Part shown: one piece after another, positions 1 through 26,094 of the stretch
Numbering within the stretch: position 1 is the first letter of the stretch
Layout of the letters: the number at the start of each line of letters is the position of its first letter
IMG/VR virus record: IMGVR_UViG_3300025687_000279
Coordinates: 1 to 26,094 of that record
Length of the DNA stretch: 26,094 nucleotides
Source of the DNA: a virus
Direction: 5' to 3' (one strand)
Position numbers and translations under genes: made by a program
Notes under the pieces: model-generated
Told to the model about the DNA's origin: nothing
What the model saw: only the letters and a program-made list of their open reading frames with translations
The model's database searches: none

Positions 1-260
1 GCAGCCTCTTCTTCCACGCGATAGTGATCAGCTAGATCATCCCAGTCAACCTCGCGCAGGGCCGCGTTCATGATATCAGCAGCAAAGCCATACTGCGGCA
101 GAGCCCCGTCAGATTCCAGCATCTCTTCAACGAAGAACTGGATATATTCCGCGTCAACAGTCTCGCCGTTCTCAGCCATATCGTTGAAAATGTCACCATA
201 CCACATGTTGACGAGCCAAGTTTCGTAGTTCGTCCAACCGTTATATTCACGACGATTCAT
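1..260 (-). CDS. YNGWTNYETW-family phage protein (3' end outside window)
   Basis: Partial gene: the frame is open from the ATG at 258-260 to the window edge, giving 86 complete codons. The protein opens MNRREYNGWTNYETWLVNMW, a signature I recognise from a widespread small phage and plasmid family of unknown function (DUF7249-like). The rest is acidic and helical in character, with several Asp/Glu clusters. AAGGAG lies 7 bases upstream of the ATG, so the start is well supported. It is the last gene visible of a leftward unit (44-aa and 116-aa genes upstream) that probably begins at the dyad promoter at 807-861. No enzymatic motif is visible, so function is unknown. The family call is from memory of the motif. 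Confidence 0.8.
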   Translation of the reverse strand, partial: MNRREYNGWTNYETWLVNMWYGDIFNDMAENGETVDAEYIQFFVEEMLESDGALPQYGFAADIMNAALREVDWDDLADHYRVEEEA

Positions 261-271
261 TCGTTTTCTCC

Positions 272-406
272 TTAGAAAGGGCAGCTTGCAGATTGCATCA
301 GTATACGCTTGACCTGATCAACAGTGATGCCTGCGATCCGCGCAAGCTGGGCCACTGTCATGTTGGGATTCATGTCAAACATTTCACGAATTTCAGAAGG
401 GGACAT
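272..406 (-). CDS. small helix-turn-helix-like protein, 44 aa
   Basis: I place the start at 404-406 (MSPSEIREMF) because a GGAG lies just upstream. The longer in-frame extension to 466 has no ribosome-binding site and overlaps the upstream gene. The segment MTVAQLARIAGITVDQVKRI reads like a helix-turn-helix: a helix, a tight Gly turn, then a second helix. A DNA-binding or host-regulatory role is therefore possible, but 44 residues is very short and the C-terminus (SASCPF) is unusual. Its stop codon overlaps the ribosome-binding site of the next gene, which suggests translational coupling. Function unknown. Confidence 0.6.
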   Translation of the reverse strand: MSPSEIREMFDMNPNMTVAQLARIAGITVDQVKRILMQSASCPF

Positions 407-429
407 TGTGTTTTCTCCAGTTGAGTTGA

Positions 430-780
430 TTAGTGAGTTCCCGTCCAAGCGACACGGCCAGACCAAGTCTCGGGCTTTTCAATGTAAGCACGAAGGAAGT
501 TGGTCGCGGGCGCTTTGAAAGACGCAGCCTTGAGAATCGCACCCTTGGGGAACTTGCCGTCCTTGTTACAGATGAAAGAGTGAACAGATTCGACAACACC
601 CTTCTTGGTCTTCACGACCTTGATGTAGGTCGAACCAGGCTGAAATTCAATGTCGAATTCAGCAATCATTTCCTGAACATGCGGCTGAGAAGCCTTAGCA
701 CCCCACCACTTGATGTAGTCGGCCTTGATATGCTCGGCATACTGGTTGAGAAGCGAAACGGGAACATTGAAGCTGGGCAT
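430..780 (-). CDS. conserved hypothetical protein, 116 aa
   Basis: The protein starts MPSFNVPVSLLNQYAEHIKA and is a soluble mixed alpha/beta sequence with the core YIKVVKTKKGVVESVHSFIC, followed by a lysine-rich stretch. There is no signal peptide or membrane segment. I do not recognise the family with confidence. It is the first gene after the strong dyad promoter (-10 at 807-812, -35 at 830-835), which points to early expression. The ribosome-binding site is a purine run (GAGAGAGA) rather than a perfect Shine-Dalgarno. Its GC-rich codon use differs from the AT-rich structural genes further right. Function unknown. Confidence 0.75.
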   Translation of the reverse strand: MPSFNVPVSLLNQYAEHIKADYIKWWGAKASQPHVQEMIAEFDIEFQPGSTYIKVVKTKKGVVESVHSFICNKDGKFPKGAILKAASFKAPATNFLRAYIEKPETWSGRVAWTGTH

Positions 781-804
781 TAGGATCTCTCTCTTGTTAC
801 TCTA

Positions 805-861
805 TAGATATGGGGTTGGACAGTCGGTTTTTCAAGATCAGATTACGCATATCAGCTATGC
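805..861 (-). promoter_or_regulatory. dyad-type promoter copy 1
   Basis: Minus strand reads GCATA-GCTGA-TATGC (847-861), then 11 bp, TTGAAA (830-835), exactly 17 bp, then CATATC (807-812). The layout is nearly identical to the copies at 1140-1194 and 25803-25867. The upstream dyad is a perfect interrupted palindrome with a T-N11-A arrangement, typical of LysR-type sites, and it overlaps the stop codon of the 63-aa gene. It should drive the 116-aa, 44-aa and YNGW-family genes. Confidence 0.75.
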
Positions 862-1047
862 ACGGGCCGCAGCCCTGCCCTTAAGACCAAGTTTACGCAG
901 CGTAATCTGCTTCCGACCAGCGTTGAAAACAGAACCACGGTCGTTACGGAAAGTCCGTTCGCTCTTTTTGGGCTTGCGATACTGACCGACAGTGATACAA
1001 CCACCACGCTCAAAATACGCAATAATCATCTGATTGAGATTTTGCAT
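856..1047 (-). CDS. small basic conserved phage protein, 63 aa
   Basis: I take the start at 1045-1047 (MQNLNQMIIAYF), preceded by AAGGTG at a good distance. An in-frame extension to 1137 would begin inside the promoter region and has no ribosome-binding site. The product is very basic (KPKKSERTFRNDRG, GRKQ, LKGRAAARA tail), consistent with nucleic-acid or protein binding. I know similar short proteins (FERGGxITVxxxRKPK) from phages and alphaproteobacterial mobile DNA, but without a function. It follows promoter copy 2, and its stop codon sits inside the upstream dyad of promoter copy 1. Confidence 0.65.
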   Translation of the reverse strand: MQNLNQMIIAYFERGGCITVGQYRKPKKSERTFRNDRGSVFNAGRKQITLRKLGLKGRAAARA

Positions 1048-1139
1048 TACGACACCTTGAAGTTGTAGCGAGGAAGGGGACCGATGAAGAATCGGTAGAG
1101 GGAACGAAGGAAGGGAATGTGTCTCATCATCATACACTA

Positions 1140-1194
1140 GATATGGGGTCGGAACCCTCGGATTTCAATGTTGGAAATAGCATACCAGCCATAC
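1140..1194 (-). promoter_or_regulatory. dyad-type promoter copy 2
   Basis: Minus strand reads GTATG-GCTGG-TATGC (1180-1194), 11 bp, TTGAAA (1163-1168), 17 bp, CATATC (1140-1145). The dyad differs from copy 1 by a few transitions, but the spacings are identical and the -10 flank GACCCCATATCTA closely matches copy 1. It drives the 63-aa gene. The leader carries a small hairpin (ACCGAT-gaaga-ATCGGT on the plus strand near 1081-1098). Confidence 0.7.
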
Positions 1195-1240
1195 ATGGAA
1201 TGCATAGCTGGTTTTGGTAGTAAATGCTACTATAGGTAGA

Positions 1241-1423
1241 TTATGATTGTTTTCTGTCTGCTAAGAATTGTTTCACGAAACTATCATTTATTTCACATCC
1301 AAACTTTTTCAGATGTTGGTACTCTCTATTGTATTCCACGCGAAACATTCTTGTTAGACTCGTTTCACTTGTTGAACGAAAACCGTTCATAGCCGCGATA
1401 AATGCTCTTCCCCATGCAATCAT
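1241..1423 (-). CDS. hypothetical protein, 60 aa
   Basis: The start at 1421-1423 (MIAWGRAFIAAMNGFRSTSE) has an excellent AAAGGAG seven bases upstream. A longer frame extending to 1585 would overlap the endonuclease gene and is not needed. The N-terminus is mildly hydrophobic but too short and interrupted to call a membrane helix. The rest is charged (MFRVEYNREYQHLKKFG). I do not recognise it. A weak AT-rich -10-like element (TATATA around 1461-1466) lies upstream without a clear -35. Probably a small host-interaction or early gene, by position only. Confidence 0.65.
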   Translation of the reverse strand: MIAWGRAFIAAMNGFRSTSETSLTRMFRVEYNREYQHLKKFGCEINDSFVKQFLADRKQS

Positions 1424-1505
1424 GGTAGGACTCCTTTCAGTCATGTTGTGATACACTAGTATATAGTATTTCGCAACTGCGAGATAAGACGACAGAGTGT
1501 CGCAG

Positions 1506-1907
1506 TCAGTCCTTGATATGAGAGCGGTGAATCTTACACATGATCCAATCGTTATAGTATGTATCAGATTCCAAAACTTTCTCACTCATCTGATACCAAG
1601 CTTCCCAGTAGTTGGCCGTACCTTTAGACTTGCAAAGTTTCAAGATTTCTCTTTTGAATCTATCTTGTCCCAGTTTCTCAACGTCTCCAAGAAGTGTGAG
1701 GTTCGAACCAAAGTATTCGCGCCAGTCGCTTTCACTTTTGATTCTTTTTCTTCGCGTTTTGCCTTTGACTTTTTTGCTTCTGACTTTCGTGAAGTTCTTT
1801 TTGCCAATATATTGTTTTCCATTTTCTAGATTGGTGATGCGATACACAAAGGACACATAGCCTTCAATATCATCATCACCAATTTCTTTGTCGTTGTATA
1901 GCCACAT
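1506..1907 (-). CDS. GIY-YIG homing endonuclease, SegE-like
   Basis: Sequence-specific endonuclease of the freestanding T4 Seg type, which promotes spread of its own locus. The GIY-YIG core is visible as FVYRITNLENGKQYIGKKNF, followed by a basic linker (KKVKGKTRRKRIKSESDW) and the conserved EYFGSN / FKREILKLCKSKG / NYWEAWYQ / CKIHRSH blocks of this family. I start it at the ATG 1905-1907 (MWLYND), because GGGAG is 7 bases away. The ATG at 1911-1913 would be only one base from that ribosome-binding site. The site is locked in a hairpin (1911-1932). It lies beside nrdJ; phage RNR regions are classic targets for such endonucleases. 133 aa. Confidence 0.85.
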   Translation of the reverse strand: MWLYNDKEIGDDDIEGYVSFVYRITNLENGKQYIGKKNFTKVRSKKVKGKTRRKRIKSESDWREYFGSNLTLLGDVEKLGQDRFKREILKLCKSKGTANYWEAWYQMSEKVLESDTYYNDWIMCKIHRSHIKD

Positions 1908-1910
1908 GAA

Positions 1911-1932
1911 CATACTCCCTATGGAGTATGTA
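1911..1932 (-). promoter_or_regulatory. hairpin masking the endonuclease ribosome-binding site
   Basis: Minus strand ACATACTCC-ATAG-GGAGTATGT is a perfect 9-bp stem with a 4-nt loop. The 3' arm contains the GGAG ribosome-binding site of the GIY-YIG gene, whose start codon follows 7 bases later. T4 I-TevI is known to be silenced early by a similar hairpin. No U-run follows, so it is not a terminator. Confidence 0.65.
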
Positions 1933-1938
1933 TGTTAC

Positions 1939-2115
1939 CTATTCATCATCATCTCCTAAATCTACTTCGTCTTCATCAAAACATTCTTCTTTGATATCAT
2001 CATCTCCACAGAAGGAACAGAAGCGTGGCTGCCCCTGCGTCTCTTCATAGTCGTAAAGCACTTTGTATGATGACTCACAGTAGTTGCATTTTATCTTATC
2101 TACTTCTTTTATCAT
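1939..2115 (-). CDS. zinc-ribbon protein, 58 aa
   Basis: Short gene starting MIKEVDKIKC at 2113-2115. Two Cys pairs, CNYC (residues 10-13) and CSFC (33-36), are spaced as in a zinc ribbon, and the C-terminus is strongly acidic (DEDEVDLGDDDE). Such mini zinc ribbons occur in T4-like genomes and may bind nucleic acid or RNA polymerase, but no role can be assigned. It overlaps the 3' end of the 59-aa gene by 20 bases and has a purine-rich (GAGAGAG) ribosome-binding region, so coupling with nrdJ and the 59-aa gene is likely. Confidence 0.7.
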   Translation of the reverse strand: MIKEVDKIKCNYCESSYKVLYDYEETQGQPRFCSFCGDDDIKEECFDEDEVDLGDDDE

Positions 2116-2275
2116 TTTGTTCTCTCTCTTGTTCTATGGCTTTTTGCACACACGATAAAGCAAAATGAAGATTGTATGCACCGCCTTCTCCTGTTGTATA
2201 TAGCTTTAGATTAGCTATAGCTGCCTCTGCATTCTTGACAGGATCATCATACAGAGGCAGCGCAAATAGTCCCAT
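2096..2275 (-). CDS. hypothetical protein downstream of nrdJ, 59 aa
   Basis: The start codon overlaps the nrdJ stop (TAATG at 2273-2277), a standard coupling arrangement. It reads MGLFALPLYDDPVKNAEAAI, followed by a helical region ending in a charged tail (EQEREQNDKRSR). No motif is recognised. Its tight coupling to the reductase suggests a role in, or co-expression with, nucleotide metabolism, but that is inference from position only. There is no independent ribosome-binding site. Confidence 0.6.
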   Translation of the reverse strand: MGLFALPLYDDPVKNAEAAIANLKLYTTGEGGAYNLHFALSCVQKAIEQEREQNDKRSR

Positions 2276-4209
2276 TAGATTTCACATGCCCCGCTAACAC
2301 AGGCAAGCAACTGTGCGCCTTCAGTTTTATCGGTCTTCTCATACTTAGCGAGTTCTGTCCAATCAATGTTCTTAGGCATCTTAGCTGCAAGTGCTTCGTA
2401 TTCTTCCTTCGTGCAGTCCTGATAAGGAGCCTGCTGATAAACATGGTCACTGTGTGGTAAGAAGGATACACCACTCATTTCATCGAAGTTGTTATAAACC
2501 CAAGCGCCTACCTCAGGCCATTCATTCTCTTTTACAGAAATAGTTACGCTTGGTTTATGCTCTGCCCAATGACGTTGATAAGTCAGCCACAGTTCAAGTT
2601 GCTGAATAGCAGTCATGTCTGAACGGAACACAGCATGTTCAGGTGACTTCTGTGGGAACGAGAACACATAAGTATGCTCAGGCTTCATCACATCATCTTC
2701 ACATGGGAAACCCATGTCCTTCATCATAATCGCTAATGGATCTTTCTTATCTGCACGAACAGTTCTAATGTAATAAGGGCTATGACGAGCGTGAATGCCG
2801 CTGGCAGAATCGACAAGCTGTGAAACTGTTCCCGAAGGTTTAACGCAAGTAATAGCAGCAGACACAGGAATATTGAGTTTAGCAGCCCACAACTTATTAG
2901 TCTTAACAGCTTCTTCACGTAATCCCTCCAACATATCACCAATATTAAATAGTCCAGTAGCCTTTGCCGCATGACCATTCGTATACTCATTGTCCATGAT
3001 GCCAGTCAATGACACACCAAGCAAACGCTCTTCAGCACAGTTCTCTTGCCACTTCTTGCTCAAGTATTTGAAGTTGGTAAGTGTGGATTGGAATGTACCA
3101 AGTATAGTTGCGAGTTTGACTTTGCGCTTGAGAGTTTCTGGGGTGTCATTTCCTCTAACGACAACCTCTGTGAGATTACAGAATTCGCGTGAACGGAGAA
3201 TGATTTCAGAACATGGATTGGTGCCGAAATCGTGATCTGGATCTCTCCTTCCAAACTTCTCTGCTTGCTTCTTAGACGCAGTTCTACTAAAAATGCCGCG
3301 TTCGCCAGAGCGTGACTCATAGAGGGAAAGCCACTCACGCATGAAGAGACCAACATCAGGCTTCTCTTTTGCAACGAAAGAATTGTTAGCGAGAGCGCGT
3401 TGGACATTCTCTTTCCACCAGTCTCCAGACTTAGCAACACGCATTCTATCATCGCTAAGGTCAGATAGAGAAATAAGCGCCGATCTACGAACGCCACCGA
3501 CAACCACAATCTCAGCGATCTTACAAACGATATCATGTGCCTCCAATGTGGTCAGTCTACGACCAGCAGCCTTCTTGAATGTTGCAACAGTAAACTTGAA
3601 TAGATCAGTCAGTGGCTGAGGACCAGATGCACGGCCACCAAATGTCTTGAGCGGTGCACCAGCAGGACGAACCTTGGACACATCCCAGTTAGGGATCTGA
3701 CCAGCATAAAGAAGATGAATAAGTTCCTTGAGAGCCTTTGCCCAACCAAGCTTTGAATCTGCCACATGAATAACAGTATCAGTAGGATAAAGTTCTTCTG
3801 CGATCAAAGGCAGTTGATCCACATACTTAGACTCAACAGAAAAGCCTACACCAGTACCATTCATAAGAATGTAAAGAATCTCATCAAACGAACGAGGGTT
3901 ATCAACAGCAACATACGAACAGTTATAGCCAGCAACATTCTCGCGCTTGAGTGCTTCACCAGCAGTCATCAAGCAACGCATTGATGGCATGATTTCAAGA
4001 TTTAATACAGCCTCTTCTAGCTGCTTACGTTCTTCTGGTGTAACTGTGTAACCAGTAACTTCTTTGATATGCTCATCAAAGAAGTTGAAATACCTAGCGA
4101 CCGTTTCGTCCCAGTTTTCACGGCGATTTTCTTCCCACAACCAGCGGGCATAACGAGACTTATGAATGAACTCTTGATAGAGTGACGGTAACATATTACT
4201 GCCTGACAT
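2275..4209 (-). CDS. nrdJ: adenosylcobalamin-dependent (class II) ribonucleotide reductase
   Basis: Reduces ribonucleotides to deoxyribonucleotides in the cytoplasm using an adenosylcobalamin-derived thiyl radical, supplying dNTPs for phage replication without oxygen or a NrdB partner. The 644-aa sequence has the first redox Cys in GYNCSYV (C97) and the NPCSEI active-site block (N331, C333, E335). The partner Cys is C344, and the C-terminal CVSGAC pair is C637/C642 with four residues between. The C333-C344 gap and the C-terminal CX4C match what I recall for the monomeric Lactobacillus leichmannii triphosphate reductase, but this protein is about 95 residues shorter, mainly between C97 and C333. 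AGGAG lies 8 bases before the ATG. The host or medium must provide B12. Confidence 0.95.
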   Translation of the reverse strand: MSGSNMLPSLYQEFIHKSRYARWLWEENRRENWDETVARYFNFFDEHIKEVTGYTVTPEERKQLEEAVLNLEIMPSMRCLMTAGEALKRENVAGYNCSYVAVDNPRSFDEILYILMNGTGVGFSVESKYVDQLPLIAEELYPTDTVIHVADSKLGWAKALKELIHLLYAGQIPNWDVSKVRPAGAPLKTFGGRASGPQPLTDLFKFTVATFKKAAGRRLTTLEAHDIVCKIAEIVVVGGVRRSALISLSDLSDDRMRVAKSGDWWKENVQRALANNSFVAKEKPDVGLFMREWLSLYESRSGERGIFSRTASKKQAEKFGRRDPDHDFGTNPCSEIILRSREFCNLTEVVVRGNDTPETLKRKVKLATILGTFQSTLTNFKYLSKKWQENCAEERLLGVSLTGIMDNEYTNGHAAKATGLFNIGDMLEGLREEAVKTNKLWAAKLNIPVSAAITCVKPSGTVSQLVDSASGIHARHSPYYIRTVRADKKDPLAIMMKDMGFPCEDDVMKPEHTYVFSFPQKSPEHAVFRSDMTAIQQLELWLTYQRHWAEHKPSVTISVKENEWPEVGAWVYNNFDEMSGVSFLPHSDHVYQQAPYQDCTKEEYEALAAKMPKNIDWTELAKYEKTDKTEGAQLLACVSGACEI

Positions 4210-4230
4210 ACGAATACTCCTAAATTGTTT

Positions 4231-4893
4231 TTATTGATTGTCTAGTACATTCTTGAGCGAGGGAAATTGCTCAGTGATGATGTTCCAACATTGTGTAGCG
4301 ATTTCACGGTGTTCTTTCTGGGTACCGTTATCCATGCGTAGTTCGCAATAGTGAATCCATGAGCGAAGTGAACCTGACATATACATGCGGCTCATAGTAA
4401 GACCTTCAGGCAGCACGACACGGGCTTGTTCTTTGGCGATACCATTCTTGATTGCCCAATCGTAAATATCATTTATACGATCCATAACTTCAAGCTGAAG
4501 GTTCTGCCACTCATTGTTTAGCGCCATGGCCTCATCATTCACGACACTGTTCTGACGATTCTTTGTATCCTGCATACGAGTTTCACGTGGCGCAGACATT
4601 TCCTGTACAGCAGCATAACGCTGGCTGAACTCTTGAAACGAGAACGAGCGATGACGAAGGATCTGACGGCCGATATCGCGCGTGGTCTGAATTTCCATGA
4701 TGACATGCACCATTTCAAAAGGCGACCAGTGCTTGTTCTTTACCAGATACTTGAGCAACTTTTCACTGTCTGGGTTGTCCTGATTGGCAGGATTAGATAC
4801 ACGCGCACAGTATGCAATCAAATCTTCTGCGCTATCCATAGACGAGTTTACCATAGTCGGCTGTGTAACACCGACCAACTTCACATTGTTCAT
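4231..4893 (-). CDS. thyX: flavin-dependent thymidylate synthase
   Basis: Converts dUMP to dTMP using methylene-tetrahydrofolate, NADPH and FAD. The diagnostic ThyX signature RHRX7S is present as RHRSFSFQEFSQRY (residues 80-93). Family-typical regions WSPFEMVHVIMEI and LPEGLTMSRMYMSGSLRSWIHY are also visible. I place the start at 4891-4893 (MNNVKLVGVTQP), next to AGAGGT; an upstream in-frame ATG at 4950 would overlap the preceding gene by more than 50 bases. 220 aa, close to normal for the family. It sits between primase and nrdJ, completing a dNTP-supply cassette. Confidence 0.94.
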   Translation of the reverse strand: MNNVKLVGVTQPTMVNSSMDSAEDLIAYCARVSNPANQDNPDSEKLLKYLVKNKHWSPFEMVHVIMEIQTTRDIGRQILRHRSFSFQEFSQRYAAVQEMSAPRETRMQDTKNRQNSVVNDEAMALNNEWQNLQLEVMDRINDIYDWAIKNGIAKEQARVVLPEGLTMSRMYMSGSLRSWIHYCELRMDNGTQKEHREIATQCWNIITEQFPSLKNVLDNQ

Positions 4894-4894
4894 A

Positions 4895-5161
4895 TTATAC
4901 CTCTTGATATGTCTTTGCAAAAATCTCTGGCTTGCAAGGGTAGAACTCACCGTTCACACCCTTGATAACCCAGTCACCCTGTCTAGCTTCCATACGACCT
5001 TCTAATGTATCAATCCAGAGTGTGGGTGGATTTGTTTGATAGCCGACTGCAGGACTGTTTATCCACTCTTCAATGTCTAATACAGACTTTACGTCCGTAA
5101 TTTGCATTGCTTCAACTGTCACGGGGCGCTTTCTAAACTTTCTCACTAAATTTTCTTCCAT
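4895..5161 (-). CDS. small conserved phage protein (RPVxVEA...GEFYPCKP family), 88 aa
   Basis: I recognise the layout from many phages and prophages: an N-terminal FRKRPVTVEAMQ, a central GDWVIKGVNGEFYPCKP and a C-terminal IFAKTY. Its function is not established. It is a compact beta-rich protein without signal or membrane segments. The start overlaps the primase 3' end by 16 bases, and the gene ends two bases before the thyX start, so the three are read as one unit. GGAG lies 8 bases upstream of the ATG. Confidence 0.8.
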   Translation of the reverse strand: MEENLVRKFRKRPVTVEAMQITDVKSVLDIEEWINSPAVGYQTNPPTLWIDTLEGRMEARQGDWVIKGVNGEFYPCKPEIFAKTYQEV

Positions 5162-6150
5162 CTCTCAAACTCCAGCTTCGCTCTTAGATCGTTGAACGTG
5201 TTAGTATCTATAAGACTTTGAATCTCACTAGATGTTCCACCACTCAAGATATAGTCATTTATGTCTTTAGCCACTATACCTTGTGGCCAAATAAAAATAT
5301 TTTTATTTTGACTGATTGTCTTGGCCATCTGTCTCACAATCTCAGGATTGCGCGGTTCATTATCATGAATGAACACATAGTCATGATTACCAAGCAAAAG
5401 AGAGATATTATACAGTGAAGCATCCATAGTTGCAAGTGAATTCTGCAAGAATAGACTATCAATTGGACCTTCTACAACATAGATTCTCTTGTTGAAATCT
5501 ACACGATCAAGACCAAATACTTTTCTGTTATCATCATCAAGCTTGATTGTGATGTACTTGATTTTGGAATTATTCAAAGCGCGACCTTGTACACCAAGCA
5601 GATTCTTTTCTTCATCATAGAAAGGAAACACAATACGCGGTTCATCATACAATGTCTTCTCATAGTCAGGAAGCATTTCCATGACGAACGCTTTGAAGTT
5701 CTCAGCATAGTATATATCATTGAATTTTTCACTTGGTATCTCGCGGCTTTTCAGATACTCCTTTGCATAGTGCCCAGAAGGCAACAATGCAATAGTCGGC
5801 AAGTCAATGCGCTTCTTGAATACTGGCTTTGTCTTAGCGATTGCAAAGTCAGGCTTTGCTACATTGCCAGATGACTCATTCTTGAAACGTTCCATCTGAT
5901 ACTCACGATACAGTGAGGGATCAACAACCTTGAGGAAGTTTCCAAGAGAAAGACTTGTTCCACAGTTATGGCAAGTATAGAACAGGTCTGACTTGCGACG
6001 ATAGAAATAGCCGCGAGCCTTACCTTTGTTCTTGCTGGAATCACCGCAAATTTTACATCTGCAATTCCACAAGTATTCCGATTTTTGCTTGAAACGTTCC
6101 AGTTTAGGAGAAACTAAGGAAACGAACTTCTTGTCAATGTATAAAGACAT
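5146..6150 (-). CDS. DNA primase, T4 gp61-type
   Basis: Makes RNA primers for lagging-strand synthesis together with a gp41-like helicase. The N-terminal zinc-binding domain shows CRCKICGDSSK (C32, C35) and YTCHNCG (C60, C63). The Toprim core follows, with Glu in VVEGPIDSLF (E227), a conserved Asp in FIHDNEPRN (D263) and KDINDY (D296). The length of 334 aa is close to T4 gp61. The start codon sits at the edge of a 13-bp perfect inverted repeat that contains its ribosome-binding site, and a near-consensus sigma70 promoter lies just upstream (6177-6204). It heads the primase, 88-aa, thyX, nrdJ unit. Confidence 0.92.
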   Translation of the reverse strand: MSLYIDKKFVSLVSPKLERFKQKSEYLWNCRCKICGDSSKNKGKARGYFYRRKSDLFYTCHNCGTSLSLGNFLKVVDPSLYREYQMERFKNESSGNVAKPDFAIAKTKPVFKKRIDLPTIALLPSGHYAKEYLKSREIPSEKFNDIYYAENFKAFVMEMLPDYEKTLYDEPRIVFPFYDEEKNLLGVQGRALNNSKIKYITIKLDDDNRKVFGLDRVDFNKRIYVVEGPIDSLFLQNSLATMDASLYNISLLLGNHDYVFIHDNEPRNPEIVRQMAKTISQNKNIFIWPQGIVAKDINDYILSGGTSSEIQSLIDTNTFNDLRAKLEFERWKKI

Positions 6151-6181
6151 AATGCCACCTAGTTGTATTAGGTGGCATTAT
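6149..6181 (-). promoter_or_regulatory. 13-bp inverted repeat over primase start and -10
   Basis: ATAATGCCACCTA (6149-6161), 7-nt loop, TAGGTGGCATTAT (6169-6181), with no mismatches. On the minus strand the 3' arm holds the AGGTGG ribosome-binding site and runs into the ATG. The 5' arm contains most of the TATAAT -10 box. It could be an operator, an RNA hairpin blocking primase translation on read-through transcripts, or both. No T-run on either side, so not a terminator. Confidence 0.75.
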
Positions 6182-6204
6182 AACAGATGGTATCAGAAAG
6201 TCAA
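6177..6204 (-). promoter_or_regulatory. sigma70-type promoter for primase unit
   Basis: Minus-strand TTGACT (6199-6204), 16 bp, TATAAT (6177-6182). This is the best -10 in the window. Initiation about 7 bases downstream would give a transcript lacking much of the 5' arm of the hairpin that masks the primase start. Confidence 0.7.
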
Positions 6205-6263
6205 CGGTTACTTGTTCTTCTTTCCTTGCTCAGCCTTTTAGGAATTCTTTTGAAGTGAGGATT

Positions 6264-6428
6264 TTATCTACTCCAGCGATCTACTTTAGATTGTACAATC
6301 ATTTTTCTGGACTTATTGAAAAGATTGTTTTCATCTTCACGTGCTTTTGGACCTGAGATTTCGTCTAGCTGTTCTGCACTCTCACGGATTTGATGTAACT
6401 TCGAATAGAAGTTTTCTTTGATGTTCAT
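6264..6428 (-). CDS. hypothetical protein, 54 aa
   Basis: Short gene starting MNIKENFYSKLHQIRESAEQ at 6426-6428 with AAGGAA 7 bases upstream. It is predicted to be fully helical and charged, with a central Pro/Gly break (ISGPKARED). Small proteins of this flavour are common between replication and lysis genes of T4-like phages, but I cannot assign a role. It lies upstream of the primase promoter and downstream of the coiled-coil gene. Its 82-bp downstream gap holds only the primase promoter. Confidence 0.6.
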   Translation of the reverse strand: MNIKENFYSKLHQIRESAEQLDEISGPKAREDENNLFNKSRKMIVQSKVDRWSR

Positions 6429-6438
6429 TTTAGTTTCC

Positions 6439-6912
6439 TTACTTTATGATTTTGTCCAATATGTCTATCTGACCAGCAATCCAAGCAACAATAGCAATAG
6501 CAAGAACAACACCATACTTCCACATTTCAATCTTGCCAAGTCTATCACCGATACCTTCTTTGTTCTTTGTCAACTCTTCTCTTAGATTCTTAATCTCTCC
6601 AAGAATTGTTCTCTCTGTGTCTTCAATCTTATCTGTTAGTTCTTTGTTTACCGTATTGATGCGATTGTACACATCCTTTATGTTATTGTTGTGTTCTTGT
6701 CTACGCATTTCTAGTAATTCCTGCACTTCTCTGGTTATCTTTTCTTGAGTTTCAAGTCTCTGCTCTTGCAAAGATACCATTTTAGAAAGACTAGATGCGA
6801 TCTCTTGCATCTTGTCAATCGTCGTGTCAAACTTTTCCAACAATGCTGCCATTGTTGTAATGTCTTTTTTAAGGAGTTCTATTTCAATTCGGTTGTCTTG
6901 TTCTATAGCCAC
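6439..6912 (-). CDS. coiled-coil protein with C-terminal membrane helix
   Basis: The start is GTG (6910-6912) with AAGGG upstream; no ATG fits. Residues roughly 10-125 are heptad-rich (for example LLEKFDTTIDKMQEIASSLS and NTVNKELTDKIEDTERTIL). Residues 132-155 form one hydrophobic helix (YGVVLAIAIVAWIAGQI), giving a C-terminal tail-anchored topology. Next to two holins and an endolysin, a lysis accessory or membrane-tethered scaffold role is plausible. There is no lipobox, so it is not a classical spanin. A NATAAATA late box (6932-6939) precedes it. Confidence 0.7.
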   Translation of the reverse strand: MAIEQDNRIEIELLKKDITTMAALLEKFDTTIDKMQEIASSLSKMVSLQEQRLETQEKITREVQELLEMRRQEHNNNIKDVYNRINTVNKELTDKIEDTERTILGEIKNLREELTKNKEGIGDRLGKIEMWKYGVVLAIAIVAWIAGQIDILDKIIK

Positions 6913-6931
6913 GAAGATTGACCCTTTTGCT

Positions 6932-6939
6932 TATTTATT
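6932..6939 (-). promoter_or_regulatory. T4-like late promoter box AATAAATA
   Basis: Minus-strand AATAAATA about 20 bases upstream of the GTG of the coiled-coil gene. The T4 late consensus is TATAAATA. AT-rich context makes chance occurrence possible. Confidence 0.35.
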
Positions 6940-7444
6940 TCTTCTTTGTTGTTTGTGTTGGAGTAACAGATACTGTGATCTGTGGCTGCGATGACATTTG
7001 CTGTTTTTCCATAACTCTAGAACCAAACCAGAAAGCAATGATCGTAGAGAATAATGCCATTGTTTCAACATCCCATACAGCTTTCAACATTTCAGGCACA
7101 GACTGACCTGTCTTCAACATTACATATGCTGCTGCAATCTTTACTGCACAGAATAACAAAAAGAAAGTATATGTTATAACAGGGCGGATAGAAGCGCGTA
7201 GTGCGTTAATAAACCATCCACCATCAATAGACTTATCATGATCAAGAGCAGATTGTCGAAGTTGACTGTCAGTCTTAACCATTTCAATGTTATAAGTGAG
7301 ATCGGCTTGTCGTTCAGCCGCATCCAACTTGATCTTTGTAAGTTCAATCTCATACTTAATCTCCTGCTTACGCTCAAATATTCTAACAACAGAGGGTAGT
7401 AAACTACCCAAAATACCAAATAGCGGTGATAGTAGTGCTAACAT
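6935..7444 (-). CDS. holin, 3TM gene-transfer-agent type
   Basis: Forms the inner-membrane lesion that triggers lysis. Three hydrophobic segments are visible: residues about 2-20 (LALLSPLFGILGSLLPSV), 88-112 (VITYTFFLLFCAVKIAAAYV) and 127-145 (MALFSTIIAFWFGSRVM). A charged amphipathic helix (ERKQEIKYEIELTKIKLDAA) lies between the first two. The RPVITY and FWFGSR motifs match what I know as the GTA_holin_3TM family, common in alphaproteobacteria and their phages. The C-terminus is polar (TPTQTTKKK). It sits between the coiled-coil membrane gene and a capsid-targeted gene in the lysis cluster. Confidence 0.8.
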   Translation of the reverse strand: MLALLSPLFGILGSLLPSVVRIFERKQEIKYEIELTKIKLDAAERQADLTYNIEMVKTDSQLRQSALDHDKSIDGGWFINALRASIRPVITYTFFLLFCAVKIAAAYVMLKTGQSVPEMLKAVWDVETMALFSTIIAFWFGSRVMEKQQMSSQPQITVSVTPTQTTKKK

Positions 7445-7454
7445 GATTTACCTC

Positions 7455-8168
7455 TTATTTCTTTGTTTTTCTTAGATATGTCTTACCGTTCCAAGTAAAT
7501 TTTTGACCCTCTGGTGTTCTTGCGAAAATCTGTTTGAATGTTTCTTTATTATTAGATGATGATGTCACATCTTGCTTCTTGCCTTTAGATGTAAAATTCA
7601 AGTCCATTGATTTAGGTTCTGGAATAGAAACTGCTTGTTTAGTATTATCTAAAGGTCTCAATTTTGGTTTAGGCGGAGGAACAGCAGGTTCTTGTGTGGG
7701 CCTTAGTTTTGGCTTTGGTACAACTTTATCGACTGCTGTTTTAGGAACAGCAGGTGGTGTTTTCAATGGATCTGAATAAGTTGTCTTATAAGGACCTGAA
7801 CCAGGTGTAGGTGGCTCATCACCTGCTTCTGCTGCTGCAAGTCTATCTTTAACAGATGTTGGATATCCTGCGGGTGGTGAACGATAATCTTTGCGAAGAC
7901 CTAACTCACGCTTTGCATTTGGTTTATTAGAGATGCTTGATGGATCAATAGATTGACCGTTGCCAAGATCATATCGTGAGCCTGTGTAGTCTACCTTATC
8001 GCTTGGTGTAATTTTACTTGTTCCGTCAGCAGCAGGCATTGAACGAATGTTCATTTGCTTAAGGTCTTTATTTACCGTGTCAAAACCAGCTTCAAGTTTC
8101 TTTTGAATATCTGCTCTTCTTTGCTGAACTTGATCTTGTTCTAATATAAACTGTTTAAATGTTTTCAT
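7455..8168 (-). CDS. Pro-rich protein with T4-like capsid-targeting N-terminus
   Basis: Probable internal head protein, 237 aa. The first ten residues MKTFKQFILE closely match the T4 internal-protein targeting peptide MKTYQEFIAE, with I-x-E at 8-10 as in prohead-protease sites. The middle is low-complexity, proline- and lysine-rich (KLRPTQEPAVPPPKPKLRP). The C-terminus carries the FTWNGKTYLRKTKK motif that recurs at the ends of many phage virion proteins. The start overlaps the preceding holin stop by four bases (ATGA). If cleaved after Glu10, the mature protein would be disordered and basic. Its placement inside the lysis cluster is odd. No enzyme motif is seen. Confidence 0.75.
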   Translation of the reverse strand: MKTFKQFILEQDQVQQRRADIQKKLEAGFDTVNKDLKQMNIRSMPAADGTSKITPSDKVDYTGSRYDLGNGQSIDPSSISNKPNAKRELGLRKDYRSPPAGYPTSVKDRLAAAEAGDEPPTPGSGPYKTTYSDPLKTPPAVPKTAVDKVVPKPKLRPTQEPAVPPPKPKLRPLDNTKQAVSIPEPKSMDLNFTSKGKKQDVTSSSNNKETFKQIFARTPEGQKFTWNGKTYLRKTKK

Positions 8169-8455
8169 TTGTTTCTCGTTGGTGTTTGAGTTGTCTTTGT
8201 CTTCTCTTCTATCGTTTCTATTCCGCCTTCAAGAATGCGAGTGATCTTTTCTTTACCTCTTGTCCAAGCAGCAACACCAATGATTGCTGCCATTGCAAGA
8301 TGATAGAAACCACCCTCTTTCAATGTGATAGGATCCCATTGCTGTTGTGCAAAATACATGTATGATGCTGGAAAAATAATGAAGTCAAACACACAGACAG
8401 TAAAATACTGCCATGCGATTGCTGGTCTCCAGTATTGTTTGATCCAGCTTTCCAT
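8165..8455 (-). CDS. second holin-like membrane protein, 96 aa
   Basis: Small protein with two hydrophobic helices: residues about 10-34 (AIAWQYFTVCVFDFIIFPAS) and 47-64 (GGFYHLAMAAIIGVAAW), then a charged tail (TRGKEKITRIL...). The WRPAIAWQY start and GGxxHLAMxAIxGVxAxTRG motif match a holin family I know from marine and alphaproteobacterial phages. It directly follows the endolysin with a TAATG overlap, the classical holin-endolysin pairing. A second holin 0.7 kb downstream means one may be an antiholin. Confidence 0.75.
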   Translation of the reverse strand: MESWIKQYWRPAIAWQYFTVCVFDFIIFPASYMYFAQQQWDPITLKEGGFYHLAMAAIIGVAAWTRGKEKITRILEGGIETIEEKTKTTQTPTRNK

Positions 8456-8976
8456 TATCTTAGTCTCGCAAACTGCCAGTGCATACCATCGCAGCGGCGT
8501 TCATCTAGTGTATTACCGTTGCCGTTCCAATCACCACCCCATATTGCACCAGTCTTGGACCAAGCATCAAGCACTTCTGGAAACTGTGCAAAACGAGGTG
8601 TTCTATCACCAAGAAAATTGTTAGGAGCATCAAGATCAATTGCACAACCCCATGAGTGCATAGACAGACTGTTACCACCACGCATCAAGCGATAGTTATA
8701 GCAACCGCCAAAAATGGATACACCCCAATGATCTAGTGTAGACTGCTTACCATTTGCAGCTTTGAGGAGATTGTTGAATGCTTCCTGAAAACCAACGAGA
8801 CAATTCTTGTTGACTTTGAATCGTGATACAGGTTTGCCTGCATATGTGATTCTAAATGGTGGTTTGTAGAATACAAGATATTCTGATTCCCACTTTGCTG
8901 ATGGTTTAGTAATGTTCTTGCTGCGAGGATTTCCATAGAAAGCGTCACAGTCACGTTGTAATGGCCAATTTGTCAT
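8455..8976 (-). CDS. endolysin, M15-type peptidase
   Basis: Predicted peptidoglycan endopeptidase (L-Ala-D-Glu or D-Ala-type) that degrades the host wall at lysis. Zinc-ligand and catalytic residues of the M15 family are visible: H107 and D114 in SMHSWGCAIDLD, and H166 in CDGMHWQFA, with the conserved GGDWN at 147-151. 173 aa, normal for a single-domain endolysin. No signal peptide, so export needs the adjacent holin. The ribosome-binding GAGG lies inside the end of the upstream gene, two bases of separation between the frames. Confidence 0.88.
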   Translation of the reverse strand: MTNWPLQRDCDAFYGNPRSKNITKPSAKWESEYLVFYKPPFRITYAGKPVSRFKVNKNCLVGFQEAFNNLLKAANGKQSTLDHWGVSIFGGCYNYRLMRGGNSLSMHSWGCAIDLDAPNNFLGDRTPRFAQFPEVLDAWSKTGAIWGGDWNGNGNTLDERRCDGMHWQFARLR

Positions 8977-8977
8977 G

Positions 8978-9934
8978 TTATCTGCCTCTTCTTCTTACTA
9001 TTACTCTTCTTCGTGGACCAGCATCATATGCTGCTACAAGTTTTGTATTACCAACTCTGTTTGTCCATGCCTCATGAAGCCCCTGCTTACCATAACGAAT
9101 ATACATCATTGCGCCTGTGCTTTTATCTTCTACAATGATAGGTCCTTTGCATGATTTAGCATACTCACGAATATCATGATAGGAATCGTCCTCATTGAGA
9201 TATGTGCGCCAGTGCTTACCCTTGCGCTTTGCTTCTCTCAAACTGACAAATGTAGAGTGAGGGACAATAAATGTTTCCATATTCATAAACTTGCCTCGAG
9301 GTGTTTTTCTTCTCTGCATAGGCATTAGTTCTGGTGGTCTACCAGGTTCTCCCTGTGGACCTATACCCAGTCCTGCTACTGCTCCACCACCTACAACATT
9401 CTCTTCGTCTACATATGATCCTATTGTCTTCCCTAGTGGTATTGGTTTTTGTTTTCTTCTTGCATCTATTTCCTGCCCCATAGCAGAAAAAGGAGCAGAC
9501 ATACCACCATCTGCTGATGTTCCTGCTCCTGCTAAATTTTCTTCAAGACCAATTGCTCTTTTAGCTAGCCCTAGATAATAAGGAACTTTAGCTGCTTTCT
9601 CACCAGTAGCAAGTGCTGTTCCAGCAATAGGTACTTCTGGTGCAACAGCCATAGCACCATAACCAGCTAGTTTACCAGCAGATGATGCTTGTTGGTGTTC
9701 TTTTTCGTCGTGTGCAAGTTTTTCTTTTTCTTGATCAAGTTCTCTTTTGAATGTTGTGCCTTTACCATAACCTAATGCACTTGCTGCATTCTTTGCTGCA
9801 TATTGAGCAGCGGCACTTGCATACTTTGCTCCACCTAATGTTGCAGTGTCAGCAGCTTGTCTTCCAAATGCGGATACGCTATCCCACCAACCTTCACCTT
9901 CCTGTATTTTTCTTCTTGCGATGATCTTCTTCAT
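8978..9934 (-). CDS. putative virion/ejection protein, 318 aa
   Basis: The N-terminal half is Ala/Gly-rich and amphipathic (TATLGGAKYASAAAQYAAKN, then LAGYGAMAVAPEVPIAGTAL), resembling segments of phage internal and ejection proteins that insert into membranes. The middle is low-complexity and Pro/Gly-rich. The C-terminal part holds a conserved LREAKRKGKHWRTYL / AKSCKGPIIVEDKSTGAMMY block that I associate with T4-superfamily virion proteins, and it ends in the basic tail RRRVIVRRRGR. The N-terminus MKKIIARRKIQE carries I-x-E at 10-12, a possible prohead-protease site. The ribosome-binding site is weak (AAGAG). Function is inferred. Confidence 0.65.
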   Translation of the reverse strand: MKKIIARRKIQEGEGWWDSVSAFGRQAADTATLGGAKYASAAAQYAAKNAASALGYGKGTTFKRELDQEKEKLAHDEKEHQQASSAGKLAGYGAMAVAPEVPIAGTALATGEKAAKVPYYLGLAKRAIGLEENLAGAGTSADGGMSAPFSAMGQEIDARRKQKPIPLGKTIGSYVDEENVVGGGAVAGLGIGPQGEPGRPPELMPMQRRKTPRGKFMNMETFIVPHSTFVSLREAKRKGKHWRTYLNEDDSYHDIREYAKSCKGPIIVEDKSTGAMMYIRYGKQGLHEAWTNRVGNTKLVAAYDAGPRRRVIVRRRGR

Positions 9935-9941
9935 TTTTCTC

Positions 9942-9970
9942 TTGACACCCTATTGACAGCATAGTATTAT
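9942..9970 (+). promoter_or_regulatory. candidate plus-strand (antisense) promoter
   Basis: TTGACA (9942-9947), 17 bp, TATTAT (9965-9970), rightward, in the 64-bp gap between two leftward genes. It would produce antisense RNA against the 128-aa and 284-aa genes. No plus-strand gene follows. A 6-bp hairpin (GCATAG/CTATGC) overlaps the -10. Confidence 0.4.
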
Positions 9971-9998
9971 GGCTATGCCAGCGATGATATGAATACCT

Positions 9999-10385
9999 TT
10001 AGATATCTCTAAGTCTCTTGCCTACAAATACATCAACAGTGATATCTGAACTGTGTATATTCTTTCCTTTGATGCCTGATATTACATCTGGCATGTAGTT
10101 CAAAAAGAGTAAGAATGTCTTCAATATATCGTAGTCTTCTTTGTCCACTTTATAAAATAACATTCTTACTGAGTTTCTGGTTCCAAAGACATTGGAAAGA
10201 ATGATCATATGATTGAGTATCAATCTTTCTTTCAACTCTCCAGTAGTCCTGTATCTCTTTATCAATCTCTTCACATACTTTATTCGTTTTAGATCCTCTT
10301 CAAACTCACTCATTATAGCATTTGGAGAATCATAACATTTCATCGCATAGAGTAGAAAGTTTTCATCATTTAGATTTTCAATCAT
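9999..10385 (-). CDS. conserved T4-superfamily protein, 128 aa
   Basis: Helical, charged protein with the motifs ENFLLYAMKCYD, EEDLKRIKYVKRLIKRY and GELKERLILNHMIILSNVFG, which I recall as a conserved hypothetical family in T4-like marine and alphaproteobacterial phages (DUF7207-like). The role is unproven; its location is usually among virion genes. The start overlaps the stop of the 284-aa gene (TAATG), so the two are translationally coupled. No signal, membrane or catalytic motif is visible. Confidence 0.75.
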   Translation of the reverse strand: MIENLNDENFLLYAMKCYDSPNAIMSEFEEDLKRIKYVKRLIKRYRTTGELKERLILNHMIILSNVFGTRNSVRMLFYKVDKEDYDILKTFLLFLNYMPDVISGIKGKNIHSSDITVDVFVGKRLRDI

Positions 10386-11239
10386 TACTTCTTCTTGGAT
10401 GCTTTATCCGCTCTTTCGTATGTGCGTCCTTTTGCAGCACGACGAGCATTTAGTCTTGCAACTTCTTCGGTATCTTTGTTCTTTCTTGCTTCTATTGTTT
10501 TATCCCAAAGTTCATCATGATCAGCATAGACTTTATTTTTTAGTCTTTCCAATGTTTTCTTGTCTCTCTTCATTTTATGAAGTTCTTCTAGACGGTTGGA
10601 AAGAGTAGCTTTCTTTGCACTCATCTTTTTCTTTAGATCAGGCATAGGCATTTCATTCATTTGCTTAGGAGACTTATCTCCTTCTTCTTCAAAGTCTTCA
10701 GCTTCATCGTCATGTTTTACAGCTAACCTTTGATTGATCAGTCTGTATATCGTCTTGGATAAATGTGCTGCTGAATGTTGTTCATGTAAATCAGTTTCAT
10801 CATCTTCAACTTCTGCATCAAAGTCAGAGATAATTTCTTCCAATTCTTCATCATTGACAAGAGAAGTGAATACATCATAGCAGCCATTTTCATCAAGTGA
10901 CCATTCAAAGTAAATAAACATAGGAGAGTCGTTGGCGGTTACGACTTCTCCTTGATTGTTCATTCCTATCTTTTCGCCAAACTGTGATACTTCAAAAACA
11001 TCATAGCCATCGTTTTTGTCAAGAAAAACGCTGTTGGGTAAAAAGATTTTGTAATAAGATAAAACTTTCCTTACTTCTTCAAAAGCAATATATGGTGTTC
11101 TAAATGGTCTTGCTGTTGATGCTTCAAGATTTGCATTGATAGCATCAACCACTGTTTCATCGTCAATAGAGACTGCTCCGTCACTATTGTATATTGCTGG
11201 ATCAAAATCTTCTTTCAGGTATCTAGTAAATCTGTTCAT
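10385..11239 (-). CDS. putative internal head protein with capsid-targeting N-terminus, 284 aa
   Basis: Starts MNRFTRYLKED: aromatics at 4 and 7 and L-x-E at 8-10, the same pattern as T4 internal proteins (MKTYQEFIAE). The central part is acidic (EVEDDETDLHEQHSAAHLSK; DDEAEDFEEEGD). The C-terminal third switches to highly basic helices (MSAKKATLSNRLEELHKMKR, ending ERADKASKKK). An acidic body with a basic tail fits packaging with DNA in the head. No catalytic motif is seen. It is coupled to the 128-aa gene downstream. Confidence 0.65.
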   Translation of the reverse strand: MNRFTRYLKEDFDPAIYNSDGAVSIDDETVVDAINANLEASTARPFRTPYIAFEEVRKVLSYYKIFLPNSVFLDKNDGYDVFEVSQFGEKIGMNNQGEVVTANDSPMFIYFEWSLDENGCYDVFTSLVNDEELEEIISDFDAEVEDDETDLHEQHSAAHLSKTIYRLINQRLAVKHDDEAEDFEEEGDKSPKQMNEMPMPDLKKKMSAKKATLSNRLEELHKMKRDKKTLERLKNKVYADHDELWDKTIEARKNKDTEEVARLNARRAAKGRTYERADKASKKK

Positions 11240-11262
11240 TTGTTACCGCCATTCTTTGTTTA

Positions 11263-11748
11263 TTAGGTGCCTGGGAAGTATGTATTATCTGCTGTATCAT
11301 CGCCAGTGATTGAACCTGTTGCTACAAGTGTTTCATAGAAACGACGACCAGCACGACCACCAACAGTTGCTGTTACAGAAGCAATTGCTGTATTTGTACC
11401 AGGTACAATAATTGTTGGTGCAGATGAATAACCTGAACCACCGGAATTAATTACGACAGATGTTACATTACCATCTTCATTTACTGTGAATGAAGCATTG
11501 GCACCTGAACCATCACCTGTAAATCTTAAAAAGCCGTTTGAATATCCTTCACCAGCATCAACAATTGTAAGTTCCGTAACTGGACCTGTACCAAGAGTTT
11601 GAACTACCCAACCTGAGTGAGTAACTTTTGGTCCATCTACAAGTGTATTTGCTGCTTCTGTTACTGACACACCATATGTTGATGATGTGTTTGAAAAAAT
11701 AGGCTTTTGATTGCCTGTTGCGTTATCTAGGTTTCCCCATAGAGACAT
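11263..11748 (-). CDS. structural protein with GxGY beta repeats, 161 aa
   Basis: Starts MSLWGNLDNATGNQKPIF and ends GGRAGRRFYETLVATGSITG...FPGT, a framing I recognise from a T4-superfamily virion protein of marine phages. In between are two copies of a beta-strand repeat, TELTIVDAGEGYSNGF and TSVVINSGGSGYSSAPTI, typical of surface or fibre-like bacterial and phage proteins. Likely an outer capsid, neck or decoration protein. A strong AAGGAG precedes the start. The candidate late box at 11802-11809 lies upstream. Confidence 0.75.
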   Translation of the reverse strand: MSLWGNLDNATGNQKPIFSNTSSTYGVSVTEAANTLVDGPKVTHSGWVVQTLGTGPVTELTIVDAGEGYSNGFLRFTGDGSGANASFTVNEDGNVTSVVINSGGSGYSSAPTIIVPGTNTAIASVTATVGGRAGRRFYETLVATGSITGDDTADNTYFPGT

Positions 11749-11760
11749 TGTTATTACTCC

Positions 11761-12102
11761 TTATTGTGTTCCGACCATAGCTGAATCTTGTTCTGGTGTT
11801 GTATTTATTATAGATAACTTTGTGTTAGCTTTTTCTTCTTTTTTCTCACTCAGCTTAAATTTATATCTATCTGGTTTGTTTCTTTGATGACCAAGTTTTG
11901 ATTGTGATGCCATTCTAGGACCTGCTAACTTTTTAGCTATTCTAAAATTTGTAGGAATTGCACCTCTTTTAAATTCATTGAGAGTGTCTTCAGCAACATC
12001 ACGACTTGGACCCTTCATGTTTGAAGTGGTATTCATGTCTGTCATTTCCATTCGCTCTTTGTGAAGTGCTTTTATCATTCCTGCTAGTTTTTTATTGTTC
12101 AT
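11761..12102 (-). CDS. hypothetical virion-region protein, 113 aa
   Basis: I take the start at 12100-12102 (MNNKKLAGMIKALHKERMEM), which follows directly on the stop of the upstream gene; an earlier ATG at 12141 lies inside that gene. The protein is basic and apparently disordered in the middle (GPRMASQSKLGHQRNKPDRYKF), with no membrane or catalytic motif. Its position between DUF6496-containing and GxGY structural genes suggests a minor virion or assembly component. Not recognised. Confidence 0.6.
   Translation of the reverse strand: MNNKKLAGMIKALHKERMEMTDMNTTSNMKGPSRDVAEDTLNEFKRGAIPTNFRIAKKLAGPRMASQSKLGHQRNKPDRYKFKLSEKKEEKANTKLSIINTTPEQDSAMVGTQ
11802..11809 (-). promoter_or_regulatory. T4-like late promoter box AATAAATA
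   Basis: Minus-strand AATAAATA about 54 bases upstream of the GxGY structural gene, inside the end of the preceding gene. Weak evidence because the surroundings are AT-rich. Confidence 0.25.
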
Positions 12103-12103
12103 A

Positions 12104-12742
12104 TTATTTCTTTCGTGCAATACCAGCTTCACTTGCAGCAATAGCTTTAGCTTGTTTTGGATCTGTTACAACAGGTCCTTTCTTGGAACCTGAGTGTAGC
12201 TTACGCTTCATGAACTCACGCATTACTTTAGAAAATTTGCTTTCTTTTTCTTCCTTCATTGTACCAGGAGGAAGTGAAGTTTTCTCATCACGATTTACCG
12301 TCTGTGTCTTTGGCTTTGCATAGTCAGGTGTTGTTCCTGCTGGTGCATAATCTGGACCTTTTTTTATTTCGGAAGGTTTTGTCTGATCGCCACCATGAGG
12401 ATCTACTTTAGGAACAGCTTGCTCTTTAGCTAGAACATGCTTGTGTGGTTGAGTAGGATGCTTCTTAAGAACACCACGACCAACTAGAACATCTTTTCTG
12501 GTTGTTTTGCTATATGGAGGAGCAAGACCAGCTAAAGAACTATCTTCATCAAGTGCTTCTACACCCTCAGACAATACCTGCTGATATGCAGCATCCCACT
12601 GTCCCTGACGCTCATGTGGCAGAGCCTTACGATCTTCAATACCGAAATATTCGTTTACAACTTTTACAGCTTCGCGTTCAGCATTGCTTTGCTGCATAAC
12701 CTGCTGAACTGCTGAAATTAATGGATCATTTTTGTTAAGCAT
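12104..12742 (-). CDS. virion-associated protein with C-terminal DUF6496-like domain, 212 aa
   Basis: The C-terminus reads MREFMKRKLHSGSKKGPVVT followed by KQAKAIAASEAGIARKK. I recognise this as the DUF6496 motif, appended to many phage and bacterial proteins, possibly a DNA-binding tail. The N-terminal half contains LISAVQQVMQQSNAEREAVK (helical) and EALDEDSSLAGLAPPYSK. The middle is Pro/Lys-rich and probably disordered. GAGGA lies upstream of the ATG, and a GATAAATA late box sits at 12771-12778, so late expression is likely. No enzymatic motif. Confidence 0.7.
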   Translation of the reverse strand: MLNKNDPLISAVQQVMQQSNAEREAVKVVNEYFGIEDRKALPHERQGQWDAAYQQVLSEGVEALDEDSSLAGLAPPYSKTTRKDVLVGRGVLKKHPTQPHKHVLAKEQAVPKVDPHGGDQTKPSEIKKGPDYAPAGTTPDYAKPKTQTVNRDEKTSLPPGTMKEEKESKFSKVMREFMKRKLHSGSKKGPVVTDPKQAKAIAASEAGIARKK

Positions 12743-12770
12743 TTTAGTTTTCCTCTATGGATTTTATTAC

Positions 12771-12778
12771 TATTTATC
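12771..12778 (-). promoter_or_regulatory. T4-like late promoter box GATAAATA
   Basis: Minus-strand GATAAATA in the 39-bp gap upstream of the DUF6496-like gene, about 30 bases before its ATG. Confidence 0.4.
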
Positions 12779-12781
12779 TAA

Positions 12782-15700
12782 TTACTTCCTTCTGCAACGC
12801 CAGCGTCTCAATGAAGCTGCTTTACGAGTTGGTCTACCCTTCTTGTCTTTCATTGGACCTGGCATTCCGCTCATTCTTGCACAGAATGATTTGCGTCTTG
12901 CTTTTCTTTTTGGTCCTGGATTTGGTTCTGTTACTGCTGTCTGAACACCAAACTTCTTTGCACCTTTTGCTGTTAGACCTGCGCCGCTTTCTGTTGATCT
13001 GTAAAGACCTTTTGAATCTGCACCGCGTTCATTTAGTTGCTGTTCTTGAACCGTCTTCATTGATCTGGATGTTGATATATTGTAATTTTTTCCACCCAAT
13101 TCTTTGTTTTTTCCTAAATCTTGAGATGTTATCTTCTCTTTATATGTCTGTGTGCCGCTTGGTGTTTTTTGTATAGATTTATTTACTATAGTTTCAGTAC
13201 CACGACTAAAAGGGTTTTTGGTCTTCTTTACATAAACTGAAGAATTGTAATTGCCGTTACTCTCACGACCGCCTTGATAGTTTACTGTAGGAACATTTAT
13301 CTCATTCACATCATCTTTGCGCTGAGTTGGAATTGGACTTAGATTATTGACACTACCTTCCATACCTTCACGCAGCTTCTTGATAGATTTCTTTTCACTG
13401 TGACTGCAACCACAACCAGCCTCTTCTAATCTCAAAGCAGCTTCAACAAGTTTTTCTTCCCAAAGATTGCCGTACTTATCTGCAAACTTCTGTTGTGTTC
13501 TTTCTGATTGCATCCAGCTTACGATACTCTCTGACAATCCCATAGAGTATGCGCTACCATATCCAAAACCGTATGGTGTGCCTGCTCTTGGTACACCTAT
13601 TGTTGGACCAATACCATCAGCACCAAAAACATAACCACCCTGTACAGATGCTTCCGAAGCTTCTTGACTTAGTTTCTTTTTCTTTTTTTGACCCGGTGTC
13701 ATACCACGATAAAGATTATCTAATGAATCTGTTGCAATTTGTCTTTCACTTGGCTTATTGCCGTTTGCTTCTGCGAACTTTTCAAAAGCTTCGTTAGCAG
13801 GAACGCAGTTAGGTACTTTACGGCCGTTCTTTTTCTTCATGCCGACCATCTCGTAGCCTTTCCAGCACGGATCGTTCTTCTTCATCTTCTTTTCTTCGTT
13901 CATTGTTTGAACCCTTACTAATTGACCACCCTTACTATGATACATGACTTTGTTTACACCACCAACTTTGCGACCAAAGCGACCAAATCCATAATATGAC
14001 AATCCAAGTCTTCTAGCCTGAAGCATTAGATCATTATCTGGTTTATGAACAACTTTTGGAACGCCTTGACGAATTTGTGTGAGACTCTTATATCTCTTTG
14101 GCTCTTGATATGTGATGCCGCGCTTCTTTGTTTCAGCTTCAATCCACTTTGCAGCGGTTGGGTTTTTGTTCTCAGCACGAACAAACTGTTGAGCCATACG
14201 ACGAACACGATTAAAGTTGGTAAGAACTTTTGCTTTTTCTTCTGGACCAACTTTACGAATATCTGCTGTGTTATCAATAACAGTAAACTTTTCATTACCA
14301 AATATCTTTTGAAGTTCACCGATATTCTTCTGTGCTAAATCCCACTTCTCTTGACGAATGTTAGGTGAGTTGTCTGGATTACCTTGCTTGTCAGTACCAT
14401 CTGGAACTTTACGCTTACCCATCTTACCGCGTTCAACATTACGCTCACGCGATACTTCATTGGATGTGTTTACGAATACCATCATAGTTTCGTAACCATC
14501 ACGTTCAAGTTCACCCTTGATCTTTTTTATTTTCTCTAGATCATCTGCGGTACCGTTGATGATTAGACCAAGACGACCTGCTAGTGCTAGACGCTCTTGT
14601 TCCTTTGTAATGTTCTTCGCACGACCACGAACAATGTCACGCTCAACTCTTTCTTCATCTGGCATTTCAAGGTCAAGGCCGTTCTTCTGCATTAGATATT
14701 CAAATGCAACATCGGAATTGATTTCTTTCAATCCTTCTCCTGCAAGAGTTGCATTCATCACATAGTCTTTACCTGATCCTGGACCACCAGCTAAGAAGAT
14801 AGCTTTAAGTTTGCCAGGATCGTTGATTCCCTCTTCTAGTCTCTGCCCTATGTTTGGATTTATATTAAGAGTTTTTATTTTTTTTTCTTTTCCGCCCATT
14901 CTCATTTTTATTGTGTCTGTTTTAGATCCAACATATCTGTTTGGATCGGATCTTTTATTGACCACAGGAGTGTTTGATCTAAATTTGTTAGGATCAGCAT
15001 TAGGTATTCTTGGTTCTGGATCTAAAGTTGCGCCAGGTCTTACAAAATGTTGACGAAATTCTTTATCTTGTCTCTTCGCTTCAAGATTTTTTGCGAGTTC
15101 TTGAGAAGCAGGAGATGCCATTGTAATTTCATTCAATTGTTCTTTGATTGTTTTTAAACTTTTCATTGCTCTGCCTTTATACTCTTTTTTGCCTTTATAG
15201 TCCATCCAAGAATTATCAATACCGTCATCAACCCAAAGTCCTGATGTGTTATTCTTTATTTGATTTGTATATGATTGATTGTTTAAAACATACTGAGATG
15301 TTACTGTAGGCGAAACTTCACCTGTCACATTACCTAGACCACGTATACCACTAACTGGTGCTAGTGCTGCTGAGTTTGTTGATTCTACAACATAACTCTT
15401 GCTGAACATATCTGGATTAGATTTAGCGAACCAACGCATGATCTTACCTGCTTCCGCATTTGCTTCGTTCTCAATGTCTGAACCTGTCTCACCTTCTTTT
15501 GCTATATCTTTACCGAGACGACCATCTTCATTCTGCTTGTGATGCACAAGTTCATGTGCAACAGAACGAAATATATCCATTGGATGACGATTTGCTGTAC
15601 ATATAGAAAGTTCATTTGATGAGGGATTGTATGCAGCAAATGAGTTGTAGTCATCATCATTTGTCTTGTATCTGACAGTAGGCATTGATTTGAGACCAAG

Positions 15701-16396
15701 CTTGTCAGAAGCAAATGATACAAATGAATCAAGCATAGGTGCTAGTTCTTTGCGAGTGACTTCTTCTTTTAACTGCTTTATTGTTTTAGGCTTCTTGAGC
15801 ATTGCACCAATCTTATCATTCATTAGCTTATGAACAGATGCATTATACTTGCCAAACAAGTCCTTGATGAAAGCTTTTTGCTTCTCATCATTCAAGGAAA
15901 CAAACTGCTTACGTAGTTCTGAGGCCGATGTTGCTGGTTTGCCTAATACATCAAACGTAAATGTAGGTGTGACAATGACATATCCTTTTGGCATCATTGT
16001 ATCGCCAAACGGCTTTAGCTTCTTTTCGTTGCCTTTGTATGGTTGAAGATAGCCTGGTTTGCCAGATTTAGTTGGCTTGAATGAAAATCTAGGGTCTTCT
16101 TCCATGTCTTTTTGCGACACAGCAAATACCAAAACCGTAGTCTTGGGATCGTACTGTCTGAGTATTTCTCTGGCTATGTAGGGATTTGTGACTTGTTGAA
16201 TATCACTAGATGGCACACCAGCCAACATCATCATTCGTTTCTTCTCGGCGAAGTTGAATGGACTTTTTGGTGCTTCTACTTTATCTGAAGTGGCAATGAC
16301 TGCATCGCCAAACTTGTTTTTTAACCACTGATAGACCTGAGCGTGACCCTTATGAAATGGTTGAAAGCGCCCAGGATAAACTGCTAAAATTTTCAT
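12782..16396 (-). CDS. 1204-residue multidomain cargo protein (nucleotidyltransferase, metallopeptidase, P-loop kinase, basic tail)
   Basis: Domains in order: 1-195 HxGH nucleotidyltransferase (GRFQPFHKGH 9-18; SASELR 157-162); 215-340 metallopeptidase-like (HELVH, H281/E282/H285, with a possible third ligand in ENEANAE 309-315); 530-740 P-loop kinase (GGPGSGKD 537-544; Arg-rich SRERNVERGK). Then a CWKGYEMVGMKKKNGRKVPN block (844-863), a SESIVSWMQSERTQQKFADK block (954-973) and a basic Cys-containing end (KSFCARMSGMPGPMKDKKGR, DUF6321-like). Motifs resembling the T4 capsid-targeting peptide with L-x-E recur at 203-211, 414-423 and 1113-1123. This suggests fused cargo modules, possibly released by the prohead protease. 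A hairpin (16402-16430) abuts its ribosome-binding site. Confidence 0.85.
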   Translation of the reverse strand: MKILAVYPGRFQPFHKGHAQVYQWLKNKFGDAVIATSDKVEAPKSPFNFAEKKRMMMLAGVPSSDIQQVTNPYIAREILRQYDPKTTVLVFAVSQKDMEEDPRFSFKPTKSGKPGYLQPYKGNEKKLKPFGDTMMPKGYVIVTPTFTFDVLGKPATSASELRKQFVSLNDEKQKAFIKDLFGKYNASVHKLMNDKIGAMLKKPKTIKQLKEEVTRKELAPMLDSFVSFASDKLGLKSMPTVRYKTNDDDYNSFAAYNPSSNELSICTANRHPMDIFRSVAHELVHHKQNEDGRLGKDIAKEGETGSDIENEANAEAGKIMRWFAKSNPDMFSKSYVVESTNSAALAPVSGIRGLGNVTGEVSPTVTSQYVLNNQSYTNQIKNNTSGLWVDDGIDNSWMDYKGKKEYKGRAMKSLKTIKEQLNEITMASPASQELAKNLEAKRQDKEFRQHFVRPGATLDPEPRIPNADPNKFRSNTPVVNKRSDPNRYVGSKTDTIKMRMGGKEKKIKTLNINPNIGQRLEEGINDPGKLKAIFLAGGPGSGKDYVMNATLAGEGLKEINSDVAFEYLMQKNGLDLEMPDEERVERDIVRGRAKNITKEQERLALAGRLGLIINGTADDLEKIKKIKGELERDGYETMMVFVNTSNEVSRERNVERGKMGKRKVPDGTDKQGNPDNSPNIRQEKWDLAQKNIGELQKIFGNEKFTVIDNTADIRKVGPEEKAKVLTNFNRVRRMAQQFVRAENKNPTAAKWIEAETKKRGITYQEPKRYKSLTQIRQGVPKVVHKPDNDLMLQARRLGLSYYGFGRFGRKVGGVNKVMYHSKGGQLVRVQTMNEEKKMKKNDPCWKGYEMVGMKKKNGRKVPNCVPANEAFEKFAEANGNKPSERQIATDSLDNLYRGMTPGQKKKKKLSQEASEASVQGGYVFGADGIGPTIGVPRAGTPYGFGYGSAYSMGLSESIVSWMQSERTQQKFADKYGNLWEEKLVEAALRLEEAGCGCSHSEKKSIKKLREGMEGSVNNLSPIPTQRKDDVNEINVPTVNYQGGRESNGNYNSSVYVKKTKNPFSRGTETIVNKSIQKTPSGTQTYKEKITSQDLGKNKELGGKNYNISTSRSMKTVQEQQLNERGADSKGLYRSTESGAGLTAKGAKKFGVQTAVTEPNPGPKRKARRKSFCARMSGMPGPMKDKKGRPTRKAASLRRWRCRRK

Positions 16397-16401
16397 TTTC
16401 C

Positions 16402-16430
16402 CTCTACAGGAATGTTATTATCCTATAGAG
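16402..16430 (-). promoter_or_regulatory. hairpin abutting the start of the 1204-aa gene
   Basis: Minus strand CTCTATAGGA, 9-nt loop, TCCTGTAGAG: 10 bp with one G-U pair. The last bases of the 3' arm are part of the GAGGG ribosome-binding site for the ATG at 16394-16396. The 5' arm is the coding end of the HAD gene. A degenerate late-like box (ACTAAATA) overlaps its upstream edge. Confidence 0.5.
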
Positions 16431-17104
16431 TATTTAGTGTTCCTTACTGCTTCACGAACTACAGATTTGATCGTTTTGGACATTGACTTTGGTGTGTATC
16501 TAGACACACGACCATTTTTTACTAGATAACCAATAGCTTCTACATTAGGAAACATAGCTGCGACTTTGTATAGAATGTCAAGATTCTTTTCATGATCATC
16601 CCACATACGAACACGATCATACTTGCCAGTCTTTAGGTATCTCTTGAGAACAACACCCTTATTGATATGTGCTGGAGAGTCTGTTTTGAGTTTGGCCAGA
16701 TTACCAGAACGTTCAACGTATACATGGTCAATTGGAAATCCATGATCACGCCATGTCTGTAGAAACTCTTTGTGATCTTCAAAGTCTGCTCTTGCTGTCA
16801 GAATGATAGAATCAGAGTTCTCAGACTGATTCATTACAATGTCACGCGCACGATCTAGAACAGTGCTGATAGGCTTGAATGTATCACGAAACACTTTACC
16901 TGAACGAAACTGAGAGAACTCAAACTCTTCACCAGCTTTTAGCTTGTATGAATTGAACTTGCCTGGTTCAAGAACTTTGATGATCTTGCCATCTTTCATG
17001 ACACTTACTCTAGCATCTGTTTTGCCTAGGGTGTCATCAATGTCCCATACATTCAATGTTCTGACTTCATTCTTGTGTTTCTTCAAATATGACTTCAGTT
17101 TCAT
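16418..17104 (-). CDS. HAD-superfamily phosphatase (polynucleotide 3'-phosphatase-like)
   Basis: Haloacid-dehalogenase fold phosphohydrolase, 228 aa. Motif I is NVWDIDDTLG (nucleophile D21, general acid D23), motif II is SIILTARADF, and the acidic metal motif is RMWDDHEKNL. This set resembles the 3'-phosphatase half of phage polynucleotide kinase/phosphatase and related phage HAD proteins, so nucleic-acid end repair is plausible but unproven. The N-terminus MKLKSYLKKHKNE loosely recalls the targeting peptides of its neighbours but lacks Glu at 10. ATGA overlap with the upstream ADP-ribosyltransferase-like gene; the P-loop-kinase-containing gene follows. Confidence 0.8.
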   Translation of the reverse strand: MKLKSYLKKHKNEVRTLNVWDIDDTLGKTDARVSVMKDGKIIKVLEPGKFNSYKLKAGEEFEFSQFRSGKVFRDTFKPISTVLDRARDIVMNQSENSDSIILTARADFEDHKEFLQTWRDHGFPIDHVYVERSGNLAKLKTDSPAHINKGVVLKRYLKTGKYDRVRMWDDHEKNLDILYKVAAMFPNVEAIGYLVKNGRVSRYTPKSMSKTIKSVVREAVRNTKYSIG

Positions 17105-17604
17105 TTCTTAGCTGCTTTCGCTCTCTTCTTTACAAATCTTACAGCTTTGGCAAACTTGTCGTTCTTACCCTGTTTCATTAGATCATCATGCTCACCAGCT
17201 TCAACGGCTCTACGTAGTTCAGGATCTGCATCTATGTATCGGACAGTAGCATGCCATTCTTTGTGTGCTGTAATGTCTTTTGCAGGCACTTCATCTTTAC
17301 GAACAAATGGTGCTGAGTAATCGTCTTTGTCTACATGAAACTCTGCTGTTGGTGTACTATGTGCAGGTCCATAAAAACCTCTATTCTTACTATCAGGCGG
17401 TGAAGCATAGATTGCTTTTGGTCCTTCATAACCTTTAGCGTGTGATAGTTTAATTCCTTGCTTACGAATATTCGTCAGATTTTTTGCGCTTGTTTGATGA
17501 TATAGTTTTACTTTGCCTTCTGGTGCAGGAATAGAACCAGGTTCTGCTGGTACTTCCCAACGAGGGCGTTTCATTTCTGTGATGTATTGATTGAATGTTT
17601 TCAT
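17101..17604 (-). CDS. capsid-targeted ADP-ribosyltransferase-like protein
   Basis: Starts MKTFNQYITEM at 17602-17604, an almost exact copy of the T4 targeting peptide (I-x-E at 8-10); the ATG overlaps the upstream stop (ATGA). The body has KLYHQTSAKNLTNIRKQGIK, then AIYASPP and FYGPAH, and later EWHATVRYI. An H-x-T plus N-L-x-x-I-x-x-x-G-I layout occurs in ADP-ribosyltransferases of the DarT/Tpt1 type, which modify nucleic acid or proteins with NAD. T4 Alt, also a head-packaged and protease-trimmed protein, is an ADP-ribosyltransferase, which makes this reading attractive. Assignment by motif only. C-terminus very basic (KKRAKAAKK). 167 aa. Confidence 0.6.
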   Translation of the reverse strand: MKTFNQYITEMKRPRWEVPAEPGSIPAPEGKVKLYHQTSAKNLTNIRKQGIKLSHAKGYEGPKAIYASPPDSKNRGFYGPAHSTPTAEFHVDKDDYSAPFVRKDEVPAKDITAHKEWHATVRYIDADPELRRAVEAGEHDDLMKQGKNDKFAKAVRFVKKRAKAAKK

Positions 17605-18836
17605 TTGGACCATGCCTTTGCTGAATTGAAGTTTGCTTGTGAGAACTCTAGTCTATCTACAAGTTTTACAGCTTTGCCGATACGATCAATAGCAACAAAC
17701 CCTTCAGGAGCTGTTATCTTTAGTCCAGTTGCGTCTGTGCGTAGATATGTTCCAACACTGTCTTGGACCTGCTGTAGTTTCTTGACTATCATATTCTTAG
17801 CACGAACCAGCAAGTTTTGCAAGTCAAAAATCTTCTTTAGTTCATTCTTGTTTGACTTATAAAATTCCATCACAATCTTCTTTTCCATCTGGCGCTTTTG
17901 CTTTGTGTCAGCCTTCTTTGCTTCCAATATGGACTTGTTCATCTTCTCTTCCACTGTAGCAATAAGACCTGCAACATGTTGAGATGTGTTTGTGATTTCT
18001 TTTCCTTCGCGTACCTTTGTATTATTCCATGCTTTGATTGCAATTTTGTATGTGTCGTTTGTTGCGATAGTGTTCATTGTGCGTGGTGATATGGTACGAA
18101 ATAAAGTGCCTGCCTGTGACAGAATAGAATTGAGAGCATCAGTTTCTTGTTTCGTAAATGTAGCAGTGCCACTAGCATCAACAAATGAAGCATCACGATA
18201 CCAGACATTTCTTGATGGCTTCAAACCAGATATGTCTGCACCAAATGATGCTCTCATATCTGCCATCGTATTGCCATTGTATGTTGTATGCCATACGATA
18301 CCCATCTTTGCTGTGCGTATTGACTTTGCTAGATTACTATCTTCTGGGACAGCATAGACGATTGTGTTAGGCTGAAATGTCACATACTCTTTGCCTTCTA
18401 TTGTTTCATCTTTTAGATCAGCAGAAGTAAACATCATATCACCTTGCAGAACACCATCAATACCAAGTTCTGGCAAATACTGTAATGCGATCTTCAGCTT
18501 CTTGTTAAGTCCCTCACCTGGATGATTTGCATCAATATCTGCATTGGTATAATTAAGCTTTGCGTTCTGAGCAAACACACCTTTAGTACCAACAAAGAAC
18601 TTACCATTCTCTGGATTAATACCAGCAAAGATAGCAGGAGCGCCATCCCACTTCGTTGTTAGATTGACAGTTCTACCAGAAGCATGACCAGCAAGCATAT
18701 CACGAAGAGACTGTAGAAAGGATATTGCGCCTCTTGTGCCAGAAACGCCGCCATTGAGTACCTCGTCTTCTAGGTGTTCTAAATGAAGGTTCTTACCTTC
18801 TTTTGATTCTGTTAGGTAGTCTTGATATGGTATCAT
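17601..18836 (-). CDS. capsid-targeted ATP-dependent ligase-like protein (DUF6267-like)
   Basis: 411 aa. N-terminus MIPYQDYLTES has aromatics at 4 and 7 and L-x-E at 8-10, matching head-targeting peptides. The covalent nucleotidyltransferase signature KxDG is present as TTKWDGAPAIF (K62, D64, G65). A motif-III-like LQGDMMF (130-136), a motif-IV-like PEGFVAI (377-383) and a motif-V-like KAVKLV (388-393) follow in ligase order. The overall sequence resembles a T4-superfamily family I know as DUF6267, not biochemically characterised as far as I recall. Predicted to join or cap nucleic acid ends. TAATG overlap with the upstream gene and ATGA with the downstream gene. Confidence 0.7.
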   Translation of the reverse strand: MIPYQDYLTESKEGKNLHLEHLEDEVLNGGVSGTRGAISFLQSLRDMLAGHASGRTVNLTTKWDGAPAIFAGINPENGKFFVGTKGVFAQNAKLNYTNADIDANHPGEGLNKKLKIALQYLPELGIDGVLQGDMMFTSADLKDETIEGKEYVTFQPNTIVYAVPEDSNLAKSIRTAKMGIVWHTTYNGNTMADMRASFGADISGLKPSRNVWYRDASFVDASGTATFTKQETDALNSILSQAGTLFRTISPRTMNTIATNDTYKIAIKAWNNTKVREGKEITNTSQHVAGLIATVEEKMNKSILEAKKADTKQKRQMEKKIVMEFYKSNKNELKKIFDLQNLLVRAKNMIVKKLQQVQDSVGTYLRTDATGLKITAPEGFVAIDRIGKAVKLVDRLEFSQANFNSAKAWSK

Positions 18837-19555
18837 TATATTTCTACTATAACTGCATTTCTAGGTACACTGTCTGTTATAACGATTCTTCCTGCGCTAT
18901 CACCTCTAGATGGTGATTTTCCATAAATTTTTGGAATACCACCCTTTTCAGCATCGGGATCAAATGTTTGATCTTCTCTTCTAGCCCTCAATCGAAAATA
19001 AAGGTCATGGGTCTTAGCATATGTTTTAGAATCTGTTAGTGTGCCGTTCAAAGTTAAAACTTTTGTCTTTTCATCAAATTTTGATTTTAAGTCCATTGGA
19101 CCAATATACATATAATCAATCGGACCACCCATAGCTTTTGTGCCGATAACGATTTTTTCTTTGTTTGTATTTGATATTTTACCGTAAACGTCTGGTACTT
19201 TATCGCCAGCTTCAATACCCATATCTAACAACTTCTTATGTGCAGCTTTCATAAATTTACCTGCAATACCAGGCACAATAACTTCTAAACCTTTTAGTCC
19301 ACCGCCAGCTAAAGATGGCGCCGAATCACCTTTCAATGATAAGTTTATGCTTTTTGAATTTTTAGTTTTTACTGCAACATCCGTATATGGTTCTTTATCG
19401 TATGCAGGTGTAGTATACTTTTTAGCATCTATTACGTTGGTCAACTTTGTGTTTCCTGCTAAAATAGTTATAGGATTATTTTTGTTCTTTTTTACTGCAC
19501 TTTTAACAGCTTGCAGAAAACCTCTTTCTTGTCTTTCTTTATCTTTACCTGCCAT
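18836..19555 (-). CDS. conserved phage protein, possibly restriction-endonuclease-like fold, 239 aa
   Basis: The segment PYTDVAVKTKNSKSINLSLKG (residues 56-76) has the spacing Asp, beta strand, polar, SxK seen in PD-(D/E)xK nucleases with variant catalytic residues. It is followed by a conserved SAPSLAGGGLKGLEVIVPGI and GGPIDYMYIGPMD. I recognise the overall family as conserved in T4-superfamily phages, without known function. The nuclease idea is inference from pattern. AAGGAG precedes the ATG, and a CATAAATA late box lies at 19575-19582. Upstream partner of the ligase-like gene (TAATG overlap), consistent with a nucleic-acid role. Confidence 0.6.
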   Translation of the reverse strand: MAGKDKERQERGFLQAVKSAVKKNKNNPITILAGNTKLTNVIDAKKYTTPAYDKEPYTDVAVKTKNSKSINLSLKGDSAPSLAGGGLKGLEVIVPGIAGKFMKAAHKKLLDMGIEAGDKVPDVYGKISNTNKEKIVIGTKAMGGPIDYMYIGPMDLKSKFDEKTKVLTLNGTLTDSKTYAKTHDLYFRLRARREDQTFDPDAEKGGIPKIYGKSPSRGDSAGRIVITDSVPRNAVIVEI

Positions 19556-19569
19556 GCCGAACTCCTTTT

Positions 19570-19770
19570 TTACATATTTATGTCTTCCTCAGATTCAATA
19601 GCTTTCCACTTACCAAGAGGGCAAGACACATAAGGCAGCAAAGTCTTATAGTTCATGAAGCAACCACACTCAGCACATTGAGTTGTCTTCTCATTGAACT
19701 TGTCACAAGTGCGACAAATCTCTAGTCGCTTATCTGATACTTTGAACCTATGTTTGAAAAACTGAAACAT
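19570..19770 (-). CDS. zinc-binding protein with CPLGKW motif, 66 aa
   Basis: Start at 19768-19770 (MFQFFKHRFKVSDKRLEICR) with AAAGGAG seven bases upstream; an in-frame ATG further out crosses the terminator and is rejected. Cysteines at 19, 22, 32, 35 and 37, plus 50 in SCPLGKW, form a rubredoxin- or zinc-ribbon-like cluster (CRTC, CAECGC). I know this CxxC...CxxCGC...CPLGKW layout from T4-like phages, where it is unassigned. It is the first gene downstream of the dps terminator and just upstream of a late box. Confidence 0.75.
   Translation of the reverse strand: MFQFFKHRFKVSDKRLEICRTCDKFNEKTTQCAECGCFMNYKTLLPYVSCPLGKWKAIESEEDINM
19575..19582 (-). promoter_or_regulatory. T4-like late promoter box CATAAATA
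   Basis: Minus-strand CATAAATA about 20 bases upstream of the 239-aa gene start, well placed for a late promoter of the operon running leftward through the ligase-like, ADP-ribosyltransferase-like, HAD and 1204-aa genes. Confidence 0.45.
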
Positions 19771-19800
19771 TATACATCTCCTTTGAATACTTATACGGAC

Positions 19801-19830
19801 AAAAAAAAGGCCACGCAAAAGCATGGCCTT
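19801..19830 (-). terminator. rho-independent terminator after dps
   Basis: Minus strand AAGGCCATGC-TTTT-GCGTGGCCTT (10-bp stem with one G-U pair) followed by a run of eight T. A textbook intrinsic terminator placed 23 bases past the dps stop codon. Confidence 0.92.
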
Positions 19831-19852
19831 AATCAGATTGATTGTCTAAAAA

Positions 19853-20296
19853 TTATGACTTCATTCCTGCTGTAGCGCGGAGCATCCAACCATGCTTCTT
19901 ATGGATGTCCATACGATCTTGTAAAAAGTTCGCAAGACCAAGTTCTTCGTTCTTTTCAGCAAGATCGTATGCTTGCTTTAAAGAGTCGAGAACAACCACA
20001 TTGTCATTAATCAATAACTGAAACATTCTTTCAGCAGTTGGAATAGTATCGGATTCTTTGATTCGGGTTAGTTCTTTTATTCTATCAAGAGAACTAGGAG
20101 CAAAAGAATCTACAGCACGAATCTGCTCTGCAATTGGATCTACTGCGCCATGTAGTTCTTCATACAATGCACCAAAGAATGCATGATACTCTGAGAAGTT
20201 TGGTCCAATAACATTCCAATGAAATGAATGTGTCTTCATGTACATTGTGAATGTATCAGCCAAAACGATCTTTAGCGCATTGTGTAGTTCTTCCAT
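19853..20296 (-). CDS. dps: Dps-family ferritin-like protein
   Basis: Dodecameric iron-storage and DNA-protecting protein that oxidises Fe(II) with peroxide. The ferroxidase signature is visible: H23/H26 in THSFHWNVIGPNF, and D53 and E57 in HGAVDPIAEQIRAVD, with the usual spacing. 147 aa, slightly short, without the long Lys-rich N-terminal tail some Dps use for DNA binding. It has its own signals: a TATAAATA late box (20322-20329), an AGGAG ribosome-binding site and a terminator. It may protect phage or host DNA against oxidative damage, or be packaged. A dps gene in a phage is uncommon. Confidence 0.92.
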   Translation of the reverse strand: MEELHNALKIVLADTFTMYMKTHSFHWNVIGPNFSEYHAFFGALYEELHGAVDPIAEQIRAVDSFAPSSLDRIKELTRIKESDTIPTAERMFQLLINDNVVVLDSLKQAYDLAEKNEELGLANFLQDRMDIHKKHGWMLRATAGMKS

Positions 20297-20321
20297 TTTT
20301 ATCTCCTGTGATTTATGCCAC

Positions 20322-20329
20322 TATTTATA
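20322..20329 (-). promoter_or_regulatory. T4-type late promoter TATAAATA for dps
   Basis: Exact T4 late consensus TATAAATA on the minus strand, about 26 bases upstream of the dps ATG and abutting the 3' CCA of the tRNA-Ser gene. Confidence 0.55.
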
Positions 20330-20420
20330 TGGCGGAAGGAGTGGGATTCGAACCCACGGTACCTGATTAGGGTACGCCTCGTTAGCAGTGAGGTGCCTTC
20401 GGCCTCTCGGCCATCCTTCC
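20330..20420 (-). tRNA. tRNA-Ser(GCT)
   Basis: 91 nt with encoded CCA, discriminator G, and a long variable arm as expected for serine. Anticodon loop CTGCTAA; T-loop TTCGAAT. The last tRNA of the array in transcription order. Confidence 0.95.
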
Positions 20421-20424
20421 TATA

Positions 20425-20874
20425 TTATTCTGTAATCTCTATATATGTATTATACTTGCCGTATTCGTTTACGATGCGGTACAACCAACGAGCATTCTGA
20501 GGGCTAAGACGAATACATCCATGTGATGCGGGTTGACCAAGCTTCTTTACTTCTGTTGTCGCATGAATTGCATAACCACCATGAAAGAAGATAGAATGAG
20601 GCATCGGCGCATTATTATATTTGGATGAATAGTGCATCGGCCTTAACAGATAAGGCTGAAACACACCAGTCGGAGTACGATATCCCTTACGACCGGTAGA
20701 AACGTCCCACTCAAAATAGTCAGTAGGTGTTTCTACATACATCTTCTGATCGGACTTGTCAATCCGAATAATCACTTCATGCTCACCAAGCGGCTCAACA
20801 CCAGCTTTAGCACCGTTAACAAGCATAAAGATTGCAGCAGTCATCACTGTCAACATAACAAAAAACTTAGTCAT
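20425..20874 (-). CDS. secreted L,D-transpeptidase (YkuD family)
   Basis: Periplasmic enzyme that forms or ex-changes 3-3 peptidoglycan crosslinks or attaches proteins to the wall. A signal peptide is clear: MTKF plus a hydrophobic stretch FVMLTVMTAAIFMLVNG and a predicted cut after AKA (residue 24). The catalytic signature is complete: H104 in YAIHAT, then S117-H118-G119-C120-I-R122 with nucleophile C120. 149 aa, a single-domain form. It lies in the tRNA array, not in the lysis cluster. It could modify the wall during infection, for example to delay lysis or exclude other phages; that role is inference. Confidence 0.9.
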   Translation of the reverse strand: MTKFFVMLTVMTAAIFMLVNGAKAGVEPLGEHEVIIRIDKSDQKMYVETPTDYFEWDVSTGRKGYRTPTGVFQPYLLRPMHYSSKYNNAPMPHSIFFHGGYAIHATTEVKKLGQPASHGCIRLSPQNARWLYRIVNEYGKYNTYIEITE

Positions 20875-20875
20875 T

Positions 20876-21373
20876 TTATCCTACCTTCACTTGTGGAATA
20901 TGTTGAATTGCGTCCTTGTACCTGTCAGCACAGTAAGATGCTGCCCAAGCATTTGGCTTCACTAGAGGTACCACATTACACATACCACGAATGTAACCAA
21001 CAGCTTCATTTATAACACAAGATGAACCGTGTTTCAAGTCAGGATTGATGTCCAGATGAATTTCAAAGTCACGTTCGCCAATTGCTTCCTCAAGGTCGAG
21101 GTACAACTGCGCTGTCTTCATCACTTCATTCATCAGACGCATACGTGGCTTGTCCTTCTGCTGATCATAGTCACGCTCACGCATAACGGAACCAAACACA
21201 CGACAGCCGTTCTTGCCGTTCTTATGAACAACGACAACGTTGATGTAGTCAGCCATCCAAACGCCATTCAACTGAAAGCGTTCTGAGTCGCCACCTAGAT
21301 ATACTTTTGTTTCCTTAGATTGTGCTTGAATGAATGCACGAACTTCGTCTAAATCCATATTCTTTCTAATCAT
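20876..21373 (-). CDS. RNase H-like protein of the YkuK family
   Basis: The sequence shows GGDSER near residue 27-32, a central VVVHKNG, the acidic EIHLDINPD block and a C-terminal KPNAWAASYCAD. This is the pattern of the uncharacterised YkuK/DUF458 RNase H-fold family, so a nuclease acting on RNA is plausible, but activity is unproven. 165 aa. The start is ambiguous: the ATG at 21371-21373 overlaps the end of the YspA-like gene, while the ATG at 21356-21358 is better spaced from AGAAAG. The stop is one base from the L,D-transpeptidase ATG side of the junction. Confidence 0.82.
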   Translation of the reverse strand: MIRKNMDLDEVRAFIQAQSKETKVYLGGDSERFQLNGVWMADYINVVVVHKNGKNGCRVFGSVMRERDYDQQKDKPRMRLMNEVMKTAQLYLDLEEAIGERDFEIHLDINPDLKHGSSCVINEAVGYIRGMCNVVPLVKPNAWAASYCADRYKDAIQHIPQVKVG

Positions 21374-21707
21374 TTATTTTCACAACTGGGATACCAGCTG
21401 ACTCCGCTAAGTTAATCATCATTTGAGTGCCTTTACCACCTGGAAAAGCTATTACCAAATCTGGTTTGCCTTCATTCAACATTTGCACATTGCGAATGTA
21501 TCCTGCTCTTTTACCATATTTATTCCAATCAGCAGGATAATTCTTGAACTCAATACCATTGTCAACTGCCCAGATTTTGGCCAGATCGTCTGCTCCTCTA
21601 GCAGAACCTTGAATGATGATATTGTCTTTTGAAGCATAAGGCTGGAGTGCCTTATTAAGGAGGGCTCTGTTATTGAAGTCACGGCCGCCGCATACTAGAA
21701 TACGCAT
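21366..21707 (-). CDS. YspA-like SLOG-family protein (DUF2493)
   Basis: Rossmann-like nucleotide-sensing domain: MRILVCGGRDFNNRALLNKA, then IIQGSARGADDLAKIWAV and VIAFPGGKGTQMMI. These are the three conserved blocks of the cpYpsA/YspA SLOG family, which bind nucleotide-derived ligands and often accompany defence or NAD/ADP-ribose metabolism. 113 aa, typical length. The ribosome-binding site and ATG lie in a 17-base sequence (ATAGGAACTTAACAATG) that recurs on the opposite strand at 25729-25745. It overlaps the YkuK-like gene. Confidence 0.85.
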   Translation of the reverse strand: MRILVCGGRDFNNRALLNKALQPYASKDNIIIQGSARGADDLAKIWAVDNGIEFKNYPADWNKYGKRAGYIRNVQMLNEGKPDLVIAFPGGKGTQMMINLAESAGIPVVKIND

Positions 21708-21723
21708 TGTTAAGTTCCTATAA

Positions 21724-21797
21724 TGGTGCCTCTATCCAGAATCGAACTGGAGCCAATCCCCTACCAAAGGATTGTTCTACCACTATACTATAGAGGC
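21724..21797 (-). tRNA. tRNA-Thr(GGT)
   Basis: 74 nt, encoded CCA, acceptor GCCTCTA/TAGAGGC, anticodon loop TTGGTAG, T-loop TTCGATT. Confidence 0.93.
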
Positions 21798-21803
21798 AGT
21801 GAT

Positions 21804-21888
21804 TGGTGCGGGTAGAGAGACTTGAACTCCCATGGATTACTCCGCTGGAACCTAAATCCAGTGCGTCTGCCAATTTCGCCATACCCGC
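21804..21888 (-). tRNA. tRNA-Leu(TAG)
   Basis: 85 nt with class II variable arm and encoded CCA. Acceptor GCGGGTA/TACCCGC, anticodon loop TTTAGGT, T-loop TTCAAGT. Confidence 0.93.
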
Positions 21889-21893
21889 ATTAA

Positions 21894-21968
21894 TGGTAGC
21901 CGCTGAGAGAATCGAACTCCCTACACCCTCGGTGTAAACGAGGTGTTCTACCAGTGAACTAAGCGGCT
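21894..21968 (-). tRNA. tRNA-Val(TAC)
   Basis: 75 nt, acceptor AGCCGCT/AGCGGCT, A73, encoded CCA, anticodon loop TTTACAC. Its 5' end overlaps the last codons of the heme oxygenase gene by 10 bases. Confidence 0.93.
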
Positions 21969-22456
21969 TTGATTTCGTTCATGATGTTTAGAAGGGCTTG
22001 AAAACAGTTTCTGGCTTCTACAATCACATCTTCGCGCTCTCTAAACTTTGTTAATTCTACTATTGCTGCTTTTCTATCTGACCATTCAAGATGACTGGTA
22101 GGATAGCCAACAAGTCTTCTACGCATTACTTCACCGCCCATCAAATGGGCACCTGTCAATACATAAGCTGAGCCAACGATATCTTTTTCCGTATTCAGTC
22201 TATTTACATAATCGTTAGCTGTGCGGATTATATTAACAGGACAGTTTGTATCTGTTAAGTCTTTTTGAACTTGTTCCGATCTGCGAATGATTTCTGGAAT
22301 GTGCTGATCTACAGTCCAGTGAATTGTGTACAAAGCAGAAAGCCAGTCTGCATACCATTGCATTGGTGGTTTTCCAGATGCCATAGCAGCACCTACTGGA
22401 TGTTCCTCACAAGCATGATGCAAGTCTCTTGTGCCTTCCCATAATGGTCCTGGCAT
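21959..22456 (-). CDS. heme oxygenase-like protein
   Basis: Predicted to open heme to biliverdin, releasing Fe(II) and CO. The proximal-His region is GTRDLHHACEEHP (H13 as ligand in the T-x3-H pattern). The flexible distal-helix glycines appear in GSAYVLTGAHLMGGEVMRRR. 165 aa, all-helical as expected. Heme oxygenases are known in marine cyanophages for pigment synthesis; in a presumed alphaproteobacterial phage, iron release or a bilin signal is more likely. AGGAG precedes the ATG. The stop codon (TAG) lies inside the tRNA-Val gene, so tRNA processing would cut the mRNA at its very end. Confidence 0.85.
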   Translation of the reverse strand: MPGPLWEGTRDLHHACEEHPVGAAMASGKPPMQWYADWLSALYTIHWTVDQHIPEIIRRSEQVQKDLTDTNCPVNIIRTANDYVNRLNTEKDIVGSAYVLTGAHLMGGEVMRRRLVGYPTSHLEWSDRKAAIVELTKFREREDVIVEARNCFQALLNIMNEIKAA

Positions 22457-22473
22457 ATTATCTCCTATAAAAC

Positions 22474-22567
22474 TGGAGGCCCGTTAGCTTGTCATGCAGC
22501 CTACTGGTTTGGAAACCAGCATCTGAACGACTTACCCCTCTAAAGGACTTCTATACCGCTACGGGCC
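22474..22567 (-). tRNA. aberrant tRNA-like gene A (no canonical T-loop)
   Basis: 94 nt with a perfect 7-bp acceptor (GGCCCGT/ACGGGCC), U73 and encoded CCA. The interior is odd: a 5-bp stem CTGGT/ACCAG closes a 6-nt loop TTCCAA, resembling a Gly(TCC) or Trp anticodon arm that has lost one base. A canonical TTC T-loop is missing; the equivalent place holds GCATGACA in an imperfect stem. It may be a decayed tRNA or a distinct tRNA-like RNA. Identity not assigned. Confidence 0.45.
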
Positions 22568-22583
22568 AAGAGCGGTTTCTAAA

Positions 22584-22757
22584 TTACATACCAGACATTA
22601 ATGATGTGATAGAATCAGAAATCCAGAGCCACCATGCTGCAAGTGCTGCTACGATAGCTGCTCCACCTTTCTTCATGTCCCAGCCGTTCTGCCACATTGT
22701 CCATAGAACCCAAAGCACGGCTGCAATCAAAACTAAAACTACGATTGTGTTTAGCAT
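22584..22757 (-). CDS. small two-helix membrane protein, 57 aa
   Basis: Start at 22755-22757 (MLNTIVVLVLIAAVLWVLWT) because GAGGT is seven bases upstream; an in-frame ATG 33 bases further out has no ribosome-binding site. Two hydrophobic helices (residues about 3-22 and 33-50, GAAIVAALAAWWLWI) are joined by a short polar loop (WQNGWDMKKG). It could be a holin-like or superinfection-exclusion protein; neither is supported by a motif. A CATAAATA late box lies at 22795-22802. It sits between tRNA-Gly and the aberrant tRNA-like gene. Confidence 0.7.
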   Translation of the reverse strand: MLNTIVVLVLIAAVLWVLWTMWQNGWDMKKGGAAIVAALAAWWLWISDSITSLMSGM

Positions 22758-22794
22758 TTGTATTACCTCATTTAGACCTTGATTGGTCAATGAG

Positions 22795-22802
22795 TATTTA
22801 TG
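22795..22802 (-). promoter_or_regulatory. T4-like late promoter box CATAAATA
   Basis: Minus-strand CATAAATA between the tRNA-Gly CCA end and the small membrane protein, about 37 bases upstream of its ATG. Confidence 0.4.
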
Positions 22803-22804
22803 AT

Positions 22805-22878
22805 TGGAGCGGGTAGCGGGAATCGAACCCGCGCATTCTCGTTGGCAACGAGATAAGCTACCATTACATCATACCCGC
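22805..22878 (-). tRNA. tRNA-Gly(GCC)
   Basis: 74 nt, acceptor GCGGGTA/TACCCGC, U73 as usual for Gly, encoded CCA, anticodon loop TTGCCAA, T-loop TTCGATT. Confidence 0.95.
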
Positions 22879-22881
22879 AAT

Positions 22882-22957
22882 TGGTGCGTCTTCCAAGTTT
22901 CGAACTGGGTTGTTCGGCTTATGAGACCGATGAGATTGCCAACACCTCCCAAGACGC
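22882..22957 (-). tRNA. tRNA-Met(CAT), elongator or Ile2
   Basis: 76 nt, acceptor GCGTCTT/AAGACGC, A73, CCA, anticodon loop CTCATAA. The G1-C72 pair and lack of GGG/CCC in the anticodon stem exclude a normal initiator. A lysidine-modified Ile2 cannot be excluded. Confidence 0.9.
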
Positions 22958-22962
22958 ATTAA

Positions 22963-23038
22963 TGGTGCTGCCTCTCTGAATCGAACAGAGTCCCCACGCT
23001 CTTCAGGCGCATGTACGCACCAGCTATACCAAGGCAGC
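22963..23038 (-). tRNA. tRNA-Phe(GAA)
   Basis: 76 nt, acceptor GCTGCCT/AGGCAGC, A73, encoded CCA, anticodon loop CTGAAGA, T-loop TTCGATT. Confidence 0.95.
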
Positions 23039-23044
23039 GTTTAT

Positions 23045-23191
23045 TCAATCACGAAGCAACTGAGGAGCTGATTCCGTCAAGTTCTTCTTTTCGTATTCTT
23101 GTAGTTTAGCAGAGTATTGTTCGTTTGACAACCCATGCCAACCAATACACTTACCAGTTGGACTACGACCACAACCACAATCTTTAGACAT
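23045..23191 (-). CDS. CDGSH-like mini-protein, 48 aa
   Basis: Short gene between tRNA-Ser(TGA) and tRNA-Phe, starting at 23189-23191 with GAGGA upstream. The N-terminus MSKDCGCGRSPTGKCIGWHG has three Cys and one His (C5, C7, C15, H19) in an order close to the CDGSH [2Fe-2S] motif C-x-C-x2-S-x3-P-x-C-D-G-S-H, one residue shorter. The rest is a charged helix (NEQYSAKLQEYEKKNL). It may bind an iron-sulfur cluster or zinc. I have seen CGCGRSPTG-xC-xGWH in short alphaproteobacterial and phage proteins, but know no function. Confidence 0.65.
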   Translation of the reverse strand: MSKDCGCGRSPTGKCIGWHGLSNEQYSAKLQEYEKKNLTESAPQLLRD

Positions 23192-23207
23192 TTGCTTTCC
23201 TCTTGTT

Positions 23208-23295
23208 TGGCGGATAGGGTAGGATTCGAACCCACGGAACCGTTAAGTTCTTCGGTTTTCAAGACCGATGCGATAGACCACTCTGCCACCTATCC
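23208..23295 (-). tRNA. tRNA-Ser(TGA)
   Basis: 88 nt, long variable arm, G73, encoded CCA, anticodon loop CTTGAAA, T-loop TTCGAAT. Confidence 0.95.
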
Positions 23296-23333
23296 AAATT
23301 CGCTCCGATTTCTTAAAGTGGTTACGGCCTCCA

Positions 23334-23362
23334 CTATTATGTTAACGAGAGTTTCCAGTCAA
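23334..23362 (-). promoter_or_regulatory. candidate promoter TTGACT-17-TAATAG
   Basis: Minus-strand TTGACT (23357-23362), 17 bp, TAATAG (23334-23339), 39 bases upstream of tRNA-Ser(TGA). Weaker -10 than its neighbour at 23429-23457. Confidence 0.4.
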
Positions 23363-23428
23363 GTACAGTCCACTCACAAACCTCTAGCTGCGGGATGGCG
23401 GAACGCATTACTTGCCGCCACGATGTAT

Positions 23429-23457
23429 ATATTAGACTGTATCCCACATATTGTCAA
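23429..23457 (-). promoter_or_regulatory. sigma70-type promoter TTGACA-17-TAATAT
   Basis: Minus-strand TTGACA (23452-23457), 17 bp, TAATAT (23429-23434), directly after the RlpA-like stop codon. It should re-initiate transcription of the distal part of the tRNA array. The leader contains a GGCGG/CCGCC hairpin. Confidence 0.65.
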
Positions 23458-23459
23458 GT

Positions 23460-23822
23460 CTATCTTTTCTTCTTCTTTCCTAAGATTTCAACCTTGACTG
23501 TGCAAACTCCACCGCAGCCGATCTTTCTAGCGGCTGCTCTTGATAGGTCTAATTGTCTACCCTTGATGAACGGGCCCCTATCATTAATTACTACTATTAC
23601 CGATCTTCCTTTGTGTGTAACTCTCAGTCTTGTGCCAAAAGGCAATGTCTTGTGTGCTGCTGTTAAAGCATTTGGATTGAATTTTTGCCCGCTTGCAGTA
23701 ATCTTGCTTTTACTACATTCGCCAGGCTTGACGCAATCATACCAAGATGCTACCATTGTTGTAGCATTACTGGGTGCTGTCATTAAAAAAAGGACAGCAA
23801 AGGCTGCTATTAATAGTTTCAT
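23460..23822 (-). CDS. RlpA-like secreted double-psi beta-barrel protein
   Basis: 120 aa from the ATG at 23820-23822, preceded by AAGGAAAA. The signal peptide MKLLIAAFAVLFLMTAPSNA is followed by a domain with ASWYD, SGQKFNPNALTAAHKTLPFG, RVTHKGRSVIVVINDRGPF and the catalytic-type Asp in QLDLSRAAARKIG. These match RlpA/DPBB lytic transglycosylases acting on denuded glycan. Extra Cys pairs (CVKPGEC; CGGVC) could form disulfides in the periplasm. No lipobox, so soluble. Together with the L,D-transpeptidase it is the second exported wall enzyme in the tRNA array. Confidence 0.88.
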   Translation of the reverse strand: MKLLIAAFAVLFLMTAPSNATTMVASWYDCVKPGECSKSKITASGQKFNPNALTAAHKTLPFGTRLRVTHKGRSVIVVINDRGPFIKGRQLDLSRAAARKIGCGGVCTVKVEILGKKKKR

Positions 23823-23838
23823 TGTTGTTTTCCTTGTA

Positions 23839-23932
23839 TGGAGCATCTGACAGGATTCGAACCTGCATTAGGTACTTCTACCCATGTCCAGTTACCTTAC
23901 TCTCCGTTCGTAGCGGAGGGGGCTACAGATGC
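23839..23932 (-). tRNA. aberrant tRNA-Arg(ACG)-like gene B (no D-arm in usual place)
   Basis: 94 nt with perfect acceptor GCATCTG/CAGATGC, U73, CCA and a normal T-arm (TTCGAAT). A perfect anticodon arm CTCCG-CTACGAA-CGGAG gives anticodon ACG, but only 7 bases separate it from the acceptor, so there is no room for a D-arm. Instead 35 bases follow the anticodon arm, including D-arm-like text GGTAACTGG...TACC. It is the only arginine candidate in the array. Confidence 0.5.
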
Positions 23933-23938
23933 ATAGTT

Positions 23939-24013
23939 TGGAGGGGCCAACCAGATTTGAACTGGTACCTCAAGGATTTGCAGTCCCGCGCATTACCGTT
24001 TTGCTATGGCCCC
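23939..24013 (-). tRNA. tRNA-Cys(GCA)
   Basis: 75 nt, acceptor GGGGCCA/TGGCCCC, U73 as usual for Cys, CCA, anticodon loop CTGCAAA. Confidence 0.95.
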
Positions 24014-24018
24014 ATAAA

Positions 24019-24092
24019 TGGCTGCCCAGCATGGATTCGAACCACGATAGCCAGAGTCAGAATCTGGCGTCCTACCGTTAGACGACCGGGCA
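24019..24092 (-). tRNA. tRNA-Gln(CTG)
   Basis: 74 nt, acceptor TGCCCGG/CTGGGCA with U1-A72 and G73 as expected for Gln, CCA, anticodon loop TTCTGAC. Confidence 0.94.
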
Positions 24093-24097
24093 ATAAT

Positions 24098-24172
24098 TGG
24101 TACTGCATGGGGGAATCGAACCACCGTAACAGGTTTCACAGACCTGCGTCTTAGCCACTAGACTAATGCAGC
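24098..24172 (-). tRNA. tRNA-His(GTG), alphaproteobacterial form
   Basis: 75 nt, anticodon loop CTGTGAA. The discriminator is A73, base pair 1-72 is G-U, and the base before G1 is T, so there is no encoded G-1 opposite C73. This departs from most bacteria and matches the unusual histidine tRNA known from alphaproteobacteria. Confidence 0.94.
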
Positions 24173-24173
24173 A

Positions 24174-24251
24174 TGGAAGCGGGAGCAGGATTCGAACCTG
24201 CGACCTCTAGGATATGAACCTAGCAAGCTGACCTGACTGCTCTATCCCGCA
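24174..24251 (-). tRNA. initiator-like tRNA-Met(CAT)
   Basis: 78 nt. D-arm (AGAGCAG...AGCT) and variable loop (AGGTC) resemble initiator tRNA, and 1-72 is an unpaired U-U, the hallmark that blocks EF-Tu and marks initiators. However, the anticodon stem CTAGG/CCTAG lacks the full three G-C pairs, and position 73 is U. CCA encoded. Only one base separates it from tRNA-His. Confidence 0.8.
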
Positions 24252-24256
24252 ATATT

Positions 24257-24331
24257 TGGCAGCGCATAAGGGAATTGAACCCTTCTCTCCGGATTGAAAG
24301 CCCAGCATTCTGACCACTAAACTAATGCGCC
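24257..24331 (-). tRNA. tRNA-Glu(TTC)
   Basis: 75 nt, acceptor GGCGCAT/ATGCGCT (G1-U72), G73, CCA, anticodon loop CTTTCAA. Confidence 0.94.
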
Positions 24332-24336
24332 ATAAT

Positions 24337-24420
24337 TGGAGGACTGGGTGGGACTCGAACCCACGGTGTTTGCATAGCGGATTAAAAGTCCGCGCCGTTC
24401 GCCACTACGGTAACCAGTCC
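24337..24420 (-). tRNA. tRNA-Lys(TTT) with 12-nt variable region
   Basis: 84 nt, acceptor GGACTGG/CCAGTCC, U73, CCA. Anticodon stem GCGGA/TCCGC with loop CTTTTAA. The variable region is about 12 bases, far longer than the normal 5 for lysine tRNA, and U73 is not the usual lysine discriminator. Confidence 0.88.
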
Positions 24421-24473
24421 GTCTTTGTGTAGTGCGGCTTCATCTATGGACTATATGCTATGCAAGCACGAAT

Positions 24474-24547
24474 TGGCTGGGGAACGTGGATTCGAACCAC
24501 GACCGGAAGTTTCAAAGACTTCTATCCTACCTTTAGATGATTCCCCA
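24474..24547 (-). tRNA. tRNA-Gln(TTG)
   Basis: 74 nt, acceptor TGGGGAA/TTCCCCA (U1-A72), G73, CCA, anticodon loop CTTTGAA. The 53 bases to its left (24421-24473) hold nothing recognisable. Confidence 0.95.
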
Positions 24548-24554
24548 ATAAACA

Positions 24555-24654
24555 GGTGCGAGGAGAAGGATTCGAACCTTCATGGTGCCTGCGTGAGTTC
24601 ACGCTTTACGGCTACCCTCCTGCCGGATGCTTTTACCAGTTTCGCCATCCTCGC
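24555..24654 (-). tRNA. aberrant tRNA-like gene C (Leu-like ends, no clear anticodon)
   Basis: Perfect acceptor GCGAGGA/TCCTCGC, A73, a leucine-type D-arm (GGCGAAACTGGTAAAAGC) and a normal T-arm GAAGG-TTCGAAT-CCTTC. The encoded 3' end is ACCT, not CCA. Between D- and T-arms lie 46 bases with stems CGGC/GCCG closing a 9-nt loop AGGAGGGTA, and GCGTG/CACGC closing AACT. No loop has the required pyrimidine-T before an anticodon. Either a decayed or interrupted tRNA-Leu, or a tRNA-mimic RNA. Confidence 0.45.
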
Positions 24655-24657
24655 AAT

Positions 24658-24731
24658 TGGTTGGCCAGTAGGGAATCGAACCCTCATCGGACGCCTATCA
24701 AGCGCCTGCTTTACCATTAAGCTACAAGCCA
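24658..24731 (-). tRNA. tRNA-Ile(GAT)
   Basis: 74 nt, CCA encoded, A73, anticodon loop TTGATAG, T-loop TTCGATT. The acceptor stem has one U-U mismatch (6-67). The next 101 bases (24732-24832) contain a hairpin ACCGCC/GGCGGT and an AGAC-tatat-GTCT hairpin, but no gene I can name. Confidence 0.9.
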
Positions 24732-24832
24732 GTGAATTGTGAACCGTTTCGCTGGTCCCACTGAAAGGACGATCAACCCCGACAGACATATAGTCTCGGA
24801 CTTATATACCGCCACGGCCTACGGCGGTTACT

Positions 24833-24915
24833 TGGTGGGCAGGTGTGGTTACGCTCCACTCCCCTATGGACGGGTTTTACAGACCCGCTGCTGAAACTAC
24901 CAGCTTTACCTACCC
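24833..24915 (-). tRNA. tRNA-Tyr(GTA) with atypical T-loop
   Basis: 83 nt, acceptor GGGTAGG/CCTGCCC, A73, CCA. Perfect anticodon arm CGGGT-CTGTAAA-ACCCG. The T-stem GTGG/CCAC closes the loop AGCGTAA, lacking the universal TTC; the D-loop also lacks a clear GG pair in the usual setting. Amino-acid identity is clear, but tertiary D-T contacts would be abnormal. Confidence 0.8.
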
Positions 24916-24921
24916 GTTGTA

Positions 24922-24995
24922 TGGTGCCGCATGAGAGAATCGAACTCCCATCAGAGGATTACAAAGCCCCTGTATTGCCATTATACTAATGCGGC
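24922..24995 (-). tRNA. tRNA-Thr(TGT)
   Basis: 74 nt, acceptor GCCGCAT/ATGCGGC, A73, CCA, anticodon loop TTTGTAA (one mismatch closing the loop), T-loop TTCGATT. Confidence 0.92.
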
Positions 24996-25000
24996 GTTAT

Positions 25001-25075
25001 TGGTGGACCCTAAGAGAATCGAACTCTTACTTTCGCCGTGCAAAGGCGACATGCTCCCATTATCATCAAGGGCCC
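25001..25075 (-). tRNA. tRNA-Ala(TGC)
   Basis: 75 nt, acceptor GGGCCCT/AGGGTCC. The 3-70 pair is G-U, the alanine identity element. A73, CCA, anticodon loop TTTGCAC. Confidence 0.94.
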
Positions 25076-25080
25076 GTTAT

Positions 25081-25154
25081 TGGCACCAGTGCAAGGATTC
25101 GAACCCTGACAAGCAGTTTTGGAGGCTGCCGTGCTACCGTTACACTACACTGAT
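25081..25154 (-). tRNA. tRNA-Trp(CCA)
   Basis: 74 nt, acceptor ATCAGTG/CACTGGT, G73 as expected for Trp, CCA, anticodon loop CTCCAAA. Confidence 0.94.
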
Positions 25155-25160
25155 TTGAAT

Positions 25161-25237
25161 TGGTCCGGGCGGAAGGATTTGAACCCTCGACCCTCCGCTC
25201 CCAAAGCGGATGCTCTACCAGACTGAGCCACACCCGG
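25161..25237 (-). tRNA. tRNA-Pro(TGG)
   Basis: 77 nt, acceptor CCGGGTG/CGCCCGG (C1-G72), A73, CCA, anticodon loop TTTGGGA, T-loop TTCAAAT. Confidence 0.95.
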
Positions 25238-25308
25238 ATAACGGCTTTCGTACTGCGAGGGTGCCGTCAACCCTACCCAACTTCCCAAAGCGGGACAGGC
25301 GTACTAAA
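25238..25308 (-). other. spacer with tRNA-Pro-like relic
   Basis: 71-nt gap. It shares the 11-mer CCGCTTTGGGA with the adjacent tRNA-Pro anticodon arm and AAGTTGGGTA with the leader at 25606-25615. An ACGGC/GCCGT stem is possible. No complete tRNA fold, so perhaps a decayed tRNA. Confidence 0.3.
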
Positions 25309-25382
25309 TGGCGACCTATGCGAGGCTCAAACTCGCTTCTCCGCTTAGACAGAGCGGTGTGATATCCATTCACTAATAGGCC
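25309..25382 (-). tRNA. tRNA-Asp(GTC)
   Basis: 74 nt, acceptor GGCCTAT/ATAGGTC, G73, CCA, anticodon loop CTGTCTA. T-loop TTTGAGC has T in place of C56. Confidence 0.92.
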
Positions 25383-25387
25383 ATGAT

Positions 25388-25474
25388 TGGAGGACCAAGT
25401 GGGACTCGAACCCACGATGTGATTTCTCACGACAGATTAAGAGTCTGCTGCCATAGCCACTAGGCGACTGGTCC
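25388..25474 (-). tRNA. class II-shaped tRNA-Lys(CTT)
   Basis: 87 nt, acceptor GGACCAG/TTGGTCC, U73, CCA. Anticodon stem GCAGA/TCTGT with loop CTCTTAA. The variable region is 16 nt with a clean GTGA-GAAA-TCAC hairpin, a class II arm normally restricted to Leu, Ser, Tyr and Sec tRNAs. The D-stem is 3 bp, as in class II tRNAs. Confidence 0.88.
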
Positions 25475-25480
25475 ATGAAT

Positions 25481-25557
25481 TGGCTCCCGCCGCAGGAATC
25501 GAACCTGCCGTATGCTGATTAACAGTCAGCCGCTTCCACCATGTTAGCCTGACGGGA
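25481..25557 (-). tRNA. tRNA-Asn(GTT)
   Basis: 77 nt, acceptor TCCCGTC/GGCGGGA, G73, CCA, anticodon loop CTGTTAA. First tRNA transcribed after the structured leader. Confidence 0.95.
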
Positions 25558-25561
25558 ATGT

Positions 25562-25795
25562 ATTCTATTATCAAAGACACATGATGACGATTTGCTTGAC
25601 GCATTCTTACCCAACTTAAGGAACAGCACCATGTGTCTGTGATAGTAGAATGTGAGGCTGTGCTGAGTCACAGACCCTCACTGGATATTTCGCTACTCAG
25701 TGCGCCCTTGAGTGAGCAAGGGTAACTCATAGGAACTTAACAATGTCAAACAGCGACCGCATCTTATCCCGCGCGGCTAGGATCAACTCGTCTTA
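25562..25795 (-). ncRNA. structured leader RNA of the tRNA array
   Basis: The 250 bases between the promoter and tRNA-Asn hold a 22-bp stem (25562-25583 with 25630-25651; one G-U and one mismatch) around a 46-nt loop. Further hairpins CTGTG/CACAG, CACTG/CAGTG and CCCTTG/CAAGGG (6 bp, 6-nt loop) follow toward the promoter. No gene on the minus strand. It may be a processing signal, an antitermination leader or a standalone RNA; the sequence does not decide. Confidence 0.5.
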
Positions 25796-25797
25796 CT
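25729..25797 (+). other. possible plus-strand mini-ORF sharing YspA start sequence
   Basis: ATAGGAACTTAACAATG here is identical to the ribosome-binding site and start of the YspA-like gene on the other strand. It opens an 18-codon frame (MSNSDRILSRAARINSSY). No convincing plus-strand promoter is seen, so I do not call it a gene. Confidence 0.2.
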
Positions 25798-25802
25798 AAT
25801 CT

Positions 25803-25867
25803 AATATAGTGTCTCAGGGTGCAGATTTCAAGTCTTCTCTTATTCTTTTTTCGCATATCTGCTATGC
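25803..25867 (-). promoter_or_regulatory. dyad-type promoter copy 3, driving the tRNA array
   Basis: Minus-strand dyad GCATA-GCAGA-TATGC (25853-25867), 21 bp, TTGAAA (25826-25831), 17 bp, TATATT (25803-25808). Same core as the copies at 805-861 and 1140-1194, but the dyad sits exactly one helical turn further upstream. Confidence 0.78.
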
Positions 25868-25881
25868 ACTGGACGCAACTC

Positions 25882-25920
25882 TAAAAACGAAGAACCCCGA
25901 AACTTTCGCCTCGGGGTTCT
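25882..25920 (-). terminator. rho-independent terminator
   Basis: Minus strand AGAACCCCGA, 10-nt loop, TCGGGGTTCT (perfect 10-bp stem at 25891-25920), then TTCGTTTTT. It ends the short unit that starts at the right edge and insulates the tRNA promoter. Confidence 0.9.
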
Positions 25921-25944
25921 AAGAAACTAAGTCTGTACTAAGAC

Positions 25945-26028
25945 TTAATACATAGAACCCCTCATCATACCTGCCCATGATGGCTGGCATGTTTCTTGAT
26001 TAATTGTGAAGGGGCGATAGTGTTTCAT
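25945..26028 (-). CDS. possible 27-aa mini-protein
   Basis: Between a promoter (26065-26093) and a terminator lies one short frame, MKHYRPFTINQETCQPSWAG plus MMRGSMY. The only ribosome-binding candidate (CGGAA) is too close to the ATG. The transcript could equally be a small non-coding RNA of about 175 nt; it has a further AAGTCT/AGACTT hairpin just before the terminator. Confidence 0.3.
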   Translation of the reverse strand: MKHYRPFTINQETCQPSWAGMMRGSMY

Positions 26029-26064
26029 TTCCGTCTTTCGTAAACTGTACTCTATTTAGTAAAC

Positions 26065-26093
26065 ATCCTAGCTGGATTTTGTTAGGTTGTCAA
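26065..26093 (-). promoter_or_regulatory. promoter TTGACA-17-TAGGAT at right edge
   Basis: Minus-strand TTGACA (26088-26093), 17 bp, TAGGAT (26065-26070). With the terminator at 25882-25920 it frames a transcript of about 175 nt. Confidence 0.5.
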
Positions 26094-26094
26094 C

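Follow-up and report, generated by a model that had tools for sequence, protein, structure and literature searches.

Host regulators and repeated promoters in phages

The middle promoters of phage T4 depend on the phage-encoded protein MotA, whose box replaces the -35 hexamer. They form a repeated class in T4-like genomes and work with host RNA polymerase, as the promoters described here would, but the latter keep their -35 and carry an extra palindrome at -61. The gtr genes under OxyR reportedly form a single operon with methylation-dependent phase variation, whereas the present case concerns a class of promoters found repeatedly in a phage of lytic type. OxyR, like the regulator proposed here a LysR-type host protein acting on phage-borne genes, is described as controlling gtr genes, those of phage P22 included (PMC2909390). 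In cyanophages, T4-like phage genes with Pho boxes are likewise under a host transcription factor, PhoBR (PMC10976474), although that system employs a response regulator and serves nutrient genes, whereas the regulator predicted here is of the LysR type. Several of the predicted cyanophage Pho boxes did not bind (PMC10976474), which is a warning for predictions such as the LsrB one made below. Phage genes under host regulators are already known from these examples (PhoB, OxyR), and a search of open-licence PubMed Central found no publication that connects LsrB or VtlR with promoters of phages.

The closest described counterparts of the promoters reported here are the LsrB/VtlR promoters of Rhizobiales (abcR1, nfeR1, DUF1127 genes and vrsA). 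The published VtlR/LsrB box reads GCAT-N3-TG-N3-T (PMC7486931) and is placed at -61 to -49 of PabcR1, above a sigma-70 core (PMC8844928); LsrB binds this promoter, and removal of the motif causes a more than 22-fold drop in activity (PMC7486931, PMC8844928). At PnfeR1, TGCA-N6-GCAT forms a T-N11-A box in which a point mutation abolishes LsrB binding (PMC10746234). A Brucella study (PMC12595884) describes DUF1127 genes as primary VtlR targets, and the lsrB locus of S. meliloti is laid out as a LysR gene, the AbcR pair and an ArsR-like gene (PMC8844928). The half-site and dyad, the distance to +1, a TTG -35, an ATAT -10 and the architecture on the target side are common to these promoters and those of the phages. 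The phage promoters differ in occurring several to a record, where a host genome has one or two at equal stringency, in having a dyad nearer to a perfect palindrome and a TTGAA -35, and in driving tRNAs and phage genes, with a variant placed one turn up.

Three predicted promoters in a T4-like phage fragment

The window, meaning the whole stretch of DNA analysed, is the 26,094-base IMG/VR record IMGVR_UViG_3300025687_000279, a piece of a T4-like phage genome. Its near DNA relatives among 50,697 phage records are short pieces at most; the terminase of a 167 kb relative (G001) is closest to those of Pelagibacter phage HTVC008M and cyanophages. For the window's RNR, the 20 best relatives in phages are all from phages of Alphaproteobacteria, which fits a reading in terms of LsrB/VtlR. 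The recognisable genes run on the minus strand, as do all 23 tRNA genes, which lie with small frames between them at 20330 to 25557, 3' of the third promoter. The array may hold one tRNA more, at 24557-24654 (minus strand), where an Rfam match of 37.5 bits is absent from the ARAGORN list. At 12782-16396, also on the minus strand, a protein of 1204 amino acids combines cytidyltransferase-like, ATPase-like and several other PHROG stretches in a single chain and has relatives in 29 viral loci.

The preliminary description named three sites sharing a dyad GCATA-N5-TATGC, the hexamer TTGAAA, a 17-bp spacer and a [CT]ATAT[CT] -10, with 11, 11 and 21 bp separating the dyad from the -35 downstream of it. 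Minus-strand coordinates bear out these distances, and the three cores are present as described, the window having no others of this form; sites 1 and 3 have an exact dyad, site 2 one with two mismatches. At site 1, the predicted activator element (845 to 877, minus strand, spanning -75 to -47) comprises a half-site at 875-869 and the dyad GCATAGCTGATATGC at 861-847, followed after a gap of 11 bp by the core promoter (807 to 835; TTGAAA 835-830, 17 bp, CATATC 812-807). The predicted +1 is at 800, positions of this kind being set 7 nt after the -10 from the ar15 start in host locus L127 and a conserved purine. The gene behind it (430 to 780, minus strand; 116 aa, DUF7717 / phrog_818) has its ATG 20 nt past this +1. 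Site 2, on the same strand, has its predicted element at 1179 to 1210 (half-site 1208-1202, dyad GTATGGCTGGTATGC at 1194-1180) and its core at 1140 to 1168 (TTGAAA 1168-1163, 17 bp, CATATC 1145-1140), with a gap of 11 bp, a predicted +1 at 1133 and an overlapping second dyad match (up to 2 mismatches) at gap 20. A leaderless mini-frame of 28 aa, MMMRHIPFLRSLYRFFIGPLPRYNFKVS (1047 to 1133, minus strand), begins at this +1 and ends in a stop codon overlapping the ATG with which a frame of 63 aa (856-1047) opens.

At site 3, also on the minus strand, the predicted element (25851 to 25881; half-site 25881-25875, dyad GCATAGCAGATATGC at 25867-25853) lies one helical turn further upstream than in sites 1 and 2. 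A purine-rich stretch of 21 bp, GAAAAAAGAATAAGAGAAGAC (25832 to 25852), separates the dyad from the -35 and shows few changes in the related phages (G001 115945 and G003 81873). The core follows at 25803 to 25831 (TTGAAA 25831-25826, 17 bp, TATATT 25808-25803), with a predicted +1 at 25796. On both strands of the window together, TTGAAA-N17-YATATY occurs three times, each time with a dyad (up to 2 mismatches, gap 5-30), and no composite site appeared in 200 dinucleotide shuffles. By itself, a dyad match with up to 2 mismatches says little: 18 were counted against 12.55 expected, and 8 of 100 shuffles reached 18.

A promoter class in viral contigs

The combined-motif search that had been suggested as a check was run on viral contigs, where it gave 41 stretches, and on 84,980 genomes, where it gave nine. 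Nearly all of the viral stretches have gaps of 11-12 or 21-22. When reduced to 33 distinct sites including those of the window, with gaps of 8-24 allowed, they fall at gap 10 (1), 11 (21), 12 (6), 21 (2) and 22 (3) and at none of 8-9, 13-20 or 23-24, counts to which a simple probability does not apply, the sites being partly related by descent. Gaps of 25-55 gave seven stretches: one sequence, with gap 42, accounted for four, the other three were singles, and all lacked the features of the class. A looser non-redundant set held 45 sites, and the 39 at gaps 11, 12 or 21 made the first logo, from which the six at gaps 10, 19, 20, 22, 22 and 33 were left out. Larger phage records carry several class promoters each, all oriented with the genes. 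A family search with eight proteins encoded behind the promoters found one DUF7717, one peptidase-named PHROG and nothing for the others.

There is next to no probability that this repetition reflects chance, or the plain duplication of one promoter, with no common binding protein. Sites of one phage lineage do share descent, which makes their counts non-independent, and the dyad by itself is not rare at two mismatches. However, the proteins downstream of class sites belong to many unrelated clusters, and spacers and flanks vary from site to site while the promoter elements are kept. A chance origin of the composite pattern was rejected by the absence of composite sites from the shuffled windows and by a permuted dyad, which in the same pattern gave 0 stretches in the viral contigs.

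The complete element and its phasing

The logo of 31 phage sites reads GCATANCWGNTATGC for the dyad at -61 to -47, with a half-site GNTATGC 22 bp above its second arm. Columns that had played no part in site picking are conserved as well, namely CWG at the dyad centre, the half-site G-N-TATGC and a C at -13. The position 7 nt past the -10 hexamer is always a purine in the phage sites, and in many of them an ATG stands exactly at this +1, which fits leaderless starts. A T at -71 is found in 97% and an A at -59 in 100% of the 31 sites, giving a T-N11-A centred at -65. The T-N11-A symmetry previously taken as a sign of a LysR-type protein is present in all three window sites, but it is not contained in the dyad to which it had been assigned, its T (-71) belonging to the half-site above and its A (-59) to GCATA. 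At several phage sites, strings like AAATCAA-N3-CTTAG or -TTTA stand directly above the half-site (G001 112615, 161149; G002 136446; G003 52195, 85033; G007 36400). Mini-frames of 27-35 aa with the common string LYRFFIGP begin with an ATG at the predicted +1; homologues of the one at 1047-1133 lie at dyads G001 148920, G003 42435 and 52195, G005 82009 and G007 26185, and a second class promoter follows about 130 bp downstream at several mini-frame places (L012, L022, L040, G001, G003).

A model of the activator element, R1, was built from 30 gap-11 phage sites over -78 to -44 only, with no core and no host sequence, gap-21 sites being left out of its training. Over 12 phage records (829 kb) its matches at E ≤ 1 numbered 78, often with both strands of one place counted; 45 rows were kept by taking the better strand per place, and removal of repeats left 41 distinct sites, some of which had trained the model. 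Sites 1 and 2 of the window, both training sites, scored 23.8 bits (E 3.2e-5 in the 829 kb) and 20.4 bits (E 4.0e-4), and site 3 was matched at 25851-25877 with 21.2 bits (E 2.1e-4). When the best core was sought over gaps of 0-40, it lay at gap 11 in 37 of the 41 sites, at 12 in one and at 21 in three. Sites with TATCTA, CATCTA, TTGTAA or TTGATA, which were outside the training, keep the same phasing. The idea of an activator working from a fixed helical face is supported, and such an activator would contact RNA polymerase.

A TTG-type -35, 17 bp (once 16) from the -10, is present at 40 of the 41 sites, so that a MotA-type placement of the box over the -35 is not seen. The hexamer begins TTGAA in 35 of the 40, and position -31 holds A at 35 sites and C at two. 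Published motifs are CTTGAC-N17-CTATAT for the sigma-70 core and CTTGAA-N16-CCTATAT for RpoH1; the -10 fits sigma-70, and the TTGAA -35 is also compatible with the RpoH1 consensus. The promoter with the longer gap is real at gap 21, but its three cases, in the window, G001 and G003, are one orthologous tRNA-operon promoter, and the variant has few independent cases. A gap-22 group (L006, L008 and L041, from their contig numbers presumably marine contigs) is a less certain and weaker second case, with an R1 score of just 12.8 bits. R1 missed the composite matches L027 (gap 10) and L032 (gap 22) at E ≤ 1, and these two may have arisen by chance.

The class is not a general habit of cultured phages of such hosts, since R1 gave 0 matches in phiM12, phiM9, P10VF, Atu_ph07 and HTVC008M, the first four of which infect rhizobia or Agrobacterium. 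A blast of the promoter consensus against the 50,697 phage records returned a single 18-base match (E 9).

Correspondence with host LsrB/VtlR promoters

Of the nine stretches with the composite pattern in the 84,980 bacterial and archaeal genomes, five (Paenibacillus, Bernardetiaceae, Rhodobacteraceae, Bacteroidales and Muribaculaceae) look like chance and four are from Rhizobium, with gaps of 10-12. Three of the four lie inside tandem ar15 (AbcR sRNA) loci, and in L127 the ar15 start falls exactly 7 nt past the -10. A LysR-type gene adjoins the tandem ar15 in both loci with frames listed, together with an ArsR-like gene judged by eye. The R. mayense stretch (L128) has a gap of 10 and no ar15, and the next frame resembles a small multidrug exporter (by eye).

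In a set of 50 ar15 loci collected by RNA homology alone, weak matches retained, the dyad (up to 3 mismatches) stands at -61/-62 in 41, 29 of them with up to 2 mismatches, against 1.0% at other offsets; without the three loci of G012, a genome found through the motif, it does so in 38 of 47. Phage and host logos agree in the box, the half-site, TTG at -35, ATAT at -11 to -8 and the +1. Gap-11 phage sites have GCAT at -61 and T at -49, the positions of the gap-21 promoter being 10 bp off. The published box fits site 1 on the strand of transcription and site 3 on the other strand only, and site 2 departs from it at one of 7 fixed bases.

R1 gave 86 matches at 76 places in 35 of 41 rhizobial-family genomes, with E-values that are modest at the scale of whole genomes. 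A match falls within 110 bp upstream of 13 of the 50 ar15 loci, against 0.003 expected, the other 37 having none in these genomes, and 12/12 same-strand matches at ar15 put the dyad at -61 or -62. An Rfam scan of 20 other R1 loci placed ar14 (NfeR1 family) on the same strand, downstream of the match, in 8; six of these have a dyad 55-115 nt ahead of the position where the ar14 model begins, and a DUF1127 gene is also present in 2 of the 8. The phage-only model hits three host classes, AbcR promoters, NfeR1 (ar14) loci and DUF1127 genes, and because these are the known LsrB/VtlR target classes the activator is likely LsrB/VtlR. The preliminary suggestion of a LysR-type activator encoded by the host gains support from both the AbcR promoter match and these target classes. 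One point against the LsrB reading is that AbcR2 of S. meliloti is RpoH1-dependent and that the pattern was first met at the second ar15 copy (L127-L130).

The strongest host matches of R1 in the 41 genomes, L189 (G151 C5:182688-182715) and L190 (G170 C1:1408091-1408120), have neither ar15 nor ar14 and may represent further LsrB targets. In other lineages, a scan of 30 loci around LsrB homologues yielded only weak R1 matches, 15 rows at E ≤ 0.5, of which four came from the R. phaseoli control. Some of these weak matches lie just beyond one end of an lsrB-like gene (L247, L258, L261, L262, L268, L271) and could perhaps mark LsrB-driven sRNAs there. We also considered nfeR1 as a case of the one-turn-longer register and rejected this, as TGCA-N6-GCAT corresponds to the upstream half-site plus the first dyad arm, in the same register as abcR1.

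The sites could instead be operators through which LsrB of the host, or a different host protein that uses this box, would repress or only modulate phage genes, or decoys that titrate LsrB. LysR proteins can act as repressors, and many sites on each replicating genome would titrate LsrB. However, the element lies upstream of the core, at the place from which abcR1 and nfeR1 are activated, and its strict phasing with the core would be needless in a decoy; we regard this explanation as very improbable.

Source of the proposed activator

The LysR helix-turn-helix domain (PF00126) was found in 0 of the 12 phage records, one of them of 167 kb and others possibly fragments, so the alternative of a phage-encoded LysR-type protein has lost support. 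By comparison, R. phaseoli gave 82 PF00126 matches, the best being the gene beside abcR. Searched with the LsrB protein, the phage records returned only a 12-bit match, in five records; a phage LsrB was rejected as its explanation, since the frame in G002 looks coiled-coil by eye. An alternative is a phage-encoded DNA-binding protein other than LsrB that binds the dyad and switches on a phage regulon, its site resembling the host box through convergence or through descent from a captured regulator. Repeated promoters of this kind are usually run by phage regulators, and most phage proteins here are without known function, in records that are fragments. We nevertheless think this improbable: besides the results with the LysR domain and LsrB, convergence on a host regulator's box, half-site, CWG centre and exact place is unlikely.

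Of 115 genomes of the Alphaproteobacteria, 62 encode an LsrB-like protein. The phages may infect cells without LsrB, which counts against the LsrB reading.

Proposed mechanism and implications

We consider it highly probable that these phages use host LsrB/VtlR as the activator of their promoters. Computation established the element, its strict spacing, the match to AbcR promoters and the recovery of target classes by a phage-only model. The phage would have copied or evolved promoters to be switched on by host LsrB (= VtlR), the redox-responsive LysR-type protein that activates the sRNAs AbcR1 and NfeR1 in Alphaproteobacteria. In the actual host, LsrB would occupy the upstream half-site (-75 to -69) and the palindrome GCATANCWGNTATGC (-61 to -47), with the T-N11-A pair of its element at -71/-59 and centred at -65. 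Once bound, it would recruit host RNA polymerase, in the manner of a class I activator, to the core TTGAAA-N17-[CT]ATATC, the polymerase possibly carrying sigma-70 or RpoH1. At the tRNA-operon promoter the whole element would be shifted one helical turn up, so that the same face is kept. Promoters of the class would serve many unrelated gene families, including the large tRNA cluster, and their likely use would be strong transcription early in infection, ahead of any phage regulator, a timing proposed because of the promoter type and the genes served. A more far-reaching version, which we hold to be doubtful, makes host LsrB the master activator of the infection programme of this T4-like clade, which would thereby read the oxidative state of the cell, with replicated boxes titrating LsrB away from the AbcR and NfeR1 promoters and lifting the sRNA brake on nutrient uptake.

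The proposal gives a repeated promoter class of an uncultured phage clade a named, testable host protein, and it indicates which hosts to look for, namely cells with LsrB/VtlR. The dozens of natural near-consensus sites sharpen a box known so far from few promoters, and the tRNA-operon promoter, with its site one helical turn up, amounts to a natural phasing experiment. The expression of phage genes would be linked to a regulator with roles in both symbiosis and virulence among rhizobia and their relatives.

Follow-up and report, generated by a model that had tools for sequence, protein, structure and literature searches.

Why should the promoter of a phage replication gene lie within one arm of an inverted repeat whose other arm covers the ribosome-binding site of the same gene? 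This question was raised by the start of a DNA primase gene in the record of an uncultured virus (IMG/VR IMGVR_UViG_3300025687_000279; 26,094 bases, the full length of which is referred to herein as the window). We consider it likely that the repeat is a promoter-embedded anti-read-through hairpin, that is, a cis-acting insulator for the primase.

Identification of the primase gene

The product of the gene matched the DNA primase family phrog_47 with an E-value of 8e-82 over residues 10-334, which constitutes a full-length family match, and it matched the Pfam family DNAG_N only below the Pfam cut-off. A tblastn search of the primase against 2409 phage records gave a top identity of 45.9%, the closest cultured relatives being the primases of cyanophages (Kyanoviridae; approximately 46% identity), and the Cys pairs CxxC and CHNC were invariant among the relatives. 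The phage of the window is an uncultured relative of T4, and its promoter hairpin is common to a whole clade of its kin.

Architecture of the primase start

The elements at the primase start are as follows.

5146..6150, minus strand: DNA primase of the T4 gp61 type, an ORF of 334 aa beginning with MSLYIDKK
6199..6204, minus strand: -35 hexamer TTGACT (TTGACT or TTGACA in nearly all close relatives)
6177..6182, minus strand: -10 hexamer TATAAT, preceded by TG (extended -10) at a spacer of 16, invariant in 17 aligned close relatives
6169..6181, minus strand: hairpin 5' arm ATAATGCCACCTA, comprising most of the -10 box and the stretch between -10 and +1
6169, minus strand: predicted +1 (A), placed by the spacing rule seven bases after the -10 box
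6162..6168, minus strand: hairpin loop ATACAAC, between the arms of the inverted repeat
6149..6161, minus strand: hairpin 3' arm TAGGTGGCATTAT, comprising the Shine-Dalgarno sequence AGGTGG (6160-6155) and the first two bases of the ATG

The arms, 6149-6161 and 6169-6181, constitute a perfect inverted repeat (13 nt each, 100% complementary, with a 7-nt loop), the longer of the two perfect repeats that the 26-kb window contains at an arm length of 12 nt or more and a loop no longer than 10 nt. In the mRNA sense of this minus-strand gene, the element reads TTGACT-N16-TATAATGCCACCTA-atacaac-TAGGTGGCATTATG. The start codon ATG occupies 6150-6148, and a 14th pair, G-U, extends the hairpin to its G. 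An earlier note on this DNA had described the repeat as spanning TATAAT, AGGTGG and the ATG; the perfect 13-bp repeat with AGGTGG inside it was borne out, but the arms take in all but one of the six TATAAT bases, and the ATG only in part. The predicted promoter matched the consensus at 11 of 12 positions and was the joint best sigma-70-like site in the window. As read from the sequence and the predicted start, it is positioned so that its own RNA would lack the 5' strand of the hairpin, barring perhaps the last 1-2 bases of the arm.

Folding of read-through and promoter-initiated RNA

The mRNA-sense hairpin RNA was computed to fold at -20.7 kcal/mol against a mean of -9.2 for its shuffled counterparts (z -4.98), none of the 200 shuffles being as stable. 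RNA begun at 6168, one base past the predicted start, did not form the stem and folded at -2.6. The computed cost of opening AGGTGG was 17.7 kcal/mol in a read-through RNA starting 90 bases before the ATG, as against 2.6 kcal/mol for every start 5-10 bases past the -10 box; since the cost was equal for all of these starts, the argument does not hinge on the precise position of +1. In the computed folds of the longer transcripts, the stem sequestered the Shine-Dalgarno sequence and the AUG.

Conservation among close relatives

From 2.9 million viral contigs, 26 primase loci with a readable start were obtained, and three further searches with alignments extended the set to 246 loci with a usable start, representing 173 distinct leaders. 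Strict Shine-Dalgarno matching missed many relatives with weak sites, and a test free of the Shine-Dalgarno sequence was therefore used instead. Both the promoter and the hairpin were kept in 18 of 18 distinct leaders of the close clade (primases at least 74% identical), compared with 3.3 hairpins expected from shuffled leaders under the same rule. Within this clade, mean pairwise identity reached 98% in the 3' arm and 88% over the 8 nt following the -10 box, but only 65% in the promoter spacer, 56% at third codon positions and 34% in the region farther upstream. Nearly all of the 8-nt stretch is expected to be missing from the RNA of the gene's own promoter, and we know of no requirement of sigma70 for such a discriminator sequence. 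Judged from these alignments, a discriminator conserved above all its surroundings needs a reason.

Across the arms, three sites show C>T facing a G and three show A>G facing a U; the seventh kind of change is a T>C, which disrupts its pair, and the relative L022 has a broken, A-C pair. Six of these seven kinds of substitution leave the mRNA with a G-U pair yet would break the dyad symmetry of the DNA. With the kinds treated as independent, the probability of such an outcome is ~1e-4 if all substitutions are equally likely (1 in 6), and ~0.06 if only transitions occur (1 in 2), which amounts to a modest bias. Two-sided compensatory changes were absent within the close clade, where the alignment did not exceed the column-shuffle control; classical covariation is accordingly not claimed for this clade, and the argument from covariation has to draw on the sister clades, where a column-by-column alignment of the leaders is not possible.

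Recurrence in sister clades and specificity for the primase

In the leaders of distant primases, which are unrelated in sequence, the hairpin nevertheless begins 0-5 nt beyond the -10 box and pairs back onto the Shine-Dalgarno region, as in L072 (TATAAT-GACAGATC-gtaaaag-GATCTGTC-ATG) and L082 (TATAGT-A-GAACTCTTT-acttg-AAGGAGTTC), with further hairpins of the same geometry in L075, L070, L091, L094 and L114. Hairpins in the same register were found in 9 of 13 promoter-bearing leaders of the sister clade (primases ~59-66% identical; 1.9 expected), in 4 of 8 leaders of the next group (1.2 expected from shuffles) and in 16 of the 82 remaining sequences (6.1 expected from shuffles), these clade counts being descriptive because leaders of the same clade are not independent of one another. 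The Kyanoviridae-like group (L099-L117) has promoters with no such hairpin (0 of 9; 1.3 expected), and the hairpin is thus dispensable. Minimum-free-energy folds of 62-76-nt stretches from distant relatives often gave other helices, for which the leader-only test was the fairer one. On a tree of the 173 primases, the hairpin label required 22 changes against a mean of 41.6 for shuffled labels, with none of 500 shuffles as low.

Some relatives carry another structure at this place. L185 and L256 have a terminator-like structure at the hairpin position, and the cultured Synechococcus phage MC09 (L267) has a terminator-like hairpin directly before its primase start. In L185 the -10 box TATACT is within the 5' arm, so that RNA from its own promoter should escape termination. 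We propose that these terminator-like hairpins at the primase start are an alternative route to the same insulation, which suggests that shielding of the primase from upstream RNA is what is selected, by whichever means.

The exact element had 30 matches in the 2.9 million viral contigs, all 30 of them before a primase-like frame starting MSL (one of these frames running past the end of the retrieved sequence), with no match elsewhere, and it had no copy in 84,980 bacterial and archaeal genomes. An Rfam search returned tRNAs only. Among 28 promoter-like site/ORF pairs in the window and a 167-kb sister contig (primase 92% identical), the primase alone had a strong hairpin in a non-coding leader; the one other strong hairpin lay inside the coding region of the window's thymidylate synthase, and none comparable was seen outside coding regions among the 26 non-primase pairs. 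Public records of T4-like phages and cyanophages likewise showed no equivalent promoter-hairpin at the primase.

Gene context of the primase

The primase and all the identified genes around it are on the minus strand. Upstream of it are a 54-aa ORF, a DUF7201 coiled-coil protein, a membrane-protein-like ORF (phrog_6637), a holin-like ORF and an M15 endolysin, the features that bear on the timing being as follows.

6439..6912, minus strand: coiled-coil protein (DUF7201), co-directional with the primase and a near neighbour of it in relatives
8165-8455, minus strand: holin-like ORF of the lysis cassette
8455..8976, minus strand: M15-type endolysin of the lysis cassette, upstream of the primase
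11802..11809, minus strand: late-promoter-like site AATAAATA, ~5.6 kb before the primase

The endolysin and the holin-like ORF mark the upstream unit as late-type. Going upstream from the primase, the site at 11802..11809 is the first late-promoter-like one to be followed closely by a structural-protein-like ORF (11263-11748, with baseplate/head-type PHROG matches), and a second AATAAATA lies at 6939 within the membrane-protein ORF. In the sister phage, NATAAATA sites are directly before the tail sheath, tail tube, scaffold and major head genes, and in cyanomyoviruses the late promoter is of this same kind while early genes have sigma70-like promoters (PMC2984593). No good minus-strand terminator was seen between the lysis genes and the primase, and we propose the DUF7201 gene as the source of read-through RNA. 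The gene preceding the primase varies in identity among relatives and is nearly always co-directional, usually 51-71 nt away.

Several other features of the window were recorded. The first third of phrog_451 matches the DUF7201 protein (6439-6912) and its last two thirds match the primase, a likeness in sequence that suggests fusion of the two proteins in some phages and that they may work together. RBS hairpins are known from T4-type homing endonucleases, and the SegE-type GIY-YIG endonuclease of the window (PF19835; 1506-1913, minus strand) has its GGAG Shine-Dalgarno sequence in a 9-bp hairpin, ACATACTCC-atag-GGAGTATGT, just upstream of the ATG at 1907. This hairpin is kept in the sister contig as well (G001:148203), and no NATAAATA was seen in its 5' arm. 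A 1204-aa ORF at 12782-16396 (minus strand) combines nucleotidyltransferase-like and zeta-toxin/AAA-type kinase domains with DUF6321, and 23 tRNA genes lie at 20330-25557 (minus strand), mostly in a dense array, on this T4-like phage contig.

Proposed mechanism and alternative explanations

From this arrangement we infer a mechanism in which RNA reading through from the co-directional lysis and structural genes would carry both arms and fold, hiding the Shine-Dalgarno sequence and the start codon, so that no primase would be made from such RNA. The primase's own sigma70-type promoter, which we take to be active, would start RNA about seven bases past the -10 box, without nearly all of the 5' arm, and the ribosome-binding site of that RNA would be open, no more than about 20 bases from the 5' end. 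Primase synthesis would thereby be tied to the gene's own early/middle promoter and kept off late transcripts. The proposal of the earlier note, that read-through RNA folds and hides the start and that RNA from the gene's own promoter loses most of the 5' arm, is in good agreement with the conserved register, the new sequences of the same geometry, the G-U-preserving changes and the folding energies.

The palindrome could instead be a DNA operator, at which a dimeric phage or host repressor bound over the -10 box and the start would block primase transcription, the RNA hairpin being a by-product. A near-perfect 13-bp dyad over -10/+1 is in the classical position of an operator, both arms are conserved, and a leader of ~20 nt has no room for a palindrome clear of the ribosome-binding site. 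In 10 of the 18 distinct leaders, however, a C>T at one site in one arm breaks the DNA dyad and keeps the G-U pair of the mRNA, as do six of the seven kinds of change overall, and related clades keep the position and the pairing with unrelated sequences. Moreover, no second copy of the palindrome beyond chance was found in the window with up to three mismatches allowed, nor any away from the primase in the 2.9 million viral contigs. A repressor on the palindrome, which the earlier note had offered as its alternative, thus became the less favoured of its two readings, given the symmetry broken by single transitions in most relatives and the lack of further copies, and we regard it as unlikely. 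By analogy with I-TevI, where a promoter-overlapping repressor and an RNA device coexist (PMC2988022), the two could also coexist at the primase.

It seems still less probable that the hairpin serves chiefly to terminate or attenuate transcription of the upstream unit and overlaps the primase promoter by happenstance. The hairpin was listed by a terminator scan, and a few relatives (L256, L185 and MC09) have a hairpin followed by a T run at the primase start, but in the clade of the window the stem is followed by TCTTTAT, which is coding sequence with no T run. The G+C-rich stem with a direct T run of an intrinsic terminator was thus not found, the tail TCTTTATACA being coding and the hairpin passing a loose scan only; the true-looking terminators of the window (19830-19807 and 25920-25891) are different, and the complementarity extends to the start codon, as hiding requires. 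An action of the hairpin on the promoter's own transcript, through RNA stability or as an autoregulatory site for the primase or another phage protein, would have a precedent in the T4 replication proteins gp32 and gp43, which bind their own mRNA leaders (PMC3014915). This we consider very improbable, however, as in those clades where the hairpin is present its 5' arm begins 0-5 nt after the -10 box, before the predicted start, and RNA from the gene's own promoter could not form the hairpin. Close relatives do share descent and some of the loci are of the same lineage, and a chance palindrome might have been retained in this way; such an origin is hardly credible in light of the non-coding, presumably untranscribed 5' arm that is far more conserved than its neighbours and of the independent sequences with the same geometry in sister clades.

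Comparison with known systems and significance

An RNA device that prevents translation from read-through transcripts is known from T4, in which the long transcripts of e, soc, 49 and I-TevI hide the ribosome-binding site and RNA begun at a promoter in the 5' arm is translated (PMC3014915, PMC2988022). Hairpins of this kind with a promoter in the 5' arm are also present at I-TevII/III, segB and Aeh1 mobE. According to a review, every T4 gene and homing endonuclease under such control is a late gene that is kept silent on early and middle transcripts (PMC2988022). The element of the window is like those of e, soc, 49 and I-TevI in mechanism, with the ribosome-binding site hidden in long RNA and the 5' strand absent from the gene's own RNA, but the T4 cases typically have a late promoter, TATAAATA, and are late genes, whereas here a promoter TTGACT-16-TATAAT stands before a primase, the NATAAATA sites being elsewhere. 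The element of the window works like the T4 cases and fails their late-promoter/late-gene feature, and is thus a variant rather than a member of that class. Given the sigma70-type promoter, the replication gene and the late-type upstream genes, the timing is probably reversed, and the parallel with I-TevI drawn by the earlier note thus holds for the mechanism but probably not for the timing. The primase of T4 itself is a middle protein (PMC9697503).

The window primase is homologous to T4 gene 61; in the T4-like phage vB_EcoM_ACG-C40, gene 61 follows 61.1 after a gap of 3 nt, within a run of genes, and has no such promoter-hairpin. The transposase genes of IS10/Tn10 and IS200 are reportedly guarded against outside transcription by mRNA structure (Davis et al. 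1985 and Beuzon et al. 1999, as cited in PMC2965389). Their read-through mRNA folds back on itself. They resemble the window element in being guarded by mRNA structure, a likeness drawn without sequence comparison, but belong to mobile elements, whereas the window gene is a core phage gene. In the literature searched, which left subscription journals largely outside it, no description of such control at a phage primase was found.

Phage genomes consist of packed co-directional genes with overlapping transcripts, and how early genes that lie behind late ones are kept off late RNA is rarely asked about. A tentative reading, to which we give slightly less than an even chance, is that in this uncultured clade of T4-like phages an insulator that evolves recurrently, with the promoter itself as its 5' arm, confines the primase to its own early promoter. 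It would be the T4 device in reverse, shutting off an early gene on late RNA, and in different lineages unrelated hairpins or terminators would have arisen at the same place. The use of the promoter's own -10 region as the blocking arm would make a very compact insulator of roughly 55 bp. Being specific to one replication gene and clade-wide, it would allow a direct test of the need to limit the dose of primase late in infection, and it would place a core replication gene under a mode of control that is known from late genes of T4 and from homing endonucleases.

Follow-up and report, generated by a model that had tools for sequence, protein, structure and literature searches.

The product of a minus-strand gene carried on a 26-kb viral fragment, a 1204-residue protein, is probably the head-cargo polyprotein of a marine T4-like (Kyanoviridae-like) phage, cut within the head by a gp21-type protease; that it is targeted, cut and injected is an inference. 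Analysis of the relatives revealed a mosaic of gene fusion and fission, a rule governing the residues at module borders, leaders on stand-alone versions of the modules, and genes for both gp21 and gp23. The head-cargo polyprotein interpretation offered in a preliminary description is supported, with in-head cleavage and the virion location of the protein remaining inferences.

Module composition of the 1204-residue protein

Features of the gene, its borders and its neighbours are collected in Table 1. The open reading frame reported in the preliminary description was confirmed as real, its minus-strand location being a detail absent from that account. A megablast search with the gene returned no match among isolated phages, relatives being apparent only at the protein level. 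The module identities proposed earlier, namely an HxGH nucleotidyltransferase (NTase), an HEXXH-type domain, a P-loop kinase and a basic Cys tail, were matched by Pfam or by the HELVH motif.

Table 1. Features of the polyprotein gene and its surroundings; positions refer to the window, i.e. the whole 26,094-nucleotide stretch analysed, and a slash in a sequence marks a predicted cleavage site or module border
Feature	Position	Strand	Basis
Multi-enzyme polyprotein gene, 1204 residues	12782..16396	minus	ORF list; 29 IMG/VR relatives
Module 1 (residues 1-203), HxGH adenylyl/cytidylyltransferase, NMN-adenylyltransferase-like	15788..16396	minus	Pfam CTP_transf_like, 1.7e-10
Border 1, KTIKQLKE (204-211), predicted prohead-protease site after E211	15764..15787	minus	[LI]xE in 13/13 distinct contexts
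Module 2 (212-338), HEXXH metallopeptidase-like domain (HELVH 281-285, ENEAN 309-313)	15383..15763	minus	invariant residues in alignment
Border 2, MKSLKTIKEQLNE (411-423), internal leader-like sequence and predicted site	15128..15166	minus	contains LKTIKEQLNE
Module 3 (424-518), 95-residue insert, no function assigned	14843..15127	minus	L003 versus L011 comparison
Border 3, RLEE (519-522), predicted site before kinase	14831..14842	minus	[LIV]xE/G in 45/45 distinct contexts
Module 4 (523-759), P-loop kinase, Zeta_toxin/AAA_33, polynucleotide-kinase-like fold	14120..14830	minus	Pfam, 4.6e-9
Module 5 (794-829), small module	13910..14017	minus	weak blastp match to cyanophage NMNAT (T4-GC190)
TMNEEKK (831-837), possible further site	13886..13906	minus	MNE, LNE, LSE, VNE or MNED in relatives
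CWKGYEMVGMKKK..PNCVP block (844-866)	13799..13867	minus	phrog_9737 and others; common to other cargo-like proteins
Border IKKLRE (1005-1010)	13367..13384	minus	LRE/GMEGG kept in L001, L009, L022
Border 4, MKTVQEQQLNE (1113-1123)	13028..13060	minus	L[NH]E/RGADSKG in 7/7 distinct contexts
Module 6 (1124-1204), DUF6321 basic Cys tail	12785..13027	minus	Pfam, 3.9e-14
Gene with leader MKTFKQFILE/	7455..8168	minus	leader sequence
HAD-like phosphatase (DIDDTL)	16418..17104	minus	phrog_415 polynucleotide kinase family
Gene with leader MKTFNQYITE/	17101..17613	minus	ART/KptA-like LYHQTS..I..GI pattern by eye
DUF6267 gene, leader MIPYQDYLTE/, KWDGAPA motif	17601..18836	minus	Pfam, 6.2e-113

Module 1 carries HKGH at residues 15-18, meeting the HxGH nucleotidyltransferase fold criterion; NadM (2qjt) is the top fold match of its structure model and was also matched by a profile search of the PDB (7e-6). 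All NMNAT equivalog models fell far under cut-off, and the module is an NMN-adenylyltransferase-like NTase whose substrate is not fixed by family models. In relatives L004, L020, L025 and L029 it is swapped for other NTases. Within module 2, residues H281, E282, H285, E309, N310 and E311 are invariant in the alignment (A3), and the homologue from Synechococcus phage B23 gave a weak match to Pfam Peptidase_M78 that lies below cut-off; Foldseek with the N-terminal half of the protein returned NTases, with no independent fold match for the HEXXH domain.

The Zeta_toxin/AAA_33 P-loop match in module 4 spans residues 528-666, with a Walker A sequence (GGPGSGK) at 537-543, and polynucleotide kinase (4gp7/4gp6) heads its Foldseek matches. 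The Walker A P-loop kinase fold criterion is met, there being no data on kinase activity or substrate; a search of solved structures with a kinase-tail profile gave no match. Module 5 is weakly matched in a pairwise blastp search (42% over 38 residues, E 1e-4) to the NadR-like protein of S-CREM1, in the segment just after the leader of the virion-borne NMNAT (T4-GC190). The PNCVP block recurs at the C-terminus of an L014 protein beginning MKKFKEFLSE/ and in the second large ORF of L004, while the DUF6321 match occupies residues 1138-1199, with matches of about 62 residues in cyanophage and pelagiphage proteins.

Predicted structures of the two half-proteins were of moderate quality (mean pLDDT 56-58; shallow alignments), and as models they lend support to the folds assigned to the NTase and the kinase. 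The borders at 211, 423, 519-522 and 1123 fall in low-confidence linkers; pLDDT is below 50 at residues 201-216 (border 1), 332-431 (spanning border 2) and 831-841 (TMNEEKK), and is low across 997-1144, including border 4. No clear enrichment of L-x-E in low-confidence stretches was found, with only about half of all sites lying there; [LIV]xE is also present within predicted folded parts (558, 694, 980, 985 and 992), which counts against the cleavage proposal.

Conservation of the border motifs and exchange of modules

The three targeting-like segments noted in the preliminary description (KTIKQLKE, LKTIKEQLNE at 414-423, and MKTVQEQQLNE) are located exactly as claimed, each ending in L-x-E; missing from its list were KLRE/GMEG (1010) and the best-conserved border, RLEE/GINDPGK. 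The pattern K[ST]-hydrophobic-x(2-6)-[LIV]xE occurs five times in the protein (two overlapping, at 412/415) compared with 0.21 expected in shuffled sequence, and none of 5000 shuffles reached five.

Directly before the kinase, P1 is Glu and P3 is Leu, Ile or Val in 45/45 distinct upstream contexts, the rule being valid in fused (19) and non-fused (26) contexts alike, while P2 is free (at least eight residues seen) and P4-P10 are near random. The Glu codon is GAA in 28 of these contexts and GAG in 17; Leu is specified by five or more different codons. The motif likewise precedes the HEXXH module in 13/13 distinct contexts, as [LI]xE at the border 1 position before EVTRKELAP, and the DUF6321 tail in 7/7, and the rule is also obeyed in polyproteins with a different module order (L112, 1067 residues; L138, 811 residues; L140; and AUZ94865 of Atu_ph07). 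The notion that L-x-E is merely common in charged linkers could appeal to the 16 occurrences of [LIV]xE in the protein, but merits scarcely any credence, since conservation at the exact position in 45/45 contexts, across unrelated upstream sequences and against a background frequency of 1.3% per position, rules it out for the kinase border, as exact-position conservation does for the HEXXH and DUF6321 borders.

Relatives in which the motifs are not conserved would, according to the preliminary description, have refuted its proposal. At the borders L-x-E never varies, but conservation of the remaining targeting-like sequence is only partial: the upstream K-[ST]-hydrophobic part persists in some relatives (MKSFKNLRENLNE/GIND in L022) and is eroded at several borders (KKNLQE/GIND, KHHSLNE). 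This erosion, together with the lack of cleavage data, could be taken to indicate that the L-x-E motifs are relics of the leaders of once-separate genes, the chain never being cut and serving as one multifunctional enzyme in the infected cell, or being injected intact. Such an explanation is unlikely, though it retains some plausibility. No fused context has lost L-x-E (present in 19/19 before the kinase, 13/13 before the HEXXH module), and inserted modules bring their own terminal L-x-E; because the motif is retained while P2 and P4-P10 are free and synonymous codons are in use, it appears still to be under selection.

Separate synthesis of the modules from internal translation starts, e.g. 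at Met411 and Met1113, is very unlikely. While these residues stand exactly at the beginning of leader-like segments, and T4 gene 21 is annotated with an internal start, the Met is not conserved (TKSFKSLRENLNE in L009, VKGFKAVRTQLNE in L011) and no clear Shine-Dalgarno sequence was seen by eye before Met1113.

The suggestion that the modules might occur in relatives as individual genes beginning at the motifs held for the kinase, the metallopeptidase and the NMNAT-type NTase. Stand-alone kinases start MKTFAELQE/GVYDP in Melnitz and MIPFILKE/ in HTVC008M, others having MKVNSFIQHLAE/ or MKTYEQIRFLNE/; the metallopeptidase of phage B23 is a 124-residue gene product starting MNYKQFLRE/STEKQ; and NMNAT-type NTases of cyanophages start MKKFSAFLNE/, with ten NMNAT/T4-GC190 homologues beginning M[KR][KS]F..F[LF]xE/A. 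These leaders are capsid-targeting-like and end exactly at the module border. Conversely, the 1204-residue protein, which begins MKILAVYPGRFQPFHKGH, lacks an N-terminal leader on module 1, its leader-like segments being internal only.

The relatives have a mosaic organization: modules may be exchanged, inserted or encoded by genes of their own, and inserted modules carry L-x-E on either side. The 95-residue module 3 is found in L003 and missing in the other relatives aligned (QLNE/VTMASP...QRLEE/GIND in L003, QLNE/GIND in L011). A ParB-like module is inserted exactly at border 1 in L003 and L022, bracketed as QLKE/...QLKE/ in the latter, and a PAP2 phosphatase module is precisely inserted between L-x-E motifs (L112 versus L138).

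The embedded HEXXH domain, with its conserved ligand-like residues, allows for a chain that is processed by its own zincin-like domain, before or after injection, and autoprocessing of this type was proposed for multidomain injected proteins by Iyer et al. (PMC5512222). This appears improbable here: identical L-x-E borders are present on stand-alone genes and in polyproteins in which no HEXXH motif was found (L112, L138, L140 and Atu_ph07), the border motif fits gp21 specificity, and in phage B23 the metallopeptidase gene stands alone with the motif as its own leader.

Head protease, virion proteins and known systems

The gp21 protease of T4 cleaves after L/I-X-E (PMC9026906), and IPI, IPII, IPIII and Alt have a capsid targeting sequence that is cut by it (PMC9026906, PMC3012670). 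A gp21-type prohead protease (PF03420; family S77) and gp23 are encoded in three long relatives (G001, G002 and G004), and gp23 of the long relatives has LNE/[AS] near the mature start (VLNE/AAPT, QLNE/SAPT), as placed by an alignment that is gapped at that spot. The predicted processing points carry [L/I]-x-E, as expected of head cargo that is cut by a T4-type gp21. Further likenesses to the T4 internal head proteins are the short leader ending in this motif, the gp21-type protease of the relatives and the predicted packaging of enzymes with DNA. However, T4 cargo has one module per gene and one N-terminal leader, whereas the 1204-residue protein has several enzymes per chain and internal border sites, with none N-terminal.

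Repeated prohead-protease cuts, at A-x-E, are known in head proteins of phiKZ and SPN3US (PMC10052503), resembling the multiple cuts that a gp21-like protease is predicted to make in a single precursor here; there the removed pieces are propeptides, whereas here the pieces are predicted enzymes. Polyvalent proteins (PMC5512222) similarly combine unrelated enzymatic domains, several to a chain, with zincin-like HEXXH and ParB-like modules and predicted injection, but the present proteins have prohead-protease motifs at their borders even without a metallopeptidase. Moreover, they belong to T4-like phages, and the same study separates T4-like ARTs from genuine polyvalent proteins.

The cyanophage T4-GC190 NMNAT/cytidylyltransferases, with leader M[KR][KS]F..FLxE/A, share the NTase family, the weak match to the 36-residue module 5 and an adjoining DUF6267 gene, but each gene specifies a single enzyme (in S-PM2 as a fusion with DUF6267), whereas the 1204-residue protein has no leader and at least four further modules. 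In S-SM1 the DUF6267 gene adjoins that for the virion-type NTase (T4-GC71/T4-GC190), and in HTVC008M it lies near the NTase gene; a family search with the product of the neighbouring gene at 17101..17613 gave no match. Mass spectrometry has detected NMNAT/T4-GC190 proteins in the virions from several cyanophages (PMC3037559, PMC9602691, PMC10665884). Virion presence is known only for homologous single-enzyme cargo, with no peptide data available for fused family members.

A similar protein, AUZ94865.1 (phrog_12810) of Agrobacterium phage Atu_ph07, has an N-terminal module leader (MKWNDLNE/), a kinase at EVTE/GVND and two repeats at NLTE/LFDT and NLNE/LFDT, although Atu_ph07 is a jumbo phage and the partner modules differ. 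By gene order, AUZ94865 sits in a cluster together with 29 virion proteins detected by mass spectrometry (PMC6102473), and it is adjoined by nine genes starting M[KR]W.QL.E. No earlier description of enzyme polyproteins bordered by prohead-protease sites was found in the open-licence literature.

Proposed maturation and implications

As a head-cargo polyprotein, the protein would have originated by fusion of genes for separate head-packaged enzymes, each with a short capsid-targeting leader ending in an [L/I]-x-E protease site. The full chain would enter the prohead core, perhaps via an internal leader-like segment; the first module has no leader and the reading frame extends only a few residues beyond the ATG on its upstream side, so that targeting would depend on an internal leader, for which no test is known. 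The gp21-type serine protease would cut after E211, E423, E522 and E1123, and probably at a few more sites, releasing an NMN-adenylyltransferase-like enzyme, a metallopeptidase-like domain, a polynucleotide-kinase-like kinase and a basic DUF6321 peptide. The released products would remain with the DNA and be injected into the next host cell at infection.

With rather less assurance, the balance of evidence favours the wider proposition that tailed phages use viral-style polyproteins, in which a single precursor brings several host-takeover enzymes into the capsid by means of a targeting signal within the chain, the protease that matures the head also frees the enzymes, and protease-site borders act as exchange points at which cargo is swapped in register. 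Little of the internal head cargo of marine T4-like phages has been catalogued, and the rule of an [L/I]-x-E leader or border directly before a conserved domain would find injected enzymes throughout a very abundant group of ocean phages and predict their exact mature termini. It would also connect NAD-related and RNA-end-related enzymes with the opening minutes of infection. If true, the finding would represent a polyprotein strategy run by the capsid protease in double-stranded DNA phages, and a natural design for the fixed-ratio packaging of several proteins.

Module exchange and the borders between modules

The 1204-residue open reading frame (protein P0001) was recovered at the coordinates given in the preliminary description; it lies on the minus strand of a viral fragment of 26 kb that also carries 23 tRNA genes. 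The three targeting-like motifs named in that description, KTIKQLKE (204-211), LKTIKEQLNE (414-423) and MKTVQEQQLNE (1113-1123), lie at exactly the residues claimed. Five targeting-like patterns, two of them overlapping, are present in the protein versus 0.21 expected in shuffled sequence; an N-terminal leader is absent.

Comparison with 29 close relatives, from IMG/VR contigs no longer than 167 kb, revealed a mosaic. The N-terminal nucleotidyltransferase (NTase) is swapped for non-homologous NTases in L004, L005, L020, L021, L025 and L029; a ParB-like module, assigned by eye from a DGHHRW motif and without a match in Pfam or PHROGs, is inserted in L003 and L022; the 95-residue segment 424-518 is found in L003 and missing from most relatives; and the C-terminal part is exchanged in L016, L018 and L020. 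The kinase module, for which the best Foldseek match is 4gp7, is also present in large proteins of other phage lineages, with different module order.

Coordinates and composition of the features discussed
Feature	Record	Coordinates	Strand	Remarks
P0001	window	12782-16396	minus	1204 aa
Polynucleotide-kinase-like module	window	14120-14830
HAD phosphatase	window	16418-17104
DUF6267	window	17601-18836
tRNA gene cluster	window	20330-25557	minus	n=23 in ~5 kb
Polyprotein	L112	1069-4269		1067 aa; kinase, PAP2 phosphatase, Pol-beta-like NTase, NMNAT-like NTase
Large kinase-bearing protein	L138			811 aa
Kinase-bearing protein	L140			adenylate-kinase-like sequence, then kinase
AUZ94865	Atu_ph07 (L151)			ART-like, kinase, two repeats
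Ten-gene run	Atu_ph07, MF403008.1 (L151)	39484-49507	minus	consecutive genes
Large protein	Synechococcus phage ACG-2014f (L036)	553-3195		DUF6321 at end

The constant feature across the mosaic is the joint between modules. In all 45 distinct contexts the residue immediately before the kinase start (G[IVL][NY]D) is Glu, and Leu, Ile or Val stands three residues upstream (P3) in every one of the 45, against a background in which these residues together make up 16%. P2 is unconstrained, and P4-P10 come close to random, with an entropy of about 3-3.5 bits. Glu occurs as either of its codons and Leu as at least five, a pattern that suggests selection acting on the protein. The metallopeptidase module (13/13 contexts) and the DUF6321 tail (7/7) obey the same rule, joints in the L112 polyprotein carry [LIV]xE (or FE-type) motifs, and inserted modules have the motif on both sides (slash, predicted cut: QLNE/..RLEE/, QLKE/..QLKE/ and IRE/..LQE/ versus LNE/). 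[LIV]xE has a background frequency of 1.3% per position; chance is excluded for three borders (kinase, metallopeptidase and DUF6321). The contexts are not all phylogenetically independent; at least eight mutually unrelated upstream sequences were distinguished by inspection. If the border Glu is attributed to the conserved kinase module itself, the independent evidence is the P3 restriction, seen across upstream sequences that are unrelated, and this remains strong. The main rival explanation, a fossil fusion that is never cut, is opposed by the retention of L-x-E in every case while neighbouring residues drift.

Stand-alone genes and the proposed link to the head

The preliminary description had suggested looking in relatives for the modules as separate genes that start at these motifs; this was borne out for the kinase and metallopeptidase. 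The kinase gene starts MKTFAELQE/GVYDP in Methylophilales phage Melnitz, MIPFILKE/GLYDP in Pelagibacter phage HTVC008M, and MKVNSFIQHLAE/, MKTYEQIRFLNE/ and MKSLKQFWELRE/ in further contigs; the metallopeptidase gene of Synechococcus phage B23 starts MNYKQFLRE/STEKQ. In form, judged from sequence, these starts are T4-like capsid-targeting leaders. In L140 an unleadered first enzyme is followed by LREFREYLNE/kinase, indicating that the same arrangement in P0001 is more than a one-sequence quirk. Internal translation starts could alternatively make the modules separately, but such starts are not conserved.

In T4, gp21 cleaves after L/I-x-E, and cargo leaders end at that point (PMC9026906). Three of the related contigs encode T4-type gp21 and gp23, with gp23 reading VLNE/AAPT or QLNE/SAPT near the mature start; the alignment is gapped here, hence the exact cleavage site is inferred. 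P0001 has the same tripeptide, LNE, at its borders 423 and 1123. Mass spectrometry has detected the cyanophage NMNAT/cytidylyltransferase (T4-GC190) in virions of several phages (PMC3037559, PMC9602691, PMC10665884). Within this family (L155-L164, L153 and L037) all ten homologues compared start M[KR][KS]F..F[LF]xE/A, with variable P2; such a leader would explain the repeated detection. The short segment that follows weakly resembles P0001 module 5 (E 1e-4, pairwise search). The NTases of L112 and L138 belong to family phrog_395 (about 1e-69 to 1e-70), which P0001's own NTase matches at only 2.6e-6. In S-SM1 and HTVC008M, as in the window, the DUF6267 gene has an NTase coding region nearby. 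AUZ94865 is about gp53, counting genes from the record start, and lies inside the Atu_ph07 CDS 31-76 cluster, 29 products of which were detected in virions (AUZ94865 itself not confirmed among them).

Each gene of the Atu_ph07 ten-gene run opens with M[KR]W.(Q/D)L[NTI]E, a leader of 8 residues, and then carries an ART-like YRGM/YRGI motif. One end gene is fused to the kinase module; the run is apparently a tandem array of Alt-like head-cargo genes. The ACG-2014f protein, with repeated FSNWRDD / FSSWRDDL motifs, is possibly another repeat-bordered cargo protein. Within the window, three features occur together: DUF6267, whose KWDGAPA motif is invariant and ligase-like (KxDG); the HAD phosphatase, which falls in a polynucleotide-kinase PHROG; and the polynucleotide-kinase-like module. 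They are possibly an injected RNA-end-repair set.

Proposed processing of the chain

The T4-style leader, gp21, virion NMNAT and polyvalent proteins are each known. The literature searched contained no description of their combination, a chain of several enzymes whose module borders carry prohead-protease sites and also serve as exchange points. The HEXXH domain could instead process the chain itself, as in polyvalent proteins (PMC5512222), but this leaves unexplained the identical borders in proteins without HEXXH.

Most likely, leader-bearing cargo genes became fused, and the resulting polyprotein would be packaged whole and then cut by the prohead protease. Targeting is the weak step, because without an N-terminal leader the task would fall to an internal leader-like segment. 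The predicted products are an NMNAT-like enzyme, a metallopeptidase-like domain, a polynucleotide-kinase-like enzyme and basic tail pieces. Catalytic key motifs are intact in all three enzymatic modules, so that each could act once released.

What the first reader, a model, noticed from the sequence alone, without database searches (positions are those of the whole stretch)
17101..17604. Head-targeted ADP-ribosyltransferase-like protein, an analogue of T4 Alt
The targeting peptide MKTFNQYITE is followed by KLYHQTSAKNLTNIRKQGIK and AIYASPP, a layout seen in DarT/Tpt1-type ADP-ribosyltransferases. T4 Alt is also packaged, trimmed and injected to modify host RNA polymerase, but is unrelated in sequence as far as I can see.
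Basis: partly seen in the sequence, partly recalled or inferred. Interest (0 to 1): 0.7.

Follow-up and report, generated by a model that had tools for sequence, protein, structure and literature searches.

The report
Head-packaged phage ADP-ribosyltransferase, new family
A marine relative of phage T4 carries a small enzyme-like protein with an address tag for loading into the virus head and a fold that uses NAD to mark other molecules, so it is probably injected with the viral DNA to modify the host cell; it belongs to a widespread but unnamed family.

Summary
The ORF is real: minus strand, window 17101-17604, 167 aa, under purifying selection, in a translationally coupled operon. Its first ten residues (MKTFNQYITE) match the T4 internal-protein capsid-targeting sequence (MKTYQEFIAE in T4 IPII/IPIII) at all four published determinants. 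Three other genes in the window carry such a tag, strongly enriched over internal 10-mers. Alone, the protein has no Pfam, NCBIfam, PDB or isolate-phage match. I found about 35 relatives in viral metagenome contigs and built a profile. AlphaFold2 on 30 sequences gives a confident model (pLDDT 92, pTM 0.84), and its structural neighbours are nearly all ADP-ribosyltransferases: Tpt1/KptA NAD lobe, TreX/TreTu, PARP10/14/15, DarT1. Tagged relatives lie between the terminase genes or beside gp23 of T4-like phages. The same domain is fused to portal and polyvalent proteins elsewhere. It works like T4 Alt but is not an Alt homologue (H-x-T...Y, not R-S-E), nor a full Tpt1, nor DarT. Activity, NAD binding and target are untested. 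The usual third catalytic acid is not at its expected place, while a Glu on the neighbouring strand and an H-x2-WH-x3-R motif are (nearly) invariant.

The parts
17101..17604 (-). CTS-tagged ADP-ribosyltransferase-fold protein, 167 aa (P0001)
   Evidence: ORF and translation; relatives; dN/dS about 0.04-0.14; AF2 model of residues 15-167 pLDDT 91.6
17575..17604 (-). Capsid-targeting sequence MKTFNQYITE; predicted gp21-type prohead protease cut after Glu10 (ITE|M)
   Evidence: Matches T4 IPII/IPIII MKTYQEFIAE and published determinants at residues 4, 7, 8, 10 (PMC9026906); enrichment test; [LIM]xE|[ML]K[KR]P kept in tagged relatives, including internal junctions in L006 and L027
17251..17523 (-). 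ART core, residues 28-118: beta1 LYHQT, alpha1, IYA strand, TAEFHV strand, FV...VPAKDI
   Evidence: VIA-align to the Tpt1 NAD lobe (1wfx 88-182) Z 5.8, rmsd 3.6, 80 residues; also TreX, PARP10/14/15, DarT1
17497..17499 (-). His36 (with Thr38 forms HxT); predicted NAD ribose contact
   Evidence: 30/30 conserved; HGT motif His/Thr contact NAD 2'-OH in Tpt1 (PMC6333775)
17407..17409 (-). Tyr66, second residue of the H-Y-x motif
   Evidence: 27 Tyr, 3 Trp of 30
17341..17343 (-). Glu88, invariant Glu in the TAEFHV strand; candidate catalytic acid
   Evidence: 30/30 conserved; position in DSSP of the model
17239..17265 (-). H-x2-WH-x3-R motif (His114-Arg122), family hallmark after the last ART strand
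   Evidence: H114, W117, R122 30/30; H118 29/30
17601..18836 (-). Upstream neighbour, DUF6267 protein with its own CTS (MIPYQDYLTE)
   Evidence: PF19782 E 6e-113; CTS match; closest isolate homologues in Kyanoviridae
16418..17104 (-). Downstream neighbour, polynucleotide-kinase-like (phrog_415), overlaps by ATGA
7455..8168 (-). Another CTS-tagged protein (MKTFKQFILE)
10385..11239 (-). Another CTS-tagged protein (MNRFTRYLKE)
20322..20329 (-). TATAAATA, possible T4-type late promoter ahead of the operon
   Evidence: 26 bases upstream of the gene starting at 20296; 1.3 expected by chance in the window, so only suggestive

Best explanation
A T4-like phage makes this protein late, with its head proteins. 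The N-terminal tag MKTFNQYITE carries it into the prohead core, and the prohead protease (gp21 type) cuts after Glu10. The mature 157-aa enzyme stays in the capsid and is injected with the DNA. In the host it binds NAD through the HxT motif and Tyr66 and transfers one ADP-ribose to a host macromolecule, most likely a part of the gene-expression machinery or a defence component, before any phage gene is expressed. Shown here: gene, tag motif, tag-sharing genes, predicted fold, conserved residues, head-gene context of relatives. Inferred: packaging, cleavage, injection, NAD use, substrate.
For: Tag: all four determinants of the T4 capsid-targeting sequence; 4/31 N-termini against 1/6,472 internal 10-mers. 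In tagged relatives the tag matches that phage's other cargo genes, e.g. three genes of L008 starting MISFKNFL, one starting MISFRNFL and one with MISFKNFL a few residues in. Cleavage: [LIM]xE|[ML]K[KR]P[RK][WY] is kept even in L006 and L027, where a different segment of roughly 75-140 residues separates it from the N-terminus. Context: the gene lies between small and large terminase genes in L006, L017 and L026, upstream of large terminase in L027, between gp23 and tail tube in L018, and downstream of gp21 and gp23 in L044. Fold: AF2 pLDDT 91.6, pTM 0.84; Tpt1 NAD lobe Z 5.8, TreX 5.4, PARP10 4.6, DarT1 3.9, the listed structural matches being ARTs; phage PARP-like proteins in BFVD at probability 1.00. 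Same domain fused to portal proteins (L020, L035) and beside ART-PolyVal or LPD38 domains (L010, L033, L009): separate routes into the virion.
Against: No activity, NAD-binding or virion proteomics data. Structural Z values are moderate (under 6, in the range the tool warns may mean a common arrangement), although the hits are uniform in kind. The canonical third acidic residue (last-but-one strand) is not obvious: that place reads A/S-P-F-V, and the invariant Glu88 seems to sit one strand earlier. The window is a fragment without gp21, gp23 or terminase. The gene's position in this phage is among tagged genes, not the head cluster.
Confidence: 0.72

Rival explanations
1. Packaged ART that modifies nucleic acid (DNA or RNA), as DarT, Tpt1-like and some Rhs ARTs do, for example to inactivate host RNA or interfere with host DNA.
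For: Closest folds are the Tpt1 NAD lobe and small Tre toxins; weak sequence links are to DarT (PADLOC DarT best E 0.0012 in 3 of 30 members; DarT1 8baq E 0.47 and KptA 9ld4 E 1.2 by profile); basic C-terminal helix KKRAKAAKK.
Against: No DarT family score, no DarG or NADAR partner seen next to the gene, no RNA lobe. Fold similarity does not fix the substrate.
Confidence: 0.35
2. ART-fold protein acting as an NAD glycohydrolase or a binder of NAD/ADP-ribose (for example counter-defence against NAD-based immunity) rather than a transferase.
For: Canonical third acidic residue not evident; H-x2-WH-x3-R is not a feature of the ARTs compared here; packaging suits early counter-defence.
Against: HxT, Tyr and an invariant Glu are kept across very diverse contexts, which favours catalysis; the published surveys predict virion ARTs to be transferases (PMC9503650, PMC5512222).
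Confidence: 0.2
3. Non-catalytic structural or scaffold-associated head protein that merely has the ART fold.
For: Small, basic, tagged like the T4 internal proteins.
Against: Conservation is concentrated at the expected NAD site; the same domain occurs in portal and polyvalent proteins of unrelated phages.
Confidence: 0.1
4. Not packaged: an intracellular ART or tRNA-repair (KptA-like) enzyme whose N-terminus resembles the tag by chance.
For: The operon is near a 23-tRNA array.
Against: Tag enrichment; retained [LIM]xE junctions; head-gene contexts; no RNA lobe.
Confidence: 0.08

Closest known systems
T4 Alt (Alt/VIP2 ART family, R-S-E)
   Same: ART carried in the head of a T4-like phage, predicted N-terminal trimming by the prohead protease, predicted injection
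   Different: No sequence similarity (blastp best E 5); H-x-T...Y instead of R-S-E; 167 aa instead of 682; IP-type CTS instead of Alt's MELITE start
T4 internal proteins IPI-IPIII (capsid-targeting sequence)
   Same: Ten-residue tag with aromatic 4, aromatic 7, aliphatic 8 and Glu10 as in IPII/IPIII
   Different: Cargo is an ART-fold domain, unrelated to the internal proteins
Tpt1/KptA RNA 2'-phosphotransferase (NAD lobe)
   Same: Best fold match (Z 5.8), HxT motif, strand order, VP-x2-I ending
   Different: Lacks the N-terminal RNA lobe with the Arg-His-Arg part of the tetrad; extra C-terminal helices with H-x2-WH-x3-R
DarT1/DarT2 (DUF4433) DNA ART toxins
   Same: Weak profile link; LYHxT..N...I..G start
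   Different: No PF14487 match; no macro or NADAR partner seen
ART-PolyVal (PF18760) of polyvalent proteins
   Same: ART modules delivered by phage virions; occur side by side in L010 and L033
   Different: No PF18760 match for this domain; the ending DG...V.F.P.QIKS of ART-PolyVal is absent

Membership tests
ART superfamily (H-Y-x clade) | ADP-ribosyltransferase fold | tested here: met
   AF2 pLDDT 91.6 with 30 sequences; structural neighbours nearly all ARTs, Z up to 5.8
ART superfamily (H-Y-x clade) | His in strand 1 and Tyr in strand 2 | tested here: met
   H36 30/30, Y66 27/30 with W in 3
ART superfamily (H-Y-x clade) | Acidic or other third catalytic residue in strand 5 | tested here: inconclusive
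   Invariant E88 exists, but sequence and DSSP suggest it lies one strand earlier; no coordinates were available
ART superfamily (H-Y-x clade) | NAD-dependent activity | not testable with these tools
   needs biochemistry
T4-type capsid-targeting sequence | Aromatic 4 and 7, aliphatic 8, Glu10 at the N-terminus | tested here: met
T4-type capsid-targeting sequence | Protein found in virion and cleaved after Glu10 | not testable with these tools
   needs mass spectrometry
T4 Alt/VIP2 | R-S-E active site and sequence homology to Alt | tested here: not met
   H and Y at the first two places; blastp best E 5
Tpt1/KptA | N-terminal RNA lobe carrying Arg-His...Arg of the tetrad | tested here: not met
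   Only 33 residues precede LYHQT, 10 of them the tag; the match starts at the NAD lobe, chain residue 88 (tetrad in PMC6333775)
DarT (PF14487) | Scores over family cut-off | tested here: not met
   No match in the window; PADLOC DarT only weak, 3/30 members, best E 0.0012
ART-PolyVal (PF18760) | Scores over family cut-off | tested here: not met
   Not listed for any of 30 members at E up to 10

The most novel reading that the evidence does not exclude
A new, isolate-invisible family of phage ARTs with its own catalytic arrangement (HxT, Tyr, Glu on an unusual strand, H-x2-WH-x3-R), passed between three delivery systems (capsid-targeting tag, portal fusion, polyvalent protein). In some T4-like phages, such as L008, it is part of an island of several diverged tagged ARTs, so the head tag acts as a general secretion signal for an exchangeable effector set.
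Probability: 0.45. Interest if true: 0.72.

Novelty: new variant of a known kind. Interest (0 to 1): 0.55.

Why it matters
Head-packaged ARTs are known from T4 Alt and predicted for many phages, but this one belongs to a family that none of the searched libraries describes and that was not found by tblastn in 50,697 isolate phage records. The simple N-terminal tag makes packaging predictable from sequence, so the injected effectors of marine T4-like phages can be listed genome by genome. It also gives a small enzyme with clear test mutations (H36, Y66, E88, H114, R122) for finding what such phages modify at the moment of infection.

Tried and rejected
Single-sequence searches of Pfam, PHROGs, NCBIfam, PDB and INPHARED gave nothing useful, and isolate phage and plasmid searches with further family members gave no match. 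Two genome-contig scans found no cellular relative. A first AF2 model from 8 sequences was poor (pLDDT 67) and was replaced. Profile-profile comparison gave 94.5% probability to small phage ART-like proteins annotated as or resembling KptA, but only 43% to KptA, 15% to DarT1 (an alignment with poorly trimmed rows), 17% to ART-PolyVal and 9.5% to DarT2. In column shuffles of the first comparison one of 120 gave an absurdly high score, apparently a program artefact, so I give this comparison little weight. The Pfam DUF7002, PARP and other weak hits (best E 0.01-0.3) were not relied on. The single TATAAATA is within chance expectation. Rfam shows nothing but a tRNA near the operon.

Full report
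THE OBSERVATION. The stretch 17101-17604 is an open frame on the minus strand coding for 167 aa that begins MKTFNQYITEMKRPRWEVP and contains KLYHQTSAKNLTNIRKQGIK and AIYASPP. It overlaps the DUF6267 gene upstream and a polynucleotide-kinase-like gene downstream by ATGA junctions. Close relatives show strong purifying selection (dN 0.09-0.20, dS 0.9-2.1).

THE TAG. T4's own IPII and IPIII start MKTYQEFIAE (read from AF158101). Published work puts targeting mainly at residues 4 and 7 and processing at residues 8 and 10 (PMC9026906). MKTFNQYITE has Phe4, Tyr7, Ile8 and Glu10. Four of 31 likely genes in the window match aromatic-4, aromatic-7, aliphatic-8, Glu-10, against 1 of 6,472 internal 10-mers (p 2e-9; a looser pattern gives p 6e-7): 7455-8168, 10385-11239, 17101-17604 and 17601-18836. 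The isolate relatives of the neighbourhood, Melnitz (Methylophilales phage) and phage C48C1, show the same kind of N-termini (LINFSKYITE, MQGFKTFLSE, MMLDFKNFITE, MLSFKQFVSE) and encode gp21-type protease and gp23.

THE CLEAVAGE SITE. In close tagged relatives the tag ends in Leu, Ile or Met, any residue, Glu, followed by MKKPRW or a near variant. In L006 and L027 a different N-terminal segment of roughly 75-140 residues has been put in front, yet NLSE|MKKPRY and NIKE|MKKPKW are kept at the junction. This is what retention of a prohead protease site would look like. It is an inference, since cleavage was not observed.

THE FAMILY. Three scans of viral contigs gave about 35 distinct relatives. 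Two scans of cellular genomes gave none, and isolate phages and plasmids gave none. One group is single-domain tagged proteins. In L006, L017 and L026 the gene lies between the small and large terminase genes, in L027 upstream of the large terminase gene, in L018 between gp23 and the tail tube gene, and in L044 downstream of gp21 and gp23. Another group has the domain inside large virion proteins: a portal fusion in L020 (PF06381, E 9e-83), a Mu-type portal with a zeta-toxin domain in L035, proteins with separate ART-PolyVal domains in L010 and L033, and LPD38 in L009. On the family tree the delivery labels change several times (parsimony 4-5 changes, at least 2 forced by well-supported branches).

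THE FOLD. With 30 family members AlphaFold2 gives mean pLDDT 91.6 and pTM 0.84 for residues 15-167. Foldseek's top solved structures are Tpt1/KptA (E 0.2-0.9). VIA-align gives Tpt1 Z 5.8 (rmsd 3.6, 80 residues, matching Tpt1 residues 88-182, i.e. the NAD lobe), TreX 5.4, TreTu 4.8, PARP10 4.6, PARP15 4.4, DarT1 3.9; the 50 rows shown are ART-superfamily proteins. Among viral models, phage proteins including one named PARP-like match at probability 1.00. The Z values are moderate; the uniformity of the hits carries the argument, together with the HxT motif, which in Tpt1 holds the NAD adenosine ribose (PMC6333775).

ACTIVE SITE. H36, T38, G50, P62, E88, F89, V106, H114, W117 and R122 are identical in 30 of 30 sequences, and Y66 in 27 (Trp in 3). 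H36 and Y66 fit the H-Y-x type. The usual third residue, in the strand before VPxxI, falls at A/S-P-F-V and is not acidic. E88 is in the preceding strand by DSSP order. Whether E88 or the H-x2-WH-x3-R helix supplies the missing chemistry cannot be told without coordinates.

WHAT IT WORKS LIKE AND WHAT IT IS. It works like T4 Alt: an ART carried in the head of a T4-like phage, trimmed and injected (inferred). It is not an Alt homologue. It is not Tpt1 (no RNA lobe), not DarT and not ART-PolyVal. Surveys already report that ARTs are common in virions and often encoded beside packaging genes (PMC9503650, PMC5512222), so the general idea is known. The family, its tag-borne form and its spread over three delivery routes are what is new here.

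LIMITS. The window is a 26-kb fragment of an uncultured phage. Host, virion content, NAD use and substrate are unknown. Assignment to a T4-like phage rests on DUF6267 relatives, close relatives' head genes and the tag itself.

Noticed in passing
window 12782-16396 (-): A 1,204-aa protein joining a nucleotidyltransferase-like domain, a zincin-like HELVHH motif, a zeta-toxin/AAA kinase domain and DUF6321. It looks like a polyvalent head polyprotein, with LxE sites (e.g. EQLNE|I) that the prohead protease could cut.
   Followed up: partly
L008:2553-6420: A row of genes mostly starting MISFKNFLxE, including this ART, two more proteins with ART-like motifs (WMYHG...GAHFAADPE), a ParB-like protein, and at its end an untagged ART-PolyVal protein (PF18760, E 1e-15): an apparent island of packaged effectors.
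   Followed up: partly
window 20330-25557 (-): 23 tRNA genes in about 5.2 kb, covering most amino acids, an unusually full set for a phage.
   Followed up: no
L021, L035, L041, just before the ART domain: A recurring linker resembling HPRGQPENAGEFAKGG / NENHDELGRFAES / PRDPKGRPTGGQFSR (L035 is a portal fusion), possibly another head-cargo or processing signal.
   Followed up: no
window 20425-20874 and 19853-20296 (-): An L,D-transpeptidase-like and a Dps/ferritin-like protein in the same direction just upstream; the names rest on sequence motifs only.
   Followed up: no

Follow-up and report, generated by a model that had tools for sequence, protein, structure and literature searches.

The window, that is, the whole stretch of DNA analysed, is an entire virus record of 26,094 bp which is possibly a fragment, and it codes for a phage-type ribonucleotide reductase, ThyX, a primase and other proteins, together with an array of 23 tRNAs called by ARAGORN. 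Within this array, 7 nt away from tRNA-Cys and on the same strand, lies a 94-nt element (23839-23932, minus strand) whose letters read as tRNA anatomy with the arginine anticodon ACG (Table 1). Its order is GCATCTG, a 7-nt linker (TAGCCCC), an anticodon arm, 35 nt, a T-arm, CAGATGC and TCCA, which confirms on the minus strand the anatomy given in the original prediction made from the letters of this DNA. Full pairing is present in the acceptor (7/7), the T-arm (5/5) and the anticodon arm (5/5), followed by TCCA, while a D-arm hairpin is absent between acceptor and anticodon arm, where there are only 7 nt. Directly downstream of the element, inside the tRNA array, an RlpA-type lytic transglycosylase (Pfam DPBB_1) is encoded at 23460-23846 on the minus strand.

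Table 1. Parts of the putative arginine tRNA gene in the window, with the basis of each assignment.
Feature	Position	Strand	Basis
Whole tRNA gene with displaced D-domain, anticodon ACG (Arg), 94 nt, 3' TCCA encoded	23839..23932	-	sequence and family covariance model
Acceptor stem, 5' strand GCATCTG	23926..23932	-	7/7 pairs with 23843-23849; covaries across family
U8 A9 equivalents (TA), in the normal place	23924..23925	-	invariant in 69-sequence alignment, the search patterns having demanded TA
D-stem, 3' strand CC (= positions 23-24), directly 5' of anticodon arm	23921..23922	-	covaries with 23895-23896; in minimum-energy fold
Anticodon arm, 5 bp, loop CTACGAA; anticodon ACG at 23909-23911	23902..23918	-	sequence, family covariation
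D-stem, 5' strand GG (= positions 11-12), moved 3' of anticodon arm	23895..23896	-	covariation and minimum-energy fold
Putative D-loop text AACTGGA (= A14 A15 C16 U17 G18 G19 A20); A20 at 23887	23887..23893	-	numbering by analogy
Variable hairpin TGGGTA-GAAG-TACCTA, 6 bp; long members only	23869..23884	-	single-sequence fold
T-arm, 5 bp, loop TTCGAAT	23850..23866	-	sequence, family covariation
Acceptor stem, 3' strand CAGATGC	23843..23849	-	sequence, family covariation
Discriminator U73 and encoded CCA	23839..23842	-	sequence

The element is not among the ARAGORN calls in the window, and the Rfam tRNA model RF00005 gave no match there with default filters; with lax filters it scores 33.6 bits against a cut-off of 29, the D-arm being skipped. 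A purpose-built family covariance model, for which the element was one of the 69 sequences used, assigns it 84.2 bits, and the next match in the window, an ordinary tRNA, 30.2 bits. A tmRNA identity was rejected, as an anticodon arm is present and ARAGORN reports no tmRNA in the window. A rival 5-bp stem in the gene (GTAGC...GCTAC) was also discarded, since by eye it is not kept in the corresponding genes of phages Zooman and XacN1 and the minimum-energy fold favours the tRNA arms.

The ARAGORN tRNAs of the window cover 18 amino acids and a tRNA-Tyr read by eye makes 19, to which the arginine element is added, so that the earlier count of 19 amino acids plus arginine is right for the window. 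The accompanying claim that this is the only arginine tRNA stands within the window and goes no further, because the record may be a fragment and because in the near relatives L029 and L070 another gene built in this way, with anticodon TCT, lies just beyond the window's right end. From their anticodon, these TCT genes would serve AGA codons. In 29 open reading frames of the window, arginine is encoded by CGU (128), CGC (60), CGA (16), CGG (1), AGA (159) and AGG (17), and the usage of the CGN box, rich in CGU, CGC and CGA and poor in CGG, suits an inosine-modified ACG tRNA. When the window region was compared with sequenced phages by DNA similarity, just three short matches were found.

At least 146 distinct members of this displaced-D design, 76-96 nt long and almost all unannotated, were collected by relaxed scans (some with a free linker, one in which the letters following the anticodon arm were free as well) and by a structural scanner which left the anticodon and position 20 free. 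From 174 distinct parses, 28 were dropped, mostly mis-parsed ordinary tRNAs; the parses kept have a linker starting with TA and either an arginine anticodon with GGA (GGC in L117) or an isoleucine anticodon with GGT, one CCT parse of L086 being left out by name as canonical-like. The strict core pattern occurs in 83 stretches among 2.9 million viral contigs, which excludes chance for the element, and in three contigs among 84,980 bacterial and archaeal species genomes. Searches with blastn against named phages gave unannotated matches inside the tRNA arrays of Stenotrophomonas phage DLP_6, Xanthomonas phage X1, Rhizobium phage RHph_I1_18 and Microbacterium phage Zooman, and further members are found in Mesorhizobium phage Cp1R7A-A1 and Xanthomonas phage XacN1. 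In all 104 rows listed, a member and the ARAGORN tRNA closest to it share a strand, often with 2-12 nt between them. More than one member is present in 20 of 189 loci, such as L117, whose TCT, GCG and TCG genes jointly cover the CGN and AGR codons. When the family model was run against 150 genomes of one bacterial order, two matched, one of them being the genome used as the centre. A member is also present on a conjugative Sinorhizobium meliloti plasmid (CP050513; L005 5001-5082), 5 nt from a tRNA-Arg(TCT) which is the only other ARAGORN tRNA in that 10-kb stretch.

The members share one order: acceptor strand, U8 A9, D-stem 3' strand, anticodon arm, about 5 nt, D-stem 5' strand, D-loop (A14 A15 Y16 U17 G18 G19 A20), a linker or variable hairpin, T-arm, acceptor strand and NCCA. 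The linker between acceptor and anticodon arm is 7 nt long in 134 of the 146 members and 8 nt in the other 12, and the region following the anticodon arm ranges from 17 to 37 nt. Full stems are the rule, with 7/7 acceptor pairs in 144 members, 5/5 anticodon-stem pairs in 138 and 5/5 T-stem pairs in 142. The text AAYUGGA which follows the D-stem 5' strand is that of a tRNA-Arg D-loop in the same order.

The bases of the D-stem are the linker positions four and three before the anticodon arm, which pair with the two bases just before the following TAA. Pair 23-12 is formed in 146/146 members (CG 131, UA 7, GC 6, AU 2) and pair 24-11 in 145/146 (CG 115, GC 19, AU 9, UA 2; L321 fails), and none of 2000 shuffles matched the pairing observed at these two positions. 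In the subset retrieved by a pattern with both D-strands free, the corresponding values are 93/93 and 92/93. Besides CC/GG, the variants CA/UG, CG/CG, CU/AG, GC/GC, UC/GA, UG/CA, AC/GU and UA/UA are found. In the alignment of 69 sequences (A2), from which members with 8-nt linkers or unusual spacing were omitted, the D-helix is 99.3% paired with 20 double-sided changes, and the whole structure is 99.7% paired as against 34-43% when slid by one to three columns; a second alignment (A1) took in 87 of 88 representatives, including members with 8-nt linkers and unusual spacing. We conclude from this covariation that the predicted D-stem combines its usual 3' strand, beside the anticodon stem, with its usual 5' strand, joined to the D-loop and now placed across the anticodon arm.

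A general pair 25-10 was rejected: it is formed in 24/146 members, a value reached by 6 of 2000 shuffles, but in only 7/93 of the unbiased subset, below the shuffled mean; variants such as CAC/GTG and CGG/CCG do have it. At 22-13, an A-U or G-U pair is present in 43/146 members, and as position 13 is invariant covariation cannot show there. Mutual information in the family alignment revealed no clear tertiary pair beyond the helices and a link between positions 35 and 20. RNAalifold by itself did not draw the 2-bp D-helix, and in single-sequence folds of six members it is clear in the window member alone.

The anticodons of the 146 members are almost entirely those of arginine (141: ACG 112, TCT 16, TCG 7, CCT 4, GCG 2), with five for isoleucine (GAT 4, TAT 1). 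The loop CTACGAA, which was fixed in most search patterns, is present in 110 of the 112 ACG members. Loci with a TCG member mostly have a neighbouring GCG gene, so that the two jointly cover CGN, and some of these GCG genes are members themselves. Position 20 is A in 140/141 arginine members, the exception having GGC for GGA, and U in 5/5 isoleucine members, these tallies being partly circular because the filter joined the anticodon with the letters at position 20. A pattern leaving position 20 free still gave A20 in 83/83 arginine members, and a scan which demanded a base other than A at this position, with the anticodon free, returned six stretches, three of them tRNA-like and all Ile-GAT, and three not tRNA-like.

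According to excerpts of a review on tRNA identity (PMC9976931), A20 is the chief determinant for ArgRS, and bacterial isoleucine tRNAs are given with U20 and A73. All five isoleucine members have U20 and A73, and the ArgRS set of the same excerpts (A20, C35, and G36 or U36) is present in 140/141 arginine members if the positions are taken as equivalent. The discriminator varies among the 141 arginine members (T 80, G 37, A 22, C 2) and is U73 in the window gene; the text of the review gives A/G73 for E. coli tRNA-Arg, and its table also lists U73 for bacteria (PMC9976931). Such a link between position 20 and the anticodon, read from the gene sequences, is what selection for charging would leave. 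An encoded CCA is missing in 20/146 members, and the isoleucine members (L135 4504-4584, L240 961-1040, L350 9034-9113, L357 7038-7118 and L358 6020-6100) have CAA or CAT with no encoded CCA.

Among loci with at least 10 ARAGORN tRNAs, a canonical Arg-ACG gene is present in 3 of 44 representative loci of the ACG family and in 20 of 33 de-duplicated control loci pulled by a tRNA-Trp pattern (p=4e-7); the raw counts were 2/66 and 22/36. The frequencies of canonical TCT, CCG, CCT and TCG genes are alike in ACG-family loci and controls. Likewise, a canonical TCT gene is found in 0/17 loci with a TCT member compared with 46/130 loci with the ACG type only (p=0.0015, sets not de-duplicated). The ACG member thus seems, from gene content, to take the place of the ordinary Arg-ACG gene. 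Both forms occur together in L001, L004, L273 and L283 (4/56 representatives), in L044, and in phages DLP_6 and Zooman. The original prediction had argued for function from arginine being the sole missing amino acid; the gap is real in the window, while the argument is weaker than stated, given the possible fragment and these cases of co-occurrence. Relatives carry intact members, rather than the decayed copies which had been named as a sign against function.

The element at 23839-23932 is very probably a working arginine tRNA encoded by the phage, with a strand order other than the cloverleaf. The earlier suggestion of a rearranged or unusually folded arginine tRNA, whose anticodon arm is followed by D-arm-like text, is supported by the covariation, the preponderance of arginine anticodons, A20 and the replacement pattern. 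As the D-stem encloses the anticodon arm, the RNA would be nested, with the anticodon stem and the displaced D-stem forming one continuous hairpin and the D-loop serving as a single-stranded connector to the T-arm. G18 and G19 of this loop may make contact with the T-loop, so that the normal L shape results, and the usual stacking and tertiary contacts could persist under the other connectivity, since the D-stem encloses the anticodon arm. ArgRS would charge the RNA through A20, C35 and G36, A34 would be converted to inosine, and CGU, CGC and CGA would be read during infection.

An alternative, which we regard as unlikely, is that the element takes no part in decoding and imitates the anticodon arm of tRNA-Arg, so as to divert TadA, an anticodon nuclease or some other host factor, with the tRNA ends serving only processing and stability. 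The near-invariant loop of the ACG form would fit such a role, and phage tRNAs are known to counter tRNA-targeting defences, as described in excerpts of PMC10264068. However, the same architecture is found with other anticodons, nearly all for arginine; TCG loci mostly pair with a GCG gene for full CGN coverage, ordinary isoacceptors are missing where the element occurs, and position 20 tracks aminoacylation identity, none of which a decoy would require.

It is also unlikely that the RNA is simply D-armless, as in mitochondria, with an incidental CC...GG match and the text after the anticodon arm being a long variable region. A helix of just 2-3 bp, left out by RNAalifold, would agree with this, and evolved E. 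coli can make do with a His tRNA that lacks the D-arm (PMC11551756). Against it, all four Watson-Crick types covary at 23-12 and 24-11, with the double-sided changes counted above, and the D-loop text is retained together with G18 G19 and the identity-linked position 20.

If the RNA were a precursor from which cutting and rejoining yield an ordinary cloverleaf, as with the circularly permuted tRNA genes found in algae and in one archaeon (excerpts of PMC3978253), its strand order would likewise be unlike the cloverleaf, but this is very improbable here, because the acceptor ends and CCA are outermost and a cloverleaf could not be regained by circularising the RNA and cutting it once. A decaying or chimeric pseudo-tRNA, to which the lack of an ARAGORN call and the overlap of members with such calls in only 3/146 cases might point, is scarcely credible in view of near-perfect stems and compensatory changes across diverse phages.

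Compared with canonical tRNA-Arg (ACG; RF00005), the members have the same acceptor, T-arm and anticodon arm, U8 A9, G18 G19 A20 D-loop text, loop CUACGAA, NCCA and place in tRNA arrays, whereas their D-stem strands flank the anticodon arm, their D-loop lies between the anticodon arm and the T-arm, and their discriminator is often U. Thus the members resemble functional tRNAs yet fail the cloverleaf test at the place of the D-arm, and they would form a class of non-cloverleaf tRNAs. No description of a tRNA with such a displaced D-arm was found in the open-licence PMC literature. Mukai et al. (2017) reportedly described novel-cloverleaf tRNAs and allo-tRNAs from metagenomes, natural bacterial deviants with altered acceptor and T-stem lengths; those are reported to stay cloverleaf, whereas the members re-order the D-arm. 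Circularly permuted tRNA genes also have segments in unusual order, but according to excerpts of PMC3978253 their halves are swapped, their acceptor ends are internal and a circular intermediate gives an ordinary cloverleaf, while the members have their acceptor strands outermost and would keep the new order in the mature RNA. D-armless mitochondrial tRNA-Ser and the laboratory 'mini HisT' share the short acceptor-anticodon linker; these are mitochondrial or artificial and have no D-arm (PMC7609411, PMC11551756), while the members keep a D-stem and D-loop elsewhere and belong to bacterial phages.

A further likeness is found in the 'RNAX'/tRNA pseudogene of phage T5 (AY734508, AY587007), in which GTAACTGGTGGAAGAT is followed by a T-arm, with GGT as in the isoleucine members. 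This region (L258 1470-1550 in AY587007) is the best non-member in the family model (37.3 bits), and it was not counted as a member, as its linker and anticodon arm depart from the family layout. T5 RNAX could, on this likeness, be a relic of the displaced-D class.

Why the D-arm was re-wired allows more than one answer. It is conceivable, though less likely than not, that the change conceals phage tRNAs from host systems which recognise ordinary tRNAs and degrade or modify them, while the phage tRNAs would remain acceptable to ArgRS, IleRS, EF-Tu and the ribosome, which read the three-dimensional surface; resistance of phage tRNAs to host tRNA-attacking enzymes through anticodon-loop changes has been proposed (excerpts of PMC10264068). 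A neutral rearrangement, followed by spread through exchange between phages, would be an equally plausible origin.

The family suggests, as judged from sequence comparison, that bacterial protein synthesis can use a previously undescribed tRNA layout, and that a tRNA can keep its contact points under an altered strand connectivity. It would work on bacterial ribosomes in nature, and the phage hosts are named and mostly culturable (Stenotrophomonas, Xanthomonas, Rhizobium, Mesorhizobium, Microbacterium). The members could help to find out which features of a tRNA are actually recognised by ArgRS, IleRS, EF-Tu, RNase P and modification enzymes, and the displaced-D design may be a new scaffold for orthogonal tRNAs. 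Arginine appears to be 'missing' in many phages by ARAGORN or default Rfam because displaced-D tRNAs are overlooked.

Several other unusual features are present on the minus strand of the window. A tRNA-like sequence at 22478-22572 has a 7-bp acceptor (GGCCCGT/ACGGGCC) and TCCA, lacks a TTCGA T-loop and contains an oddly placed hairpin, TGGTTTCCAAACCA; it has no ARAGORN call and is kept at 98-100% identity in L028, L032 and L039 and at 82% in L070. A tRNA-Leu-like gene at 24557-24654 scores 37.5 bits with Rfam and has no ARAGORN call; by eye its anticodon is CAG with G for U at position 33, and among the loci compared it has matches in L032 and L039 only. The tRNA-Tyr at 24834-24917 (GTA by eye), which has neither an ARAGORN nor a default Rfam call and whose T-loop is without TTCGA, has similar sequences in five more loci besides the near-identical L032 and L039. 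Finally, at the end of the array (25560-25800), there is a long structured non-coding stretch, for whose 241 nt a single fold gives -73 kcal/mol; parts of this stretch are kept at 88-96% identity in L029, L052, L070 and L083.
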